Shown in pieces: positions 1 to 64,000 of a stretch of 64,000 nt of DNA; position 1 is the first letter of the stretch, and each line of letters opens with the position of its first letter. Source of the DNA: Leptospirales bacterium. GTDB taxonomy: Bacteria; Spirochaetota; Leptospiria; Leptospirales; Leptonemataceae. Under the pieces are notes generated by a model. That model saw nothing but the letters and a program-made list of their open reading frames with translations, was not told where the DNA came from and made no database searches. The DNA is taken from the NCBI GenBank assembly GCA_016788865.1, contig JAEUSB010000040.1:1-64000 (forward strand), read 5' to 3'. Both the position numbers and the translations under genes were made by a program.

Positions 1-240
1 TTTTGCGCGCTCACGGTACTCCTTGGCGCTGTTGAACAGGACTGTTTTGGGGCTGAGGTGCTCTCCATCCCGTATGTCGCCTTCACCGCCAAACTTGAAG
101 AAGTCTGTCCAGCTGCGCTTGCCGTCTGAATCGGCACGGTCTGAACCAGGTGAACGACCCTTTCCGCCGAACATGACAAATCCAATAATCAATAGGATTA
201 CCAGACCGATTCCAATAAAGATTAGATTCCGCTTCGACAT
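1..240 (-). CDS. Membrane-anchored protein of unknown function (3' end cut by window edge)
   Basis: An open frame runs from an ATG at 240 down to base 1 with no stop, giving 80 visible residues. After a short basic start (MSKRN) comes a hydrophobic segment, about residues 6-25 and rich in I, L and G. It is followed by a Gly/Ser/Asp-rich linker and a polar stretch. This fits a single N-terminal membrane anchor or uncleaved signal with the main domain outside the membrane. The domain lies beyond the window, so I do not recognise the family. Confidence 0.65.
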   Translation of the reverse strand, partial: MSKRNLIFIGIGLVILLIIGFVMFGGKGRSPGSDRADSDGKRSWTDFFKFGGEGDIRDGEHLSPKTVLFNSAKEYRERAK

Positions 241-299
241 TGTTTAAGTCCTGAGATTGAATGAGTAGATGATGATTGCAGTTAAGGGTCAGACAAAAT

Positions 300-325
300 G
301 GCGCAGGTTTTTGACAACCTGCGCC
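300..325 (-). terminator. Probable terminator of the lipase gene
   Basis: A perfect 10-bp inverted repeat (GGCGCAGGTT, 6-nt loop, AACCTGCGCC) lies 19 bp after the lipase stop. Read on the minus strand it is followed by ATTTTGTCT, a modest U-tract. It is probably a factor-independent terminator. Confidence 0.7.
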
Positions 326-343
326 CGTGTTAAACGAAAGTGA

Positions 344-1345
344 TCAGTTGCAGGCAGTGTCGCCAGCTGGCTTATAAGACCAGATGCAACGAATTAGTTC
401 TGCACTGCTCATGCTTGAGCGCACTTGCGTGTCGCTCGTGTTAGTTCCCCAGCAACCGCCTGTTACGGCCCTGGTAGTATCACGATCTTGATCGTTACGA
501 CCGTCGTCATGGTTTTCATGGCGTTGATCACAGTTATAGAACCCGCTTACTTCTTGTTTAGCTGAGTTCAGACAAATGTTTGAAGTGCTGTAGCTAGCAG
601 TTGCGCTACCGTTGCAGGCAAACGTACTTGCGTAGGAAAGCAGACCATCATCTTCACCAGAAAGGAGCGCGCTTGATCCGAAGATTGCCTCATATCCAGA
701 AATCAGGTGAATGTTGGTGCGTGGAGAGTTTGCATAAGTGCGAACTTGCCAGCTATCTGCTGTTTGCAGCGAAGCTGTTCCGTTATCGCAAGTGCTTCCC
801 ATGAAGAAGCCAGCAACGCCGGAGATGAAGTTAGTCATCCAGCTTGCATTTCCGCAAATACCGTCTGCTCCGTATGTTCCGCGGTGCGCGCCTTGAACAG
901 AAACATGGACTGAAATCTTGTCAGCGATGTTTTTGAAGTTTGCGCCGCCGTAGTTGTAGTACGGGTCAGTGCTACGTGAGTTACCAGTGATGTACGCGAT
1001 GGTTGGATTTCCCATACTGTGTGCAACGAGCACATAGCTGGTTTCGCCAGAGAGACATTTGTTACCACCACCATCAGCTCCGCCAGCAAGGGCGTTGTTG
1101 ATTTTACCGGCTACTTCGATTGCGCCGTCCCAGTAGTAGACAGTTGAATTCCAGTTCACAATATAGAACTGGTTGTCTTTAGCAATGTAAGACACCATGT
1201 CGGTGCTGCTTTTCTTCCAATAGTCACGAGCTTGCTGATAGGTCAGGTTTGAGCTATTGTGACCGTGAACGAAGATAAAGCACTTGGCAGAAAGGCCTGC
1301 CTGAGCCGCCAGAGCGATAGCCCCAGCTAGCATGAGTTTTTTCAT
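344..1345 (-). CDS. Secreted lipase/esterase-like alpha/beta hydrolase with an AXSXG nucleophile elbow
   Basis: The protein has 333 residues. Residues 1-20 are a signal peptide (MKKL, hydrophobic core, cleavage after LSA). HGHN at residues 27-30 forms the oxyanion-hole strand (FIFVHGHNSS). LVAHSMGN around residues 106-113 is the nucleophile elbow, with Ser110. The first Gly of GXSXG is Ala, as in Bacillus LipA-type lipases. The mature protein has several Cys residues, suggesting disulfides and an extracytoplasmic location. I chose the start at 1345 over an upstream in-frame codon at 1396 because it gives a standard signal peptide and follows a purine-rich GGGGGGGAAC ribosome site. The substrate is unknown; lipid ester hydrolysis is inferred. 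Confidence 0.8.
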   Translation of the reverse strand: MKKLMLAGAIALAAQAGLSAKCFIFVHGHNSSNLTYQQARDYWKKSSTDMVSYIAKDNQFYIVNWNSTVYYWDGAIEVAGKINNALAGGADGGGNKCLSGETSYVLVAHSMGNPTIAYITGNSRSTDPYYNYGGANFKNIADKISVHVSVQGAHRGTYGADGICGNASWMTNFISGVAGFFMGSTCDNGTASLQTADSWQVRTYANSPRTNIHLISGYEAIFGSSALLSGEDDGLLSYASTFACNGSATASYSTSNICLNSAKQEVSGFYNCDQRHENHDDGRNDQDRDTTRAVTGGCWGTNTSDTQVRSSMSSAELIRCIWSYKPAGDTACN

Positions 1346-1471
1346 TAGTTCCCCCCCAGGAAATGTTTCCCTGACACAGTGTAACTTTATTACCAAAAAA
1401 CGAGCAACCCTTTTTCCAGGGTACGGAAGGTAAATCCCTGGAAAAAATCAAGTATCTTAGCCCCTCCTCGA

Positions 1472-3865
1472 TCACTCGGCTACTGCTGATTGGGGCACCA
1501 TGTTTCCATAATACGTAGCTAAAGCAGGCCTGGCTGATACGAGTTTCCCGCCATCCCGTCGCGCTATGCCTCGTTCCGTTAGCGATTGCACACCCTGATC
1601 CACGATTTCCCTGGTATCCCGCGTGAGGAAGTTTGCCGATTGCCTGGCCACAAAAGCCTCGACCTTTTGTGCAAGTGAATCCAGCTCCAGCGAATGCATC
1701 CCGTCGGACAGAAGGCGGGCCACTATGTGATTGGGGAGAACGCGCAGATGGTTCCGCCATTCATCGGCAATGTTCAGGGCAATCGAGTGCGTTGGATCGT
1801 CAGCGTTCATGTGCTGGGAAACGCGGATCGGACGACCAACGTCAAGATACGCGCTCCCGCGCTTGTTGATAAAGTCCTTGAATGGAGGCTCCTTTTCTAG
1901 ATCACAATAGAATGCGTCCTCCGGAACGCTTTCATAGGACAGAGCCAATGGAACCACGACAACCTCGCGGCCAGTATTCTGAAAGGCATCCACAGCTGTG
2001 GACAGGAGGCCAGTCTTGATCTGAACGATCCCACCTGTCCGGCTACGTGTGCCCTCCGGATACATCAACGATGGGATTCCGGATTCCAGCATGACCGTTG
2101 CATAGGATGACAGGCATTCCAGATAGAGGAAATTCCGCGTGCGCTCACGATCCACTGCATAGGCCCCGAATGATCGCAATAGCCATGATTGGAATGCATC
2201 AGTCATCAGATTAATTCCGGCTGCATATCGAGGCAAAGGCAATGATAGCCATGACAACCCAAAGGCAACCTCAACTGAATCGAGATGCGAGCGATGCGTT
2301 GGGGCGTACATGATGTTGTAGCGCGCAGCAAGCTCCTTAAGCTCTTCTACATGCCCGCCAATCTTTGGTAGAGCAGAACCAAAACGAAAACCGCTCGCTG
2401 CAAATCGAACGGGAGCCAGCAAGCGAATCAGAGTCTCCCGCATCCCGGGCGTGTAACTGTCAGCTATTTCGCTGGCATAAAATTGAATCAAATCCTTGAG
2501 TGCCTTACCCTCTTCTTCCGCAAATGCAGAGGACAGTCCCCCCCAGAGTTCACGCTCACGCGGGATTTTCTCAAGATCCATTTTGTTCTTAGTTCGTTTG
2601 GCTTTATCGAGTCGCTTCTCTAGTTGTTGAAGAATTTGCGCGGATTGTTTCTTAATTCGCGCCTGCATCCCCTTCGTGTGATGAACATTGTGAAACACCC
2701 GCTCAGAAAGAACGTCCACAAAATCAGTTCCGGAAGCGAGATGTAGGCCCTGTCGACGTTTGATCACAGGCGTTTCCTGATTTCGAACGGGAGCCCCGGT
2801 AACGGCTGAAATCAACGCGATGGGTGGACTGCGGCGTGATAAAATTTCGTAAACGGCGCGATAGATCGGCGTTTCAATGCCAAGTTCCTCAGCCAGCTCC
2901 ACGATGGAGCTAATTGCAAACCCGCCTTCAACTACATCCTTTGTATGCAGCACATCTTTTTGAATTACCCTTTCCGGGGTCAGAAACGTTTCCAGCTTGT
3001 CCAGGATACCTGGATCATCTTCCCCGGCTAACAGACGTTTCATGAAACGCTCACCGTATGCACGATTGCGACTCTCCGGGCTCAGGCAAGTCGTGGCCAG
3101 ATCTGCAATGCCGGATCGGCCGATGATTGTTTCCTGGAGCGCGCCCATCGCTAACGAAATGGAAAGCATCTCGCGGAAACCGCGATGGATGAGCTCACCC
3201 ATAAAGTTTCCGCCCACCTCTTTCATGCACGAGGCAATCCCGCAGGCAATGGCCACCGGATTTTTTAGTACACCGCACATCTCGACGCCAATTACATCAG
3301 AGGTAAATTCGCAATATATGCGATCGCTGGCCAGTATCTCTGCGACTCGCTTGCCGGCTTCGACATTGGCGCAACCGACATTGAGAAAACTGTAGGACGA
3401 ATGAAATAGCTCAGAAAGGAGCGCAGGTCCATTGACTGCCGCGAAATTCACGCGCGTGATCCCATGCTCAAGCGCATACTTTTGCATATAATCGCTAAAC
3501 GTGTTGGCATTGTATTTCTTTCTGGCAGTGTAAGAAGGGATGCCTTTTGTAAAAAGGACTACAGTCCCTACCTTGTCTTTGAGCGAGGAAAACATGCTTT
3601 CCATGGTTTCTTCAAGTTCGCGCGAAGAAACAGCCACGAATAGAATGAAGTTATCCTGGAGATACGTGTTTCTGGTGGTTATCTCGATGTTGTCTGGAAA
3701 GAAGAATACTTGATCAAGGAGCTCCCGGCTGCCGCTTCGCCTGATCCTGGCGGCCTCTTCAGCGTCGTGCCAGCAAAGGGTCACTACAGGAGCTTTTTCT
3801 GCCAGCAGGGTGGCCAGGATAATCCCGAGCGACCCGGACCCAAGAACGTATAACGGTTCATCCAC
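1472..3865 (-). CDS. GpsA-PlsB fusion: glycerol-3-phosphate dehydrogenase plus glycerol-3-phosphate acyltransferase
   Basis: The 797-residue protein has two enzymes in one chain. Residues 1 to ~340 are NAD(P)H-dependent glycerol-3-phosphate dehydrogenase. Evidence is the nucleotide-binding GSGSLG (9-14), GVEMCGVLKNP with the catalytic Lys, and GIADLATTC followed by SRNRAYG. Residues ~390-797 are a PlsB-type acyltransferase: THRSHLDS (H-X4-D, ~520) and YPEGTRSRTGG (~600). Together they would turn DHAP into glycerol-3-phosphate and then 1-acyl-glycerol-3-phosphate, the first steps of phospholipid synthesis, presumably at the inner membrane face. The start is a GTG at 3865. It is last in a minus-strand unit with a small protein and a histidine kinase. 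Separate GpsA and PlsB/PlsY proteins are usual, so the fusion is notable. Confidence 0.9.
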   Translation of the reverse strand: MDEPLYVLGSGSLGIILATLLAEKAPVVTLCWHDAEEAARIRRSGSRELLDQVFFFPDNIEITTRNTYLQDNFILFVAVSSRELEETMESMFSSLKDKVGTVVLFTKGIPSYTARKKYNANTFSDYMQKYALEHGITRVNFAAVNGPALLSELFHSSYSFLNVGCANVEAGKRVAEILASDRIYCEFTSDVIGVEMCGVLKNPVAIACGIASCMKEVGGNFMGELIHRGFREMLSISLAMGALQETIIGRSGIADLATTCLSPESRNRAYGERFMKRLLAGEDDPGILDKLETFLTPERVIQKDVLHTKDVVEGGFAISSIVELAEELGIETPIYRAVYEILSRRSPPIALISAVTGAPVRNQETPVIKRRQGLHLASGTDFVDVLSERVFHNVHHTKGMQARIKKQSAQILQQLEKRLDKAKRTKNKMDLEKIPRERELWGGLSSAFAEEEGKALKDLIQFYASEIADSYTPGMRETLIRLLAPVRFAASGFRFGSALPKIGGHVEELKELAARYNIMYAPTHRSHLDSVEVAFGLSWLSLPLPRYAAGINLMTDAFQSWLLRSFGAYAVDRERTRNFLYLECLSSYATVMLESGIPSLMYPEGTRSRTGGIVQIKTGLLSTAVDAFQNTGREVVVVPLALSYESVPEDAFYCDLEKEPPFKDFINKRGSAYLDVGRPIRVSQHMNADDPTHSIALNIADEWRNHLRVLPNHIVARLLSDGMHSLELDSLAQKVEAFVARQSANFLTRDTREIVDQGVQSLTERGIARRDGGKLVSARPALATYYGNMVPQSAVAE

Positions 3866-3906
3866 AGCGCGAGGATGTGGCGGGGATAAAAAAAGGCAAT
3901 CAGAAC

Positions 3907-4137
3907 TCAGGCGTGAGTGTAGTTCAGATTCTCTTTTCTTTCCAGCTCAAGATCCAGGGTAATCAGGAATTCGATTTTGTTGTTAAACAGTGCAGTCCAG
4001 ACTTTAGCGGCCCGGTGCTTTTTGCCACGGATCACGTCGAGATACATATAACCGAACAGATCTTCGCCGTACTCATAGCGAATAAACGAACCGGAGCGCT
4101 TGCCGGTCGTATTCCGCAGGTGAATCCCGGTGATCAT
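3907..4137 (-). CDS. Small protein of unknown function between kinase and GpsA-PlsB
   Basis: About 76 residues from the ATG at 4137. An alternative TTG start at 4188 would overlap the kinase stop by TTGA and add 17 residues. The chain is basic and aromatic (GKRSGSFIRYEYGEDLFGYMY, then KHRAAKVW) and ends in a charged helix. There is no signal peptide or membrane segment. I do not recognise the family. Its place between two same-strand genes with short gaps (42 bp downstream) argues that it is real and co-transcribed. An opposite-strand frame over the same bases looks random by comparison. Confidence 0.5.
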   Translation of the reverse strand: MITGIHLRNTTGKRSGSFIRYEYGEDLFGYMYLDVIRGKKHRAAKVWTALFNNKIEFLITLDLELERKENLNYTHA

Positions 4138-4184
4138 AGTCCCAAGGATGCCACCAGGCCGGAAAGTACAAGCAAAAATCTGAC

Positions 4185-5558
4185 TCAATCTGGGGGCAAA
4201 GGTAGCATGAGCACGAGCCTGGCCCCGTGACCGTGCGTGGGCGGTGCGGAAATCAAACTGCCATGTAGGTGCTTTGCCAACTTCCTCGCAGCGGCAAGGC
4301 CAAGTCCGTAGCCGGATCCACTTCGCCCGATATTCCTCGTCGCAAGTTCAAAATGGATTTCTTGCTCGTCGACCGGCATGCCAGGCCCTGAGTCCTCAAG
4401 TTCCAGCACGGACATCTGCTGATCGCGTTTCAGGCTCGTCCAGATCATACCTCCGGGCACGGAAAATTTGATCGCATTGGACAGGACATTCTCAAGTATT
4501 CGGATCAAACTTTCGCGATGCCCAAAAACACGGTGGCTTTCCCAGGTCCCCTCAAGCTTCAACTGCAGCCGCTTGCTTTTTAGCTCCTCCGCGTGTGCAT
4601 CAAGTAATTCAAGCCAGAGCACGTTCAATTCAACCTCCTGCTCCGGACTGGTCGGTGCAGTCGCGGGTCCGGATGAAGTTTCGAGATCCAGATAGCTTGA
4701 GGCGAAAAGTTCCAGGTTCGAAAGTTGTTTTCCCAGGCGACCGATGAGTCCGTCCATGTGTACATTTGGAACACTCAATTGGGGGCGAATCGCTTCCCAC
4801 TCCGCCGCCAGGTTGATCCTGATGAGCCGCAGGGCTGCAACGGGAATCCGAATGTCATGGGCGATCTGAAGCATTGCCAATCGCTGGCTTTCGAGCTCCG
4901 CTTCTGCAAGTAACGCCCGTCGCGACAGGTCCGTTCGTCCCTTCTTGCTCTGTTGCTTCATATCCGCTAAGGAGATGTCTTTCTGCCGTGCTTCCAACGC
5001 AGGCAGGTCGCGGATCACGCGTGATCGAAACACGGTGAGCTCCTCAAGCGAGGGAAGATGTCTGCCTGGCATGAGAACCAATGCATAAAGACTTCGCTCG
5101 ACTGAGCTACCTGTAAGGTTGAACAAGCAAATTGAACAACGTAGACCGTCTCCGCGGATGATCTCGGCGGGGATGGCTGCCACAGGAAGACCCGATCGAA
5201 TCCACTCGGAGATGATGGGTTCAAACTGGCCAAGCAGACCAGCGGCCGATTGTTTGATTGTACTCCGCCGCCGGAGTCCGAATCGTTTCTCAAGGATAAT
5301 GAATGACCCCTCCCTCTCGAATTCCACATAGAGAATAGGCGAGAAGACAAAGTGAAAGACCTGGGCACGCGTCCCTCGTGGAAATGGACCGTTCATCCGG
5401 CGTAGCACCTGCACCCTCGCACTGCGTGCGCTGAGGTAAACGAACCAGGAATAGGCCAGAAAAAGGATTCCCGCCGAGAAGCCCAGAATCAGAACGACCT
5501 GAACAAAGCGAAATAGAATCAAAGCACTTCCAGAGTCCGGACACTGTTGCCGGCACAA
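4185..5558 (-). CDS. Membrane-bound sensor histidine kinase
   Basis: 457 residues. A hydrophobic segment at ~18-42 anchors the protein. It is followed by a cytoplasmic region of ~170 residues with no recognised sensor domain. The HisKA segment carries LQIAHDIRIPV with the phospho-accepting His234. The ATPase domain has an N-box (ILENVLSNAIKFS, ~354-366), G1 (DSGPGMP, ~389) and G2 (GSGYGLGL, ~415). No response regulator lies beside it. The start is a TTG at 5558; another TTG at 5522, after GGAAG, is also possible. It is divergent from queE 12 bp away and upstream of the small protein and GpsA-PlsB, so it may sense envelope or lipid state (inference). Confidence 0.85.
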   Translation of the reverse strand: MCRQQCPDSGSALILFRFVQVVLILGFSAGILFLAYSWFVYLSARSARVQVLRRMNGPFPRGTRAQVFHFVFSPILYVEFEREGSFIILEKRFGLRRRSTIKQSAAGLLGQFEPIISEWIRSGLPVAAIPAEIIRGDGLRCSICLFNLTGSSVERSLYALVLMPGRHLPSLEELTVFRSRVIRDLPALEARQKDISLADMKQQSKKGRTDLSRRALLAEAELESQRLAMLQIAHDIRIPVAALRLIRINLAAEWEAIRPQLSVPNVHMDGLIGRLGKQLSNLELFASSYLDLETSSGPATAPTSPEQEVELNVLWLELLDAHAEELKSKRLQLKLEGTWESHRVFGHRESLIRILENVLSNAIKFSVPGGMIWTSLKRDQQMSVLELEDSGPGMPVDEQEIHFELATRNIGRSGSGYGLGLAAARKLAKHLHGSLISAPPTHGHGARLVLMLPLPPD

Positions 5559-5570
5559 GCTTTTTTACCA

Positions 5571-6236
5571 ATGATCCCCAACGAACTCAAGTTTCTGCGC
5601 GTTTTCGAGTCGTATACTTCCATTCAAGGGGAAGGTGCACATTCAGGCCTACCCTGCCACTTTATCCGCACAGGCGTTTGCGACATCCGATGCACCTGGT
5701 GTGACACGCCCCAGGCGCTGGCTTCGGGCGAATTCTGGTCAAAGGAGAAAATCCTGGCCTCAATCCCTGGCTGGGTACACCTGGTTCAGATCACCGGTGG
5801 GGAACCATTGATTCAGAAATCAAGTGTGATTGAACTTGCAACAGTACTGGCCGGCGAACCCTTCCGAAAAAAGGTGCTCCTGGAAACCGGCGGGCATCGC
5901 TCCCTTGAAGGGCTTCCAGAGAGCGTGCACATCGTTATGGACATCAAACTGCCGGCTTCCGGAGAAGACCATCATCCGTTTGAGAAAAACTTCCAGTTTC
6001 TCAAACCCACGGACGAAATAAAGTTCGTGATCAAAGACCGTCTGGATTTTGATCGAGCAGTCGGTTGGATTCGCACGCACAATCTTGAGTTTGTCTGCGA
6101 ACTTCTGCTATCTCCCGTGTGGGGCGCGGTGAAACTGGATGATCTCGTTTCCTGGACCCTCCAGGAATCTATTGACGCCCGCATCCAAACACAACTCCAT
6201 AAGATCATCTGGGGCGCGGACGCAGTCGGAGTTTGA
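5571..6236 (+). CDS. queE: 7-carboxy-7-deazaguanine synthase (radical SAM)
   Basis: 221 residues. QueE converts 6-carboxytetrahydropterin to 7-carboxy-7-deazaguanine, an early step to preQ0 and queuosine. The N-terminus has the SAM/substrate motif SIQGEG (17-22) and the radical-SAM cluster cysteines C37, C41 and C44 (CDIRCTWC, C-x3-C-x2-C). QITGGEPL follows and is the family GGEP motif. The ATG at 5571 is chosen because it precedes the conserved FESYTSIQGEG region at the normal distance. It is the first gene of queE-queD-queC. Confidence 0.93.
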   Translation: MIPNELKFLRVFESYTSIQGEGAHSGLPCHFIRTGVCDIRCTWCDTPQALASGEFWSKEKILASIPGWVHLVQITGGEPLIQKSSVIELATVLAGEPFRKKVLLETGGHRSLEGLPESVHIVMDIKLPASGEDHHPFEKNFQFLKPTDEIKFVIKDRLDFDRAVGWIRTHNLEFVCELLLSPVWGAVKLDDLVSWTLQESIDARIQTQLHKIIWGADAVGV

Positions 6237-6238
6237 GA

Positions 6239-6622
6239 ATGACCAACCCTTTGCAATCAAGAATGGTCGAGATTATCAAGGAATACAGATTTGAGGCCGC
6301 CCACTTTTTGCCAAACGTCCCCGACGGGCATAAGTGCAAGCGCATGCATGGGCATTCATTTCTGTTTGAAATCAAATTGGCCGGAAACGTGGACGAGCAT
6401 TCTGGCTGGCTGATGGATTTTGGTGCTATCTCAGTGGTTGTAAAGCCTTTGCTCGATGGTTTCCTGGATCACAACCTGTTGAACGAAATACCTGGACTTG
6501 AAAATCCTACATCCGAACACATCGCATTCTGGCTGTGGAGCCGCTTGAAAAAGGAGATTCCACCGCTTGTCGAGATTACCGTACACGAAACCTGCAATTC
6601 GCGCTGCGTGTATCGAGGATAA
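6239..6622 (+). CDS. queD: 6-carboxy-5,6,7,8-tetrahydropterin synthase
   Basis: 127 residues from ATG 6239, 2 bp after queE and preceded by GGAG. It makes 6-carboxytetrahydropterin from dihydroneopterin triphosphate for QueE. Zinc ligands are visible as H22 (EAAHFL) and H37/H39 (MHGHSF), with catalytic C33 (HKCKR). The DFG, LDHN.LN and NPTSEHIA blocks are typical of the family. The C-terminal ETCNSRCVY also fits QueD (VxET...). Confidence 0.95.
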   Translation: MTNPLQSRMVEIIKEYRFEAAHFLPNVPDGHKCKRMHGHSFLFEIKLAGNVDEHSGWLMDFGAISVVVKPLLDGFLDHNLLNEIPGLENPTSEHIAFWLWSRLKKEIPPLVEITVHETCNSRCVYRG

Positions 6623-6623
6623 T

Positions 6624-7295
6624 ATGGAACGCGGGCTCGTCCTACTGAGCGGTGGCCTTGACTCCACGACTGTGCTTTACATGGCCCGTGAACGCGGCCT
6701 GACCTTATTCGCTCTTAGTTTCAACTATGGACAAAGGCATAGTGTCGAACTAGAGAAAGCGCAGAGCCTGGCTAACCGCCTGTGTGAGAAACATTTTGTA
6801 CTCAACCTGGATCCCGCAATATTCAAGAATACAGCCCTGGTTCCGGGAGGACCGGAAGTTCCAATGGATGCCGTTTCAAATTCCGGAATCCCGGTCACGT
6901 ATGTCCCCGCTCGCAATATACTTTTCCTTGCTCATGCGCTCGCGCTTGCAGAATCATATGAAATTTCGCATGTCTTTCTGGGTGTCAATGCACTGGACTA
7001 TTCCGGCTATCCCGATTGCAGGCCGGAGTTTCTGGAAGCCTTTTCTCGCATGGCAAATCTCGGGATGAAGCGCGGAGTGGAGGGAAAGCCCATTGAGATC
7101 CATGCGCCTTTGATCAGAATGTCCAAAGCACAAATCATTCAGGAGGGTATGCGATTGGGAGTTGATTACCGACAAACCTCAAGCTGTTACAAACCTCTTT
7201 CTCATGGCCGGCCTTGCGGTCACTGCGACAGCTGCTTGCTGCGCAAGAAAGGTTTTGATGATGCGGGCCTCACTGATCCGCTGGTCGCCCCATGA
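6624..7295 (+). CDS. queC: 7-cyano-7-deazaguanine synthase
   Basis: 223 residues from ATG 6624, directly after the queD stop. QueC uses ATP and ammonia to convert 7-carboxy-7-deazaguanine to preQ0. The PP-loop ATP site is LSGGLDSTT (residues 8-16). The C-terminal zinc site is formed by the cysteines of SSCYKP and CGHCDSC. The YVPARN and GVNALDYSGYPDCR blocks are also family-typical. The last codons overlap the next gene by ATGA, so translation is probably coupled. Confidence 0.95.
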   Translation: MERGLVLLSGGLDSTTVLYMARERGLTLFALSFNYGQRHSVELEKAQSLANRLCEKHFVLNLDPAIFKNTALVPGGPEVPMDAVSNSGIPVTYVPARNILFLAHALALAESYEISHVFLGVNALDYSGYPDCRPEFLEAFSRMANLGMKRGVEGKPIEIHAPLIRMSKAQIIQEGMRLGVDYRQTSSCYKPLSHGRPCGHCDSCLLRKKGFDDAGLTDPLVAP

Positions 7296-10200
7296 TTTTC
7301 GAAGATCCTACAAAGCGCCGCTGGCGTTCTTTCCTGGTCGTATTTTTTGTTATCCTCACCCTTGGTGCAATCCTCGCATCGGCGTTCGCAGCCTCCATCC
7401 TGATTGCGCCACCGCTGCCGGACGTGCAACATGCGCGCAGAATCGAACGGCGCGTGCAGGCAGTCCGCGAGATGGCAAGAGAACTGCATCCGCTGCAGCA
7501 TCCAGGAGCAAAGCAGAAACTTAGAGAAGAGGACAAGGGCGCCCTGCTCGCGCTCCCACGCCAGGGAAAGCGACTGGTGACTGCGTTTCTTGTCCAGGAT
7601 GATCCTGAAAGCCTGAATTCCTTCAAACAATTTAAGGATCACATCGACGTCGTGTTTCCGGACTGGTTTCTGCTAACGGAAGCAAAGTGTGACGCCACCG
7701 AACGGATTGACTATGACGTTAAGCGCCTTCTGGACGAATCAGATGCAGCTATCATTGCCCGCGTCACAAACGGCCATAGAGACAAATGGCACACCGACGA
7801 GATGCGCAGACTCTTCGCCAATCCGTCGCTCCGCGAATGCACCGCCAGCCTCCTGGTCGAATTCGCGCAAAAGGATAATCTAAAAGGGCTCAATGTCGAC
7901 ATCGAAACGTTAGGCGTCGCTGGGAAAGACAACTATGTTAAGTTCCTGGCAGACCTGGGAAGGAAACTCAATGAAAAGGGATTGATCCTCACCGTCGACA
8001 TAACTGCCAATGATCCAGCGTATGATGTAAAAGCGATCGGGGCAATAGCCGACGGCGTTGTCTTGATGAACTATGACCAACACTACGCCTCTGGCCCGGC
8101 TGGCCCAATTGCCAGCCAGAGCTGGTTTGAGGCCAACCTTGCGCAAACGCTGAAAGATGTTCCGGCCGAGAAGCTTCTGGTGGGAATTGCAACGTACGGA
8201 ATTGATTGGGGCAAACCGCATGCTTATAGCATGAAATTTTCAGAGGTCATGGCGCTGGCGGACGACACGGGCGCGCTCCCGGTCCTGGACGCGGACACCA
8301 AGAATATGCGCTTTGCCTACGTTCAGGACGAAAAGATTTCTCATGACGTCTGGTTCACCAATAGCGTAACTGCGTGGAATCACAAACTCGCCGCAGATCG
8401 GGCGGACGTGGCAGGTGTTGCTGTCTGGCGCCTCGGCGCGGAAGATCCAACAATCTGGAAAGTTCTGTCAGAAGTCGAACCTGATCTTTCTTCACTGAAT
8501 GAACCGTTGCCGCTGCGCAGTATTCTGTATCTGAGCATTGGGGAAATCTTTCGCGTTCATACTTCTCCTGGATCAGGCGAACTCCAGGCGACTACCGATA
8601 GTGAGCAGTTCGTAACATCCGCAGAGTATAAACGAGTGCCATCCGGTTATCTACTCGAGCGAGTGGGCAACCAAATTGACGAGAAGACATTGCTACTGAC
8701 ATTTGATGATGGACCTGATCCGCAATGGACGCCCAAAATACTGCAAGTGCTCAAAGAACAAAAGGTTCCCGCTGCGTTCTTTGTAGTGGGTGAACAGGCC
8801 GAACGTTATCCGGAAACTCTGCGAAGAATTGCCGAAGACGGCCACTTGATTGGAAATCACACTTACTTTCATCCCGATCTGAGTAGAACAGCCGGCGAAC
8901 GAACTCGCCTTGAAGTAAATACCACGCAGAGAATTCTAGAGCAAGAACTCCGTCGGAAAACCCTTCTCTTTAGAGCCCCTTACAATACTGATTCCAATCC
9001 CGATGAGGCCGTCGAGATCGATCCGCTTAAGATCGTCACAGATATGGGATATATCGTAGTGGGGGCCAACATTGATTCTTCAGACTGGCAAAAGCCAAAC
9101 GCCCAGAGAATGGTTAACCGTATCCTTGAGCAAACAAAGAAGCCCGAGAATCACATCATCGTTATGCACGATGCTGGTGGTGATCGGACTCAGACAGTCG
9201 AAGCTTTAAAATTGCTGATTCCAAAAGCAAGGGCAATGGGCTTCAAATTTGAGAGCATTGACCGGGCCGCCGGTCTCGATCGAGCTGCCCTCATGCCTCC
9301 TCTTCCGGCCTCAGAGGAGTTGCTTGTCTACGCAACATCGGCCGCTAGAATCGTTGTTCGATGGGGATGGCTGGCGATCACCTGGCTTTTCCTGTTCACA
9401 ACGTTACTCGCCATTGTGCGAATTGTTTTCCTCGGTTTCCTGGTGCTCAAATCGGTACGTAAACGCGAGGGAGTCCCGGCTACCGATCCCAGGATTCCCG
9501 TGAGCGTCCTCATTCCCGCTTACAACGAAGAGAAGACCCTTTCGAAAACAATCGAATCACTGCAGCGCAGTACGCACAAGAAATTTGAGATACTGGTGAT
9601 AGACGATGGCAGTACTGACGGCTCAGCGGCTGTAGTTCGAGAGCTTCAAAGAAAGGATAAACGAATTCGTTTGATCACCCAACCAAATGGTGGCAAATCC
9701 GTTGCATTGAATCATGGGATGCGAGAAGCCAAACATGAGATCGTAGTCACCATCGACGCAGATACGATTGTGATGCCCCAGACCATTACGGAGCTCGCTT
9801 CTCCTTTCCAGGACCCACAAGTGGATGCAGTTTGCGGGAATGTGGAAGTAGGAAACGTTCACAACATACTTACCGGGTTTCAATCGCTCGAGTATATCAC
9901 ATCCCAGAATTTCGACCGCAGGGCTTTTGATGCGCTCAATTGCATCAGCGTTGTCCCTGGTGCAACGGGGGCCTGGCGCCGGTCCAAAGTTCTAGCGGCC
10001 GGAGGGTACAACTCCGACACGCTGACAGAAGACGCAGACCTCACCCTGACAATGCTCAGGGCGAACGCTCGAATCGTTTATGCTCCCGAAGCGCGCGCCA
10101 GAACAGAAGCGCCAGCAACGATTCGCACGCTGGCAACGCAAAGATTTCGCTGGAGCTTTGGTACGTTTCAGTGCCTCTGGAAACACAGGAAAGCTTTCTT

Positions 10201-10564
10201 CAAGCGCTCCCTGGGTTGGGTCGCGCTGCCAAATCTGTTCTTTTTTCAAATTCTTTTTCCCGCATTGTCGCCTATCGGGGACATCGTGTTCGTGCTCTCC
10301 ATTCTACGGGGCGATCTTGCCGCCATTGCTGCGGGCTACGTTCTGTTCTTGTTCATGGATCTTTGCGGGTCACTCCTGGCCTTCACGCTGGAAAAGAAGC
10401 CCAAACGGCTCATGCTACTGGTACTGATTCAGCGTTTCTTTTATAGACAATTCATGTATTTCATCACCTTCAAGGCGATGTTCGCGATGCTGAAGGGTCG
10501 CCGGCACGGCTGGAATAAACTGGAGCGGCAGGGAACGGTGAAACTCTCTGCGGCGCTCCCTTGA
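7292..10564 (+). CDS. Three-domain membrane enzyme: GH18-like, polysaccharide deacetylase (NodB), GT2 glycosyltransferase
   Basis: 1090 residues. A membrane segment lies at ~15-37, then a GH18 chitinase-like barrel (GLNVDIE at ~199-205, keeping the D-x-E pair). A NodB deacetylase follows, with TFDDGPDP (~471) and GNHTYFHPD (~519). Next are a membrane helix at ~690-715 and a GT2 synthase with VLIPAYNEE (~737), DDGSTDGS (~770), DADT (~822), TEDADL (~911) and QRFRW (~948). Hydrophobic helices end the chain. This architecture fits synthesis and periplasmic deacetylation or trimming of a beta-linked N-acetylated polysaccharide, such as a poly-N-acetylglucosamine-like capsule or biofilm polymer (inference). 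It overlaps queC by 4 bp. Similar fusions are known in other bacteria. Confidence 0.88.
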   Translation: MIFEDPTKRRWRSFLVVFFVILTLGAILASAFAASILIAPPLPDVQHARRIERRVQAVREMARELHPLQHPGAKQKLREEDKGALLALPRQGKRLVTAFLVQDDPESLNSFKQFKDHIDVVFPDWFLLTEAKCDATERIDYDVKRLLDESDAAIIARVTNGHRDKWHTDEMRRLFANPSLRECTASLLVEFAQKDNLKGLNVDIETLGVAGKDNYVKFLADLGRKLNEKGLILTVDITANDPAYDVKAIGAIADGVVLMNYDQHYASGPAGPIASQSWFEANLAQTLKDVPAEKLLVGIATYGIDWGKPHAYSMKFSEVMALADDTGALPVLDADTKNMRFAYVQDEKISHDVWFTNSVTAWNHKLAADRADVAGVAVWRLGAEDPTIWKVLSEVEPDLSSLNEPLPLRSILYLSIGEIFRVHTSPGSGELQATTDSEQFVTSAEYKRVPSGYLLERVGNQIDEKTLLLTFDDGPDPQWTPKILQVLKEQKVPAAFFVVGEQAERYPETLRRIAEDGHLIGNHTYFHPDLSRTAGERTRLEVNTTQRILEQELRRKTLLFRAPYNTDSNPDEAVEIDPLKIVTDMGYIVVGANIDSSDWQKPNAQRMVNRILEQTKKPENHIIVMHDAGGDRTQTVEALKLLIPKARAMGFKFESIDRAAGLDRAALMPPLPASEELLVYATSAARIVVRWGWLAITWLFLFTTLLAIVRIVFLGFLVLKSVRKREGVPATDPRIPVSVLIPAYNEEKTLSKTIESLQRSTHKKFEILVIDDGSTDGSAAVVRELQRKDKRIRLITQPNGGKSVALNHGMREAKHEIVVTIDADTIVMPQTITELASPFQDPQVDAVCGNVEVGNVHNILTGFQSLEYITSQNFDRRAFDALNCISVVPGATGAWRRSKVLAAGGYNSDTLTEDADLTLTMLRANARIVYAPEARARTEAPATIRTLATQRFRWSFGTFQCLWKHRKAFFKRSLGWVALPNLFFFQILFPALSPIGDIVFVLSILRGDLAAIAAGYVLFLFMDLCGSLLAFTLEKKPKRLMLLVLIQRFFYRQFMYFITFKAMFAMLKGRRHGWNKLERQGTVKLSAALP

Positions 10565-10614
10565 AACGGGGATAGCGATTGACGTACACACGCGATTCAG
10601 AACTTCTTTAATTC

Positions 10615-11355
10615 ATGAGTGTACTCGGCGTTATTCCGGCCAGATACGGTTCGCAACGATTTCCTGGAAAGGTGATTGCTCAGATCGGAAAGAAGCCAAT
10701 GGTCCAGTGGGTTTATGAGGCAGCCTCGCGTTGCCGGGACCTGGATAGGCTGATTGTTGCTACCGATGATGAACGCGTTCGCGATGCGGTAAAAGCCTTC
10801 GGTGGTGAAGTTATCATGACTTCCGAACACCACAAAGCAGGATCGGATCGATTGGCCGAGGTTGCCGAATCCTACAAAGACGAAGACATTATTGTAAACA
10901 TCCAGGGAGACGAACCAGGGATCGAACCGGAATTGATATCGGGCGTCGTGCGTCTCTTGCAAGAGCATCCTGAGTGGGAAGTCACAACGGCAGCTCGTCC
11001 ATTCGAGGATGCAGAAGACCCATTGATTCCCAATCGCGTAAAGCTAACGCTAACGCGCAAGGGAAAGGTCCTCTATTTTTCCCGCTCCCTAATTCCTTTT
11101 CCTAGAAACAAGACCGGGCAGCCTGTCTATCTACACCTGGGAATCTACGCTTATCGCCGCGATTTCCTTCTACGCTTTAGAACATTGCCCCAATCGGGTC
11201 TCGAAGACACAGAATCGCTCGAGCAACTTCGCGTACTGGAAAACGATTTCTCGATGGGCGCGCATCTTGTCCAGGGTTCTCTGCCCGGCATCGACACACC
11301 AGAAGACTTGCAGAACCTGATCGGGATCTTCAAGAAGAAAGGGCTACTTGAGTGA
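10615..11355 (+). CDS. kdsB: 3-deoxy-manno-octulosonate cytidylyltransferase
   Basis: 246 residues. KdsB activates Kdo with CTP for LPS core synthesis in the cytoplasm. The N-terminus has VIPARYGSQRFPGK (6-19), the nucleotide-binding motif, then IVATDDERV and the catalytic NIQGDEP. HLGIYAYRR and GIDTPEDL near the C-terminus are family signatures. Length matches KdsB. The stop overlaps the next start (GTGA). Its presence implies a Kdo-containing LPS. Confidence 0.95.
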   Translation: MSVLGVIPARYGSQRFPGKVIAQIGKKPMVQWVYEAASRCRDLDRLIVATDDERVRDAVKAFGGEVIMTSEHHKAGSDRLAEVAESYKDEDIIVNIQGDEPGIEPELISGVVRLLQEHPEWEVTTAARPFEDAEDPLIPNRVKLTLTRKGKVLYFSRSLIPFPRNKTGQPVYLHLGIYAYRRDFLLRFRTLPQSGLEDTESLEQLRVLENDFSMGAHLVQGSLPGIDTPEDLQNLIGIFKKKGLLE

Positions 11356-12257
11356 CTCTCCTCGAACGCCTGATGGCGATGGTCGAACGTATTCGGGCCG
11401 TCAATGATGAGGGGAAGCGGACCTCATTCCCCCAATCCGAGACAATTTACAGAAAGACGTTAAACGACCTTGTGGAGAACGAGGAGAAGATGCGCTATTA
11501 CTTACGCATGCTCGCGGAGGCGCATTACATTTTCATTATTCGCCTGGTCGAACCAGATGATCGCTTGTTGATTCACGGACTGGAAACGTACGTGGTCTCA
11601 GATATTCCCATCCTGATGAAGCTCAAAGAGGTCGCTTACTCGGAACTTGAGCTAGCTTATGAGGGCCAGTACTACAAACGCAAGCAAGCAACACAGGTTG
11701 TACGTGAAATGATCGGAACTGCACGGCAGTTCAACAATACTCCGCTGGGTAAATCACTGAACCTGGCGATGATGCTGCAACAATTTGAACAATTCATGGC
11801 CACGCGCTTTGTCGAATTTTCCGATACCTGGAAGAGCGAAAAACTACGCGAGCTGATTCCGGAGATCCTTAAGGAAGTTCAACCAATTCGCGACCAGAGC
11901 GATGTCTCAACGCAACCGCGACGCGCTGTCGACTCGGAGCACTTGACGAAGATCGAAGAGATGGATCGGTCCGGAAAATGGGGCGAGGCTGTACAGAAGT
12001 TTGGTGTTGAATTTCTTGTTCGTGTCCACTTGAGGAAATATGAATTCGCTCGAGTGAAGCAGCTGATCAAGCAGCATAAAATAGCAACGGAGAAGGATCT
12101 GCGTTTTATCCGGGATTCCTTGCGTGTAATGGAAGGAAGATTTGAGCAGGATCCGGAACTTAAGAATCATGCTGAAGCCCTCGTAGACTTACGTCGATTA
12201 GCCCAGCTAAGAATGAATCAAATCGTTTTGGCCCGCAAAGAAGCCGGCCTTAATTGA
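11352..12257 (+). CDS. Conserved-looking cytoplasmic protein of unknown function
   Basis: 301 residues from a GTG that overlaps the kdsB stop (GTGA), so it is probably coupled to kdsB. It is helix-rich and highly charged, with no signal peptide, membrane segment or Cys motif. The N-terminal ~170 residues form long predicted helices (MVERIRAVNDEGKR, YYLRMLAEAHYIF). A linker at ~175-195 leads to a second helical domain (EFLVRVHLRKYEFARVKQL). I do not recognise the family. Confidence 0.75.
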   Translation: MTLLERLMAMVERIRAVNDEGKRTSFPQSETIYRKTLNDLVENEEKMRYYLRMLAEAHYIFIIRLVEPDDRLLIHGLETYVVSDIPILMKLKEVAYSELELAYEGQYYKRKQATQVVREMIGTARQFNNTPLGKSLNLAMMLQQFEQFMATRFVEFSDTWKSEKLRELIPEILKEVQPIRDQSDVSTQPRRAVDSEHLTKIEEMDRSGKWGEAVQKFGVEFLVRVHLRKYEFARVKQLIKQHKIATEKDLRFIRDSLRVMEGRFEQDPELKNHAEALVDLRRLAQLRMNQIVLARKEAGLN

Positions 12258-12282
12258 CTCCGGCGGTCACGCCGTTTGTTGG

Positions 12283-12375
12283 CCTGCGGACCCGGTGTGC
12301 ACATCGCCCTTCGGCGCGGCGTCCCGAGCCTCGGGCCGCGGTGAAGCCGCTCGACGCGTACACCGCGGCCGCAGG
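12283..12375 (+). repeat. 90-bp hairpin repeat, copy D
   Basis: The ends are CCTGCGGACCCGGTGTGC and GTACACCGCGGCCGCAGG, which pair at 15 of 18 positions plus one G-T. The core contains CCCGAGCCTCGGGCCG, shared with copy B on its opposite strand, and GCCGCTCGACGC, close to the core of copy C. GC content is higher than in neighbouring genes. It overlaps the 3' end of the propeller remnant frame. Copies D and C read in this orientation; A and B are inverted. Confidence 0.75.
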
Positions 12376-12381
12376 AGAAAT

Positions 12382-12501
12382 CTGCGTTGCCTTGTCGCAA
12401 CCCTGGATGTCGGCGAACGGGGCCAGGGTTGGTCGGTGCTTGCAACGCAGGCGCGAATCTGGTCTCCCATCAAGTAACTTCCCGCAAAGCGTGGGAGACC
12501 A
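12382..12501. repeat. Nested and tandem hairpins beside repeat D
   Basis: CTGCGTTGC at 12382 pairs with GCAACGCAG at 12442. Inside it AACCCTGG (12399) pairs with CCAGGGTT (12423). Directly after, TGGTCTCCCA (12460) pairs with TGGGAGACCA (12492). Three perfect inverted repeats within 120 bp make a densely structured stretch between repeat D and the propeller remnant. I cannot tell whether this is a degenerate extra repeat copy or a structured RNA. Confidence 0.6.
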
Positions 12502-13209
12502 TCCCCATCGGTTCTAAACACATGCGTCTCTGAATTGGGACCTGTGAACTCATTTACGAACAGAAACCGCCCCGACATATCGCGACACATCGAGAAAGAG
12601 ATTGCGCCGCCGAGCATGGGACTGGTCTGATCGATCAATGTCATCACGCCGCCGCTGGTAAGGCTGTATGTCTGCAGCATTGGAGCTGTGGTCACGACGT
12701 AGAAGTAGTTCTCGTTCGCACTCACGACTCCAATTGCGAATGGACCCCCGGTGGCTGTGCGTTGAATATTACTCAGGTTTCCAGCGCCGTCCTTACTCAT
12801 CGTCAGTACATCACCCGTTGATGTAGTTGCTACAAGGGGGCTACCTCCAAAAGGAAAACTGGCAGACGTTACTGTGTCTGTTCCGTTTATCAAAGTATTC
12901 CCGAGATCTGCCATTGCTCCTGTACCTGCGGTAACCGAATACTTCTGTATGCCTCCACCACTGGCCGGATCTCTCCCTGCATAGATGAAACTTCCATCCG
13001 GATGGAAAGCGGCGAATTGACTGTTGTTCCCGAGTACGGGGGCAAGCTTCACTCCTGCAGCCGGAAATCCAACAGAATCACAGTTCAATCATGCTTATGA
13101 CCGTGTCGATGAGAAATCAGCTCAGCTATTTGCAGTTCTCTGTCACGCGAATGCTGTATAGGAGTTCCGTTCTTCCGAACCGGTAAGCGACAAGACACCG
13201 ACAGTATCT

Positions 13210-13298
13210 GAAAAGCGAAAGCGAGCCGTGCAGTGAGCTCGATACGAACGGCCCGAGCGTCGCAACAGCGAGCGAGGGGCAGGCCGCTTTCGCTTTTC
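13210..13298 (-). repeat. 90-bp hairpin repeat, copy A
   Basis: A perfect 14-bp terminal inverted repeat (GAAAAGCGAAAGCG / CGCTTTCGCTTTTC) encloses a core that begins AGCCGTGCAGTGAG, then GATACGAACGGCCCGAG. The core is nearly identical to copy B over the first ~40 bp. Read on the opposite strand it aligns with copy C (TCGCTC, GTTGCG, ACGCTC, ACTGCA). It lies just after the stop of the 13326-14456 gene. Confidence 0.85.
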
Positions 13299-13325
13299 GG
13301 CCGCCCGACGGTGCTCGCCGGAGCG

Positions 13326-14456
13326 CTATTTGGTTTCGGTTTTGCTCTCGCGCTTCCCAGGCATATACTTATACTCGATATTTATATTCACCTGGTCTTC
13401 AAAGATCTGATCACGAGAATCTGACAGATCGCGATGATATTGCTCCGGTACGCGAAGATCAAACACTGGATTCAGATTGGCCGGATAAATGTACGGATTG
13501 CTCTTATCAGCTTTCTTGTTTCCATCAGTAATGTTCTCGTCCGTCGACCAATCGCGTTCTTTACCAGCGACCTTTGGAAATACTGCAGGCTTTGGATTGT
13601 CGCCCTTGATGACTTCTGTTTTGCCGTACGGGCTCATGAGCGCATAGTTATCGTATGGATACTTGAGCTGGTAGATACGCTCGCCATTCAGCTTGGCCAG
13701 CCGTGCAATTCGAATACAGGTTAGATAGTATTCAATTCTGGCCCGACGATGGTGCGGCTCCAGGCGCTGGTTGGGGGCAAGGTTTGCGTCTACTGTGAGC
13801 GCGCGACGACGAGCTTCCCGCGCCAGGCCCAGCTGCTTGTATCCCTGCTCAACATTTCGTTCAATTTCATACTTGCTATATGCGTAATGCGTCTCGCGAG
13901 GATCGTAAGCCCGAGCATCGCGTGGGATTTCACGATTGCGTTTGAAGTCGCGCCGCTTATCGGAGTTGGGGCCAAAGTCGATCGAGATGTCCGTGGCAGA
14001 CATATCCGTAGGATTTGACAGGTCCTTTTTCTCAATTGCGTCGCGAAGCAGCATTTCTGTCCGGTCGAGGTACAGTTGGCTCAATCCTTCAAGGATTCGT
14101 TCCACGCGTGCCTGGCTGTCCAGAAAGCGATTGTAGGCATTCACATAGTTGCCTTCATACATGTACACCATTCCTTCCTGATAGATGCGCTTCACTTCGG
14201 TGAAGAGTTTGATGCGCTCGGGAAGGGCCGCTGGAGCCTGCGTAGCTGCTGGCTGGGTCCCCGGTTGTGTGTTGGCCGGGAGAGCCGCCACGCAATCCGG
14301 AAAGGGATCACATGGGAAATTATAGCTCATTGTGCGGATTTCGCGCAAATAACGAATCAGTTCGTTGCGCTTTTCCGACGCCTTTTCAGCCACGGACTCG
14401 CCGTGTGCTGCCAGGGGTAGACATAAGAGAGAAATAAGAGCCAGCCTGCGATACAT
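13326..14456 (-). CDS. Secreted/periplasmic protein of unknown function
   Basis: 376 residues starting at ATG 14456. Residues 1-20 are a signal peptide with cleavage near AHGES. A Pro/Ala/Thr-rich linker at ~60-80 is followed by a helical, TPR-like region (YQEGMVYMYEGNYVNAYNRF, ~93-112). Two further charged regions follow, with many Arg and Tyr. The C-terminus is basic. I do not recognise a named family. The TPR-like stretch suggests a periplasmic scaffold role (inference). It is divergent from the DUF2225 gene. Confidence 0.8.
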   Translation of the reverse strand: MYRRLALISLLCLPLAAHGESVAEKASEKRNELIRYLREIRTMSYNFPCDPFPDCVAALPANTQPGTQPAATQAPAALPERIKLFTEVKRIYQEGMVYMYEGNYVNAYNRFLDSQARVERILEGLSQLYLDRTEMLLRDAIEKKDLSNPTDMSATDISIDFGPNSDKRRDFKRNREIPRDARAYDPRETHYAYSKYEIERNVEQGYKQLGLAREARRRALTVDANLAPNQRLEPHHRRARIEYYLTCIRIARLAKLNGERIYQLKYPYDNYALMSPYGKTEVIKGDNPKPAVFPKVAGKERDWSTDENITDGNKKADKSNPYIYPANLNPVFDLRVPEQYHRDLSDSRDQIFEDQVNINIEYKYMPGKRESKTETK

Positions 14457-14573
14457 ATATGGGAGTCCTGCTTCAGTATGCTCCTATTCCTATCGGACTT
14501 TGCAAGTTCAAACCTGACGTTCGCTAAAATAAAATTTACACAGGATGGCCCGGGCCTCAGTGTGTAATTGCCC

Positions 14574-15482
14574 ATGCGGATCAAGCCTCCAGAAGTCAGC
14601 AAAGCCAAGGCCATTTCCTACAGGGTCAAGGACAAGAATACCTGCAAGGTTTGCGGGTTTGAGTTTAACCGGGAACAGCTCCATTCCGGTGGGGGGCGCC
14701 TGATCGCAGGAAAGCTGACCCAGGAACTTCGCCGGCTCTATGAAATGAGCAAGAAATACGGCAAAGTCTACCCTCTGGCATACTCCATCCTGACCTGCCC
14801 ACAATGCCTGTATTCAGCCTTCCCAAACGATTTTGCCTATCTTGCTCCGGATGAAATCGAAAAGATCAAGAAGGCCATGATCGATCGGCGCACTTCTATA
14901 GAGAAGATTGTTGGACCAGTAGACTATGCCGAGGATCGGAACCTGGTGACCGGTGCGGCCTCCTACTTGCTGGCAATCGATTGCTACCAGATGCGTGGGA
15001 TGGGCGTGGCCCCTACCCCGAAGAAGGCAATTTGCGCCCTCCGTGGTGCCTGGTTATTCCAGGACATGGCAGAGGAATTCCCAAAGTACGGATTTGAAAA
15101 GGTAAGCGAATATCTTTATCTGAAGGCCGTTAGCTGGTACATTCCAACGCTGGAAATCATGACAAACGGCCGGGAGCCCCATGATCAGTTTATCAACCTG
15201 CTCGGTCCGGATACTGATAACAATTGGGGCTTTGATGGTGTTATCTATATAAATGGGTACCTGACCAGGAAGTTCCTGGATCAACTTGCACCCACCAAAG
15301 AGAAGAAGCTCGAATTCCTGAATCGATGCAAGCAATACCTGGGCAAACTTTACGGGATGGGTCGCGCATCCAAGAGCAAACCTTCTATTATAATTGATAT
15401 GGCAAAGGAACTCTACGAAGAGTTGGCCAAGGAAATCGACGTGCTCAATGGAGTCCCCCAGACTGCTCAGCCGCCCGCGTGA
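14574..15482 (+). CDS. DUF2225-family protein with two CxxC pairs
   Basis: 302 residues from ATG 14574 (a TTG at 14568 is in frame). Two CxxC pairs, CKVCGFEF (~22-25) and CPQC (~76-79), probably bind zinc. The rest is helical, with YLLAIDCYQMRG and a long C-terminal helix. This matches the DUF2225 family found mainly in spirochaetes and Firmicutes, whose function is unknown. Its last 35 bp overlap truA, so co-expression is likely. Confidence 0.75.
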   Translation: MRIKPPEVSKAKAISYRVKDKNTCKVCGFEFNREQLHSGGGRLIAGKLTQELRRLYEMSKKYGKVYPLAYSILTCPQCLYSAFPNDFAYLAPDEIEKIKKAMIDRRTSIEKIVGPVDYAEDRNLVTGAASYLLAIDCYQMRGMGVAPTPKKAICALRGAWLFQDMAEEFPKYGFEKVSEYLYLKAVSWYIPTLEIMTNGREPHDQFINLLGPDTDNNWGFDGVIYINGYLTRKFLDQLAPTKEKKLEFLNRCKQYLGKLYGMGRASKSKPSIIIDMAKELYEELAKEIDVLNGVPQTAQPPA

Positions 15483-16359
15483 CCTTCCGTATAACACGGC
15501 GCTAGTTCTCCAGTACGATGGGACCAGGTATGCCGGGTTTCAACGTCAGGCAAATGGACTGAGCGTTCAGGAATTGCTCGAAGAAGCCGTCGCCATCGCA
15601 TTGCGCGAAAAGGTTCGCATTACTTGCTCGGGTCGCACAGATAGCGGCGTTCACGCAACAGGTCAGGTGGCCGGTTTTCGGAGTAGCATTCCCGTCACTG
15701 AGCCGCGACGATTCCTGTTTTCGTTAAATGGACTTCTCCCCCCTGATATTGCAATCAGGCGCGTTGTGCCTGTAGCGCGCGAATTCGATCCGCGTTTCTC
15801 ATGCCTGGGGCGTGAATATGAATTCTTGTATTGGATAGGTGGAAAGACTCCATACTGGGAGGGTAAAGCGTGGGTCAGGCGGTTTCCGTTTAATATTGAA
15901 GCGCTGAACTCTGAACTATTAGAAATCCTGGGCGAAAAGAATTTCGGGTCCCTGACTCCCGTGCGCTACATTGGTCAGGCAACGGTTCGATACCTTGAAA
16001 GCGCAACCCTTTCGGTTCGAAATGATCCATTCTCCGGTGATCCGTTCCTTGTTGTATTGAGTGTGCGAGCAAACGCATTCTTGCACAACATGATTCGAAT
16101 TCTTGCGGGCTGCATTGCCGCCCGTTCATTGAAGAAGATCGCGTCAATTGCTGATGTCGTTGCGGCAACCGATCGATACCGGGCAGGGCCCACTGCACCA
16201 GCACACGCTCTGTACTTCAAAAGAGCTCTCTATGCGCCCGGATCGGGTGACGGATTGGAGACCGTTGATTGGCCCGAGGACCATCCGCTATACAGGATTC
16301 ATGCTCGCAGAATCCAGCGGCATGCGGAATCTGGTCGCAGGTCCAGCAATGAACCTTGA
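15448..16359 (+). CDS. truA: tRNA pseudouridine synthase A
   Basis: 303 residues from ATG 15448. TruA makes pseudouridine at positions 38-40 of the tRNA anticodon stem. The catalytic Asp is in CSGRTDSGVHATGQV; earlier LQYDGTRYAGFQRQ is the family N-terminal block. The C-terminal FLHNMIRILAG and TAPAHALYF are also TruA signatures. The first ~10 residues overlap the preceding gene and are not conserved-looking, so the true start could be slightly later. The tail after ~270 is longer than usual. Confidence 0.92.
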   Translation: MESPRLLSRPRDLPYNTALVLQYDGTRYAGFQRQANGLSVQELLEEAVAIALREKVRITCSGRTDSGVHATGQVAGFRSSIPVTEPRRFLFSLNGLLPPDIAIRRVVPVAREFDPRFSCLGREYEFLYWIGGKTPYWEGKAWVRRFPFNIEALNSELLEILGEKNFGSLTPVRYIGQATVRYLESATLSVRNDPFSGDPFLVVLSVRANAFLHNMIRILAGCIAARSLKKIASIADVVAATDRYRAGPTAPAHALYFKRALYAPGSGDGLETVDWPEDHPLYRIHARRIQRHAESGRRSSNEP

Positions 16360-17011
16360 AATAACGGTGAATCGATTTTTTTCACGATCTGCTCTGGGCC
16401 TGGTGGCGTGTGCGGCGGTTTTTATGTCGCATCCGGTTATGGCTGAGGAAGCGCAATCGGTACACCGTATCAAACATGAATTCGGGCTCTGGATTGGAGC
16501 ATCCAATCCTGTCCCGGGAACTGAGCTAGATCAGGTCCTCGATTCAAACCTTGGCGGAGGGATCTTCTATCGATTCTCCTGGCCATGGATTTTCTACACC
16601 GAGTTCGGAACCTCATACGCAAACTATTTCTCGAGAGGGACGCAGAGTGCAACTGTCGTTCCGGTGTATGGGGCCCTCTCCTACCCCATTCAGTTGCCGA
16701 TTCGCATGCAGATGTTTGCGAAGCTCGGAGGCGGTAGCGCCTATGTGTTGATTCGTCCAAACAATCGTTCGGGATGGGAACCGCTCGGTTATGCGGGCCT
16801 TGAATTCTCAATTCTTGCTGGCAAGAAATTCCGGATTGGCTTGCGACTTGATTACAATCTGGTTTATGAGAAGAACCGCAGCGAGCCGCAGCAACCTCTC
16901 CTACCTGTCACAACGGGGAGCACAGATCCCCGATACCAGAGAACTGCCTATTTTAAGAAACGAAATGGACACTTCTTTCATTTTGGACTCATGACATCGT
17001 TCTTGTTCTAA
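16349..17011 (+). CDS. Outer-membrane beta-barrel protein
   Basis: 220 residues. ATG 16349 overlaps the truA end by 11 bp and gives a signal peptide (core LGLVACAAVFMSH, cleavage after VMA). The mature chain alternates hydrophobic and polar residues in strands separated by Gly/Asn turns. It ends in HFGLMTSFLF, with a terminal Phe typical of Bam substrates. It is probably a small 8-10-strand barrel. No specific family is recognised. It is followed 12 bp later by a lipoprotein gene, likely in the same transcript. Confidence 0.75.
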   Translation: MNLEITVNRFFSRSALGLVACAAVFMSHPVMAEEAQSVHRIKHEFGLWIGASNPVPGTELDQVLDSNLGGGIFYRFSWPWIFYTEFGTSYANYFSRGTQSATVVPVYGALSYPIQLPIRMQMFAKLGGGSAYVLIRPNNRSGWEPLGYAGLEFSILAGKKFRIGLRLDYNLVYEKNRSEPQQPLLPVTTGSTDPRYQRTAYFKKRNGHFFHFGLMTSFLF

Positions 17012-17023
17012 CGGAAACAAACC

Positions 17024-18256
17024 ATGCGCAAATTGACTCTAGTCTTGATTGGTCTGATCTCCCTGGCATCATGCCGGAGTAAAGATGACGAACCATTGCT
17101 CTCAATGCTGCTTGATACAAACAGCAAAACTGTCGTAATCTTGAAAGGCACATACGCGTCTGATAGCCCACTTGCCATGAATGAAATCAACGGAAATCAA
17201 CTGTTCCGCGATGCGCAGGATACGTCGCTCGATGTAACCGGGCTGCCCGGCTATGCTGACTTGCCCATCTATCTTGATATTGGCGAAATTCGACTTTCAA
17301 CTCGCGATTATGGTACTGGCCTCTGGGGAATTGAAACTGCCAAGGACGCAAGAGCGTTCTGGGATATCATAGCTTCGGAGCGCCAGGTGTATTGCAGCCA
17401 GCCTTACTCGGCAAGCCTTGAAAACGACAGCTGCTATTCAACGGGTGGCCTGGTAAATTATCAGGAATTCATGAATGGCCGTGGAGCGCTCTATCCGTCT
17501 CGGGATGTTGGTCCCGGCGTCTACTTGCATGCGGGCGTATTCGTTAGAGCGGTTGCCCTCGGACATCATCGACTGGGCAACGTTGCCCAAAATGATACCT
17601 TTGACAACAACACAATATTCAACGCAGCAAATATCACAACAACAGTTCAATATGATCCGGATACCAATGATGCTTTGAAGCAACTCCTGGCACCGCAATG
17701 GTTCCCGCTACACTTTACTTCTGTGATGTCCAACATCACACCGAATTCAATGATCATGACGAACGATCGTACAACGCGAGTAGTAGAAATTCGCTTCAAC
17801 ATAAAAGAAAACTTAATGGTGCATGGAATCAGCGACACCAGCGGTTATCGGACAATCGTCGGATTTAGTGACTGGCGGAAAGGCCATGCCCAACAGCGTG
17901 ATCTGGGTGGCAACGTACTCATGCGTGCACGGGTTTACTATCCTGATTACGTAAATACACTCGTGATCACGGGCGGAACGCAGAACTCGCGTTACTATTA
18001 TGCAGTTGTGGACCCACTGGAAACGTTCATCGAAGATAACCTTCCCGTGGCTGCGACGCCGGTACGCAATGGAAATAACGTTATTCAGAATCTGATGGGC
18101 GGCGTTAACTATCTGCTGCAATGCAGGTATGATGCAAATAACGACGGGTATCCGGAAACGATTGTTGGCCCGGGAACAACATTTGGAGTCTTACCCGGTC
18201 CGGGATCGCTTACCGTTAGCTGTCCATGTGGTAGCAGCCCTAGCTCTGGTTGCTAG
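17024..18256 (+). CDS. Lipoprotein of unknown function
   Basis: 410 residues. The N-terminus MRKLTLVLIGLISLASC has a spirochaete-type lipobox with lipidated Cys17. The mature part is long and Asn/Tyr/Asp-rich, with few Lys, typical of surface or periplasmic beta proteins. It ends in CPCGSSPSSGC. No catalytic motif is evident. It lies directly after the outer-membrane barrel gene and overlaps the convergent thioesterase gene by 17 bp. Confidence 0.8.
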   Translation: MRKLTLVLIGLISLASCRSKDDEPLLSMLLDTNSKTVVILKGTYASDSPLAMNEINGNQLFRDAQDTSLDVTGLPGYADLPIYLDIGEIRLSTRDYGTGLWGIETAKDARAFWDIIASERQVYCSQPYSASLENDSCYSTGGLVNYQEFMNGRGALYPSRDVGPGVYLHAGVFVRAVALGHHRLGNVAQNDTFDNNTIFNAANITTTVQYDPDTNDALKQLLAPQWFPLHFTSVMSNITPNSMIMTNDRTTRVVEIRFNIKENLMVHGISDTSGYRTIVGFSDWRKGHAQQRDLGGNVLMRARVYYPDYVNTLVITGGTQNSRYYYAVVDPLETFIEDNLPVAATPVRNGNNVIQNLMGGVNYLLQCRYDANNDGYPETIVGPGTTFGVLPGPGSLTVSCPCGSSPSSGC

Positions 18257-18815
18257 GGATACTTTCCCTCAAGCGTCGGCGAATCTTCTGCGCTCGCTTT
18301 CGGTTTGCTTCCAGTATTAGGCGGTTCCGCTCGCTGTCTTCCGCCGAATAGCGATCCGCGAATAACTTCTGGGCCATTCGCTCCGGCAGCGCATACCAAC
18401 CCGCAGATGAACTTGCTAATAGCTCACCGGACGCAGAGTGAATGGAAGCGCGAGTATAAATTCTGCGCTTGCGGACTGCCGTCAGCCAGCATCGCACGGT
18501 GATGGGCTGGTTCAGCGGTGTGGCCTTGTGATACTTAATGTGCAGTTGTTGCGTCATCACCAGGTGGCCAACATGATAACAGAGCGTGCCTTGCGCTTCA
18601 TCCAGTAGGGCGGCAAGAACCCCTCCATGAGCATAGCCTGGTGCGCCTTCTTGAAATCTGTCGGGGATGTGATCGAAGCGGACTTCACCGCTGGTTTCGT
18701 CAAAGGGAAACTCAGCGTGCAGCCCCCTGGCATTGTCAATACCGCAGCCAAAGCAATTTGTGTGGTGCCAATCGCGCGCAGTCTGGCTTGGGCCAACAAT
18801 ACCTTTCATTTCCAT
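18240..18815 (-). CDS. PaaI-like hotdog thioesterase
   Basis: 191 residues. HTNCFGCGIDNARGLHAEF at the N-terminus and GYAHGGVLAALLDEAQGTL (~58-76) are the hotdog helix and active-site block of PaaI/4HBT-like acyl-CoA thioesterases. The strands LHIKYHKATPLNQPITVRC follow as expected. It probably hydrolyses acyl-CoA in the cytoplasm. The C-terminal ~40 residues are a basic extension (RKRAQKIRRRLRE) beyond the fold. The start ATG 18815 is followed by a second in-frame ATG two codons on. Confidence 0.8.
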   Translation of the reverse strand: MEMKGIVGPSQTARDWHHTNCFGCGIDNARGLHAEFPFDETSGEVRFDHIPDRFQEGAPGYAHGGVLAALLDEAQGTLCYHVGHLVMTQQLHIKYHKATPLNQPITVRCWLTAVRKRRIYTRASIHSASGELLASSSAGWYALPERMAQKLFADRYSAEDSERNRLILEANRKRAQKIRRRLRESIPSNQS

Positions 18816-18865
18816 AGACCAGAATTCAGAATAGACAGCCCAAACGCACCACTTCTTTTACTTAT

Positions 18866-19510
18866 GTGAACATTGAGATCACCAGCTTTCCAGTAGCCCC
18901 GCTCGGCTGTACCTGCTCGATCCTGAAAGACAAGATCACAGGCGAGACCATCGTAGTCGATCCAGGTGGAGAGGGTCCAAAGATCATTGCCCTTCTGGAG
19001 GAGAAAGGATGCAGAGTCCGCTACATCATCCACACCCATGCTCATTTTGACCACGTGCTGGGAACTCATGACGTGGCTAATCATTGCCGTTCCCGGAACC
19101 AGACACCTGATGTGAGACTACATCCGGGGGATCAATTTCTGTACAAGATGCTGGCCAAACAATGCGGATGGTTCGGTCTTCCTCCGGCTCAACCGATAGA
19201 AGTCATGGCGGATATGTCCGACAATGAGGAATTCAGCTTTGGAGGACACAAACTCACGGTGCTGCACACCCCAGGACACACGCCAGGGTCCTGTTCATTT
19301 CACCTCGCAAATGAAGGGATTCTGTTCAGCGGCGACACACTGTTTGCGGGCGGAATTGGCCGGACAGATTTACCCGGTGGGGACTATTCGCAAATAATGA
19401 CAAGCATCAAGGAACGGCTTTTGACGCTCGATGAGGGAACGACTGTCATTCCGGGCCACGGTGATTTCACGCGTATCTTCGAAGAGAAGCAGCTCAACCC
19501 ATTCTTGTAA
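18866..19510 (+). CDS. Metallo-beta-lactamase-fold hydrolase (glyoxalase II-like)
   Basis: 214 residues from GTG 18866. The dimetal motif THAHFDH (~52-58) is clear. It is followed by HTPGHTPGS (~134), FSGDTLF and GRTDLPGG, then the C-terminal VIPGHGDFT with the last His. This is the glyoxalase II/YcbL branch of the MBL fold, which hydrolyses thioesters such as S-lactoylglutathione; the exact substrate is unknown. The MBOAT gene starts 8 bp after its stop. Confidence 0.9.
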   Translation: MNIEITSFPVAPLGCTCSILKDKITGETIVVDPGGEGPKIIALLEEKGCRVRYIIHTHAHFDHVLGTHDVANHCRSRNQTPDVRLHPGDQFLYKMLAKQCGWFGLPPAQPIEVMADMSDNEEFSFGGHKLTVLHTPGHTPGSCSFHLANEGILFSGDTLFAGGIGRTDLPGGDYSQIMTSIKERLLTLDEGTTVIPGHGDFTRIFEEKQLNPFL

Positions 19511-19517
19511 ACATTCC

Positions 19518-20930
19518 GTGCTCTTTCACACCCTTGACTTTGCATTCTTCTTCGTGGCTGTGTATCTGGTTTACAGATACTTTCCGGAAGCACGAGCGCA
19601 CATACTGCTATTGGGCTCGCTGTTCTTCTATGGATACTGGAATCCGCGCATCCTGGCATTGCTGTTCGCGACCGTAGGAATTAACTACTTCTGTGCTCTC
19701 TGGATTGAAACGGCCGCTAACTCGCGCAGCAGAAAGCTGGCCCTCGCCCTGGCATTGTTGGCTAACTTTAGTTTGTTGGGTGTTTTCAAGTACTACGGCT
19801 TCTTTGTAGAGAGTCTCACTCTACTCCTGAATCAATTTAACCTGCGTCCAGGTTTGCCCGTACTCGAAATTCTTTTGCCTGCCGGAATCAGTTTCTACAC
19901 GTTCGAGTTAACGTCGTATACGGTAGACGTTTATCGCGGAATGAAAGCAGAGCGATCGTTTCCCCGGTTGTTGCTATTTGCGACCTTCTTCCCCAAGATG
20001 ATGGCTGGCCCTATTGCGCGAGCAGGACAATTGCTACCGCAGCTTGCTTCGCCGCAAATAAAACCGGGGGCTTTCATGGAAGGTTCAACGCTGGCGCTCC
20101 TTGGGCTCTTTAAGAAAGTTGTGATAGCAGACCAATTGGCTCTGACGGTGAACCGGCTTCTCGGAAATACCCATGCGCCTGCAACCCTGGCACAAGTTTC
20201 GTTTCGATCAGATCTCGATGCAGTGAGCCTGATTCTTGCCGGTTCGTTCTTCGCGGTTCAGATCTATGCTGACTTTTCCGGATACTCTGACATGGCACGG
20301 GGTATGTCACGAATGCTTGGAATCGAACTAGTCCGTAATTTTGAACATCCATTTTTGAGCTCCAATCCTGCAGAGTTCTGGCGCCGCTGGCATATCACAC
20401 TTGGTGCATTCTTGCGAGATTACGTTTACATCCCGCTGGGGGGAAGCCGGGTAAAAGCCTGGGTTCAGGCCAGGAACGTCATGATCGTCTGGGCGCTTGG
20501 TGGCCTCTGGCATGGTGCTTCCATTGGATACCTCGTATGGGGCATCTATTGTGGCGCACTGGTAGTACTGTACCAAATTCTGCGCCCCCTGTTGTCCCGC
20601 ACGGGTAAACCAGGAGCGAATACCGGCTGTCTCATAACCTTCTTAAGTTTTGGCCTCGGATTAATGATCTTCAGGATCGGAACACCGGGTGCTTTGCTTT
20701 CCGTTCTGGGAACCTGGCGACTCCCGGATTTCACACTGAATGACCTTTTTGCCTTGCTGCTCTGTTTCCCATTTTTCATTTCTCATGCAATTTCGGACGG
20801 ACGAGAAACGATTGAGCACCTCCAACGCTTGCCATGGCCAATCAAGGCCCTTATGGTAAATACTATGTTCTACATATTTTTATTCATTGGACGATTCCAG
20901 GGTGAAGAGTTTTTCTATTTTCGATTCTAA
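19518..20930 (+). CDS. MBOAT-family O-acyltransferase (AlgI/DltB-like)
   Basis: 470 residues from GTG 19518; upstream in-frame codons lie inside the previous gene. Multiple membrane helices are present. The MBOAT core is seen in QIYADFSGYSDMARG, FWRRWHITLGAFLRDYVYIPLGG and the catalytic His of LGGLWHGAS (~340). Such proteins move acetyl groups across the membrane onto extracellular polysaccharides. No AlgJ/AlgX-like partner lies beside it. A possible target is the polymer made by the 7292-10564 enzyme (inference only). Its TAA overlaps the pcm ATG by one base. Confidence 0.88.
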   Translation: MLFHTLDFAFFFVAVYLVYRYFPEARAHILLLGSLFFYGYWNPRILALLFATVGINYFCALWIETAANSRSRKLALALALLANFSLLGVFKYYGFFVESLTLLLNQFNLRPGLPVLEILLPAGISFYTFELTSYTVDVYRGMKAERSFPRLLLFATFFPKMMAGPIARAGQLLPQLASPQIKPGAFMEGSTLALLGLFKKVVIADQLALTVNRLLGNTHAPATLAQVSFRSDLDAVSLILAGSFFAVQIYADFSGYSDMARGMSRMLGIELVRNFEHPFLSSNPAEFWRRWHITLGAFLRDYVYIPLGGSRVKAWVQARNVMIVWALGGLWHGASIGYLVWGIYCGALVVLYQILRPLLSRTGKPGANTGCLITFLSFGLGLMIFRIGTPGALLSVLGTWRLPDFTLNDLFALLLCFPFFISHAISDGRETIEHLQRLPWPIKALMVNTMFYIFLFIGRFQGEEFFYFRF

Positions 20931-21559
20931 TGCAAACAGAAGAGGCCCTTGCAAGGGCAAGACATGCAATGGTTGCGGAGCAGATTGTAGCTCGAGGGAT
21001 TAAAGAGCCACGCTTGCTAGAGTGTCTTAGAACAATTCCTCGTCACAGGTTCATTGAGCCAGGCCTCTGGGCAGATGCCTATAGCGATCATCCCATTCCA
21101 ATTGGCTTCAACCAAACAATCTCCCAGCCTTACATCGTAGCGTTTATGACGGAGAAACTCAAGTTACACGCGGAGGATCGCGTCCTGGAAATTGGCACAG
21201 GCTGCGGGTATCAAACTGCCGTACTTGCTTCGCTGTCTCGTGAAGTTTCTACAATCGAAATTGTCCCTGAATTGCTGGCGCGAGCCCGCGCTGCTCTCCA
21301 ACAGCTTGGGATCCATAACGTTAGATTCCATTCCGGCAATGGTTCGTTGGGTTGGCCTGAAGGGGGTAAGTTCGACGCGATTCTTTGCGCTGCCGCACCA
21401 AAGGTTATCCCAGAAGCACTAACAGCTCAGCTTGCTGACGGTGGTCGCATGATTTTACCCGTTGGCGAAGAATCGCAAAGGCTAATCTACATTGAATCGG
21501 TGGGCGGCAAACAGACTTCGCGGGTTCTATTGCCTGTTAGATTTGTGCCCATGATTTGA
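20930..21559 (+). CDS. pcm: Protein-L-isoaspartate O-methyltransferase
   Basis: 209 residues. It repairs isoaspartyl residues in damaged proteins using SAM. Evidence: PRHRFIEP, YSDHPIPIGFNQTISQPYIVAFM, SAM-binding VLEIGTGCGYQTAVL (~84-98), and the post motifs HSGNGSLGWPE and FDAILCAAAP. The length is usual for PCMT. It overlaps the MBOAT stop by one base (TAATG), so translation may be coupled. Confidence 0.93.
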   Translation: MQTEEALARARHAMVAEQIVARGIKEPRLLECLRTIPRHRFIEPGLWADAYSDHPIPIGFNQTISQPYIVAFMTEKLKLHAEDRVLEIGTGCGYQTAVLASLSREVSTIEIVPELLARARAALQQLGIHNVRFHSGNGSLGWPEGGKFDAILCAAAPKVIPEALTAQLADGGRMILPVGEESQRLIYIESVGGKQTSRVLLPVRFVPMI

Positions 21560-21620
21560 ACGCGAACTTCAAACCGGGCGATTACGTATAACGGGTTTGA
21601 CTTATGCGAATTCAAACCCA

Positions 21621-22547
21621 ATGTACGTCATGCGGTTCTCGATCATCGCTTTCTTGTTGGTTTGGACCTCTGGGTTGAGTGCAGAAATAATTTTCCTGCG
21701 CGACGGATCGCAGGTTGAAGGAACCATTTATGCGCAAAACGATCAATTCATTGATTTGAGAACCAAGAGTGGAAATCGCAGAATTCAGAAAACCCAGGTC
21801 CGGCGAATTGCCTACAATACTGAGCAGATAAAGCGCGAAGAGGAGGCCAGGGCAAAAGCGCGCCGTGAAGCCACGATCAAGGAAATGCAGCGACTTGCCA
21901 GGTTGCGTGCGCAGGAAGAAGAGGCAAAGCGATCTCAAGACATTGCGAGACAAAACCAGATCTCACGCGAACGCGCGGAGGCCGCTCGCCAGATCCGCGA
22001 AAAGGTAGAGCGCAAGGAGCTGGATAAACCTGACGAACCGATTGGGTTTCTTGATTTTGCGTGGAGATCCGCATTGGTTCCAGGTTGGGGACACTTCGCG
22101 ATTGACCGGCCCATTGTGGGTGGGATCTACATGGGGGCATCAGCTGCGGCACTCTACACCGTCTACGATGCAAGAAAAGGCGCCCTGGCCGCCAGGAAGA
22201 AGAATACCGATGAGGTATTGCTCAACACTCTCTATTCGATTCAACCCGGAGATGTTCCACTCGCCGGCCGCATTGCCTTCGGAACGGAAACAAATCGCCG
22301 CGCGCTTGTGACGTATCAAAACAAGATCAATCGATATAATTATTCCCTGGGCCTCCTGGCTGGCGTTTATGGCGTCCAGCTACTCCACATTATTTTCAAC
22401 GGATTGGCATGGGAAAAGGGCGCTGTCGTTCAGGGTCCGGTTATTCTTGAATTGAGCGTGGCACAGCAAATCGATTCGCAGGCAAGTTATCGGAACATTT
22501 CCAGAGGTGATATTCGCGTGAATACGGGCTTGAGCTTTAGATTCTGA
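21621..22547 (+). CDS. Exported membrane protein with coiled coil, unknown function
   Basis: About 308 residues. A signal peptide (MRFSIIAFLLVWTSGLSA from the second ATG at 21630) is followed by a short beta domain (IIFLRDGSQVEGTIY). Next is a strongly charged coiled coil, ~65-140, rich in E, R, K, A and Q. A hydrophobic part (WRSALVPGWGHF, then IYMGASAAALYTVY) resembles DUF5683-type membrane segments. The end INTGLSF-like RF suggests envelope association. Function is unknown. Confidence 0.7.
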   Translation: MYVMRFSIIAFLLVWTSGLSAEIIFLRDGSQVEGTIYAQNDQFIDLRTKSGNRRIQKTQVRRIAYNTEQIKREEEARAKARREATIKEMQRLARLRAQEEEAKRSQDIARQNQISRERAEAARQIREKVERKELDKPDEPIGFLDFAWRSALVPGWGHFAIDRPIVGGIYMGASAAALYTVYDARKGALAARKKNTDEVLLNTLYSIQPGDVPLAGRIAFGTETNRRALVTYQNKINRYNYSLGLLAGVYGVQLLHIIFNGLAWEKGAVVQGPVILELSVAQQIDSQASYRNISRGDIRVNTGLSFRF

Positions 22548-22616
22548 AAGCCTCTTCGCGCGGACCTTCAAGCTATCATTTCCTTCTGATGATCAAAAAA
22601 CCCTTGAAGGGTTCCG

Positions 22617-23864
22617 ATGCTATGTCTCAATAGCGTCATGGCCCTCCCCCCAATTGACTTTACCCGTACCATCGTCGACTTTTGTGGCAAGGCCACGGTG
22701 GGAACTCTCTCCACAATTCGAGATGTCTTAAGCGGGTCCCTCGGCAGCGCAGCCGATCAAATGGGGCAGCTTACTGACAAGCCTCTGGTCAAGTTTACAG
22801 AAATCCAGGGCACTTTCCGAAAGGCCGCAGAGAACTTGAGCACGGCCAATGATGTCACATCCTTTGGTATGGCTACGGCCATTCAAGCCGTGTCTGAGGC
22901 TTTCGACAAAGCAGGCGAGGCGCTCAACATCGCGAACGAGTTTACTCACCAAAACTTGTTTGAGAATGTTCAGGTAGGGAGCGTAACCGGAACCTCTTTT
23001 GATAGCTTCCTGCGCACGGAGATTCGTGCATCCTATCGCCTTGATGGAAGAGACGTAAGCGCCTCGGAAATCTATCAGGCCTTCAAGGCTTCTGGAAAGA
23101 CTCAGGCCGTTGTGATGATTCCTGGTTTGTTTTGTGATGAGACAATCTGGACCACGGGAGATGATTCGATTATTTCTCGATTCGACAACCTTGGAATCTA
23201 CGGGATAACAATTCGCCTGCATCCGGGATTGCCCATCGCGGAAAACGGTCGCAACCTACTTCGGCTGCTGGGAGAACTCTTTGATTGCGGAGAAATAACG
23301 CCTAACGTCATTGCCTATAGCAACGGCGGATTGATTTTTCGGAGCTGTCTGTACTATGCTGGCATTCAGAAGAAACCCTGGGCCCGTTTGTTTCGAAAAT
23401 GCTTAATTATCAGCCCTCCCGACGGGGGCTCCTATATTGAGAAGATTGGCTTCTGGCTGGGCCTTGCACTCAAATCGATCCCGGTTCTCGGACTGCAAAT
23501 GCTCGGTTGGATTGGTCACATGCGCAGCGAGGCAATGAAGGATCTATCACACGGCATCATTCGCGAGGAGGATAGAAAGAGCCTGAGCCAGGTTCATCGT
23601 TACGGAGCGGATCTCTACTATGGGGAGTTGGACGAGGTAGACGCTTATCTGGCCTACAGTTTGATCTCGGAAAGCAATGATCCGGTAAAGACTTGGCTGG
23701 GCGACGGCGTCTGTGAGAAACGGAGTCTCGAATATTTGCGCGAAAGCGTTTACATGAAAAAGCCAAATCCAGAATCACGAATTCGCGTCCTTCCCGGGAA
23801 GTCCCACTTTCAGATACTGGGAACTGACGGGATCCGAAAATTCATCGAAGAAGTCTTCGTTTGA
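22617..23864 (+). CDS. Alpha/beta hydrolase-like protein with helical N-domain
   Basis: 415 residues. The N-terminal ~130 residues are helical (TVGTLSTIRDVLSGSLGS and similar). The hydrolase part starts at VVMIPGLFCDETIW. The nucleophile elbow is IAYSNGGLI (~239-247), an S-N-G-G variant of GXSXG with Ala at the first position. The end GKSHFQILG supplies a plausible catalytic His. I chose ATG 22617 because GAAGGG sits 5 bp upstream; ATG 22638 is an alternative. The SD lies inside a small hairpin (AACCCTTGAAGGGTT). Confidence 0.72.
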   Translation: MLCLNSVMALPPIDFTRTIVDFCGKATVGTLSTIRDVLSGSLGSAADQMGQLTDKPLVKFTEIQGTFRKAAENLSTANDVTSFGMATAIQAVSEAFDKAGEALNIANEFTHQNLFENVQVGSVTGTSFDSFLRTEIRASYRLDGRDVSASEIYQAFKASGKTQAVVMIPGLFCDETIWTTGDDSIISRFDNLGIYGITIRLHPGLPIAENGRNLLRLLGELFDCGEITPNVIAYSNGGLIFRSCLYYAGIQKKPWARLFRKCLIISPPDGGSYIEKIGFWLGLALKSIPVLGLQMLGWIGHMRSEAMKDLSHGIIREEDRKSLSQVHRYGADLYYGELDEVDAYLAYSLISESNDPVKTWLGDGVCEKRSLEYLRESVYMKKPNPESRIRVLPGKSHFQILGTDGIRKFIEEVFV

Positions 23865-23882
23865 ACCACGCCCGACACCTGA

Positions 23883-24707
23883 ATGCAGAAAATACGCCAG
23901 AAAGAAAAACCGGCATTCGGCCTTCTACTCAAACAGTGGCGCAATCTGCGCGGCAAAAGCCAGCTTGACCTGGCCCTTGACGCTTCCGTTTCAGCCCGAC
24001 ACATAAGCTTTATCGAATCCGGCCGATCGACTCCAAGCAAGGAAATGGTTGTTACTCTCGCAACGGCATTGAACGTTCCACTGCGTGAACAGAACGTATT
24101 ATTGACGTCGGCGGGGTTTGCACCCGTGTATCATGAGTCCGAATTCCAGTCAGAAAGTTTTCTTGAGTCAAGACGCGTTCTAGAATGGATTCTGAAGAAA
24201 CACGAACCTTACCCGGCGGTGTTACTGAACCGCTGCTGGGATATCATTGCTGCAAACGAGGCCGCGCAACGCTTCTTCAGATTTCTTCTCGCGAACGCGG
24301 CTGCCGACTCCGCGGACGCCGGAAACGTCCTTCGCGTAATGTTCAAATCCAATCTTGCGCGCAAATACGTAAAAAATTGGCCCAGCGTCGCCGCGGCATT
24401 AATTGCGCGGACCTACCGCGAAATGCTGGGCGGGATCCACGATCGTGGTGCGCAACAGGTTCTCCTCGAGGTCCTCGCCTACCCGGATGTCCCGGCACAA
24501 ATGCGCACTCCCGATCTTTCTCAGCCGCTCACCCCATTCGTTCCAATCTTGTTCGAAAAGGACGGACAGGCCTTTACGTTCTCCTCATTGATTACGACGC
24601 TTGGTACCCCACAGGATATCACTCTGCAGGAACTGCGCATTGAATGCTTCTACCCAATGAACGAAATCACTGAGAAGAACATGCAGTTACTGCAGAATGA
24701 TTCCTGA
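23883..24707 (+). CDS. XRE-family regulator with MmyB-like ligand-binding domain
   Basis: 274 residues. The N-terminal helix-turn-helix is at ~12-68 (LLLKQWRNLRGKSQLDLAL, then SARHISFIESGRSTPS). The C-terminal domain from ~95 (EWILKKHEPYPAVLLNRCWDI) matches the PAS-like MmyB domain that binds fatty acids or similar ligands in actinobacterial homologues. It is convergent with the AhpD-like gene, 24 bp between stops; these regulators often sit beside the oxidoreductase they control (inference). Confidence 0.88.
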   Translation: MQKIRQKEKPAFGLLLKQWRNLRGKSQLDLALDASVSARHISFIESGRSTPSKEMVVTLATALNVPLREQNVLLTSAGFAPVYHESEFQSESFLESRRVLEWILKKHEPYPAVLLNRCWDIIAANEAAQRFFRFLLANAAADSADAGNVLRVMFKSNLARKYVKNWPSVAAALIARTYREMLGGIHDRGAQQVLLEVLAYPDVPAQMRTPDLSQPLTPFVPILFEKDGQAFTFSSLITTLGTPQDITLQELRIECFYPMNEITEKNMQLLQNDS

Positions 24708-24731
24708 TGAGGCAACATCGTTAGACGACAA

Positions 24732-25286
24732 TCAGTAGACTGCCAGGAATTTTTGACTCTCCAGCATGGAATCAAGCGGTGGTCGGCCTAGATGCTCCGT
24801 GTAGTTTGCCATTGTTGAAAAGGCAATCCCAACGATGACCTCCAGCGCCTGGGCTTTTGTGAAGCCTGCGCTCAAGAACTCCTCGGTTTCCTTGTCCGAC
24901 ACTCTACCTCTTGCTTCGATCATCGCCTGGGTGAATTTGCTCAAAGCGCGGAATCTGGGTTCTGTTGGCAGTCTACCGTCACGCAGTGCCTCAACCGTTT
25001 CCGGCGTCACGCCTGCCTTGATTGCAAAAACAGAATGAAATGAAACGCACCACTCACAGCGATTGGCCATTGCATTTGCAAGCGAAAGCACCTGGGTATC
25101 AGCTTCGCTGAACGTTCCCCCCAGATAGATTGAACGAAGTCCAAAGAATCCCTTAACCAGACTGGGTGATTCAGCCATTGCAGCCGCCAGATTTGGGATT
25201 CCACCCAGATTCTGTCGAACGGTCGTCAGGGTTTCCCGCGACCCGGCTGGCGCCGATTCGATTGTGTGAACTGAAAATTTAACCAT
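24732..25286 (-). CDS. Carboxymuconolactone decarboxylase/AhpD-like protein
   Basis: 184 residues from ATG 25286, preceded by GGAG. The redox motif CEWCVSFHS (C77, C80, H84) matches the AhpD-type C-x2-C-x3-H site. Flanking helices (LSLANAMANR, FTKAQALEVIVGIAFSTMANY) fit the fold. It probably acts as a peroxidase-linked thiol reductant in the cytoplasm. An upstream in-frame codon at 25394 would add 36 residues of poor quality. It is convergent with the XRE regulator. Confidence 0.85.
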   Translation of the reverse strand: MVKFSVHTIESAPAGSRETLTTVRQNLGGIPNLAAAMAESPSLVKGFFGLRSIYLGGTFSEADTQVLSLANAMANRCEWCVSFHSVFAIKAGVTPETVEALRDGRLPTEPRFRALSKFTQAMIEARGRVSDKETEEFLSAGFTKAQALEVIVGIAFSTMANYTEHLGRPPLDSMLESQKFLAVY

Positions 25287-25436
25287 CTTGTTTTCTCCTG
25301 TGCTCACGGCACGTGATAAGAGTGCCAGATTTTCTGTTGGCTCGCAATTACCCGGGAGGTAAGTTTCATGATTTTTTCGTGAATCGGCTTGCAAAAATCA
25401 ATTGAAACCACAAACGATTGAACTACTGATCCCGCT

Positions 25437-25778
25437 ATGGCAGATAAGACACTATTTAGTAAGATCATTGATCGTGAAATTCCGGCAAACATTGTCTACG
25501 AGGATGAACTTTGCCTGGCCTTCCACGATATCAATCCGCAGGCGCCCGTGCATGTTCTATTAATCCCAAAACGACCTATCGTAAAACTTTCAGAAGCGGC
25601 GTCAGGCGATCAGCCTTTGCTGGGATATTTAATGCTCAAGGCAGGTGAAGTTGCAAAGAAGTTGGGACTAAAGTCGTTTCGAATCGTTTCAAACGACGGT
25701 GCTGATGCAGGCCAGACTGTATTCCATTTGCATTTTCATATATTGGGCGGACGCCCTCTCTCCTGGCCTCCAGGTTAA
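25437..25778 (+). CDS. HIT-family nucleotide hydrolase/transferase (HinT-like)
   Basis: 113 residues, the usual HinT length. FSKIIDREIPANIVYED, AFHDINPQAPVHVLLIPK and the histidine triad HLHFHILGG define the branch I HIT family, which hydrolyses AMP-lysine or other purine phosphoramidates. ATG 25437 fits the family N-terminus. It is divergent from the AhpD-like gene with ~150 bp between. Confidence 0.93.
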   Translation: MADKTLFSKIIDREIPANIVYEDELCLAFHDINPQAPVHVLLIPKRPIVKLSEAASGDQPLLGYLMLKAGEVAKKLGLKSFRIVSNDGADAGQTVFHLHFHILGGRPLSWPPG

Positions 25779-25810
25779 GCGCGAATTGCGGCCCGCGCCG
25801 AATCGTGCCT

Positions 25811-25901
25811 TGAAACACAGCCCACAGTCGTCGCCTTCGCTCCGCCGTTGCGGACGCTCAGGACGCGCCGTTGCGCTCGACGCACTGCAGACTGTGTTTC
25901 A
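25811..25901 (+). repeat. 90-bp hairpin repeat, copy C
   Basis: Terminal inverted repeat TGAAACACAG / CTGTGTTTCA (10 of 10). The inner stem continues at five of the next eight positions, ending in CAGT. The stem sequence is unrelated to those of A and B. The core (TCGCTCCGCCGTTGCGGACGCTC, read in two parts, then GCTCGACGCACTGCA) aligns with A read on its opposite strand and with D. Confidence 0.75.
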
Positions 25902-26068
25902 GGATAAATCCGCGCTGGTCTTCTCGCTTACGAACTTCGGAAAGAATCCGTGTATACCCTTTTGACAATGGCCGTTCGATAATTCCGCATAACGTTGCAA
26001 GAAGCCAGGTCGCTTCACGTCGCTCGATTCCGAAAGCCAGTCACGACAAGGCCTGCACGGCTATCTTC

Positions 26069-26161
26069 CGGAAAGCGAAAGCGAGCCGTGCAGTGAGTTG
26101 GATACGAACGGCCCGAGGCTCGGAACGACGCGCCGAGGGGCAGGCACGCTTTCGCTTTCCG
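26069..26161 (-). repeat. 90-bp hairpin repeat, copy B
   Basis: A perfect 15-bp terminal inverted repeat (CGGAAAGCGAAAGCG / CGCTTTCGCTTTCCG). The core shares AGCCGTGCAGTGAG and GATACGAACGGCCCGAG with copy A and GAGGGGCAGGC near the other end. The middle differs from A but matches copy D (CCGAGCCTCGGGCCG on the opposite strand). Confidence 0.85.
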
Positions 26162-26247
26162 ATCCAGGATTCCGAGCGGGGCCGGTCGCTCTCGGACGTC
26201 CTTGTCCTTCGCGACACCTGTGCATCCGTGCACAATACCAGAGTGAC

Positions 26248-26565
26248 TTATTTAACTTTCACGCTGGAAATACAGGTCGCATAGGTCTGGCAGGAATTGG
26301 CGCCTGCCGCAACAGCTTGCTTGTAGCAGGCAAGCGTTGGCGCTTTGAATTTCGCGGAATTACATGTCTTCATGCAGCCCGGTTGAAGGGTATTTTTCTG
26401 ATCAGCAGTCATAGTCCGGCCGTTCTTGGCCCAGATGTCGATCACGCAGGTCTTGTACTTGCTGCAGGCCTGCTCGCAGGTAGCTGCTGGCTGTCCTACC
26501 ACTGTTGAGGCCGAAGCCACTGCCAGGAGAACTATCGCAACGAACCCGAGTTTCTGAAGTCTCAT
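26248..26565 (-). CDS. Small secreted Cys-rich protein
   Basis: 105 residues from ATG 26565, with GGAGG 5 bp upstream. Residues 1-24 form a signal peptide (FVAIVLLAVASAS, cleavage near VVG). The mature part has eight Cys in spaced CxxxC-like pairs (CEQACSKYKTC, CMKTC, CYKQ, C-x5-C), suggesting a disulfide-stapled helical periplasmic protein. Similar small Cys-rich secreted proteins are common in leptospires; function is unknown. It is divergent from glnA. Confidence 0.8.
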   Translation of the reverse strand: MRLQKLGFVAIVLLAVASASTVVGQPAATCEQACSKYKTCVIDIWAKNGRTMTADQKNTLQPGCMKTCNSAKFKAPTLACYKQAVAAGANSCQTYATCISSVKVK

Positions 26566-26803
26566 TTTTCCTCCGGGCGGGGTTAATCGCCCCCACCACG
26601 TTTTGTTAGACATTTCTTTGCGTCCATTCGTTCATCAGGAAGAAAAATCCGAATCGAACCGGGTACGCAGAGTGCCACGATCCAAACAGGATGCGTACTT
26701 TTTAGGCACCTTTCCCGTTTCCTATAAGGGTACGTTTATTGCTATTCATGAGGGCAACTGCATTAGAATGCAGACAAAACACAATCAACCAGGAGTCTTT
26801 GAA

Positions 26804-28228
26804 ATGGCAAAATCACCATCTGAAGTCCTGAGCTGGGCCAAATCAGAAAAGGTCGAGTTCGTGGACATTCGCTTCACGGATATGTTAGGTACGATGCAAC
26901 ACTTTACCATGCCTTTGCATGCAATCGACGAGGAATCATTCTCTTTGGGAATCGGCTTCGACGGCTCATCCATTCGCGGTTGGAAAGCAATCAACGAATC
27001 GGACATGCTAGCAAAATTGGACCCGGAAACGGCGTTCATTGATCCTTTCCTCGAGCACAAAACTATGGCCGTAATCGCGGACATCTGGGAACCAGGTGCT
27101 ACACCAAAGCCGTATGGTCGTGACCCGCGCTACATTCTGAAAAAAGCAATCAAGTACATGCAAGAGACTGGCATTGCTGATACTGTCTGGTTCGGACCAG
27201 AAGCGGAATTCTTTATCTTCAACGATGTAAGATTCGATCAGACCATGAACTCTGGTTTCTATTTCCTGGATTCGGACGAAGCTGCCTGGAACATGGGCCG
27301 CGATGAAGGTCCAAACCTTGGTTACAAGATCCGCACAAAAGAAGGCTACTTCCCGCTTCCGCCATCTGATACATTCCAGAACATTCGCTCTGAAATGCTT
27401 CATGAAATGGAAAAAGCCGGAATCAAAACCGAAAAGCATCACCATGAAGTGGCGAGCCCGGGCCAGCAAGAAATCAACTTCGTTGTAGACGAAGGTGTAA
27501 GAATGGCAGACAAACTCCAACTTTACAAATATATTGTGAAGAACGTTGCTCGTCGCCATGGCTTCAGCGCAACCTTCATGCCAAAACCAATCTTTGGTGA
27601 TAACGGTTCTGGAATGCACACTCACCAATCACTGTGGAAGGGCGGAAAGAACGTTTTCGCTGGAAACAAGTATGCTGGAATTTCCGACGCTTGCCTGAAC
27701 TACATTGGTGGAATCCTCCATCATGGACCGGCTCTGCTGGCTTTCACAAACCCAACAACAAACAGCTACAAGCGTCTTGTTCCCGGGTTTGAAGCACCAG
27801 TAAACCTTGTGTATTCAGCGCGTAACCGTTCTGCCTCGATTCGTATTCCAATTGCTGTGAGCACGAGCGAGAAGGCGAAACGCATTGAGTTCAGAACTCC
27901 AGACGCTTCTTGCAACCCGTACATTGCGTTCGCTGCAATGATCATGGCAGGTCTCGACGGAATTCAGAGCAAGAAGGATCCGGGCGGTCCAGCTGACTTC
28001 AACCTCTACGACGCAACACCAGAGCAGAAAGCTTCTCTGAAATCAGTTCCACCAAACCTCACAAAGGTTCTGGATGCGCTGGAAGCAGATCACAGCTGGC
28101 TCACTAAAGGTGGAGTATTTGATGAAGATTACATTTCTAACTACATCGATTACAAGCGCGCTGAGGTAGAAAAAATCGTTAACCAGAGACCACACCCGTA
28201 CGAGTTTGTTCTCTACTACGATTGCTAA
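26804..28228 (+). CDS. glnA: Glutamine synthetase, type I
   Basis: 474 residues from ATG 26804, with AGGAG 8 bp upstream. It makes glutamine from glutamate, ammonia and ATP. Motifs: GFDGSSIRGW, the metal-binding FGPEAEFFIF, the GHHEVASPGQQEINF-like block, ATFMPKPIFGDNGSGMH, and NRSASIRIP. NLYDATPEQ holds the Tyr usually adenylylated in GSI-beta enzymes; whether it is modified here is unknown. Codon use looks biased toward frequent codons, as expected for a highly expressed gene. A strong terminator follows. Confidence 0.97.
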   Translation: MAKSPSEVLSWAKSEKVEFVDIRFTDMLGTMQHFTMPLHAIDEESFSLGIGFDGSSIRGWKAINESDMLAKLDPETAFIDPFLEHKTMAVIADIWEPGATPKPYGRDPRYILKKAIKYMQETGIADTVWFGPEAEFFIFNDVRFDQTMNSGFYFLDSDEAAWNMGRDEGPNLGYKIRTKEGYFPLPPSDTFQNIRSEMLHEMEKAGIKTEKHHHEVASPGQQEINFVVDEGVRMADKLQLYKYIVKNVARRHGFSATFMPKPIFGDNGSGMHTHQSLWKGGKNVFAGNKYAGISDACLNYIGGILHHGPALLAFTNPTTNSYKRLVPGFEAPVNLVYSARNRSASIRIPIAVSTSEKAKRIEFRTPDASCNPYIAFAAMIMAGLDGIQSKKDPGGPADFNLYDATPEQKASLKSVPPNLTKVLDALEADHSWLTKGGVFDEDYISNYIDYKRAEVEKIVNQRPHPYEFVLYYDC

Positions 28229-28282
28229 TCAGCCCGCAACTTTCGGCAGGCGCGCTGCGTGAGCAGCGCCGACTGACGTAAT

Positions 28283-28310
28283 AACCCGCACCAGTGGTGC
28301 GGGTTTTTTA
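28283..28310 (+). terminator. Rho-independent terminator after glnA
   Basis: Stem ACCCGCACC / GGTGCGGGT with an AGT loop, followed by TTTTTTATT. It lies ~55 bp after the glnA stop. A second hairpin (GGCGCGCTGC / GCAGCGCC) lies just upstream of it. Confidence 0.9.
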
Positions 28311-28394
28311 TTACCCGCTTCCCTGTTCCCCGCCGCGGTATCGGAAAAGTGGATGTCGAATTTTTGTGACAGGCGGAGAATTTCCACTCGCCGC

Positions 28395-28410
28395 AAAGAC
28401 GACCGGTCAT
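28395..28410. promoter_or_regulatory. Probable TetR operator upstream of the TetR gene
   Basis: AAAGACGACCGGTCAT, with the palindrome GACCGGTC at its centre, lies 31 bp before the TetR start. The same 16 bases occur upstream of the SDR gene at 29044, with no mismatch. This implies autoregulation and control of the SDR gene. Confidence 0.7.
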
Positions 28411-28440
28411 GTTCCTATTCACACAGGACATAGGATAAGT

Positions 28441-29025
28441 ATGGGAGAAGAGGTCAAACAGGCTAAGCGAGCGCAACTGCTTGAGAAAGGCGCGGAGCTC
28501 TTCTATGAGCATGGCTACAATGCCACTGGCGTGCAGGAAATTGTCGAGGCTGCAGGAGTTCCCAAGGGTTCTTTCTACACGTACTTCGACAGCAAGGAAT
28601 CCTTTGCAGTGGCAGTGCTCGAAGATTTTGCCCGCAAGAACCAGGCGGTCCTCTACACGCTCGCGCTCGAAGACCTGCCGCCTCTTAAGCGTATAGTCCA
28701 GCTATTCACCCATGCATTTCAGGCCATTCGCAAGGCAGGATATGAACGCGGTTGTCTCGCCGGGAATATTTGCCAGGAAATGGCCGGCCAGAGCTCTGCG
28801 CTGCGAAAGGCATCGGAACTAACCATGCGGAGTATGGAAGATCGGATCCGAGGCTGGCTTGAAGAGGCGCAAAGGAATGGGCAACTCAAGGGAAGAGACC
28901 CTGGGGTGCTTGCACGATTCTTAACCAACAGCTGGGAGGGGTGCTTGCTCCGCTTGAAGTCGGTGCGCAATGACAGCGTATTCGACGATTTCATCCGCGT
29001 GGTCTCGGATGTCATACTGGCCTAA
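28441..29025 (+). CDS. TetR-family repressor
   Basis: 194 residues from ATG 28441. The DNA-binding domain spans ~10-55 (LLEKGAELFYEHGYNATGVQEIV, read in parts, then GVPKGSFYTYFDSKESF), the TetR helix-turn-helix. The C-terminal helices form the ligand-binding part, with GCLAGNICQEMAG typical of the NemR/AcuR-like branch that senses electrophiles. It is followed by an SDR gene sharing its operator sequence, so it probably represses both. Confidence 0.9.
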   Translation: MGEEVKQAKRAQLLEKGAELFYEHGYNATGVQEIVEAAGVPKGSFYTYFDSKESFAVAVLEDFARKNQAVLYTLALEDLPPLKRIVQLFTHAFQAIRKAGYERGCLAGNICQEMAGQSSALRKASELTMRSMEDRIRGWLEEAQRNGQLKGRDPGVLARFLTNSWEGCLLRLKSVRNDSVFDDFIRVVSDVILA

Positions 29026-29043
29026 ATTCTATTTAAGCAAACT

Positions 29044-29059
29044 AAAGACGACCGGTCAT
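29044..29059. promoter_or_regulatory. Probable TetR operator upstream of the SDR gene
   Basis: AAAGACGACCGGTCAT, identical to the site at 28395. It is 29 bp before the SDR start and 18 bp after the TetR stop, so the SDR can be repressed from its own promoter. Confidence 0.7.
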
Positions 29060-29088
29060 CTTGCATGGCGGTCAAAGGAGTACGAAAC

Positions 29089-29838
29089 ATGAGTCAGCAG
29101 CTAAAGGGAAAGGTCGCGATCGTCACAGGCGGAAGCACCGGAATTGGTCGCGCTACGGCGTTGCGCCTGGCCAGCGAAGGGGCCACGGTGGTGATCACTG
29201 GCCGTGATGAATCAACGCTCAAGGAATCGGTCGCGCAACATCCGGGAATTCATTTCGTCATGGCAGACGTAAGCAAGCCGGCGGACGTGAAACGAGTCAT
29301 AGAGTGGACCATCCAGAATCACGGCCGAATCGACATTCTCGTAAACAACGCCGGGATCGCTCAGTTTCTGCCGCTCGGCAAATTCGAACTCGACCACTTC
29401 GATGCTCAATTCGCGACAAACGTACGTGGGCTCGTCGATATGACCCAACAGGCTTTGCCACATCTAATTCAGAGTAAGGGTGTGATCGTGAACAATGCTT
29501 CTATTGCCGGCGATCAACCGATTGCGGGTGGGTCCGTTTACTCAGCCACAAAGGCCGCCGTGATCGCATTGTCCCGTTCGTGGGCCAAGGAACTGGCCTC
29601 ACAGGGTGTCCGTGTCAACACAGTTAGTCCAGGACCGATCGAGACTCCCATCTTTGGTAAGACCGGAATGCCTGTTGATCAGCTCAAAGAAATGACGAAG
29701 CAAATGGTCTCCTCTATTCCACTCAGCCGGATCGGAAAGCCGGAAGAAGTAGCGTCAGCCATTGCATATCTGGCTTCTGATGAGGCGCGTTTCGTAACGG
29801 GAATCCAGCTTAAGATCGATGGAGGACTCGCGGCATGA
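29089..29838 (+). CDS. Short-chain dehydrogenase/reductase
   Basis: 249 residues; ATG 29089 follows AAGGAG at 8 bp. The NAD(P) site is TGGSTGIG (~16-23), then NNAG (~88), catalytic Ser and YSATK (~152-156), and SPGPIETPIF. This is a classical SDR with an intact N-S-Y-K tetrad. The substrate is unknown. Its TetR neighbour and shared operator suggest induction by a small reactive carbonyl or xenobiotic (inference). Confidence 0.92.
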   Translation: MSQQLKGKVAIVTGGSTGIGRATALRLASEGATVVITGRDESTLKESVAQHPGIHFVMADVSKPADVKRVIEWTIQNHGRIDILVNNAGIAQFLPLGKFELDHFDAQFATNVRGLVDMTQQALPHLIQSKGVIVNNASIAGDQPIAGGSVYSATKAAVIALSRSWAKELASQGVRVNTVSPGPIETPIFGKTGMPVDQLKEMTKQMVSSIPLSRIGKPEEVASAIAYLASDEARFVTGIQLKIDGGLAA

Positions 29839-29860
29839 TTTGGGACTGACCAATCCAGTG

Positions 29861-29907
29861 AGGCGGCATTTGACCTCAACTTTGTGAGCGGGGGTCAAAT
29901 GCCGCCT
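29861..29907. terminator. 15-bp hairpin, terminator-like, after the SDR gene
   Basis: Perfect inverted repeat AGGCGGCATTTGACC / GGTCAAATGCCGCCT with a 17-nt loop. On the plus strand it is followed by TGAAAAAA, not a U-tract, so termination would need a factor, or the hairpin acts otherwise. Confidence 0.55.
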
Positions 29908-29909
29908 TG

Positions 29910-29967
29910 AAAAAAATGGTTGGCGGGAAAGAGCTTTCTGCGCAGAAATCGCCTCCACCATTTTTTT
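29910..29967 (+). promoter_or_regulatory. Structured leader of the ion-channel gene
   Basis: AAAAAAATGGT (29910) pairs perfectly with ACCATTTTTTT (29957). Between them TTTCTGCGCAGAAA (29935-29948) is a perfect palindrome. The right arm ends in seven T and is followed at once by the GGAG ribosome site of the next gene. Either an attenuator-like stem or an RNA element that affects the SD is possible; the AT-flanked arms would also place the U-tract where a terminator needs it. Confidence 0.5.
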
Positions 29968-29978
29968 GGAGAATCTAA

Positions 29979-30884
29979 ATGAAACGTATAGTACTCGGGC
30001 TACTTGGCCTGCTTGCTTGCAGCGCGCTTTCGGCTGAGGCAAATAAAGTGAAAGTCGATGTTTACGTTGTTAACGTAAGCAAGCTCGACCTTGCAGCGGG
30101 AAAGTACACAGCAAACCTGGAGTTGAGTCTTACAGGTCCCGGTTCCAAAGACCTCAAGTTCAATCTATTGAACGGCGAATTCGAACCGGGCAAACTTGAA
30201 AATACAACAGAGCCAGAGGAAGCAGCGCAAGGCATTACTACCTATAAGGCGGTCGCTAACCTGGATTTCGATCCGGATTTTGCCAAATTTCCATGGGACG
30301 TCCAGGATTTGTCGATCTACCTGGTGTCTGAAAAGAAAACCGATGAAATTGTTTTTGAACCAGTGACAGGGGAAGAGTCCTCCATTGCAGAGCGTGCAAA
30401 CTTCCCAGGCTGGAAGATCCAGCACGACAAGCCGACGGTTTCTGAAACCAGTTTCCAGCATCCAAATGAAAAGTTCAGCGTGTATGAATTTCCAATCGAG
30501 ATCTCGCGCAACCCACTGGCGTCGTTCATGAAGGTATTCTTTCCATTGCTTATCATGATCCTGCTGTCGCTTCTCGCTGTGTTTGTGGGCCCCGGTGCAA
30601 TTGCAAACCGCCTTACCATTGTTACTGGTACGCTTCTTGGTGCCGTAATGTTCCAATTGAATGCGACCTCATCGTTGCCACAGATTGGATACCTTACTCT
30701 GGCCGACAAAATCTTCCTGGCTACTTACATCAGCTTTCTGATTAACGTAGGTCTCACCATGTACATGTGGAAGAAAAACGATGCAAAGAACGAAGAAGCT
30801 GTAAAAAAGATCTACAATATGGCTCTCTACGTCGTACCCGGGGCCAGCCTGGTCGTCTACATTCTCGCAATCGCTCTGGCTTGA
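29979..30884 (+). CDS. Pentameric ligand-gated ion channel homologue (GLIC/ELIC type)
   Basis: 301 residues. A signal peptide (~1-19, cleavage after LSA) precedes a ~155-residue beta extracellular domain. FPWDVQDLSIYL (~103-114) corresponds to the loop equivalent of the eukaryotic Cys-loop, without the cysteines. Four membrane helices follow: M1 (FFPLLIMILLSLLAVF, ~183-198), M2 (NRLTIVTGTLLGAVMF), then SLPQIGYLTLADKIFLATYIS (loop and M3), and M4 near the end (YVVPGASLVVYILAI). The M2-M3 SLP-x-x-x-YLTLAD pattern is the family hallmark. The ligand and ion selectivity are unknown. GGAG precedes the ATG. Confidence 0.88.
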   Translation: MKRIVLGLLGLLACSALSAEANKVKVDVYVVNVSKLDLAAGKYTANLELSLTGPGSKDLKFNLLNGEFEPGKLENTTEPEEAAQGITTYKAVANLDFDPDFAKFPWDVQDLSIYLVSEKKTDEIVFEPVTGEESSIAERANFPGWKIQHDKPTVSETSFQHPNEKFSVYEFPIEISRNPLASFMKVFFPLLIMILLSLLAVFVGPGAIANRLTIVTGTLLGAVMFQLNATSSLPQIGYLTLADKIFLATYISFLINVGLTMYMWKKNDAKNEEAVKKIYNMALYVVPGASLVVYILAIALA

Positions 30885-30913
30885 GTTTTGACTTAGCAAC
30901 AGCGTCACAATGT

Positions 30914-30936
30914 CCCGCCGCGAAAATCGCGGTGGG
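30914..30936. terminator. Hairpin after the ion-channel gene
   Basis: CCCGCCGCGA / TCGCGGTGGG (one G-T) with an AAA loop, 30 bp after the channel stop. There is no U-tract. It may be a terminator or a 3' stabilising stem. Confidence 0.45.
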
Positions 30937-31007
30937 CATTAGAGAAGCGGTTGCCTCCCTCTGGGACTTTTCAGACTCTGCTCAAACCTTCTGCTTTACC
31001 GGCCGTC

Positions 31008-31745
31008 ATGATTGAACATTTCACCATCTTTTCCCTGGGATTGGTCCTGATAGTTTACATTTCCCACACCATCCAGGCAATCACCGGCTTCGGTAGTGTT
31101 GTCATCGGACTGGCTCTGGCGGCCCATTTGTTCCCGTTAACCGCTCTTGTTCCTCTGTTTGTAATTCTCAATATTCCCCTGTGCGTTTATTTCTTGGTCA
31201 TCGATCGTGCCTCAATTAACCCCGGAATATTGTTTCGCAAACTCATGCCGTGGCTCATTCCAGGTTTCGTTGTCGGCATCTTACTTTCAAGTTATCTCAC
31301 GGGATCCCTTGCGCGGATCGTGTTCGGGATCGTTCTAATTGTCCTGAGCGTCCGCGAAATTCTCCGCATCCTGAAGCCGTCATCGCGGCCAATACCGCCG
31401 CTTGTGATTCCTGCCGCGTTGTTTGCTGGAGGCTTTGTCCAGGGAGTCTATGCTTCGGGCGGGCCATTTGTTACCTACGCTATCGCAGCGATGCGCCTCG
31501 ATCGGTCCGGGATGCGAGCTAACTTGATGGCCATCTGGTTGATCCTAAACGGAATACTGGCAGCGAGGTTTGCATGGATGGGCACCATAGATGCAGCCAT
31601 GCTTAAAGACATTGGTCTCCTGTTACCCGTCTTGATGCTGGGGATGATAACCGGGCAAATGCTTCATCACAGAATTCCTGAGCGTGGCTTTCTCTTGCTG
31701 GTCTACATTGTGCTCTTTGTTTCCGGAATTACATTGCTGCGCTGA
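31008..31745 (+). CDS. TauE/SafE-type membrane transporter
   Basis: 245 residues from ATG 31008. Seven or eight hydrophobic helices are present. HTIQAITGFGSVVIG near the N-terminus and GGFVQGVYASGGPFVTYA near the middle are the two inverted repeat motifs of the TauE/SafE (DUF81) family. Members export sulfite or organosulfur acids; the substrate here is unknown. It lies convergent to a thioesterase gene. Confidence 0.85.
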   Translation: MIEHFTIFSLGLVLIVYISHTIQAITGFGSVVIGLALAAHLFPLTALVPLFVILNIPLCVYFLVIDRASINPGILFRKLMPWLIPGFVVGILLSSYLTGSLARIVFGIVLIVLSVREILRILKPSSRPIPPLVIPAALFAGGFVQGVYASGGPFVTYAIAAMRLDRSGMRANLMAIWLILNGILAARFAWMGTIDAAMLKDIGLLLPVLMLGMITGQMLHHRIPERGFLLLVYIVLFVSGITLLR

Positions 31746-31770
31746 GTAACATCTTCACAACGTTTCCGAT

Positions 31771-32181
31771 TCAAGCCAAAAGGAATTTCTGCAGATCCAT
31801 ATCCAGAATCTTCCGCGTTTCATCCGGAATGACGTGCGATTGTTTGGTCCGATGGTCATATGTAACCTGGACGGTCTTCGCACGTGCAAAAACTGTCTGC
31901 GATGCGCTCTCACGAATCGTAGCAGTAAAATCCCAGGACTTATTGCCAATTCTTGAAACGCACGTAAGTACCTCGATGTCCGTACCAAACTCGATTGGCT
32001 TTACGAGATCGATCTCAACGCGAGCGAGCAGGAACGGTACGTCGTATAACTCGCGGATCCCTAATCTGTCTTTGCAATAATGTACCCTGCCGATTTCAAG
32101 ATACGCAATGAAGTTTGCGTTGTTCACGTGCGCAAACGCATCCATATCGTTCCATCTGACTTGAATTGGAGTAATCAGCAC
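31771..32181 (-). CDS. YbgC/4HBT-like acyl-CoA thioesterase
   Basis: 136 residues from GTG 32181. VRWNDMDAFAHVNNANFIAYLE at the start (read in parts) carries the hotdog Asp of D-x-x-x-H-V-N-N. GTDIEVLTCVSRIGNKSWDF continues the fold. It hydrolyses acyl-CoA in the cytoplasm, possibly aromatic or short-chain. It sits upstream of and on the same strand as the SDR at 32212, whose stop is 31 bp above this start. Confidence 0.85.
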   Translation of the reverse strand: MLITPIQVRWNDMDAFAHVNNANFIAYLEIGRVHYCKDRLGIRELYDVPFLLARVEIDLVKPIEFGTDIEVLTCVSRIGNKSWDFTATIRESASQTVFARAKTVQVTYDHRTKQSHVIPDETRKILDMDLQKFLLA

Positions 32182-32211
32182 AGCTTGAGATCAAAAAACG
32201 AAGGCGCGGCG

Positions 32212-33033
32212 TCAAACAGTTTCTTCGTGGGCTGGCATTCGATCATGGGACCGCGGAGGAAGGAAAGGAGAAAAAATGGATTCTCCCCCATCCACAAAGA
32301 GAGTTTGCCCCGTAATGTAAGACGCAGCCTGTGAGGCCAGAAATAGTACGGCGTTGCTTACCTCACTTTCTGTTCCAAATCGTGTTGCATAGTTATTGCC
32401 TGTCATCTTTTGAAGCGCCGCTTGAAACTCGGGTGCGTAGGTAGAAAGTCCGGAGGATCGAATAATCCCGGGCGCAACGGCATTCACGCGGACTCCGTAA
32501 TGTGCCCATTCAATTGCCCACGATTTTGTCAGATTGTCTACACCTGCACGCGCTGCCGCCGAGTGCGGCATGAGCGGCATCCCGCTTCGCATGTTCATTA
32601 GAATGCTGACGACAGATCCTCCGCTGGCCTTGAAGAACTCGATGAAGCAAGATCGAGTCACAAGAAAAGTTCCGGTGAGATTCGTGTCGATTACCGCTCG
32701 AAAGCCCTTGGGAGAAATGGACTCGGTCCCGCCAGGAAATTGTCCACCAGCGTTATTGACTAAGATATCGAGATTCCCCCAGGCCTTTTTCAGATTTTGT
32801 ACTGCCTGTTCCACACCGGCCTCTTCACGGACATTGCACTCGATAGCGAGTACCCGATCCGGTTCACCGAGCACTGCCTGAGCAGCTTTCAGTTTCTCCT
32901 GATCCCTTCCCAGAATCGCGACCAGCGCTCCAGATCGAAGCATATCTCTGGCGATACGAAGACCAATTCCCGAGCCCCCACCCGTGATCAATACGCGTTT
33001 ACCGGAGAAAAGTTCCTTGTGAAATATATCCAT
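32212..33033 (-). CDS. Enoyl/2,4-dienoyl-CoA reductase-like SDR without the Tyr-Lys pair
   Basis: 273 residues from ATG 33033. The NADP site is TGGGSGIG (~14-21), with NNAGGQF later. At the usual Tyr-x3-Lys place the sequence is HSAAARAGVDNLTKS, as in peroxisomal trans-2-enoyl-CoA reductase and related DECR-type SDRs, which lack the classical Tyr. APGIIRSSG and FVDGG follow. This suggests a fatty acyl-CoA reductase, fitting the thioesterase next to it. An upstream extension to 33150 is unlikely. Confidence 0.8.
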   Translation of the reverse strand: MDIFHKELFSGKRVLITGGGSGIGLRIARDMLRSGALVAILGRDQEKLKAAQAVLGEPDRVLAIECNVREEAGVEQAVQNLKKAWGNLDILVNNAGGQFPGGTESISPKGFRAVIDTNLTGTFLVTRSCFIEFFKASGGSVVSILMNMRSGMPLMPHSAAARAGVDNLTKSWAIEWAHYGVRVNAVAPGIIRSSGLSTYAPEFQAALQKMTGNNYATRFGTESEVSNAVLFLASQAASYITGQTLFVDGGESIFSPFLPPRSHDRMPAHEETV

Positions 33034-33067
33034 TGATTCGCAATCCCTCTCTGATTGTTGAATTGGA

Positions 33068-33991
33068 ATGTGGTCTGCTGCGCAAACAGAAAAACTGAAG
33101 GCTGTACTTGATCCAAAGGGCCAACCGGTTCGCACCAGAATTGCGCCCACACCCAGCGGATTCCTTCATATTGGGAACGCGTTCTCCTTCATATTTACGT
33201 GGCTAATTGCCAGAGAGCGCGGCGGTACGGTTTTGCTCCGGATTGACGATCTGGATCACCAGCGAAAACGAGCGGAGTACGTTCAGGATATTTTCGACTC
33301 GCTGGAATGGCTTGGGCTTGATTGGGATTCGGGACCGGCCGGACCGGATGACTTTGAGCGGCGATTCTCGCAAGTTCATCGCATGGATCTGTATCTGGAA
33401 GCGCTGGAGCAATTGCGCCTATCGGGCCGTCTCTTCGCATGCAGTTGTTCACGTTCAGCAAGAAAGGAAGGACTACCACATAAATGTGACTGCAGAGCAA
33501 AGCAAAACTCCTTTCAAGGTCTGGATCAAACCTGGCGGTTTCATATTGAAGACGATTGCGTAGTTCGCGTCACAGAAACCGGAAAGCCGATCACCGTGCA
33601 CCTGGGTGAGACGCAAGGGAGCTTCGTGGTCCGTAAGCGGGACGGTTCGCCCGCTTACCAGATTGCATCAATTGTTGACGACAATCACTTTGAAATTGAT
33701 CTAATTGTCCGAGGAGTGGATCTGCTCGAATCGTCTGCAATGCAACTGAAGATCCAGGATGCACTGGATCTATCCCGGACGTTTCAGTTCTTACATCATG
33801 ACCTGATAACAGATCCACTCGGAGCAAAGCTTTCGAAGTCTTCCGGTGCTACGGCTCTGAAGACCTTACGCAACGCACAGGATGCATCACACGTCTTCCG
33901 GGAGTTTTCGGAATGGATTGGTCTTGCTGGAAGACCCTGCGAAAACCTGGGGCAAGCGCAAGAACGCTTTCACGAATCTTTTTATCCTTAG
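33068..33991 (+). CDS. gluQ: Glutamyl-Q tRNA(Asp) synthetase-like protein (GluQ-RS)
   Basis: 307 residues, short compared with GluRS (~470), because the anticodon-binding domain is missing. RIAPTPSGFLHIGNAF carries the HIGH-like site, IDDLDHQR follows, then a Cys-rich zinc site (CSCSR, CDCR) and the LSKSSG signature (KMSKS-like). GluQ-RS charges queuosine on tRNA-Asp, which fits the queE-queD-queC genes elsewhere in this window. The 3' end overlaps the convergent outer-membrane gene by 4 bp. Confidence 0.9.
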   Translation: MWSAAQTEKLKAVLDPKGQPVRTRIAPTPSGFLHIGNAFSFIFTWLIARERGGTVLLRIDDLDHQRKRAEYVQDIFDSLEWLGLDWDSGPAGPDDFERRFSQVHRMDLYLEALEQLRLSGRLFACSCSRSARKEGLPHKCDCRAKQNSFQGLDQTWRFHIEDDCVVRVTETGKPITVHLGETQGSFVVRKRDGSPAYQIASIVDDNHFEIDLIVRGVDLLESSAMQLKIQDALDLSRTFQFLHHDLITDPLGAKLSKSSGATALKTLRNAQDASHVFREFSEWIGLAGRPCENLGQAQERFHESFYP

Positions 33992-35214
33992 AAGAAGAAA
34001 TCGACTCCTAACCGGAGATACATCTCAAGCTTGCTACCTTGCGCTGTCGTTGCAAGTTCTCCGAGGCCAAACCCTTCGGTTTTCTTTTGCAAATTCCCCA
34101 CCGCTAGATTTGTATCGCCCAGATACAGATCGTACTTGCGTTTGTAGTCTTCCTTCATGATTCCAACGAGGATATTGTAACGGCAGAGAATCTTGAAGAT
34201 TCCTTCTAGATTGTGCCGCGTTCCGCTTTCCTTTACGATTGCATAGTGAATCGGTAGCAAAGGCTCAAATCCCGTGGCAACACCACCCGCGGACACGTCA
34301 ACTATTTGCAAACCTTGAAGATTCATCCGTCCATCTCGCGAAAACGATCGCACTTTGTACATCATGCCAAACCATTCAAAGATTTGGTACCGTGCCGCCA
34401 GGCCAAACGCGTTCCCCGAGAAATAGATCTCGGCGGGAATGCTGCCACCTTCGCTCCAGCGTATTATCTCTGGATTTCGACTGCTTGCATAAGAACCCAT
34501 GCTTATCACATTCTTCTCGAACTTCTTTTCATGAGCGGCCAGGACACCTAATTTCAATCCCGGCTTCCAGACAGGGTGAAGGTACATGAATTCAAGTGTC
34601 TTACGGTCTTCACGATAGCGCAGCAATCGAAGACCTTCAAACAGAGCAGGATAATAGACGCTGTTCCCCGGCGCGATGTACGAGGATTTTCCAGGCTGAT
34701 TGCGGGAAAATTTCTGATTCACGTGAAACCAGGAAAATTCAGCGAATAGTCGATCCATGAAGGCATATTCAAGCGAAATAGCGGTACTCACGTATGTGAG
34801 TTTTGATGGCGCTTCGTAAGGGAGCGCAATCTGTTGATTTGCTCCCGTGCGCAGGAGCGAATTAACAAACCACGAGTTTGTACTCTCCGCAAGAAGAGGC
34901 ACTTCCATCTTTCCGTACCCAGGCCCCAACAAGAAACGAATGCGGCTTTTTTCCGTGCGTCGACTATAGGAAGACGAGGCAGGATTTGGATTTGCTACGG
35001 TGGTATCAGCCTTACCAGGATTCTTTTTGTCGTCCTTCTTTTCCGCGACCTTTGGATCCGTCTTAGTATCAGGCTTATTCTCTTTCTCGCCGCCTGGCCT
35101 GGGATCCCCGGGTGCCTGTTTGGGCGGAACTTTCTGCTCCACCGATTCTTTTTTTTCCGCCGGTTGAGCTTTGAGTTCGAAGACCCCGGCAAACAAGGCG
35201 GCGGTCAGTAACAT
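33988..35214 (-). CDS. Outer-membrane beta-barrel protein with charged linker
   Basis: 408 residues from ATG 35214 (7 bp after the OmpA gene stop). A signal peptide (MLLTAALFAGVFELKA) is followed by a disordered Lys/Pro/Asp-rich linker (~20-80). Then come alternating beta strands and a terminal aromatic triplet (LGVDFFF). It is likely a 12-14-strand barrel. No family is recognised. It follows the OmpA-type gene, suggesting co-expression. Confidence 0.75.
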   Translation of the reverse strand: MLLTAALFAGVFELKAQPAEKKESVEQKVPPKQAPGDPRPGGEKENKPDTKTDPKVAEKKDDKKNPGKADTTVANPNPASSSYSRRTEKSRIRFLLGPGYGKMEVPLLAESTNSWFVNSLLRTGANQQIALPYEAPSKLTYVSTAISLEYAFMDRLFAEFSWFHVNQKFSRNQPGKSSYIAPGNSVYYPALFEGLRLLRYREDRKTLEFMYLHPVWKPGLKLGVLAAHEKKFEKNVISMGSYASSRNPEIIRWSEGGSIPAEIYFSGNAFGLAARYQIFEWFGMMYKVRSFSRDGRMNLQGLQIVDVSAGGVATGFEPLLPIHYAIVKESGTRHNLEGIFKILCRYNILVGIMKEDYKRKYDLYLGDTNLAVGNLQKKTEGFGLGELATTAQGSKLEMYLRLGVDFFF

Positions 35215-35221
35215 TGAAAGC

Positions 35222-35926
35222 TTATTCAATGACAAGGCGAATCTCCACACGACGGTTCCGCGGCTCATTGCCGAGCGTATTTATAACTCGTTGCGTATCT
35301 GCGTACCCTCGAACTTCAATGAACCGATTGGGCGCCACCGGTCCCTGCTTGATGATTCGGTCTCTTACGGCCTGGGCCCGATCCTGACTGAGTTGCTGGT
35401 TCAGCGCGCGCGAACCCGTCGAGTCCGTGTGACCGCCAACTTTGACTTTCGCGTCTGGAAACTCCGAGATTGACTTGGAGACCTTATCGACGATCTCCTT
35501 TGCTTTCGCGGTCAGGTTTGCACTGCCATGGTCAAAGCCAACGTCACCGTCCAGGGCGATGCGAATTTCTTTTGTTTTGCCCTGGGTGTCTTTGACACGC
35601 TCGATCGTAATGCCGTGTGCACGAAAGCCCTCCTCCAGTTTCTGGAGCTTGATCCCGGCTTCCTCAAAGTCTTTGCGGATGCCATCGAGCATTTTGTCCA
35701 GAAAAACGGCAGCTCCCAACTTCTTGGCCTCTCCTTCGGGCAGGCCAGCCGGTGCCGGCGTCGGAGTTCCCGCTGCGGGTGTTGGAAAAGCGACTTCTTC
35801 TTCGTAGGTTGGACAACCTCGAATGACCGTTAAGACCTTCTCTCTTCTTTCCGCGGACAGGCAATGGCTCAACGTTAACAGAACAATTGAACTCAAGAAT
35901 ATTTTAAGAGGTATCTCTGATGACAT
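35222..35926 (-). CDS. OmpA-like peptidoglycan-binding (lipo)protein
   Basis: 234 residues from ATG 35926 with GGGAAA upstream. The N-terminus ends in TLSHC, a possible lipobox (Cys22). A Pro/Thr/Gly linker (~55-65) leads to helices and the OmpA domain: VGFDHGSANLTAKAK, GHTDSTGSRALNQQLSQDRAQAV and NRRVEIRL, the peptidoglycan-binding signature. It would link the outer membrane to the cell wall. It is divergent from the LuxR-type regulator. Confidence 0.88.
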   Translation of the reverse strand: MSSEIPLKIFLSSIVLLTLSHCLSAERREKVLTVIRGCPTYEEEVAFPTPAAGTPTPAPAGLPEGEAKKLGAAVFLDKMLDGIRKDFEEAGIKLQKLEEGFRAHGITIERVKDTQGKTKEIRIALDGDVGFDHGSANLTAKAKEIVDKVSKSISEFPDAKVKVGGHTDSTGSRALNQQLSQDRAQAVRDRIIKQGPVAPNRFIEVRGYADTQRVINTLGNEPRNRRVEIRLVIE

Positions 35927-36064
35927 TGTGTTTCCCTGATTTTGCAGCAATCCCGACTAACTTCACCGGAGGCTGTGCGGGACTTTGTCGATCAAGATTA
36001 TTCATTTTTGCATTATTTTTGCCTTGCATCGGTAAGAGTTAGCACGTAAACAGCAGAAGAGAAT

Positions 36065-36727
36065 ATGACAAACTCGAACAAGACCAAAGTATTGCTTTGT
36101 GACGATCATGCTGTGTTCCGATTAGGACTCCGCGTCTTGCTGGAGCGCGCCGAGTCTTTCATTGTCGAAGAAGCGGAACGCGCCGACCGTGCTGCCGAGA
36201 TAGCAATAGATTTCAAGCCAGACCTTGTTGTAGTAGACTATCTCCTTCCAGATCAGAATGGCCTCGCGTTGATTCAGTCGTTGATGACGAAAGGACTCAA
36301 ATTTAAATCAGTCCTTTTGACAAACGTAGAAGAAGAGGCCATCCAGGGCAAGTGCAAAGAGCTTGGACTTCAAGGTTGCTTGTTCAAGTCGCAGCCAATC
36401 GAGCAAGTACTCAACTCACTTCTGAAGGTTGTTCAAGGGGAAGAAGCATACTCAACGGCCACAAAACCAGTGCAGCAAGTGCGCGCGGGAGAATCCAATC
36501 CTTTTGCTCGCCTCACGCCGCGAGAACTTGAAATCGTCCGTAAAATAGCAAAAGGACTTACTCAGAAACAAATAGCGCAAGAACTGAATATTTCAGTTCG
36601 TACACTTGAAAAGCATCGCAGCAACATCACGGACAAAATGGGGAAGATGACTCCCGCTGAATTAACGCGCCAGGCTTATGCGTGGGGAATCATTTCAGAT
36701 CCGGGCCTGACCTCCGGCTATCGCTAA
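36065..36727 (+). CDS. NarL/LuxR-type response regulator
   Basis: 220 residues. The receiver domain has LLCDDHAVFRLG (acidic pair), VVVDYLLPDQNG (phospho-Asp) and FKSQP (Lys). The C-terminal LuxR helix-turn-helix is LTPRELEIVRKIAKGLTQKQIA, then ISVRTLEKHRSNI. It would bind DNA when phosphorylated. No kinase is adjacent; the orphan kinase at 4185-5558 is a distant candidate only. AAGAGA precedes the ATG. Confidence 0.92.
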   Translation: MTNSNKTKVLLCDDHAVFRLGLRVLLERAESFIVEEAERADRAAEIAIDFKPDLVVVDYLLPDQNGLALIQSLMTKGLKFKSVLLTNVEEEAIQGKCKELGLQGCLFKSQPIEQVLNSLLKVVQGEEAYSTATKPVQQVRAGESNPFARLTPRELEIVRKIAKGLTQKQIAQELNISVRTLEKHRSNITDKMGKMTPAELTRQAYAWGIISDPGLTSGYR

Positions 36728-36795
36728 ACTCGGTTCCTTTCAGGCTGATCTGCGAATCAGGACCATGGTTGGCCGCGTAAGGGACGACTTTTACT

Positions 36796-37254
36796 TCAGC
36801 CTTTCGCCATGCTGGCCAGGCAGCGCTCCATTGCTTTTCCAAATGCCCAGCCGACCAGAAGGATCAAAGGAGTTTGCAACGGGTTGTCACTCTTGATCTG
36901 ATAAGTCCATGTAACTCGCACTGCGCCCTTGAGTTCTTCGAGTTTGAAAGTCGCCGACATACTCTGACAAACCAGCTTCTGAAGCTTGTTAAGTTCCGCC
37001 ATTTCGTAGCTGTGGAGATGATGCGGAACGTGATCCGTTATGCGCTCAATGACAGACGATCCATCAGAGAGTAGTACTTTACGCAGAATTCCTTTTGCGA
37101 TTTTTCCTTCTGGTGTTACCTGGAGAATTCCAGGGATGAGTGGCTTGAACCCGTGAAAATGTTTCGGAAAGAAATCCGGAGACTCACTGAGATCAAGGAA
37201 AACATCGCGAAGACTTCCCTTGATCTCCGCCTGAGCAACTAGAGTTTTTACCAT
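36796..37254 (-). CDS. SRPBCC (START-like) small-molecule-binding protein
   Basis: 152 residues. The pattern beta strand, long central helix and a C-terminal helix (LLVGWAFGKAMERCLASM) fits the polyketide cyclase/START-like fold, with DHVPHHLHSYEM in the middle strands. The usual role is binding a hydrophobic ligand; the ligand is unknown. It is divergent from the DAG-kinase gene. Confidence 0.75.
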   Translation of the reverse strand: MVKTLVAQAEIKGSLRDVFLDLSESPDFFPKHFHGFKPLIPGILQVTPEGKIAKGILRKVLLSDGSSVIERITDHVPHHLHSYEMAELNKLQKLVCQSMSATFKLEELKGAVRVTWTYQIKSDNPLQTPLILLVGWAFGKAMERCLASMAKG

Positions 37255-37362
37255 GCGACATCTGATGAGGACACCCGACAGTTGTCCAACTCAAATGTGA
37301 CAAACGGCATACTGCTGCAACGGCGATGACGGGCATTTCTAGATGGACGTACTGCCTCCCCT

Positions 37363-38313
37363 GTGGTAGATTCGACTCAGGTAACTCGAGTGAAATATGA
37401 AGAATTCCATGTAATAGTAAATCCAGCGTCCAGCGGGGGCGAGGCCGGACGTCGCTGGCAGGAAACGGAAAAACATGTCAGGCGCGTTCTTGAGAACGCA
37501 AGCTGCGAAATGACGGCAGCCGCTGGTGACGGTGAACGCCTTGCAGCTTCGGCGATTCATGCGGGGGCAAGGACAATCGTAGTCGTGGGTGGCGATGGAA
37601 CATTATCAGAAGTCGTGAACGGCATCCTGCAATTCAGCGAGGACCAACGGCCCAAACTCGCAGTATTGAACCATGGCACAGGCGGAGATTTCGCGCGGAC
37701 AATTGGCACACCGACAGATCTGCAATTGATGCTTGAAAAAATAGAAGCGGGTCGAGAGCATCGGATCGACGCCGGGAGAATCACCTTCTTGAACCACCAG
37801 GGAGTCCCGACCCGGAGGCATTTTATCAATATTGCAGGCTGTGGGCTTGCGGGCAGCGTAGTTCAATCCATTAACCAGAGCGTAAAACGATTTGGTGCAT
37901 TCAGCTACTTTTCCGCTTCATTTACAAATGCCCTGACGTACAACAATGCAAAAGTCCGCATTTCGCTCGATGATGGACCGCTAACACAGGAAACAATCAC
38001 TACCGTCGCAATTTGCAACGGCCAATTTTTTGGTGGTGGAATGCAAATCGCCCCGGGAGCCAGTATCACGGACGGTCTATTGAATGTAACGATACTGGGG
38101 AACTGGAACCTCGCTCAGAAAGTTCGATACTCGCGAAACCTTTACAACGGAACAATTGAGCAATGTGCTCTTGTCCGCACGGCGCGCGTAAAGCGCGTAG
38201 TCATAGAGCCAGAGAACCTGAACGACGTCCTCATTGATTGCGATGGCGAGGCCCCGGGCAAAATTCCGATGACCGGGGAAGTTCTCCCGGGGGCTGTCCG
38301 GCTGATCATCTAG
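37363..38313 (+). CDS. Diacylglycerol/lipid kinase family protein (DagK/YegS-like)
   Basis: 316 residues. IVNPASSGGEAG (~18-29), the nucleotide-binding VVVGGDGTLSEVVNG (~71-85) and NHGTGGDFAR (~104) are catalytic-domain signatures of the DAGK/YegS/ceramide-kinase fold. The C-terminal IDCDGEAPGKIP is the usual DGE motif. It phosphorylates a lipid such as diacylglycerol. GTG starts at 37363 or 37390 are both possible. Confidence 0.9.
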   Translation: MVDSTQVTRVKYEEFHVIVNPASSGGEAGRRWQETEKHVRRVLENASCEMTAAAGDGERLAASAIHAGARTIVVVGGDGTLSEVVNGILQFSEDQRPKLAVLNHGTGGDFARTIGTPTDLQLMLEKIEAGREHRIDAGRITFLNHQGVPTRRHFINIAGCGLAGSVVQSINQSVKRFGAFSYFSASFTNALTYNNAKVRISLDDGPLTQETITTVAICNGQFFGGGMQIAPGASITDGLLNVTILGNWNLAQKVRYSRNLYNGTIEQCALVRTARVKRVVIEPENLNDVLIDCDGEAPGKIPMTGEVLPGAVRLII

Positions 38314-38343
38314 GATCTCCCGAACCGGGCGGCAAAGCCAGAA

Positions 38344-38553
38344 TCAGGAGGCGAGCCGCCGGGACCGATGAGGCAAGGCTCGGGACACGCGAAAGGCTGG
38401 TCCTTCAAAGCGACCGGTCAGAGTAAACCTCTGCCCACTGATGCAGGGAGGCATATTGATCAGGCGAATGATTCTGAGTGTTGCATTCGCATCGTAGAAC
38501 ATGGCATACGCGCGCCTCTGGTTTCGCTTGATAATTCCTTTGACAACCTGCAT
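38344..38553 (-). CDS. Small basic protein of unknown function
   Basis: 69 residues from ATG 38553, preceded at 5 bp by a strong AAGGAGG. The chain is Arg-rich (MQVVKGIIKRNQRRAYAMF at the start, RALPHRSRRLAS at the end), with no signal peptide. The ribosome site and direction opposite to both neighbours support it, and it is the only sensible frame here. I do not recognise a family; nucleic-acid binding is possible given the charge. Confidence 0.55.
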   Translation of the reverse strand: MQVVKGIIKRNQRRAYAMFYDANATLRIIRLINMPPCISGQRFTLTGRFEGPAFRVSRALPHRSRRLAS

Positions 38554-38605
38554 TCCATCCTCCTTGCGATTGACGATTGGCTCTAATATTTGATGGTAGT
38601 TTGAA

Positions 38606-39244
38606 ATGCGTTTCGTTCCGGGGCTTTTAGTAATTTCCTTTGCTGCCTTTCTACTTGCTTCTGCCACGATCATCGCGCGAAACCCGGTCGCGACGCTCCA
38701 TGCTTGTGAACACAAGCTCAATCTCCCTGGTTTCCAGGTTGAACCTTCTAGCGGGGACTCTTTGCGTGCTACAATTGTCCGCGCAAATAGATCGTGGACG
38801 CTATTGGTTCTCTGCCGACCCAATCTGAAAAAAACAAATCCCGCGGACGAGCTCGTTGCGGAAGCCAGAGAGCGTGGTGATCTAGTCCGCGATGTTGTGG
38901 AGGTTAAAACACAGCTTGGCACGGCCGTTCTTTTCAAACGCACCTCACATGAAACGCTGGTTATGCGGCTGGAGGCCAATGTTGCTTCGCGCGAGTTTGT
39001 CTATTTGTATGTTATGATTCCCGAAAAGGGGAAGAATGCAACCGCACAGGAATGGCTCGAGATGCAAAAGCTATTTGGGGAAGTAGTTGCCACCGCGGAG
39101 TCTGCCAATCAGACTCCGGCCATTTCGGAGGACAGCTTTCGCAAACGACTCGTAGTATTCTTCGCACTTCTAATCATTGTGTTCGGCACTCTGGCCTGGT
39201 TTCTGATCAGACGTTTTCTATGGAAGAAAGGAAGGACCGTGTAA
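38606..39244 (+). CDS. Membrane protein of unknown function
   Basis: 212 residues. A signal-like N-terminal helix (MRFVPGLLVISFAAFLLASA) and one C-terminal helix (VVFFALLIIVFGTLAWFLI, ~185-203) flank a soluble domain of ~150 residues. The tail is basic (RRFLWKKGR), so the domain would lie outside the cytoplasm. No family is recognised. The next gene starts 8 bp after its stop. Confidence 0.75.
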   Translation: MRFVPGLLVISFAAFLLASATIIARNPVATLHACEHKLNLPGFQVEPSSGDSLRATIVRANRSWTLLVLCRPNLKKTNPADELVAEARERGDLVRDVVEVKTQLGTAVLFKRTSHETLVMRLEANVASREFVYLYVMIPEKGKNATAQEWLEMQKLFGEVVATAESANQTPAISEDSFRKRLVVFFALLIIVFGTLAWFLIRRFLWKKGRTV

Positions 39245-39252
39245 GGACGGAC

Positions 39253-40092
39253 ATGAATATTCGGGAGCAGAACTATAAAGGCTGGCAAAGCCTCTTAATC
39301 ACAAACGGCGCCATGGAGCTGGTTGCACCGTTGGACGTTGGAATTCGCCTCCTTCACCTTGGCCTAACGGTTGACCGGAGCAATTGCCTGTTTGAGCGCG
39401 AGATGGACGCGGGAAAAAGGAACTCTACCGAATGGTTACTCTATGGCGGTCATCGATTGTGGATCGCCCCCGAAGATGAAGTTCAATCCTATATTCCTGA
39501 TAACAGCCCCATTACTTATTCTCGAATTGCCGATGCAGTTCGTCTGTCTGAACCGGTGGCACTCAACGGGCTCCAGAAGGAAATTGAACTTTTGTTTGAA
39601 TCTGAAAACAGGCTACGCGTACTTCATAGAGTTAACAACCGTTCAAACCTGGAGCAGAAAATCTCACTCTGGCCTATCACGGCCTTTGCCGGGGGAGTAG
39701 CTACATTGCCTCTGCCCATCAACCGGCGCCCATTGAATGCAGCTGGCGCGATTGTACTCTGGCCATACACGAAAATGGATGATCCTAGAATTTCGTATAA
39801 CCACAACTCACATAACGTCAAGATAGAGCAGAGAGGGGAGACCCAACCTCTAAAGATTGGTCTTGCCCACGCTGAGCCCGGGGTAATCTCCCTGGATTGG
39901 ACACGGGGTTCGCTTCGCTTTCGCAAATCATTTGAAAGACAGGCCGGGACGTATCCTGATTTCGGAAGTTGCATCGAATGTTACACTAACCATGAATTGA
40001 TTGAACTGGAAACTCTCAGCCCGGAAACAAAATGCGCACCGGGTGCTTGCGTGGAACATACGGAAATTTGGGAAATCTGGCGCGAGGTTTAG
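39253..40092 (+). CDS. DUF4380/aldose-epimerase-like protein
   Basis: 279 residues from ATG 39253. Beta-rich with no signal peptide. LLYGGHRLWIAPEDE (~54-68) resembles the GG-x-R-x-W-x-A-P motif of DUF4380, a galactose mutarotase-like fold. GVISLDWTRG and FGSCIECYTNHELIELETLS continue a typical epimerase-like core. It may bind a sugar; no enzymatic role is assigned. It is the last gene before the methyltransferase. Confidence 0.65.
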   Translation: MNIREQNYKGWQSLLITNGAMELVAPLDVGIRLLHLGLTVDRSNCLFEREMDAGKRNSTEWLLYGGHRLWIAPEDEVQSYIPDNSPITYSRIADAVRLSEPVALNGLQKEIELLFESENRLRVLHRVNNRSNLEQKISLWPITAFAGGVATLPLPINRRPLNAAGAIVLWPYTKMDDPRISYNHNSHNVKIEQRGETQPLKIGLAHAEPGVISLDWTRGSLRFRKSFERQAGTYPDFGSCIECYTNHELIELETLSPETKCAPGACVEHTEIWEIWREV

Positions 40093-40125
40093 AAATTTGT
40101 CACAGGCGTATGCTATAAAGATTCA

Positions 40126-41211
40126 ATGACGCGTAAAACACCAACGTTGCCCCCAAAACTGGCCGATCTTAATTCTATGCAAGCCCAGTCTCGACTCTTA
40201 AAAAAGCCCAGGCATCGTTTCATTGATCTTTTTGCGGGAATTGGCGGCTTTCGAATCGCCTTCACGGCAGCCGGCTTTGACCCTGTGTTTTCATCTGAGT
40301 GGGATTCAATGGCCCAGAAAACGTACTCAACGAACTTTGGGACGGTCCCGGCTGGTGACATTCGCGCAGTCGAATCAAAGACTATTCCGGAATTTGAGGT
40401 CCTCTGCGCTGGCTTTCCTTGCCAACCCTTCTCGCTGGCGGGCGTTTCTAAGAAGAACGCGCTTGGTCGCCCGCATGGGTTTAATGATCAAAAGCAGGGT
40501 AATCTGTTCTTCGAGATTATGCGCATCGTAAATGCCCGGAAGCCGCAAGCCCTGCTGCTTGAGAATGTAAAAAACCTGGGATCCCATGACGGCGGAAAAA
40601 CTCTTCAAGTAATACGCGACAGCCTGGAAGCGGCGGGATATCATTTGAAGATGGCCGTGATCAATGCGCGCGTTCTCGTGCCGCAAAATCGCGAGCGCAT
40701 CTATATCGCCGGATTCAGGAGCAAAGCAGCAATGGAATCGTTTCGATTCCCCCTGCTTGCTGATAAGAAGCCCACGCTGGGCAAAATTCTCGAAAATCGG
40801 GTTCTTCCGAAGTACACCCTCTCTGATCACCTCTGGAGATATTTGCAAGACTACAAGAAAAAGCACGAGGCCGCGGGCCATGGGTTTGGATTCGGGCTGG
40901 CGGATCGCAACGGTGTTACTCGTACGCTCTCCGCACGTTATTACAAAGACGGATCGGAAATTCTAGTTCCAATGCGAGGTAAGAATCCTCGCAGGCTGAC
41001 ACCCAGAGAATGCGCAAGACTAATGGGATTTCCGGAGTCCTTTCAAATTCCCGTTTCAGATACGCAGGCTTACAAGCAATTCGGGAACTCCGTTGTGGTG
41101 CCTGTAGTTCAAGCAATCGCTATAGAAATGAAAAAGGCACTGGACACTGCGTCGGCTCGGCGTAAAGAGCGGAATGAACGGGGACAACCGGTTTCCCTAT
41201 CCCGCGGTTAG
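40126..41211 (+). CDS. DNA (cytosine-5) methyltransferase
   Basis: 361 residues. Motif I is DLFAGIGGFR (~34), motif IV is GFPCQPFSLAG with catalytic Cys (~99), motif VI is ENVKNL (~145), motif VIII is QNRERIYI (~186), and IX/X are LTPRECARLMGFP and QFGNSVVVPVV. All motifs are in order and complete, so it should be active. The target site cannot be read. The last 38 bp overlap a mismatch glycosylase gene. No restriction endonuclease is adjacent, so it is an orphan or restriction-lost enzyme. Confidence 0.95.
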   Translation: MTRKTPTLPPKLADLNSMQAQSRLLKKPRHRFIDLFAGIGGFRIAFTAAGFDPVFSSEWDSMAQKTYSTNFGTVPAGDIRAVESKTIPEFEVLCAGFPCQPFSLAGVSKKNALGRPHGFNDQKQGNLFFEIMRIVNARKPQALLLENVKNLGSHDGGKTLQVIRDSLEAAGYHLKMAVINARVLVPQNRERIYIAGFRSKAAMESFRFPLLADKKPTLGKILENRVLPKYTLSDHLWRYLQDYKKKHEAAGHGFGFGLADRNGVTRTLSARYYKDGSEILVPMRGKNPRRLTPRECARLMGFPESFQIPVSDTQAYKQFGNSVVVPVVQAIAIEMKKALDTASARRKERNERGQPVSLSRG

Positions 41212-41887
41212 AAGAAAGCTTCTAAAGTGGTTCAAAGCAAATGCTCGCTCGTATCCGTGGCGGACGACGAGCAACTGGTTTCATTTACTGATGGCGGAGA
41301 TGATGCTCCGTCGCACTCGGGCAAACCAGGCGGCCCGTGTTTACGTTCAATTTACACAACAATTCGAAACGCCGGCTGATTCTGCAAAAGTAGAGTCTAC
41401 GGTGTTATTGAAAATGTTTGAACCGCTCGGGCTGGCCTGGAGGGGGCGACAGTTATTGCAAACCCTGGATTTCCTTAGCGATTCGTACGCAAAACGAAGA
41501 CCAGAACCGTCAGACGATCTTTTTGCTATTCCTGGCGTCGGCGATTACTCAAACGCAATGCTGCGCAATCGCCTCTTCAATGAGCGCTTGCCGGCCCTCG
41601 ACTCGAACATGGCCCGGTTAATATGCAGAATCGAAGGCTGGTCGTATTCAGCCGAGGCAAGGCGGAAGAGGCAAATAATCGAAGTGGCCCACAAGCTGGT
41701 TCAAATCAAGGCATCCCGTGAATTGAACCTGGCAATTCTGGATTTTTCTGCGTTGGTTTGCAAACCTGTGCATCCCGTTTGCGTTGGTTGTCCACTGGCA
41801 TCACACTGCAGCTACGGTCGGAAAAGACTGAACAGAATATCCGGGCACAGGGTGCGGGGGTCGCCTGTAAATTCGGCTCGTATGTGA
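41174..41887 (+). CDS. HhH-GPD mismatch glycosylase (Mig/MutY-like), probable T:G repair partner of the methyltransferase
   Basis: 237 residues. MAEMMLRRTRA (~39-49) aligns with the MutY/Mig block that carries the catalytic Glu. The helix-hairpin-helix is FAIPGVGDYSNAML (~117-130). LDSNMARLICR (~142) includes the conserved Asp. CKPVHPVCVGCPLASHC (~195-211) has the C-x6-C-x2-C-x5-C iron-sulfur cluster spacing. The LLRRT and NLxILDFSA blocks match Mig.MthI, a T:G mismatch glycosylase encoded beside M.MthTI. It would remove T arising by deamination of 5-methylcytosine. It overlaps the methyltransferase by 38 bp. Confidence 0.88.
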   Translation: MNGDNRFPYPAVRRKLLKWFKANARSYPWRTTSNWFHLLMAEMMLRRTRANQAARVYVQFTQQFETPADSAKVESTVLLKMFEPLGLAWRGRQLLQTLDFLSDSYAKRRPEPSDDLFAIPGVGDYSNAMLRNRLFNERLPALDSNMARLICRIEGWSYSAEARRKRQIIEVAHKLVQIKASRELNLAILDFSALVCKPVHPVCVGCPLASHCSYGRKRLNRISGHRVRGSPVNSARM

Positions 41888-41941
41888 GTTTCAATCCTCT
41901 TTTTTCTGTTCGATTTTCTTTCGGTCCCGTAGACTGACAGC

Positions 41942-42946
41942 ATGGAAATCAACAGCTTCGCAGCTTCAGAAAAAGGGAAACCCCTTGCGGCCCACAAATA
42001 CCAGACGCAACCACTTGCTCCTCATGAATGCATCATTAAGGTCAACGCTTGCGGCGTTTGCCACAGTGACATTCACATGATCGACAATGACTGGACTATC
42101 TCCAGGTATCCATTGGTCCCGGGACACGAAGTAATCGGTGAGGTCGTCGAATGTGGAAGCGAAGTGAAGCACATAAGATCTGGCGCAAGAGTTGGAGTTG
42201 GTTGGCAACGAAGCAGCTGCTTGCAATGCAGCGATTGCCTTTCCGGAAATGAAAATCTTTGCAACAAAAACCAGGGGGTCATAACGCATGGCTTTGGCGG
42301 CTTTGCGGATCATCTTCTCATGGATTCACGTTTCGTTTTTGCAATTCCTGACGGCGCAGAAACCGAAACGAGCGCTCCCCTTCTGTGCGGTGGTATCACC
42401 GTCTATTCAGCGCTCATCCATGCTGGTATGAAGCACGGACAACGAATTGGGGTGATTGGTGTTGGCGGCTTAGGACATATGGCCATTCAGTTTGCATCGA
42501 AGCTTGGCAACAGCGTTACCGCATTCACGACAAGCGATGATAAAGCGCAATTTGCGGCATCGCTTGGGGCAACGGAAGCGATTGTAACGGATGGTAAGCG
42601 GCCCAAGAAGCGAACACGCCAGGCGTTTGATATCATTATAAGTACCGTCGCCCATACTCAGGAATGGTCCGACTATGTGAACTTGCTCGGTTCTGATGGT
42701 ACGCTCACTTTCGTAGGTGTGCCAAACGAAAATCTCTCAATCCCACTTGGCCTTCTGCTCGGCAAGCGCCGCCGCATCATGGCCAGTCCTATTGGTGGAC
42801 GCGCAATGATTACTAAAATGCTGCAGCTTACGGCTGACCACGGAATCAAAGCAATCATCGAGAAATTTCCAATGACCAGAGCAAACGAGGCCATTGAGCG
42901 CGTGCGATCGAACAAGGTTCGTTATCGAGCCGTACTCACGAACTAG
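41942..42946 (+). CDS. Zinc-dependent alcohol dehydrogenase (YahK/cinnamyl-alcohol type)
   Basis: 334 residues. CGVCHSDIHMIDNDW carries catalytic zinc Cys, GHEVIGEVVECG follows, and the structural zinc cysteines are SCLQCSDCLSGNENLC. The nucleotide site is GVGGLGHMAIQFA (~177). It belongs to the CAD/YahK medium-chain family that reduces aldehydes with NADPH. Substrate unknown. The start ATG 41942 fits the family. Confidence 0.93.
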   Translation: MEINSFAASEKGKPLAAHKYQTQPLAPHECIIKVNACGVCHSDIHMIDNDWTISRYPLVPGHEVIGEVVECGSEVKHIRSGARVGVGWQRSSCLQCSDCLSGNENLCNKNQGVITHGFGGFADHLLMDSRFVFAIPDGAETETSAPLLCGGITVYSALIHAGMKHGQRIGVIGVGGLGHMAIQFASKLGNSVTAFTTSDDKAQFAASLGATEAIVTDGKRPKKRTRQAFDIIISTVAHTQEWSDYVNLLGSDGTLTFVGVPNENLSIPLGLLLGKRRRIMASPIGGRAMITKMLQLTADHGIKAIIEKFPMTRANEAIERVRSNKVRYRAVLTN

Positions 42947-42988
42947 CCGGTCATCGTCGCGCTGCGCCGGACTGACGCGGAGTGGGGG

Positions 42989-43276
42989 TTATTTAAGGCA
43001 GGATTTCACGGCCGCGTCCAACTCGGGGTTATCCTCCGTGGCCATGATCTTCTTGATTTCCGCGGCACTGTGCTTTTCAGCGATTTGTTTGGCCGTGCAG
43101 CCGCAATACGATTCAGCCTTCTCGGGTTTTGCACCCTTTCTGACTGCGGCATCCTTACAAGATGCCACAAATTTCGACTGGAACGACTGCTTGAAGCCGC
43201 GCTCGTAACCCGCGTCAAATTCACCGCAACTCATCAACGCAAGTACGGCCAGGCCTGAAATCAATCCCCGCATCAT
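42989..43276 (-). CDS. Small Cys-containing lipoprotein
   Basis: 95 residues. MMRGLISGLAVLALMSC has a lipobox with Cys17. The mature part is helical and charged, with CGC and other spaced Cys (ASCKDA, YCGCTAKQ, KSCLK) for disulfides. GAGG lies before the ATG pair. Unknown function. The 3' side faces the alcohol dehydrogenase, the 5' side is divergent from fliG. Confidence 0.75.
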   Translation of the reverse strand: MMRGLISGLAVLALMSCGEFDAGYERGFKQSFQSKFVASCKDAAVRKGAKPEKAESYCGCTAKQIAEKHSAAEIKKIMATEDNPELDAAVKSCLK

Positions 43277-43362
43277 TTGTGGAACCTCAAGTATCTTATC
43301 GGTCAGAGTTGGGGATTCCGAAATCGACTTGCCATTCAGCAGAATTATGTCACATATAGCAT

Positions 43363-44502
43363 ATGCAAAGACGCAGCATCGACGTTATCATTTCCGACGA
43401 GGGAATCCTACCCACAAACCAGGTTCCTGTCCGCAAACCAGTGAAAGCCTCTGCTGGTTCAGCGGCACAAACAGCCACAGCCCAGGCTGCAGCCCGGGCC
43501 CACGCCGAATCCGAACCCGGCGCAACCCGAGCTGCAAAGTTGCTCCTCTCGCTTGGCCCTGATCAGGCTGCCGTTATTCTAAAGGAAATGGATCCGGGCG
43601 AGGTCGAGCGCGTAGTGGCCGAAATGATTCGGATTCGAACGATTTCCAGCCAGGAGAGAAAAGCGATCCTGGACCAGTTCCATGCCATCGTGGAAGAATT
43701 CGAACCTCCGGTGCGCGGTGGTCTAGAGAGCGCCACCGACCTGCTAGTCCGCAGTCTCGGCGAAGAGAAAGCCGGGGAGATTCTAACAAAACTAAATCGC
43801 CATGATGTGCGGCAGGATTTTGCATTTCTCGAACAAATCGATTCAAACCTTCTTGCAACGGTGCTCGCAAGTGAACATCCACAGGTAACGGCCATTGCGC
43901 TTGCTTCGATTCACCCAAGAACAGCCGCAGCTGTGTTGCGTCTGTTGCCAGAAGAGCACCGGGCAGCCGTTTCGCTTAGAATCGCAAAGACCAGCAAGAC
44001 TCATCCTGAAGCGCTTGAAAAAGTAGCCCGTGTATTGCGCGAAAAGTTTGAGAAAAGAAAGGACGAGATTTACTCCGAGGTTGGCGGGGCAAACACTCTA
44101 GCGACTATCCTGAATCACATGGATCGCGATCTAGAGGAAGACATACTGAGAAAACTGGAAACAGAGGCCCCGGATCTGCTTGGCACCGTGAAGGAACGTC
44201 TCTACACGTTTGAAGAGCTTCTTGGACTTGCCCCCAAAGAAATGCGTCTGTTAGCCTCGGCGGTCAATGATGATCATTTGATCGCAACGGCTCTTCGGGG
44301 GGCTGGCGATGAGATGACACGCCATTTTTTCAATAGTCTGTCACATAACCGGGCCGCTGATATCCTTGAGGAGATCGATCGGAGGGGGCCAATTTCCCTG
44401 CGAGAAATTCATGAGGCTCGCGGCTTTATTCTTTCCATTGCTCGTAAGCTGGATGAAGATGGAAAAATCGTCATAAAGAAAACCAAAGAAGAGTATGTCT
44501 AA
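43363..44502 (+). CDS. fliG: Flagellar motor switch protein FliG (paralogue with Ala-rich N-extension)
   Basis: 379 residues. An unusual ~50-residue Ala/Thr/Pro-rich extension precedes the FliG-N domain (AAKLLLSLGPDQAAVILKEM). The middle domain has the EHPQ motif (SEHPQVTAIALA, ~169) and the C-terminal torque-generating helices (LVRALRGAGDEM-like ATALRGAGDEM). It forms the C-ring rotor face that contacts MotA. Spirochaetes carry two FliG paralogues; the lack of neighbouring fliF or fliH suggests this is the isolated one. The next gene overlaps its stop. Confidence 0.9.
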   Translation: MQRRSIDVIISDEGILPTNQVPVRKPVKASAGSAAQTATAQAAARAHAESEPGATRAAKLLLSLGPDQAAVILKEMDPGEVERVVAEMIRIRTISSQERKAILDQFHAIVEEFEPPVRGGLESATDLLVRSLGEEKAGEILTKLNRHDVRQDFAFLEQIDSNLLATVLASEHPQVTAIALASIHPRTAAAVLRLLPEEHRAAVSLRIAKTSKTHPEALEKVARVLREKFEKRKDEIYSEVGGANTLATILNHMDRDLEEDILRKLETEAPDLLGTVKERLYTFEELLGLAPKEMRLLASAVNDDHLIATALRGAGDEMTRHFFNSLSHNRAADILEEIDRRGPISLREIHEARGFILSIARKLDEDGKIVIKKTKEEYV

Positions 44503-45334
44503 TATGAGAATCATCCGCCTGGTCATCCCGTGCCTTTTGCTTGTTCAGCTTTCCTGCTCCCTCTCCTCAATTCTGAGCCAACGCCCGACTATTGACTATC
44601 AGAGCATTGAACTGGCCGACTTCACAATGGAATACATTGACCTCAAGCTCAAGTTGAAGCTGAATAATCCCTACCCAATCAAGTTGCCGGCCGGAGCAAT
44701 TGGCGGAGATCTCTCGCTGGATAGTACAATGCTTACAGGCCTGACAGCTACCACGCCGGATGTTCCAGCCAATGGATCCGCTCCGTTTCCAATTACCGTC
44801 CGCCTTCCATTCAAATCCATTCTTTCCATGGGCTCGGCCGCTGAGGCCAAAGAAATGTTTAACTTTCGGTTTAAAGGAAACGCAGATCTAAAGGTTGGCC
44901 CAACGGTTCCAGGAATGCCTGACCGCATGAGCCTTCCGTTTGACTACACTCAGGAGGTCCCGGCAATCATTCCCGAAGTTACCTTTGAGAATATTCAATT
45001 TGAGGCCCCGACCCTCGCCTCTCCGGTGCCATCCATCGCATTCGATCTCGGACTGAAGAATCGGGCGCAGGGAAAATTCAACATTGGTAACATCGACTAC
45101 CAGGTGATGATGGGAACTGTTCCGGTTCTCAATGGTAAGACGGAAAAGCTCACAAATTCCGGGACGGCCAGCGTTGCTCGCGTGAAGTCCAGCCTCTCTC
45201 TTTCCTCCGTCCCCTTTGCCCTCCTCCAGGGCACCAAGAATCTCAAGGTCAAGGGGGGAACCTCAGTGTCTTTCCCAGGATTCGCCAAAGACCGCTCTTT
45301 TCCCCTGAATTTCGACAAGGACATGAGCCCTTAA
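44495..45334 (+). CDS. LEA-type-2 domain lipoprotein
   Basis: 279 residues; ATG 44495 overlaps the fliG stop (44504 is an alternative). MRIIRLVIPCLLLVQLSC has a lipobox with lipidated Cys21. YIDLKLKLKLNNPYPIKLPAG and LTGLTATTPDVPANGSAPFPITVRL are WHy/LEA2 strands, repeated in the second half (FDLGLKNRAQGKFNIGNIDYQV). LEA2 lipoproteins occur in envelopes of many bacteria; function is unknown. Coupling with fliG is unexpected. Confidence 0.8.
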   Translation: MSNMRIIRLVIPCLLLVQLSCSLSSILSQRPTIDYQSIELADFTMEYIDLKLKLKLNNPYPIKLPAGAIGGDLSLDSTMLTGLTATTPDVPANGSAPFPITVRLPFKSILSMGSAAEAKEMFNFRFKGNADLKVGPTVPGMPDRMSLPFDYTQEVPAIIPEVTFENIQFEAPTLASPVPSIAFDLGLKNRAQGKFNIGNIDYQVMMGTVPVLNGKTEKLTNSGTASVARVKSSLSLSSVPFALLQGTKNLKVKGGTSVSFPGFAKDRSFPLNFDKDMSP

Positions 45335-45350
45335 CAATTGCTTGCGTTGC

Positions 45351-45380
45351 AGATGAACCAGAGATTAAACTGGTTCATCT
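45351..45380. terminator. Hairpin between two lipoprotein genes
   Basis: AGATGAACCAG / CTGGTTCATCT, an 11-bp perfect stem with an 8-nt loop, 17 bp after the LEA2 gene. No U-tract follows (AAGTTCC). It may be a weak terminator or an mRNA processing stem before the next gene. Confidence 0.5.
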
Positions 45381-45400
45381 AAGTTCCATCGGAGATATTC

Positions 45401-46174
45401 ATGAAACGTTTCCTAATCGCGGCAGGCATTTCTTTGCTCGTGATCACTTTCAGTGATTGCAAGCAATCCGGCAAGATCGCACAAACTTCCGAAACGCGGG
45501 TAGCCCGTTTTAAGATGGGAGTGTTCAAGGAAATTGGAAATCCCAAGTCAGGCCTGCCTCTGGCGCTCGAAAAAGGGGAAGTTGTCACGCTTGAAAAAAT
45601 TGAATCATTCAAGCCTGCGCAGGGTGCACCTGTCGAGTATGCGCTCATCAAGATCGCAGGTGGCCAAACCGGATACGTTCCCGCCAGTTACCTCGCGAAA
45701 GCGGCAATCGTATTAACAGGAAGTGCTAAACTCTACCAACGTCCAAGCATAACATCCGGAATTGCGCGAGGTGCCGATAAACTGAAGCCAGGCGTAGTTG
45801 CATTCCTTGAGAACGAGGATTTCAGTGATGGTGAATGGCTGGAAATCGTAGGCGGCTCAAACGCGGCCAACTATTTCAAGGGTTGGGTCAAAGGGTCTGG
45901 TTCAATTTCTCGCGACACGGAACTCGTCACGGCAGCCGTTCGACTGGAACAGGCGCTGGAAATCTACAACAATCCAAAGGCATCAGACAAGGCCAAAGAA
46001 GAAGCCCGAAGCACGCTGGATGACATACAAAAGAATTCACCAGACCCAATCAGGCAGTTAGCGGCTGAAGCCCTGGGGGCCCATTCGCCGGATAAGCCTG
46101 CAACGCCAACAGAAGAAAAGGAAGAGGGTATCCAGCCACTGCAGCCAGCGGAAGAACCAAAGCCGAACGGTTGA
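45401..46174 (+). CDS. SH3-domain lipoprotein
   Basis: 257 residues; GGAG lies 7 bp before the ATG. FLIAAGISLLVITFSDC gives a lipobox ending at Cys20. Two SH3-like stretches follow: YALIKIAGGQTGYVPASYL and EWLEIVGGSNAANYFKGWVKG. A helical segment and a Pro/Glu tail (PTEEKEEGIQPLQPAEEPKP) end the chain. It probably sits in the envelope; the SH3 repeats suggest wall or protein binding. Confidence 0.8.
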   Translation: MKRFLIAAGISLLVITFSDCKQSGKIAQTSETRVARFKMGVFKEIGNPKSGLPLALEKGEVVTLEKIESFKPAQGAPVEYALIKIAGGQTGYVPASYLAKAAIVLTGSAKLYQRPSITSGIARGADKLKPGVVAFLENEDFSDGEWLEIVGGSNAANYFKGWVKGSGSISRDTELVTAAVRLEQALEIYNNPKASDKAKEEARSTLDDIQKNSPDPIRQLAAEALGAHSPDKPATPTEEKEEGIQPLQPAEEPKPNG

Positions 46175-46187
46175 TCCGGGTTTACTT

Positions 46188-48464
46188 ATGATAGATTCGA
46201 TCAAGGCATTCTTCAGATCCGCGGTCGAATCGATTCGCACTGTGTCGGGACGAGTTCTGGTCTTCCTGCAACCACTCCTGACTAAGCTGCGGCCATTTCT
46301 GGCTAAAGTCTATCTAGCATTAAAGCCCTTGCTTGAGCGAATCGGCGCCAATTGGCAGAAACTTTTGCTGCGCGCTGTCTTGATTGTTGGAATCGGGCTG
46401 ACCCTTCTCACTGGAGGTGTTTTCGTCCGGTTCTTATACGACCGCGCTGAGATTGTGCAATCTCTGGAGAAAGAAAAACTCTGGCTGCGCGGGTCTGGTG
46501 ACCGGCCGGCCAAACCGCTCATACAGATCTACGCAAACGATGACACGTTAATCGGTGAATATTTGCCACAAAGAGAATCGCGGATTCCACTCGACGCTTG
46601 CAAAACGCAACTCGTCTGGCTTTCGCGCGCTGCGGTTTCCGCCGAGGATCGGGACTTTCACACACACGGTGGCGTTTCATATCGCGGAATCTTTCGCGCA
46701 TTTCTGAACAACATCCGCTTCCTCAGCGTACGTGAAGGTGGCGGTAGTATTACGCAACAGGTAGCTCGGAATCTTTACATCAGCCGTAGCACGCCCGGGC
46801 TCATCCGCAAAATTTACGAGACGTTTACCGCCTGGTTGATTGAGTCAAAGTTAGACAAGAATGAAATTCTGTGTTTGTACTTGAATCGAATCTATATGGG
46901 TGAGGGCCGCCTTGGTGCAGAAGAGGCTTCCTGGTTCTATTTTCGCAAACCACCCATGAACCTCGATGCGGCGGAAGCGTCCATGATTGTGGGACTTTTT
47001 CCGAGCCCGGTCCGCTACAGCCCACTCAACAAGATAGAATTCTCCATGCGAAAACAGGAGAAAGTCCTCGCTGCGCTCGAAAGAGACGGATGGATCAAGC
47101 CAGGCGAAGCGGCAGGAATCATCCGCAACTTCAAAGCGAGATACGAGATCACGGATTCTTCCCCCGGAAAGATTGGGTTGTACGGTGCAAGCCGGGACTT
47201 CCGCCTGAATTCGGCCCCGGCCGCAAACGACAGAGTAAGACAGTTCTTATACGAAACGATTCCAGAAGAGATTGTGCGCGAAGGTGGCCTGTCGGTGAGA
47301 ACCACGATCGATCCGCTGCGTCAAGCTGCGGCCCTGGAATCAATGCGCAAAGGAATCGAACGAGTCCGCGGGGAGATGATCCGCCAATCAAGCCGGAAGG
47401 ACTTTGCGATGCTACAGTCGCGTCGTTTGAATGGAACGTTAGTCGCAATGGATGCAAAGACGGGAGAGCTGCGAGCATTAGTAGGCGGATACGGCGTGGT
47501 TGAAACCGGCAGCTCTGATCGAATCTGGAAAATGCAGAGACAACCTGGCTCTGCTATCAAGGGATTTCTTTATGCAACGGCCCTGGATGCAGATAAAATA
47601 GACTTCGAGGCCGACGTAATAGATGAGCCGATCAATATTGGCGGATACCAACCCCGCAATTCGTATGGCACATTCAAAGGCCGCCTAACGTTACGACAGG
47701 CCGTGGCGTTGTCATGCAATACGGTTGCAGTTCGCACCCTGAACGATCTCGGGGCATCCACGTTTCGCGATCGAATTGGCACTGCGCTCGAAATGAGTTT
47801 CTTCGATACTCGTGAACGCTTCCCGGCAAACCTCACGCTGGCACTTGGATCTGGCGAAATGACGCCACTTGAAATGGCCCGCTTGTATGGGATTTTACTG
47901 AACGAGGGCTACACTGTTCGCCCAAACCTCATCAAGAGTGTGACCGACAAGAGCGGGTCGGTGATCTGGCAAGCGGAATCCAATTCGGGCTATCGTGTGT
48001 TATCAGTGCGAGCAACCGCTCAAACACTCGACTTGCTCCGTGGCGTTGTCGATCCCGAAGATGAGGGAACTGCGGGATGGATCGGCCAGCAGCGTTTGAA
48101 GAATGCTGCATTCCTCCCGTTTCCGGTAGCTGGAAAGTCCGGAACCGTCCAAACCGTGCCGGAAGTGGCAAAGAAATTTCCCGGCCTCAGTGGTGTTCAT
48201 GACGCATGGTTTGTAGGTCTAGTCCCAGGTGAGGTGGCAGTGGTCTGGATTGGACAGGATGAAGGGGCGCCCTTCCCAGGTGGTGGATCCGGAACGGCTG
48301 GCAGTATCTGGGCCGAGTACGCTAATACAGGGATTCGCGGAGTAAACGGGGATTTTCCGGTTGTTGAGAAAAGGAAACCAGATCCTCGCGGAAGCGATCC
48401 CAACTCAATAATTCCACTGGAGCCGGTACCACCACCTGTTCCAACGCCAGACGTAGTTCAATGA
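46188..48464 (+). CDS. Class A penicillin-binding protein (PBP1A-like)
   Basis: 758 residues. A membrane helix at ~60-82 is followed by the GT51 glycosyltransferase: SAEDRDFHTHGG (catalytic Glu ~153) and GGGSITQQVARNLY (~184). The transpeptidase has the SxxK box PGSAIKG (~454), SxN as SCN (~509) and KSGT (~650). A Pro-rich tail ends the protein (PLEPVPPPVPTPDVVQ). It polymerises and cross-links peptidoglycan in the periplasm. It may form an operon with the upstream lipoprotein gene (13 bp gap). The N-terminal ~60 residues are an amphipathic cytoplasmic extension. Confidence 0.94.
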   Translation: MIDSIKAFFRSAVESIRTVSGRVLVFLQPLLTKLRPFLAKVYLALKPLLERIGANWQKLLLRAVLIVGIGLTLLTGGVFVRFLYDRAEIVQSLEKEKLWLRGSGDRPAKPLIQIYANDDTLIGEYLPQRESRIPLDACKTQLVWLSRAAVSAEDRDFHTHGGVSYRGIFRAFLNNIRFLSVREGGGSITQQVARNLYISRSTPGLIRKIYETFTAWLIESKLDKNEILCLYLNRIYMGEGRLGAEEASWFYFRKPPMNLDAAEASMIVGLFPSPVRYSPLNKIEFSMRKQEKVLAALERDGWIKPGEAAGIIRNFKARYEITDSSPGKIGLYGASRDFRLNSAPAANDRVRQFLYETIPEEIVREGGLSVRTTIDPLRQAAALESMRKGIERVRGEMIRQSSRKDFAMLQSRRLNGTLVAMDAKTGELRALVGGYGVVETGSSDRIWKMQRQPGSAIKGFLYATALDADKIDFEADVIDEPINIGGYQPRNSYGTFKGRLTLRQAVALSCNTVAVRTLNDLGASTFRDRIGTALEMSFFDTRERFPANLTLALGSGEMTPLEMARLYGILLNEGYTVRPNLIKSVTDKSGSVIWQAESNSGYRVLSVRATAQTLDLLRGVVDPEDEGTAGWIGQQRLKNAAFLPFPVAGKSGTVQTVPEVAKKFPGLSGVHDAWFVGLVPGEVAVVWIGQDEGAPFPGGGSGTAGSIWAEYANTGIRGVNGDFPVVEKRKPDPRGSDPNSIIPLEPVPPPVPTPDVVQ

Positions 48465-48504
48465 TGGTTTGATCAAATTCCAATCGAAGGGAATTGGAGC
48501 GATC

Positions 48505-48541
48505 AAGCGCCCACCGCTTGCTGCGCAAACGGTGGTGCTTT
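48505..48541 (+). terminator. Hairpin after the PBP gene
   Basis: A stem around CCACCG (48511) / CGGTGG (48530), extended by an AAGC/GCTT pair with one bulge, 40 bp after the PBP stop, followed by TTTCTTG. It is a plausible terminator. A second palindrome, GCCCTGTACAGGGC (48601-48614), lies further downstream and is followed by TTTGTC. Confidence 0.5.
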
Positions 48542-48688
48542 CTTGAAACCCAGGCCTTGCCCTCTATGTTTGTCCGGGATGCCCGCTGAGCCTGTTTTTG
48601 GCCCTGTACAGGGCTTTGTCAACAATATCCACTGACCAAAACCTTGCAAAAACGATTGCGCCAACACCACAAGTATATATAAGCAGTC

Positions 48689-49441
48689 ATGCCCCGAATT
48701 CGCCTTTTGAGCAAATCGAGCTTGCTCTTGCTGACGATCTTATTGGCTTCCTGCGTTTCGACGTCGACCCATGAAAGAGAAATCAAAACACGCGACGACG
48801 AAAACCTCCGTATGCAGGGCGAGATCGAGAGACTCGAGACTGAAAAAGCGCAGCTACTGAAGGACCGCACAACTTTGCAGGCGTCCGTGCAAGAGATGGC
48901 GAAGGCACTTGAGGAAGCGCGCATTCGAAAGCTGGAGTCAGACAAGCGCATCGCCGACTATCGGGCTATGCTTGCGCGGTTTCGGAGCCTGATTGATTCC
49001 GGAAAACTGAAGATCCGGATGGTTGACGGTCGAATGGTAGTTGTACTTGCTTCAGATGTTCTGTTTAGCCCCGGATCCGCTGATTTGTCCGTGCAGGGGC
49101 GCGAAGCAATTCTCGAAGTTGCTCGTGTTTTTGCAACTATGCCCGATCGAAAGTTCCAGGTAGAAGGGCACACAGACAATGCTCCAATTCGCACATTTAA
49201 ATTTCCGTCTAACTGGCAGTTAGCTGCTGAAAGGGCCATAACTGTGCTGGACGTAATGGTCCAGGCGGGCGTAACTCCTGATAAAGTCAGCGCTGCAAGT
49301 TATGGTGAAACAAGACCAGTGAAACATAACACTACGATCGAAGGCAGATCAGCGAATCGGCGAATCGAAATTGTGATAGTACCCGATTTGTCCAGTCTGC
49401 CGGGATTTGAAGAACTCAATAAGTTAGCCGAAGAGAAGTAA
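48689..49441 (+). CDS. OmpA-family lipoprotein with coiled coil
   Basis: 250 residues. SSLLLLTILLASC gives a lipobox with lipidated Cys22. A coiled coil follows at ~28-95 (long E/K/R/L heptads). The OmpA-type domain has VLFSPGSADLSVQGRE, GHTDNAPIRTFKFPSNWQLAAERA and NRRIEIVIVPD. It binds peptidoglycan; this is a MotB/Pal-like arrangement without a transmembrane helix. A TetR gene follows 3 bp after its stop. Confidence 0.9.
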   Translation: MPRIRLLSKSSLLLLTILLASCVSTSTHEREIKTRDDENLRMQGEIERLETEKAQLLKDRTTLQASVQEMAKALEEARIRKLESDKRIADYRAMLARFRSLIDSGKLKIRMVDGRMVVVLASDVLFSPGSADLSVQGREAILEVARVFATMPDRKFQVEGHTDNAPIRTFKFPSNWQLAAERAITVLDVMVQAGVTPDKVSAASYGETRPVKHNTTIEGRSANRRIEIVIVPDLSSLPGFEELNKLAEEK

Positions 49442-49444
49442 AGA

Positions 49445-50065
49445 ATGGGTGTTCAAGAAAGAAAAGAGCGCGAAAAGGCGCAAAGGCGCACTTCAATCCT
49501 GGATGCGGCACGCTCAATCATTAAGGAAAAACCGTACGATTCAATCATCATGGAAGACATCGCGAATCGTCTCGAATTGTCGCGGGCCACTCTCTACCTC
49601 TACTTCAAAAATAAAGAAGAAATCTATACGACTCTCCTGACCCTGGGAATGCAAGAGCTGGAAGAGGGTTACAAGGAAGCCCTCAAGACTCCATCGCCGG
49701 AACCAATGGAGAATCTTGTAAAGTGTGCGTTTGTATTCTTCACGTTCTACATGGGCAACCATACTTATTTCGATTTGCTGGTCACAAACCGGGCCGATCT
49801 GCTTCGCGAATGCCGGCCAGAGGTGAGAACCGAGTTTGAGAAAGCCGGGGCATCGGTTATTGAGCCGATCGTTAAGGTGTATCAGAGCGGGATGGACGCA
49901 GGAAAATTTCAGAAGCAGGATCCCGAGAAAATGGCATTTCTGCTGCGTGCCATTGCCATTGGAATCGCCGTGGGCTTTCGAGAAGGAAATCTGAAATTTC
50001 CGGAAGACATCATGGTCATGCGCGATCTGGTCCTTTACGGCCTTTTGGGCAAGAAACCAGCCTAG
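49445..50065 (+). CDS. TetR-family transcriptional repressor
   Basis: 206 residues. The DNA-binding domain (RTSILDAARSIIKEKPYDSIIMEDIA read in parts, then LSRATLYLYFKNKEEIY) spans ~14-60. The C-terminal part is a helical ligand domain. It follows the OmpA lipoprotein by 3 bp and precedes glpD, from which it is separated by two palindromes with a TGACA-x-TGTCA pattern that suit a TetR operator, so it may repress glpD (inference). Confidence 0.9.
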   Translation: MGVQERKEREKAQRRTSILDAARSIIKEKPYDSIIMEDIANRLELSRATLYLYFKNKEEIYTTLLTLGMQELEEGYKEALKTPSPEPMENLVKCAFVFFTFYMGNHTYFDLLVTNRADLLRECRPEVRTEFEKAGASVIEPIVKVYQSGMDAGKFQKQDPEKMAFLLRAIAIGIAVGFREGNLKFPEDIMVMRDLVLYGLLGKKPA

Positions 50066-50132
50066 ATCCAACCTGGAGGGCAGCCAGCTCACGAAACGCG
50101 GCACCCTCGAATTTTACGGCCCGTCAGAATCC

Positions 50133-50145
50133 TGACACCGTGTCA
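50133..50145. promoter_or_regulatory. Palindromic operator 1 upstream of glpD
   Basis: TGACACCGTGTCA, a perfect 13-bp palindrome, 44 bp before the glpD ATG. It shares TGACA...TGTCA with the site at 50173, and the centres are 41 bp apart, close to four helical turns. Confidence 0.6.
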
Positions 50146-50172
50146 TTATTTTCTTGACGAACTGCCTTTTTT

Positions 50173-50187
50173 CTGACACTCTGTCAG
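50173..50187. promoter_or_regulatory. Palindromic operator 2, overlapping the glpD start region
   Basis: CTGACACTCTGTCAG, palindromic except for the centre, ending one base before the glpD ATG. It leaves no space for a Shine-Dalgarno site. A TTGACG element at 50154 could be the -35 of a promoter whose -10 falls in this palindrome, which would give a leaderless glpD mRNA. Confidence 0.55.
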
Positions 50188-50188
50188 C

Positions 50189-51784
50189 ATGAATGAAGCG
50201 CGGCAGCCTTTCGATCTGATTATCGTTGGTGGAGGCATTTCCGGTGCCTGTCTCTTGTGGGATTCGACCCTCAGGGGCATGAATGTCCTGCTCCTGGAGA
50301 AGAACGACTTTGCCTCGGGCACCACACAGGCCACTTCCAAGCTGATTCACGGTGGACTTCGGTACCTCAAGAACTTTGAATTTGGACTGGTCAGAGAATC
50401 GCTGCGCGAGCGTCGCATCCTGGCGCGTCTGGCCCCGCATTCCATCCGTCCAATGCCCTTCCTTCACCCAATCTACAAGAACTCAAAACCAGGACGCTTC
50501 GTTTTTGCAATCGGTCTCTGGTTGTATGATCTGCTATCGTTTGATAGAAACCGTGGTGTACCGCGCCATCTTCGTCTTCCCCGGCACAGATGGCTTTCAC
50601 GGCAGGAAGCCCTGCAGACCGAACCGAGCCTCCATGCGGACGGTCTGCAGGGGGCCTATGTTTACTATGACTATCAAAATGTTAATCCGGAACGTCTTTG
50701 CTGCGACATCATCTTCTCCGCCGTTGAGCGCGGCGCGCAGGCCCAGAACTACACTCAGGTAAAGGAAATTTCAAGAGATCCGTTATCCGGCATTCATACC
50801 GTCAGCGGCCTTAATTCAGACGGCGCGATGGTTAACTTTCGCTCCAGATCTGTCATCAATGCCGCCGGCCCATGGGCAGACATGATTGGTCGTGCTGATT
50901 CATCTTTTGCGAAGAAGCGCATCGTTCGTTCGATGGGAATTCATCTTATAACGCAGAATCTTGTCGGCGAACAAACCGTAGTCCTCCATCGTAAGGATGG
51001 TTCACACTTCTTCATTGTCCCATGGAGGAATTATAGCCTCATTGGTACCACGGATTCTGTCTATGAAGGACATCCGGATCAGTTCAAGATCCCGGAAAGT
51101 GAAATTCAGGGATTACTTGATGACGTGGCGCATGGTCTGAATATCAAACTGAAGCGATCAGACGTGCTATCCGTATACGGTGGCTTGCGTCCGCTTGTGG
51201 AAGAATCCAGGGCTGTAAAAAATCATGATAGCTATTCAAAGTCGCGCAAGACTGAAATCGAAACCGATCCCGGCCGTCCTGGCTATTTCAGCGTTCTCGG
51301 TGGCAAGTACACAACATCGAGACATCTCGCGGAACAAACCATTGACCGAGTGGCGGAGTTTCTTGGCGGCACTTTCAAACCCTGTGTAACAGCAAATACG
51401 CCTCTCCGCACAGGTGATTTCGAATCTCAAACAATCCTCAAGCAGAAACTCTTTTTGGAAAAGCAATACAGCAGGCGCAGAATTGAAACGATGATTTCGC
51501 GCTACGGTCTCCTTGCAGAACGTATGCTTTCACCTGAAGACAAGGTTGTCGCAACCCTCGACAACGGCGAAGAATATTTCGGAACGGAAATTGCTACTAT
51601 CCTGAAGACAGAAATGGTAAGAAATCCATCCGATTTGCTTCTGCGCAGAACCGGCCTCGGGACTGCGGGACAATCATTTGAAAAAATCCTTGAGACAAAT
51701 CGCAAAGCCAGAATTCGATTGGCGCTCCGGGCCGCGATTGCGACCAGGAAGCAATATTCGAGAGCTGTTCGCATCGCCGGCTAA
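50189..51784 (+). CDS. glpD: Glycerol-3-phosphate dehydrogenase, FAD-dependent
   Basis: 531 residues. FAD-binding DLIIVGGGISGACLLWD at the N-terminus fixes the start at ATG 50189. ATSKLIHGGLRYLKN, VINAAGPWADMI, DGSHFFIVPWRNYSLIGTTD and SVYGGLRPLV are GlpD signatures. It oxidises glycerol-3-phosphate to DHAP at the membrane, feeding electrons to quinone. It opposes the GpsA half of the fusion at 1472-3865. No ribosome site is visible because a palindrome reaches the start codon. Confidence 0.93.
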   Translation: MNEARQPFDLIIVGGGISGACLLWDSTLRGMNVLLLEKNDFASGTTQATSKLIHGGLRYLKNFEFGLVRESLRERRILARLAPHSIRPMPFLHPIYKNSKPGRFVFAIGLWLYDLLSFDRNRGVPRHLRLPRHRWLSRQEALQTEPSLHADGLQGAYVYYDYQNVNPERLCCDIIFSAVERGAQAQNYTQVKEISRDPLSGIHTVSGLNSDGAMVNFRSRSVINAAGPWADMIGRADSSFAKKRIVRSMGIHLITQNLVGEQTVVLHRKDGSHFFIVPWRNYSLIGTTDSVYEGHPDQFKIPESEIQGLLDDVAHGLNIKLKRSDVLSVYGGLRPLVEESRAVKNHDSYSKSRKTEIETDPGRPGYFSVLGGKYTTSRHLAEQTIDRVAEFLGGTFKPCVTANTPLRTGDFESQTILKQKLFLEKQYSRRRIETMISRYGLLAERMLSPEDKVVATLDNGEEYFGTEIATILKTEMVRNPSDLLLRRTGLGTAGQSFEKILETNRKARIRLALRAAIATRKQYSRAVRIAG

Positions 51785-51862
51785 CTCTCTCCTGCGAGTC
51801 GCGTCGGTTCTGGCTCGAAGGGCGGTTCCTACCATAGCCCTTCTGGCGCGGATTGTGCGAGC

Positions 51863-52489
51863 CTATCTGCGCAGGAAGGACAAAAACTCTTTGCCAGAAT
51901 TCTCTTTGAAGCTTGCGCCTTTTTCTTCATTGGCCATGAGTTGCCCCTTCTCCTGATCGTAACAGGAACGTTCGGCCTTTTCTCGCATGAAGCACATTGT
52001 CTTGTCTGCCATGGCCCAGGTGCCCTGAATGTCTTCACCTGTGCAAGCAGCCCCTGCCGGACCACTCATGATCCAGCCAGTGAAAGTATGATCTGGATGA
52101 ACTTTGAGATGCGTGTGTTTTCCCTGGCAGTCCATTTTTCCTTTCCAGAGACCCATAAACTTTTCAGATCCGGATTCCACATCCATTGTCGGGCGCGTCA
52201 AGTAGCCTCCAAATGCCCAGCCTTCTTTCCCCGCAAATTCGATCTTATACCAATTTGACTTAAGGCCATCGACTTCAAAGACATCACCTTCTTCAAGAAC
52301 CTTCACTTTCGCGCCGTTGCCGATAGTTGTGATCTTCTCACCATTCAATGTAGGCGTAGACCTCATGCGCAAACCATCAGATGCGGCCACAAAACGGACT
52401 TCAGTCTTGACTGAAGATTTCTTCTTCTTACAGTCCGCAATCGAAACGACTGAAACTGCAGCAATGAGGGCGATTACAAATCGAAACAC
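51863..52489 (-). CDS. SH3-domain lipoprotein
   Basis: 208 residues. MFRFVIALIAAVSVVSIADC gives a lipobox at Cys20 (A-D-C). A bacterial SH3 domain follows at ~33-95 (LRMRSTPTLNGEKITTIGNGAKVKVLEE read in parts, WYKIEFAGKEGWAFGGYL). The C-terminal half (FTGWIMSGPAGAACTG...) is Cys-containing and unknown. It lies 9 bp after the TonB-like gene on the same strand. Confidence 0.82.
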   Translation of the reverse strand: MFRFVIALIAAVSVVSIADCKKKKSSVKTEVRFVAASDGLRMRSTPTLNGEKITTIGNGAKVKVLEEGDVFEVDGLKSNWYKIEFAGKEGWAFGGYLTRPTMDVESGSEKFMGLWKGKMDCQGKHTHLKVHPDHTFTGWIMSGPAGAACTGEDIQGTWAMADKTMCFMREKAERSCYDQEKGQLMANEEKGASFKENSGKEFLSFLRR

Positions 52490-52498
52490 GGTTCACTC

Positions 52499-53401
52499 CT
52501 AGTAACCAAATGGTGGAAAAATAAAATTAATGCCAAAGATATTTCCCTGTGCAAATATTTCTGGCGGTGGAACTCCAAAATTCTGACCAATCAGGACATT
52601 CACGCACGCATCATCGACAGCCTTTTGTCCCGCGCTCGAAACCTTTCTCACGTCTCTAACATTTCCCTGTGGGTCAAGCAGGAATAAGACTTGAACAGTC
52701 TGAGGAATGATGGGACTGTTCTCAACGGTTCCAGCATTATCCCTGTACGCGTAGTTCAAACCAGGCGGGGCAAAATTCTCCCGAATCTGGCGAATCATGT
52801 GTTGGAAATAGCGAAACCCCGCGAGCTCTTGCCTTGCAACCGACAGGCGTGACGCACCGTCATATCGCAGAGCAAAGTCTTCCTGAAAACGATAGTTCTG
52901 CGGGATGCGAAAAGCCGCATCATTACCGAGCGGCCCCTCACCGTTGCTGGTTGTGCTGGTTCGACCCTGCTGCATCCCATCTCCGGGACGCGAATCATCA
53001 GAGGAGCGCGAGGAATTTTGCGCGCCGCCACGCGAGCCGCCACCCAGTTCCATTCTGTCAAACGGAGTCAGGGTGTGGAATCCAGGATTCAGGGTGATGC
53101 CTCCAGTACCCTCGGCCGACACATCAGAAAGGGCCCGATATTGCTCCGTAAGGGGCTTGGGCTTGTAGTCTTGCTCAACAAGCACGGGATAAATCTTCTC
53201 ATCCTGTTCCTTTGAAAGGGCCTCAGGCTGGAAATCCGGAATGGAAAGAAAAGCGAGCGGCCGAAGCTGAGCAAAGCCGGCGAGGACAATCATTGAAAAC
53301 AAAAAGAAAACAGGAAAACCAGCGAAGACCAATCGCCTGCCATCCCGATCAGGTTCTGGCAGAAACGTTGCTTGATCAAAAAAGAGTTTGTTGAACTTCA
53401 T
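52499..53401 (-). CDS. TonB-like energy transducer
   Basis: 300 residues. A membrane helix at ~27-45 (FPVFFLFSMIVLAGF) follows a short cytoplasmic start. A long Gly/Ser/Asp/Arg-rich linker (~95-165) reaches a C-terminal beta domain with VQVLFLLDPQGNVRDVRKVSSAG and FGVPPPE, the TonB-C pattern. TonB couples proton force to outer-membrane transport; no ExbB/ExbD is nearby. The start overlaps ruvB by 26 bp. Confidence 0.78.
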   Translation of the reverse strand: MKFNKLFFDQATFLPEPDRDGRRLVFAGFPVFFLFSMIVLAGFAQLRPLAFLSIPDFQPEALSKEQDEKIYPVLVEQDYKPKPLTEQYRALSDVSAEGTGGITLNPGFHTLTPFDRMELGGGSRGGAQNSSRSSDDSRPGDGMQQGRTSTTSNGEGPLGNDAAFRIPQNYRFQEDFALRYDGASRLSVARQELAGFRYFQHMIRQIRENFAPPGLNYAYRDNAGTVENSPIIPQTVQVLFLLDPQGNVRDVRKVSSAGQKAVDDACVNVLIGQNFGVPPPEIFAQGNIFGINFIFPPFGY

Positions 53402-54410
53402 TCTTCTTCACAAACGAAAGACCCAGATGCGCCGCTGCTTTTTCTGTAGCCATTCTACCCTGAGGCGTCTTCTCCATAAGACCGAGTCTGAGCATAAAGG
53501 GTTCATGATCTTCCTCCAGAGTTTGCTCTTCCTCGTCCACCAGGCTGGCAAGGGTCTTAACACCAACGGGTCCGCCGCCGTATCTTTCAATTAGAAGGGT
53601 GAGGAGCTTTCTGTCCATTTCCGTTAGGCCCAGGGTGTCAACACCCAGACTTGCCAGCGATTGCGCCGCGAATTCTGGTTGAATCTCAGCCACACTTTCA
53701 ACGGTCGCATAGTCGCGAATACGCCGGAGCAAGCGGTTTGCGGCACGAGGCGTCATCCTTGACCTCTCAGCAATCAAAGAAGCAGCAGCAGAACTCATTC
53801 CAATTTGCAACAAAGCTGCAGAACGAATTACGATCTGAGTTAAGTCGCTCAGCTCATAGAATTCAAGTTTCAAATCGATTCCGAACCGAGACTTGAGGGG
53901 CGCCGAAAGAGAACCGGACCTTGTGGTGGCGCCCACGAGCGTGAATGGCTTAAGCGGAAGCTTAACGCTCTGCGCGCCCATCCCTTCCCCCACAATCAAA
54001 TCAATAAATCCGTCTTCCATAGCCGGATAGAGGATTTCTTCGCATGCACGACTGAGACGATGGATCTCATCAATGAAAAGAACGTCTGTTTCCTCAAGCA
54101 GCGTTAAGACGCGCGCCAGATCCCCCGGTTTCGCGAGCGCGGGGGCACTCGTCGCGTGAAGCCTGCCACCCATTTCCGCCGCAACTATACTCGCCAGCGT
54201 GGTCTTTCCAAGGCCTGGAGGTCCAGAAAGCAATACATGGTCAAGCGGCTCACTCCGTTTTAGCGCGGCCTGGATGGAAACACTCAACCGATCTTTCAGG
54301 ACCGGTTGTCCCACAAATTCTTGAAGTCGCGTAGGGCGCAGCGCTTTGTCTTCAGCAGCGTCTTCTCTTAGAGAGGGAAATCCCGTCGTGTTCTGCTCGG
54401 CGGCGGACAT
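53376..54410 (-). CDS. ruvB: Holliday junction ATP-dependent DNA helicase RuvB
   Basis: 344 residues. LRPTRLQEFVGQPVLK is the N-terminal block. Walker A is GPPGLGKTTLA (~63-73), Walker B LFIDEIHRL (~108) and sensor 1 GATTRSG (~160). The C-terminal winged helix follows (RYGGGPVGVKTLASLVDEEE, read in parts). It forms hexameric rings that drive branch migration with RuvA. ruvA and ruvC are not in the window. It lies between bioF and the TonB-like gene. Confidence 0.96.
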   Translation of the reverse strand: MSAAEQNTTGFPSLREDAAEDKALRPTRLQEFVGQPVLKDRLSVSIQAALKRSEPLDHVLLSGPPGLGKTTLASIVAAEMGGRLHATSAPALAKPGDLARVLTLLEETDVLFIDEIHRLSRACEEILYPAMEDGFIDLIVGEGMGAQSVKLPLKPFTLVGATTRSGSLSAPLKSRFGIDLKLEFYELSDLTQIVIRSAALLQIGMSSAAASLIAERSRMTPRAANRLLRRIRDYATVESVAEIQPEFAAQSLASLGVDTLGLTEMDRKLLTLLIERYGGGPVGVKTLASLVDEEEQTLEEDHEPFMLRLGLMEKTPQGRMATEKAAAHLGLSFVKKNEVQQTLF

Positions 54411-54413
54411 GTG

Positions 54414-55574
54414 TTATTTCGTTTCTGTCTCAGCGATTGTGTAAAGCTCTTTTAGCAACAATTCGACGTCTGCAACTGAATGACCTGCCTGTAGATTTAT
54501 CCGCAATCGACTACTGCCCTCCGCAACACTCGGCGGTCGAATCGCGCGCACGTCAATTCCCCTGTCTTGAAGGTTTTGCATCCAGTTCATAGCTCGATCT
54601 TCAGATCCCAGAATCAATGGGACAATGTGCGAAGTGGAAGGACCCGAATTCAGGGTCCGGGCTTGAAGCCCCGCTCGCAATCGATCGGCAATTTTTTCCA
54701 GATGACTCCGTTCCTTCGTAAGTCCAGGAAGCAAGCCGATGACATCGCCGAGAACAGCTGCGAGAAGCGGTGGCTGTGACGTGGAAAAAATAAAGGACCT
54801 GCAACGATTGATGAGTGATTCTTTGAGAATCCGCGGGCCGCAGACAAATGCACCCATCAATCCCGGTGCTTTGCCGCATGGAAACACCCGCACCGCAATC
54901 CGATCTTGCAATTTCCTTTCGCACGCCAGCCCGTTTCCAGTTTCACCTTTCACGCCGATAGCATGCGCCTCGTCAAGGTAGATCAGCAAGCCGGATTCCT
55001 CCGCAATAGCGACGAGAGTTTCCATCTCGGGACTGTCGCCATCCATACTGAAAACCGATTCCGTAATGAGCCACGCCTGGCCGCGCGCCGGTCTCTTTTT
55101 CAAAACGCTTTTGAGATGGTCCAAATCATTGTGATCAAAATAGTACTTCTGTGCGCCCGAAATTCTGATTCCATCAAGGATTGAGGCATGACAGGATCGG
55201 TCGCAGAAGACTGTGTCCTTTGCAGAAAGGAGCGTCTGCAAAACTCCTACGTTGGCGGCGTATCCACTGTGAAATAGCAACGCAGATTCGCTTTGAACGA
55301 ATGTTTGAAACGCTGCTTCTGCTTGTTCGAATGCTTCGTGGTGTCCTCTTAGTAAGCGCGAACCGGTGCTTCCAATTGAGTTGCTCCAGGCAGCAAGTCG
55401 GGCTTTGAGTAATTCCTTTATGACGCCTGAGGAATTCAGGGAAAGATAATCATTGGATGCGAAATCCAGGCGACCGCCATTGACTCGAAGGAACCTTTTG
55501 CGATTCTTTTTTTCAATTACGGAAAGGTCTGCCTGCAACGATTGCTGCCAGGATGCTAACAAGTCAGAATACAT
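54414..55574 (-). CDS. bioF: 8-amino-7-oxononanoate synthase-like enzyme
   Basis: 386 residues. A PLP-dependent alpha-oxoamine synthase: FASNDYLSLNS, STGSRLLRGHHEAFEQAE, DRSCHASILDG, ESVFSMDGDSPEM and the PLP aspartate/His in YLDEAHAIGV. PCGKAPGLMGAFV gives the PLP lysine, where most BioF have TLGKA. It would condense pimeloyl-thioester with alanine for biotin; a KBL-like or lipid-related role cannot be excluded because no other bio genes are adjacent. Divergent from the HDAC-like gene by 43 bp. Confidence 0.88.
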   Translation of the reverse strand: MYSDLLASWQQSLQADLSVIEKKNRKRFLRVNGGRLDFASNDYLSLNSSGVIKELLKARLAAWSNSIGSTGSRLLRGHHEAFEQAEAAFQTFVQSESALLFHSGYAANVGVLQTLLSAKDTVFCDRSCHASILDGIRISGAQKYYFDHNDLDHLKSVLKKRPARGQAWLITESVFSMDGDSPEMETLVAIAEESGLLIYLDEAHAIGVKGETGNGLACERKLQDRIAVRVFPCGKAPGLMGAFVCGPRILKESLINRCRSFIFSTSQPPLLAAVLGDVIGLLPGLTKERSHLEKIADRLRAGLQARTLNSGPSTSHIVPLILGSEDRAMNWMQNLQDRGIDVRAIRPPSVAEGSSRLRINLQAGHSVADVELLLKELYTIAETETK

Positions 55575-55617
55575 AAAGATGGTTGAATCTACTCGGATTG
55601 ATTACTATGCTGGCTGT

Positions 55618-56547
55618 ATGGCTGCTGGCCTCTTCACGGACGATCTTTTTTTGGAACATGATACCGGTGCAACGCATCCTGAGAATGCCAATCGCCTGCG
55701 TGCCATTCGTTCGCGCCTCGACAGGACCATTGGCTCCCGTTTCCAGCCCATCAAAAGGAACTTCGCCGAGCCTGAAGAAGTTGCGCGCATTCATGACATT
55801 CGCTACATCCAGGCACTTGAAAGTTTTTGTAAAAGGAGTGGTGGGTACCTGGACGGAGACACACCGGTTTCACGACGATCGTATGATGCGGCCATGCTTG
55901 CAGCGGGAGCTGGAATCGAAGCCGCGAACCAGATCAAATCCGGAAATCTCTCACGAGCTCTCTTGCTCGTACGACCGCCCGGACACCATTCGTTGCAGGA
56001 CCGCGCCATGGGATTCTGCCTATTCAACAACGTTGCAATTTGCGCGCGCCACCTTCAATCGATCGGATTTGGCAGGGTAGCGATCATTGACTGGGATGTT
56101 CATCACGGCAATGGAACCCAGGATGCATTCTACGATGATCCCAGCGTCTACTTTATAAGTCTGCACCAGTATCCATTCTATCCGGGTACGGGCGCAGCAC
56201 GTGAGACAGGTACTGGCAAGGGTGAAGGCTTTACATTGAATATACCAATGGCTGCAGGCTGCGGAGACACCGAGTATATGCGGGCTTTTAAGGAGCAGAT
56301 TATTCCAGGGCTCGACAAGTTCGAACCGGACTTTCTGTTAATTTCTGCGGGTTTCGATGCGCATCGATCGGATCCATTGGCACAGATGAGCCTGAGCGCT
56401 TCTAGCTTTGAATGGATGAGCCGTGAACTTCTGGAGGTTGCAAGTCGCCATTGCAATGGAAAATTGATTTCTTTTCTGGAAGGCGGGTACGACTTAAATG
56501 CGCTGGCAGATTCTGTAGAAGCACATGCGCAGACGTTGCTCGCCTGA
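55618..56547 (+). CDS. Histone-deacetylase-like amidohydrolase
   Basis: 309 residues from ATG 55618, where the family N-terminus begins (GLFTDDLFLEHDTGATHPENANR, read in parts). RPPGHHSLQDRAMGFCLFNNVAI carries the catalytic His pair, VAIIDWDVHHGNGTQ the zinc Asp/His, and SAGFDAHRSDPL the second zinc Asp. EGGYDLNALA ends the pattern. The enzyme deacetylates amines such as acetylpolyamines. An in-frame ATG at 55579 would leave only four bases before bioF. All catalytic residues are present. Confidence 0.92.
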   Translation: MAAGLFTDDLFLEHDTGATHPENANRLRAIRSRLDRTIGSRFQPIKRNFAEPEEVARIHDIRYIQALESFCKRSGGYLDGDTPVSRRSYDAAMLAAGAGIEAANQIKSGNLSRALLLVRPPGHHSLQDRAMGFCLFNNVAICARHLQSIGFGRVAIIDWDVHHGNGTQDAFYDDPSVYFISLHQYPFYPGTGAARETGTGKGEGFTLNIPMAAGCGDTEYMRAFKEQIIPGLDKFEPDFLLISAGFDAHRSDPLAQMSLSASSFEWMSRELLEVASRHCNGKLISFLEGGYDLNALADSVEAHAQTLLA

Positions 56548-56562
56548 GGCCGAATAGTTGAG

Positions 56563-57273
56563 ATGAAAACAGTCATTCATAGAAACGATACACGCGGACA
56601 TGCAGATCATGGCTGGCTTGACACCCACCATACGTTTAGTTTCGCAAATTACCACAATCCACAGCGCGTTAATTTTGGCGCTCTACGCGTTCTTAACGAT
56701 GACATTGTCGCGCCGTCGATGGGTTTTGGCGCTCATCCGCATGACAACATGGAGATAATCTCAATCCCTATTTCTGGAGATCTTGAACATAAGGACAGCG
56801 AAGGCAACGGCTCAATCATTCGCAAGAATGATGTGCAAATAATGTCTGCGGGAACTGGAATCTTTCACTCGGAGAGAAACCCAAGTAGAGATACCAGGGT
56901 GAATTTCTTGCAGATTTGGATTTTCCCAAAACTAAAAGACATTGCACCGCGCTACGGACAACGCACATATCTGCCTGAGAAGCGGAAGAACGCCCTGCAG
57001 CTCGTAGTTGCGCCGGAGGAGAACAGTCAAGAGACTCTCTACATCAACCAGGATGCCTGGATCTCGCTGGGGTCAATGGACCCGGGCAAAGAATTGGAAT
57101 ATCGTTTACACGGCGCCAACGGTGTCTACGTATTTGTGATTTCCGGGAAAGTGCAGATCAATGGTGAGACTTTGAATAGCCGCGATGGTGCAGGATTTTC
57201 TGAGGTCGCTGAGTTGAAAATCCATTCCCAAGAAGAAGCAGAAATCCTTTTGATTGAAGTCCCGCTACGATGA
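56563..57273 (+). CDS. Pirin-family protein (YhaK/YhhW-like)
   Basis: 236 residues. The pirin cupin motifs are in FSFANYHNPQRVNFGALRV, FGAHPHDNMEIISIPISGDLEHKDSEGN (read in parts) and MSAGTGIFHSERN, with the metal-binding His residues H and E. Members bind iron and some oxidise quercetin. Function in this organism is unknown. Coupled by ATGA to the hydrolase downstream and 15 bp behind the HDAC-like gene, so a three-gene unit is likely. Confidence 0.93.
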   Translation: MKTVIHRNDTRGHADHGWLDTHHTFSFANYHNPQRVNFGALRVLNDDIVAPSMGFGAHPHDNMEIISIPISGDLEHKDSEGNGSIIRKNDVQIMSAGTGIFHSERNPSRDTRVNFLQIWIFPKLKDIAPRYGQRTYLPEKRKNALQLVVAPEENSQETLYINQDAWISLGSMDPGKELEYRLHGANGVYVFVISGKVQINGETLNSRDGAGFSEVAELKIHSQEEAEILLIEVPLR

Positions 57274-58199
57274 GGTTATTGGCTCGCGCGGCACTGAGTT
57301 ATAGAAACTTTCAGATACATCGAAAGATACTGAGCGATGGACTCGAAAGTAAAACGGAAGCTTTTGAGGGATTGGATTTTCACTACTACTGTATCGAGAG
57401 CGGAAAACCTCCGCTAATCTTGCTTCACGGTTTCCTGGACTCGGCCAAGACCTTCCGGAGGCTATTCCCGGATCTTCTAAATCATTTCGATCTCTACGCA
57501 ATTGATCTTCCTGGTTTTGGGAACACGACAATGCCCGATCAACGCGAACTCTGGCGGATTGACGGCATTGCTCGGGCTACGGGACGTTTCCTCCTTCATC
57601 TACTCGCGCAGAGAACGCCAGAGTTGAGCGGAAAAGCTCAATTGCTAACGCACAGTCTTGGTGGACTTGTAGCAATGCACTTCTCCAAATACTTTGAAGC
57701 CCAACGGATTGTGAATCCTTTCGAGAGGATTCACTGCATCGCTCCGGGATCTTTGCGATTTCCCCAGGCGGAACGGGACGCGCATCGAAGACGATTCTAT
57801 CCAAAATCGGTTGAAGAGATTCGTCTGCTCCTTGCCGAGCTCTTCCACGAAACACGAACAGACTTGCCTGATTTCCTACTGAAGGGCTTACTCGAAACCT
57901 GGTCTCGAAAAGGGTATGAATACCTGGCGCTGAACACTATTGAGGAGGAAGACTTCGTCTTTTTTCCGCGTGACAAGAGGCTCAAACTGGCGCCCAGGAC
58001 CTACCTTTACTGGGGGCAGCAGGACAAAATTGTCACGCTTGCCTACGGAAAGACGCTTCAGTCTACGCTGCGCTGTCCCCTTGTAACAATTCCTGATTCG
58101 GGTCATTGCCCTCAAATGGAAAATGCGCCCGCTTTAGTTGCCTCTTTTCTGGCGAACGCATTGCCGGGGCCGGCAAGAAAACGCTCGCCCAAAGATTGA
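57270..58199 (+). CDS. Alpha/beta hydrolase
   Basis: 309 residues; the ATG overlaps the pirin stop (ATGA). LILLHGFLDSAKTFRRLFPDL (~50) is the oxyanion strand, and LLTHSLGGLVAMHF (~128) is the nucleophile elbow (T-H-S-L-G). IVTLAYGKTLQ and the late PDSGHCPQMENA supply acid and His. A typical lipolytic-type or epoxide-hydrolase-like protein with unknown substrate. The first Gly of GXSXG is Thr. Confidence 0.88.
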   Translation: MRLLARAALSYRNFQIHRKILSDGLESKTEAFEGLDFHYYCIESGKPPLILLHGFLDSAKTFRRLFPDLLNHFDLYAIDLPGFGNTTMPDQRELWRIDGIARATGRFLLHLLAQRTPELSGKAQLLTHSLGGLVAMHFSKYFEAQRIVNPFERIHCIAPGSLRFPQAERDAHRRRFYPKSVEEIRLLLAELFHETRTDLPDFLLKGLLETWSRKGYEYLALNTIEEEDFVFFPRDKRLKLAPRTYLYWGQQDKIVTLAYGKTLQSTLRCPLVTIPDSGHCPQMENAPALVASFLANALPGPARKRSPKD

Positions 58200-58220
58200 A
58201 GCTATCGAGGCTTAGCTCAA

Positions 58221-59192
58221 ATGTTTGCACACAAGAAACTCTTAAACGCGCTGGGTGATGCCAATTCCTTCTATATTCAGACCCACAACTTTCCGGACCA
58301 TGATTCAGTCGCCGCAGCATTTGCCCTGCAGTATCTGTCGGCACAGCTCGGTAAGGACGCAAAGATTATCTTTGAGGGGGAAATTCAACGCGATTCGCTT
58401 AAGAAGATGATTCAGGGGCTTGGAATCGACATCCGACATGCAAGCAAATACCCGCTGACCTCGCATGATAAAATCGTCGTCGTAGATGGTTGCAAGGGGA
58501 ACAAAAACGTTACCGATCTCATCGGCGATGAAATTGGAGTTATTGATCATCACCAGGTAAGAGCTCCAGATGATGTCCGGTTCGTGGACATCAGGCCCGA
58601 ATATGGCGCATGCAGTAGCATCGTATTTGAGTACTTTGCTCAAGCAGAAATTGACATACCGCAGAAAGTTGCTACAGCCCTACTCGTTGGCATCAACATG
58701 GACACTGCGCTCTTGACTCGAAACGTTAGTCGCGCAGATCTGCTAGCATATACCGATCTGTACGGCCGCGCAGACGTTGCATTGGTTAATTCAATATTGA
58801 TAAACTATATTCAGACCAAGGACCTTGGATTTTTCAAGACCGCCCTTGATCGCGTACGAATTAAGGAGACCCTGGCTTTCTGCTTCTTTCCGGAAGGGTG
58901 TAACCAGAATCTCATGGGGATTCTCGGTGATTTCTTCATGGCTTTGCAGGAGATCGAATTCGTGGTGCTCTGTGCTCAAAACGGGGACAAAATCAATTTC
59001 TCTGTGCGCAGCGAAAACCGAGAGTGGAACGCTTCCGCAATTATTCAAGAAGTCTTGAGTGGAATTGGCTTTGGGGGCGGACATATCGATCGGGCTGGCG
59101 GGATTGTGGAAGATCCAAAGCGCTTCAGTGAGGAAGCTATCTACAAATCATTCGTCCGAGCCCTGAAGCTTCCCGACATTACCGTCTTCTAG
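58221..59192 (+). CDS. DHH-family phosphoesterase (NrnA/RecJ-like)
   Basis: 323 residues. QTHNFPDHDSVAAAFALQYL gives the first metal motif, VVVDG the second, and VIDHHQ the DHH third, with NMDTALLTRNVSRADL further on. The C-terminal GGGHIDRAGG is the DHHA1 signature. Such proteins degrade nano-RNA or cyclic dinucleotides such as pAp/c-di-AMP products. In this arrangement the four motifs are complete. Same strand as the hydrolase, 21 bp gap. Confidence 0.93.
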   Translation: MFAHKKLLNALGDANSFYIQTHNFPDHDSVAAAFALQYLSAQLGKDAKIIFEGEIQRDSLKKMIQGLGIDIRHASKYPLTSHDKIVVVDGCKGNKNVTDLIGDEIGVIDHHQVRAPDDVRFVDIRPEYGACSSIVFEYFAQAEIDIPQKVATALLVGINMDTALLTRNVSRADLLAYTDLYGRADVALVNSILINYIQTKDLGFFKTALDRVRIKETLAFCFFPEGCNQNLMGILGDFFMALQEIEFVVLCAQNGDKINFSVRSENREWNASAIIQEVLSGIGFGGGHIDRAGGIVEDPKRFSEEAIYKSFVRALKLPDITVF

Positions 59193-59267
59193 TCCAGCAA
59201 GGCAGTGAACCAGGCCCGATAGTCGTCTTTTAATTTGACATCCACGCCATAAAGCCCAGACAGGATT

Positions 59268-60425
59268 GTGTCGTCCATATCCGGAACGCTGTTTCGTGTC
59301 TCTACCTTTGGAGAATCGCACGGTCCAGGGGTTGGTGTTATTCTGGACGGTTGTCCTCCGGGATTTGCAATCAACCTGGATGAACTCCAACAGGAGCTGA
59401 ATCGCCGCAAACCGGGTCAGAGTCATCTTACCACGGCCAGGCAGGAACCGGACTCACTGGAGATTCTCAGCGGAGTTTTTGAAGGTAAGAGCCTCGGAAC
59501 CCCCATCGCCATGATGGTTCGGAACGTTGACAATCGCTCCCAGGATTACCAATCATTCGCGCAAATCTATCGCCCCTCGCACGCCGATTTTACATATCAC
59601 GCGAAATACGGTCACCGTACGCCGCACGGCGGAGGCAGAGCATCGGTGCGCGAGACTATAGGACGCGTCGCAGCGGGAGCCATCGCAAAGCAAATTCTGC
59701 GCAATGAGTTGGGCGTTGAAACAATTGCATGGGTTGAGTCTGTTGGAACCGTCGATTCCCAGGCTCTGAAAAAGCCACCGCAAACACGTGATCAAGTTGA
59801 TTCCAATTTGATTCGCTGCCCAAATGAAATCGCCGCAAAAAAAATGATCGCTCTGGTGGAAGAAGCACGATCAAACAAAGACTCAGTTGGCGGAACGATA
59901 GGCGTCATTGTTAGAGGCGTTCCACCGGGGCTTGGAGATCCGGTTTTCGACAAGTTGGAAGCTGAACTGGCTAAAGCCAGCCTGTCTATACCGGCGTGCA
60001 AGGGATTCGAATCCGGGAGCGGTTTTGAGGGAACTCGTTTGTTTGGCAGTCAGCACAATGACGAGTTTATCCCGGCCGCAGATCCGCATAAGCATGGACC
60101 CACCGCAGAGCTTCCCGCGCCAGTGCTTGAAACCCGGACCAATATGTCCGGCGGTATCCAGGGCGGAATTTCAAATGGCATGCCCATACTGTGTCGGCTT
60201 GCTTTCAAACCTACAGCGACTATCGCTCAGGCCCTGGGCAGCGTAAACGAGAAGGGAGAATCTGTAACACTGGAAGCCCGGGGACGACATGATCCCTGCG
60301 TCCTTCCGCGAGCCGTTCCAATTGTCGAAGCCGTTTTCAATCTGGTTCTTATGGATGCCTATCTGCGTCAACGCGCAGCGGTTCCAGAGTGGTGGATCCG
60401 TTACAAGAGGGACCGTGAAGGCTAG
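59268..60425 (+). CDS. aroC: Chorismate synthase
   Basis: 385 residues from GTG 59268. [26 protein letters not shown] is the N-terminal FMN site (read in parts), [16 protein letters not shown] the second signature, and [12 protein letters not shown] the third. It converts EPSP to chorismate for aromatic amino acids. Spacing to the DHH gene is 75 bp. A frame of ~29 residues on the minus strand overlaps the start but is not convincing. The next lipoprotein overlaps its end. Confidence 0.95.
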
Positions 60426-60645
60426 TCTACTCTCAGCGCCTCTGCTGATGCTGATCTGTTGCTTTGGCAACGAAAATCGATCCTGCTACAAACAGTGCGA
60501 AAACGATGATTCTGCCTGCCGCGCTGGTATCCTGGTGTTGAACCAGCCTTCGCTGAGACCGACTATTGAGAACACATTCTTATTCCTGAGCTGCGATTCG
60601 GACAAGAGAATCTGTGAGTCAACCTGCGGCCAGCCGCTCCGGTAG
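60415..60645 (+). CDS. Small Cys-rich lipoprotein
   Basis: 76 residues from GTG 60415, preceded by GAGGG and overlapping the aroC end by 11 bp. [10 protein letters not shown] suggests a lipobox at Cys15 or Cys16. The mature part has six further Cys in a C-x3-C / C-x3-C pattern (SCYKQC, ACRAG, SCDSD, CESTC). Similar to small leptospiral Cys-rich lipoproteins. A longer frame starting at 60289 lies inside aroC and is not used. Confidence 0.6.
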
Positions 60646-60692
60646 ATAAATTTCAAGTTGCATTATGCCCAGTGGGGTTGATATTGCACCCC

Positions 60693-61931
60693 ATGTTACG
60701 CTACGCATCAGTTCTTGTCCTGGCTTCTTTCATGCTCACTGCTTGTGGGAAGGCTTCGGTTCCGCCGATTTCCCCGGAGAAGGTCTTCGCGGATACAGAG
60801 AGCGCGATCACCGCTCACTATTTCGAGGCTCCTGATGCGCCACCAGCGGACTTTAGCAAGCTGTATGGCGCGGCCATTGCGGCGCTTGAAACGCAAGGAG
60901 CTGAAAAGGCAGACCGGGCGACACTCGTTAAGGCAATCCAGGCACAGGGGGAGGCTAAAGTTCGTGAAAGAACTTACAAGGCACTTTCATCCTTCCTTTC
61001 AGCACTTCCAGGTAGTAACGATTTCACCCGGCCGGAGGGACTCCTTCTTGTCGAGGATAAGGAACGTCAGGCGGGCATTGGGGTTCTTCTTACGAGACAG
61101 GGCCCCGGTCGCTTCCTGGTTCTAGATACTCTCGAGGGATCTCCCGCGCAACTCGCTGGAATCAAGCCAGGATATGTGCTAAAGACCATCGATGGGCTTG
61201 AAGTCAAAGATATGGACATTGAAGAAGTGGCTGGCCGAATTCGCGGGAAGGAAGGCAGCACTGTCAAACTAACGTTCCTTGGCGGCGAGGCCGAACCTCG
61301 ACGCGGCAAAATCAATCTGATAAATTATTCAAACAACACCTGGTCAACGTCAACAGGTGGACAAGTCGAAATACTGTCACTCAGGACCGCACTACCTGGC
61401 GCGGCTGACGATCTGAAGAACTTTCTCAAGAAGATGGGAACCCGATCCGCGTTCGTTTTGGATTTGAGAAAACTGCAGCAGGGTGATTACGAAGAATGTT
61501 TCAAGATTGCTGATCTGTTCGTGGGAAAAAGAAAAATTGGTGCAATGATAAGCAAAGGTTCGACTCGTGAGATTCAGAGCGATGGCGATATTTTATTCAC
61601 AGGTCCCATTTACGTTCTGGTTGGAAAGAACTCCTCCGCGGCGGCCGACGTTCTTGCGGCAGCTATTCGATCCTCCCTGGAAGTCAATCTGATTGGGTCT
61701 GATCGGCCGGGCCTTGCATATCTCACAGAGCACGTTATGATCGATGGCGGAATCCAACTACATATTACCCGAGGAGTCATTTCCGATGGGGACAACTACC
61801 TTCTTCCCAGGCGGGCAGTGAAGATGGATATCAATGTAGACGACTATTTGCCTGTGAGTCCTCCAGGGCCAAAACCGTCCCCGGAAGATCCAGCGCACAA
61901 ACAATTGATGACAATGCTCGGATTGAAGTGA
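60693..61931 (+). CDS. S41-like (C-terminal processing peptidase-like) PDZ lipoprotein, possibly inactive
   Basis: 412 residues from ATG 60693. MLRYASVLVLASFMLTAC gives a lipobox at Cys18. A PDZ domain spans ~130-205 (TLEGSPAQLAGIKPGYVLKTIDGLEVKD read in parts, RGKEGSTVKLTF). The S41 core has FVLDLRKLQQGD and YVLVGKNSSAAADVLAAAI, the nucleophile-Ser block. At the usual G-x-K-T-x-GKG catalytic lysine the sequence is SDRPGLAYLTEH, with no Lys, so it may be a pseudoprotease. It is coupled by GTGA to the M14 gene. Confidence 0.8.
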   Translation: MLRYASVLVLASFMLTACGKASVPPISPEKVFADTESAITAHYFEAPDAPPADFSKLYGAAIAALETQGAEKADRATLVKAIQAQGEAKVRERTYKALSSFLSALPGSNDFTRPEGLLLVEDKERQAGIGVLLTRQGPGRFLVLDTLEGSPAQLAGIKPGYVLKTIDGLEVKDMDIEEVAGRIRGKEGSTVKLTFLGGEAEPRRGKINLINYSNNTWSTSTGGQVEILSLRTALPGAADDLKNFLKKMGTRSAFVLDLRKLQQGDYEECFKIADLFVGKRKIGAMISKGSTREIQSDGDILFTGPIYVLVGKNSSAAADVLAAAIRSSLEVNLIGSDRPGLAYLTEHVMIDGGIQLHITRGVISDGDNYLLPRRAVKMDINVDDYLPVSPPGPKPSPEDPAHKQLMTMLGLK

Positions 61932-63463
61932 GTCTATCGGGAAGTCTACTTCGCTCTTGCGGCGTCCTGTTCTTTTCCTTTGGCTGCAACACTGCGGCAA
62001 TCGCAGTGCAAGAACCTTCCGGTATCGATTGGGCGTCAAGGTTTGGCGTCCTGCTTGTGGACGCTGAGGAAGCGCCGCTCTTAATCAAAACGTTGCCGGC
62101 ACGACGAGTGGCAGTTCGAGAAGATGGAATCGTCATTCGTGTTAGCGCGGCAGAGGCTAAAGCCCGGCGAAAGCGCGGCTATCGCTACCTGACCGATCCC
62201 CCATTCAAGTATATTGACCCGGAGATTGAAGATCGTTTGTCCAGTGCTGACCCTGCTGTCTGGTGGGCCGGCTACAAAGATGAAGAACTGGTTGAGCGTA
62301 TCATTCGAAACTTAGCCCAAAATTATCCAGAACATACAACGTTATTCGAAATAGGTAGGACACATCGAAACAGGCCAATTCTTGCTTTGCGACTTGCCTC
62401 CGGATTGAGGCCGGAACTCAGGCCGGCTTTCCTTTTCAATGGCGGTCATCACGGCAACGAGCCCCTGTCAATTGAGTATGCTCTTGATGTAGCCCGAACC
62501 CTGCTTTCTGCCACGCCGGCCAGAGGGAACGCGGCTGCATTGTCGATTCCGTCAGCCGAAGCCCGGACATATCTCAAGTACATGGCAGAATTTCAGATCT
62601 GGATCGTACCACTCGTCAATCCAGATGGACTCCACACTTTCTGGAATCATTCACAGCTGGCCGGAAGAAGAAATGGCCGGGCTCAGGGTGTGGACCTTAA
62701 CCGAAATTATCCCTTCTACTGGAACTCAGGAATCCGCGGAGCCTCAAGCGATGCGCCGGGGAGTGTCTTTTACCGCGGACCCGCGCCTGGATCGGAACCG
62801 GAAACAAGGGCGATGATGCGGCTGGCAGATGAGCGTAGGTTCGTAGTCTCTCTTTCTTACCATACGTTCGCCACCAAGGTTCTAGTGCCCTATACAACTT
62901 CGGGCGCCATGACGAGTGTCCCGGTAACAGGCTGGAGATTCGGCTCCGAACTGGTTTCTGCGGGGCGCAGCAATCGTCCGGATAAGGAGTATAAAGCAGT
63001 GCGCAATCTCTATCCAGTGGACGGAACCGATCAGGACTGGCTTGCGCATGCTTTTGGAACCCTGGCGTTCATCGTAGAGGGATCCTACCAGACTCCGGAT
63101 TTTCCCACGGGCGGCAGAGCCAGCATCGAAGGGATGCGAGGTCTCTCTCTTCGTTCCCTTTCGCTGTATGCGGAAGGACCAACAATTCAGGTCACCGTGC
63201 TCGATCCTTCCGGTCTGCCTGCACGAGCGCGCGTCCGTCGGCTGGATCAGGCCGTGATGGAAGGGGAAGCTCATGAAACTCAGGCCCGGACCGGGCGGTT
63301 CGACTTTGTCCTCGATGGCCCCGGTGAAACAGTTATCCAGGCAGTGCATCTGGGGCGCGAGGGATTCCGGGCGCAAACGAAAGTTAGCTGCAGAAGCGGA
63401 ATCTGTCCGGTAACAATCCGTTTGACCGGCGCAATGGACCCGGATCAATGGGTGGCTCAATGA
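61928..63463 (+). CDS. M14-family zinc carboxypeptidase, exported
   Basis: 511 residues from GTG 61928, overlapping the S41-like gene. SCGVLFFSFGC is a signal with a possible lipobox (Cys20). The zinc motif HHGNE (~174-178) is HxxE, the later zinc His is in SLSYHTF, and the catalytic Glu is in FIVEGSYQ. DLNRNYPFYW and GPAPGSEPETRA are M14 signatures. The C-terminal ~110 residues resemble a beta CRR domain. It removes C-terminal residues from peptides in the periplasm or outside. It precedes an RNase D-like gene (ATGA overlap). Confidence 0.9.
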   Translation: MSLSGSLLRSCGVLFFSFGCNTAAIAVQEPSGIDWASRFGVLLVDAEEAPLLIKTLPARRVAVREDGIVIRVSAAEAKARRKRGYRYLTDPPFKYIDPEIEDRLSSADPAVWWAGYKDEELVERIIRNLAQNYPEHTTLFEIGRTHRNRPILALRLASGLRPELRPAFLFNGGHHGNEPLSIEYALDVARTLLSATPARGNAAALSIPSAEARTYLKYMAEFQIWIVPLVNPDGLHTFWNHSQLAGRRNGRAQGVDLNRNYPFYWNSGIRGASSDAPGSVFYRGPAPGSEPETRAMMRLADERRFVVSLSYHTFATKVLVPYTTSGAMTSVPVTGWRFGSELVSAGRSNRPDKEYKAVRNLYPVDGTDQDWLAHAFGTLAFIVEGSYQTPDFPTGGRASIEGMRGLSLRSLSLYAEGPTIQVTVLDPSGLPARARVRRLDQAVMEGEAHETQARTGRFDFVLDGPGETVIQAVHLGREGFRAQTKVSCRSGICPVTIRLTGAMDPDQWVAQ

Positions 63464-64000
63464 AAAAAGCCTTCTTAGTGGAACAGGATATTACTGACGA
63501 GCTCTACGCTGAACTCGCCGAGGCTCCGGAACTCGGAGTAGACTGCGAAATGATGGGACTAAATCCGCATCGCGACAGGCTATGCCTTGTTCAAATAGGA
63601 AAGGAAGGTGGCCCTTACGTCCTGGTTCAGTTGAACGATTCTGCGCCAGCGCCAAAATTGAAATCATTGCTGGAGAACGCGTCGATCCAGAAGATTTTTC
63701 ATTTCGCGCGGATGGATTGCCTTTTTCTTACGGTCAGACTCAAGGCTAACGTCCAGAACATCTTTTGCACAAAACTGGCATCACGCTTGGCACGGACGTA
63801 CACAGATCGTCATGGCTTGAAGGAACTCGTTCGCGAATTCACTGGAGAACAACTGGATAAGACCATCACAACCTCTGACTGGGGCAACAACAAGCTCAGT
63901 CCGGAACAACTTAAATACGCCGAAGAAGATATTAAGTTCCTTTTCAGAATCAAGCGAAAGCTGCAAGAAATGTTGGAGCGCGAGAATCGATTTGAATTGT
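63460..64000 (+). CDS. RNase D-like 3'-5' exonuclease (3' end cut by window edge)
   Basis: An ATG at 63460 overlaps the M14 stop and the frame stays open to the window end, 180 codons. The DEDD exonuclease motifs are present: GVDCEMMGL (D-x-E, with Cys where Thr is usual), FHFARMDCLFL and YAEEDIKFLF (Tyr-x3-Asp). It trims tRNA or other RNA 3' ends. The HRDC part lies outside the window. Closest match by eye is bacterial RNase D. Confidence 0.9.
   Translation, partial: MKKAFLVEQDITDELYAELAEAPELGVDCEMMGLNPHRDRLCLVQIGKEGGPYVLVQLNDSAPAPKLKSLLENASIQKIFHFARMDCLFLTVRLKANVQNIFCTKLASRLARTYTDRHGLKELVREFTGEQLDKTITTSDWGNNKLSPEQLKYAEEDIKFLFRIKRKLQEMLERENRFEL

What the first reader, a model, noticed from the sequence alone, without database searches (positions are those of the whole stretch)
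12283..26161. A ~90-bp hairpin repeat with a conserved core and covarying ends, in two inverted pairs
Copies D (12283-12375), A (13210-13298), C (25811-25901) and B (26069-26161) are all 89-93 bp. Each has long terminal inverted repeats: 14/14 in A, 15/15 in B, 10/10 in C, 15/18 plus a G-T in D. Stem sequences differ (AAAGCGAAAGCG in A and B; TGAAACACAG in C; CCTGCGG..CGGTGT in D), yet cores align across copies: D with B over CCGAGCCTCGGGCCG, C with A over TCGCTC/GTTGCG/ACGCTC, C with D over GCTCGACGC. Paired ends changing together while the core stays is what selection on a folded DNA or RNA structure gives. Both pairs are oriented sense-first then inverted (D..A, C..B). I see no transposase. 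A mobile miniature element, a structured RNA or a recombination site are all open; I cannot assign it to a named family.
Basis: partly seen in the sequence, partly recalled or inferred. Interest (0 to 1): 0.78.

Follow-up and report, generated by a model that had tools for sequence, protein, structure and literature searches.

The report
Hairpin repeats docked on stop codons
A family of roughly 150-base hairpin repeats, mostly sitting directly after the stop codons of genes, is scattered through this spirochaete genome; its fold has been kept while its sequence changed, and it likely shapes how messenger RNAs end.

Summary
The four hairpins belong to a dispersed family: 47 model matches in this genome, 39 in a same-genus lake spirochaete MAG, none at E<=0.01 in 27 other genomes of the order. 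The unit is about 130-155 bp, not 90. Its left foot lies at a stop codon: 48 of 78 copies within -10..20 nt, 26 of them at exactly 4 nt; right ends 2 of 78. Stem arms covary beyond shuffled and slid controls; so do the four closing pairs beside the stop. Core modules are mixed, not uniform. At 17 shared sites the element persists while its interior changes, partly by compensated changes; 14 of 17 other sites lack it in the relative. Y1 transposase and Rfam matches are absent; attC boxes (1 of 78) and U-tract terminators (7 of 78) are rare. G002 has a sister family with another core; G006, another genus, has a sequence-unrelated hairpin repeat that often starts at a stop codon. Best reading: a REP-like mRNA 3'-end hairpin. 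That mechanism is inferred; no RNA data were available.

The parts
   Evidence: model R1 98.3 bits; type
12255..12257 (+). TGA stop codon of the 301-aa ORF 11352-12257; the model start of D is the next base
13187..13323 (-). element A, whole unit (type A side arm, apical type 2)
   Evidence: model R1 109.6 bits; type
13326..13328 (-). TAG stop codon of the 376-aa ORF 13326-14456; foot of A lies 2 nt from it
25786..25927 (+). element C (type C side arm, apical type 2); absent behind the orthologous stop codon in G001
   Evidence: model R1 80.8 bits; empty site
25776..25778 (+). TAA stop codon of the HIT-domain gene 25437-25778; model start of C is 7 nt away
26043..26185 (-). element B (type A side arm, apical type 1), without its outermost left end
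   Evidence: model R1 117.1 bits; type
26238..26247 (-). left end of B (GTCACTCTGG) directly after the TAA stop 26248-26250 of the ORF 26248-26613
   Evidence: alignment with G001 L145
26186..26237 (-). module resembling the second hairpin kind, apparently inserted inside the left arm of B; absent from the G001 ortholog
   Evidence: by eye, not among the 13 nhmmer hits

Best explanation
These four hairpins belong to a dispersed family of roughly 150-bp palindromes whose foot mostly lies directly after gene stop codons, and they likely work as REP-like mRNA 3'-end structures that would block 3'-to-5' exonucleases and may slow the terminating ribosome. Shown: the family, its placement, the covarying stem and four-pair foot clamp, its persistence at shared sites with a changing interior, and its absence at other orthologous stop codons. 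Inferred: the hairpin forms in the mRNA of the upstream gene, transcription ends further downstream (probably by Rho, since few copies have a U-tract), exonucleases trim back to the hairpin, and it refolds beside the stop codon after each ribosome. Two genes facing each other can each carry one, so an intergenic region would then hold two 3' ends tail to tail. Also inferred: the family spread between stop codons by an unidentified route and exchanged core modules among copies.
For: Left foot within -10..20 nt of a stop of an ORF of 120 or more codons in 48 of 78 copies, right end 2 of 78; of the 48, 26 lie at exactly 4 nt and 47 at -1 to 7 nt, with TAA 26, TGA 13, TAG 9. Own stem arms pair better than arms swapped between copies (type A 12.8 against 7.2, type C 12.9 against 7.6; 0 of 20000 permutations reach the own mean; 42 of 78 copies could be parsed). 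Foot clamp: base pairs -1 to -4 covary in the 64 of 78 copies taken as clean (z 3.9, 4.4, 2.8, 2.9) and -5 and beyond do not. At 12 of the 17 shared sites, 23 pairs changed on both sides and stayed paired. The stop is the same codon in the relative at 14 of 15 comparable sites, so it is native (read by eye). Published precedent: REPs fewer than 16 nt from a stop lower translation (PMC12306157, passages); Rho-ended E. coli galM mRNA is trimmed to a stable 3' end at a stem-loop (PMC9927376, passages); Rho-mediated ends are common in the spirochaete Borrelia (PMC10319736, passages).
Against: No RNA data. G-T and A-C departures in stems are of similar number (9 against 16; 23 against 21), whereas an RNA helix should tolerate G-U on its own strand. 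The predicted RNA fold is more stable on the strand opposite to the gene in 59 of 78 copies. 30 of 78 copies lack the stop placement by the measure; 4 by the measure, and a few more by eye, abut a start codon of a divergent gene instead. At 14 of 17 queried sites the relative does without the element, so those genes do not strictly need it.
Confidence: 0.42

Rival explanations
1. A non-autonomous mobile palindrome without host function, spread by an unknown recombinase that prefers gene ends; the arms stay complementary because template switching or gene conversion copies one arm onto the other.
For: Presence/absence between species; mixed core modules; G-T no commoner than A-C in stems; matches only in this genus among 30 genomes of the order; an unrelated hairpin repeat in G006 with nearly identical copies.
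Against: No Y1 transposase in G000 or the 21 other same-family genomes searched (other transposase kinds were not searched); right-end matches lead to no longer element (11 matches); direct repeats of 4 nt or more at the ends in 13 of 78 against 6 of 78 with swapped ends; 17 shared sites keep a model-recognised element although much of the spacer no longer aligns; a stop offset of exactly 4 nt in 26 of 48 is unusual for a random insert.
Confidence: 0.27
2. A bidirectional transcription terminator: the hairpin itself releases RNA polymerase, and element pairs replaced ordinary terminators between convergent genes.
For: Three relative loci carry textbook intrinsic terminators where G000 has elements (L179, L181, L192); the right-hand neighbour is convergent in 48 of 78.
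Against: U-tract terminators at 7 of 78 element loci against 73 of 586 random stretches and 6 of 22 relative loci (7 of 78 against 6 of 22 Fisher p 0.035; the 22 include L180, L186 and L200, which have a remnant or a neighbouring element); many G006 repeats are followed by a separate U-tract hairpin (by eye).
Confidence: 0.13
3. A DNA-level site: the palindrome extrudes as a cruciform or binds a protein between convergent genes, as BIME/REP clusters are said to do for gyrase (recalled, not looked up).
For: No strand preference in wobble pairs; 12 of 12 close opposite pairs tail-to-tail, 10 of 12 of mixed type A+C.
Against: A DNA site has no obvious reason to keep its foot within a few bases of the stop codon.
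Confidence: 0.11
4. A regulatory RNA read from the opposite strand; in copies that abut a start codon its end brings GGAG or AGAG upstream of the ATG.
For: Lower predicted energy on that strand in 59 of 78; G-A steps facing each other in the core on that strand (by eye); start-abutting orthologous pair L126/L154.
Against: Most copies face a stop codon of a gene on the other strand; no promoter was tested.
Confidence: 0.05
5. Integron attC sites.
For: Hairpin with structure kept more than sequence, right after a gene, mostly one orientation to it.
Against: RYYYAAC and GTTRRRY both present in 1 of 78; integron-integrase model over its cut-off in 0 of 22 genomes; one G000 candidate checked whole has 200 bits against 265; neighbouring genes at shared sites are syntenic.
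Confidence: 0.01

Closest known systems
REP / BIME sequences (GTAG and CGTC super-families, PMC3733652)
   Same: Dispersed palindromes downstream of genes, often in opposite-orientation pairs and between convergent genes; some supply or lie near stop codons (passages).
   Different: REPs are given as 20-40 bp with a GTAG or CGTC tag; here 130-154 bp in trimmed copies, tag in 3 or 5 of 78, no RAYT-type transposase found, a covarying stem whose sequence differs between copies, and foot pairs covarying beside the stop.
ERIC, NEMIS, RUP and other MITE-like bacterial repeats (recalled; MITEs in general are mentioned in PMC3733652 passages)
   Same: Short imperfect palindromes next to genes (recalled: about 100-200 bp).
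   Different: Only a short foot is inverted at the very ends, no clear target duplication, and the stem sequence differs between copies.
Intrinsic terminators
   Same: G+C-rich hairpin after a gene.
   Different: No U-tract in most copies, far longer, conserved core.
Integron attC sites
   Same: Structure kept over sequence, downstream of a gene.
   Different: No R boxes in 77 of 78, no integron integrase over cut-off, neighbours syntenic rather than a cassette array.

Membership tests
REP (GTAG/CGTC) | 20-40 bp palindrome | tested here: not met
   130-154 bp among the 43 trimmed copies (lengths)
REP (GTAG/CGTC) | unpaired GTAG or CGTC tag at one end | tested here: not met
   3 and 5 of 78
REP (GTAG/CGTC) | downstream of genes, inverted pairs | tested here: met
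REPIN/RAYT system | Y1_Tnp (RAYT-type) gene in the genome | tested here: not met
   0 matches to PF01797 in G000 and in the 21 other same-family genomes; 21 of 61 genomes match, all outside the family
MITE | target site duplication | tested here: inconclusive
   direct repeats of 4 nt or more in 13 of 78, swapped control 6 of 78
MITE | autonomous partner with the same ends | tested here: inconclusive
   right-end pattern with up to 3 mismatches: 11 places; 10 are right ends of model hits, the eleventh (C88:22664) a second partial element; one end only and only transposases of the Y1 kind were searched
intrinsic terminator | hairpin followed by a U-tract | tested here: not met
   7 of 78, background 73 of 586
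integron attC | RYYYAAC and GTTRRRY boxes | tested here: not met
   both in 1 of 78
integron attC | integron integrase in the genome | tested here: not met
   0 of 22 genomes over the cut-off of TIGR02249
known Rfam family | match to a covariance model | tested here: not met
   none at gathering score in the window; none at E<=0.5 in five element loci
structured RNA acting in the sense mRNA | compensatory base changes | tested here: met
structured RNA acting in the sense mRNA | G-U tolerated on one strand only | tested here: not met
   G-T against A-C on the gene strand: 9 against 16 and 23 against 21
structured RNA acting in the sense mRNA | transcript observed | not testable with these tools
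   no RNA-seq at hand

The most novel reading that the evidence does not exclude
Spirochaetes of this family use fast-evolving, stop-codon-docked hairpins as their own way of making mRNA 3' ends: selection keeps fold and placement but hardly the sequence, so core modules are swapped within a genus and an unrelated hairpin repeat has taken up the same post in another genus, in some places where relatives carry ordinary terminators.
Probability: 0.2. Interest if true: 0.8.

Novelty: new variant of a known kind. Interest (0 to 1): 0.58.

Why it matters
Repeats after genes are usually read as selfish DNA or passive REP debris. Here covariation between copies, compensated change at shared sites and a foot clamp that ends where the stop codon begins can be measured without experiments, so whether docking at a stop codon matters becomes testable. 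Three core types in one genus and an unrelated repeat with similar placement in another genus offer natural replicates for 3'-end formation in a poorly studied group of bacteria.

Tried and rejected
Rejected with tests: chance palindromes; RAYT-driven REPIN; attC; known Rfam family; U-tract terminator; stop-codon readthrough (the frame after the stop stays open for 50 or more codons in 27 of 48, the other frames in 23 and 23). One core pattern has no exact match in viral contigs. Led nowhere: the genome-wide pattern gave 7 loci of JAIOPQ01 and 3 single loci in unrelated bacteria, taken as chance and not examined; the empty-site comparison could not fix insertion boundaries because the sequence behind the stop does not align; no tree was built, so gain against loss rests on absence in both G001 and G002 at some sites. 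The gene-end palindrome scan is not specific: in the window its best score is not an element. Literature searches (listings only) showed no description of this family; most subscription journals are not held, so absence from print is not claimed. The original paper on REPs near stop codons was not found (0 papers); its result is taken from passages of PMC12306157. The start of the abstract of PMC3607928 in the listing says Treponema are the only spirochaetes found to carry integrons.

Selection effects: the 78 copies (44 G000, 34 G001) are model hits at E<=0.001 in the window and 60 fetched regions chosen because they held hits; three weak G001 places (C80, C95, C60) were not fetched. They include 17 orthologous pairs (one of them, L137/L155, by looser synteny) and are not independent. 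The comparison of compensated changes used 12 of the 17 pairs, chosen by hand, and set aside 27 unaligned pairs. The structure tested was derived from the same alignment, which favours it.
Full report
WHAT IS THERE. The window is contig C19 of a 4.88 Mb genome in 109 contigs, unnamed; its same-genus relative G001 matches the record JAIOPQ01, 'Spirochaetia bacterium', a lake MAG (identity inferred from equal contig lengths, for example 54581 and 22717). Copies A, C and D used as DNA queries find 28, 14 and 16 places in the genome at E<=1. A covariance model from 43 copies (R1) finds 47 matches in G000, 39 in G001 and 4 weak ones in G002 at E<=0.1 (150 candidates scored per genome), and at E<=0.01 43, 37 and 1, with 0 in the other 27 genomes of the order (at most 103 candidates scored per genome).

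PLACEMENT. For 78 copies (window plus 60 fetched regions, E<=0.001) the left end lies -10 to 20 nt from the stop of an ORF of at least 120 codons in 48; the right end does so in 2. In those 48, 26 offsets are exactly 4 nt and 47 fall between -1 and 7; all three stop codons occur. A cruder gene call gives 46 of 78 stops and 4 starts within 12 nt. Reading the flanks by eye, several of the others abut a start codon of a divergent gene (for example L126 and its ortholog L154). Opposite-orientation neighbours within 1 kb are tail-to-tail in 12 of 12, and 10 of 12 combine types A and C (p 0.02, or 0.06 if two orthologous pairs are merged): suggestive only.

STRUCTURE. In the MAFFT alignment, which was not fitted to a structure, 90.4% of cells pair; 139 cells carry a change on both sides against 55.9 +/- 7.1 when partners are shuffled and 19 to 36 when they are slid. 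The structure was derived from the same alignment, which favours it over the slides. Independently, each copy's own arms pair better on average than arms swapped between copies (42 of 78 parsed), though the own partner is strictly the best one in only 10 of 18 type-A and 8 of 24 type-C copies, since some copies share stems. The outermost pairs, between the bases following the stop codon and those following CTTGTCGC, covary at positions -1 to -4 in 64 clean copies and not from -5 on; at shifted registers two isolated columns also reach z 3.3 and 2.4. So the helix closes about where the stop codon ends. Departures of the G-T kind are no commoner than A-C, which does not single out one RNA strand; predicted energy favours the strand opposite to the gene in 59 of 78.

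HISTORY. Seventeen sites carry an element in both G000 and G001. Whole-element identity there is 0.45 to 0.79; non-orthologous pairs average 0.61; three of the 17 lie within roughly the top 6% of these. Window D and its ortholog differ by three compensated pairs, and over 12 such sites there are 199 unchanged, 23 doubly changed, 23 G-T, 21 A-C and 75 otherwise broken pairs, 27 unaligned pairs set aside, so turnover is fast and the evidence is not one-sided. Of 20 other G000 sites queried (of 27), 17 were found in G001: 14 without an element there, 3 with a remnant (partly by eye). In 14 of 15 comparable sites the stop codon is the same codon in the relative, so the element does not supply it. 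Window element C is one such case: the HIT-domain gene ends at the same codon in G001 with no C behind it. At some of these sites an ordinary terminator stands in a relative (L179, L181, L192).

BEYOND THESE TWO GENOMES. G002 carries a sister family with a third core, 12 DNA matches, with feet at stop codons in L219, L225 and L229 and, at L221, in a neighbouring copy. A scan of 309 gene ends in 400 kb of G006, another genus of the family, turned up a hairpin of unrelated sequence; it has 20 matches in that genome, the best eight 91-100% alike over 143-185 bp, and 1 short match in G002. Of 16 with their left end, 8 have the element's leading TAA or TAG as the in-frame stop of an ORF of 80 or more codons, and many are followed by a U-tract hairpin (by eye). 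In that family the stop may thus be part of the repeat, unlike here; whether its placement arose independently is not shown.

HOW IT LIKELY WORKS. The placement is that of the E. coli REPs reported to lower translation when fewer than 16 nt from a stop (PMC12306157, passages), and stem-loops are where exonucleases leave a stable 3' end after Rho termination in galM (PMC9927376, passages). I therefore infer a 3'-end hairpin that blocks exonucleases and may slow ribosomes. The inference is untested; a mobile element without function is the strongest rival, and both can be true in turn.

VERDICT. Real, structured, mostly stop-docked and found at this stringency only in this genus; a new variant of the repetitive extragenic palindrome kind that fails the REP membership test on length, tag and transposase.

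Noticed in passing
window 26186-26237; L122 2189-2241, L113 2098-2212, L159 2153-2206, L116 4497-4549 and others: A second, about 53-bp module with small hairpins bearing GGA in their loops (CCACAGGATGTGG and the like) sits inside or beside elements: 13 nhmmer hits in 61 regions. It recalls CsrA-type loops (recalled, untested).
   Followed up: partly
L235 13550-13730; L253-L273 (G006): An unrelated hairpin repeat in another genus, with several nearly identical copies, often begins with the gene's stop codon and is often followed by a U-tract hairpin.
   Followed up: partly
L219-L232 (G002): A sister family with a third core type, feet at stop codons in at least three copies.
   Followed up: partly
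L126, L154, L155, L161, L133, L120, L158: Copies whose foot abuts what looks like the start codon of a divergent gene, in some bringing GGAG or AGAG just upstream of the ATG (by eye).
   Followed up: partly
window 12399-13186: About 790 bp between D and A, with a weak lactonase-like ORF 12267-13088 (-) under Pfam's cut-off, where the orthologous elements in G001 lie 73 bp apart.
   Followed up: no
L278 2739-3782 (G000 C24): A tyrosine recombinase near a contig end, just under the cut-off of NF040815 (219.1 against 220 bits) and well under the integron-integrase model.
   Followed up: partly
L132 2071-2159, L116 4188-4274, L162 1981-2069: Copies with stem and core only, lacking both outer ends (model positions 33-121 or 33-123).
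   Followed up: no
right flank of elements: A loose motif like RACGGGTTYNGA follows the right end in 47 of 78 copies against 4 of 78 control positions.
   Followed up: partly
window, behind the minus-strand ORF 24732-25394: The highest palindrome score of the gene-end scan in the window (16.6) lies here and is not an element of this family.
   Followed up: no
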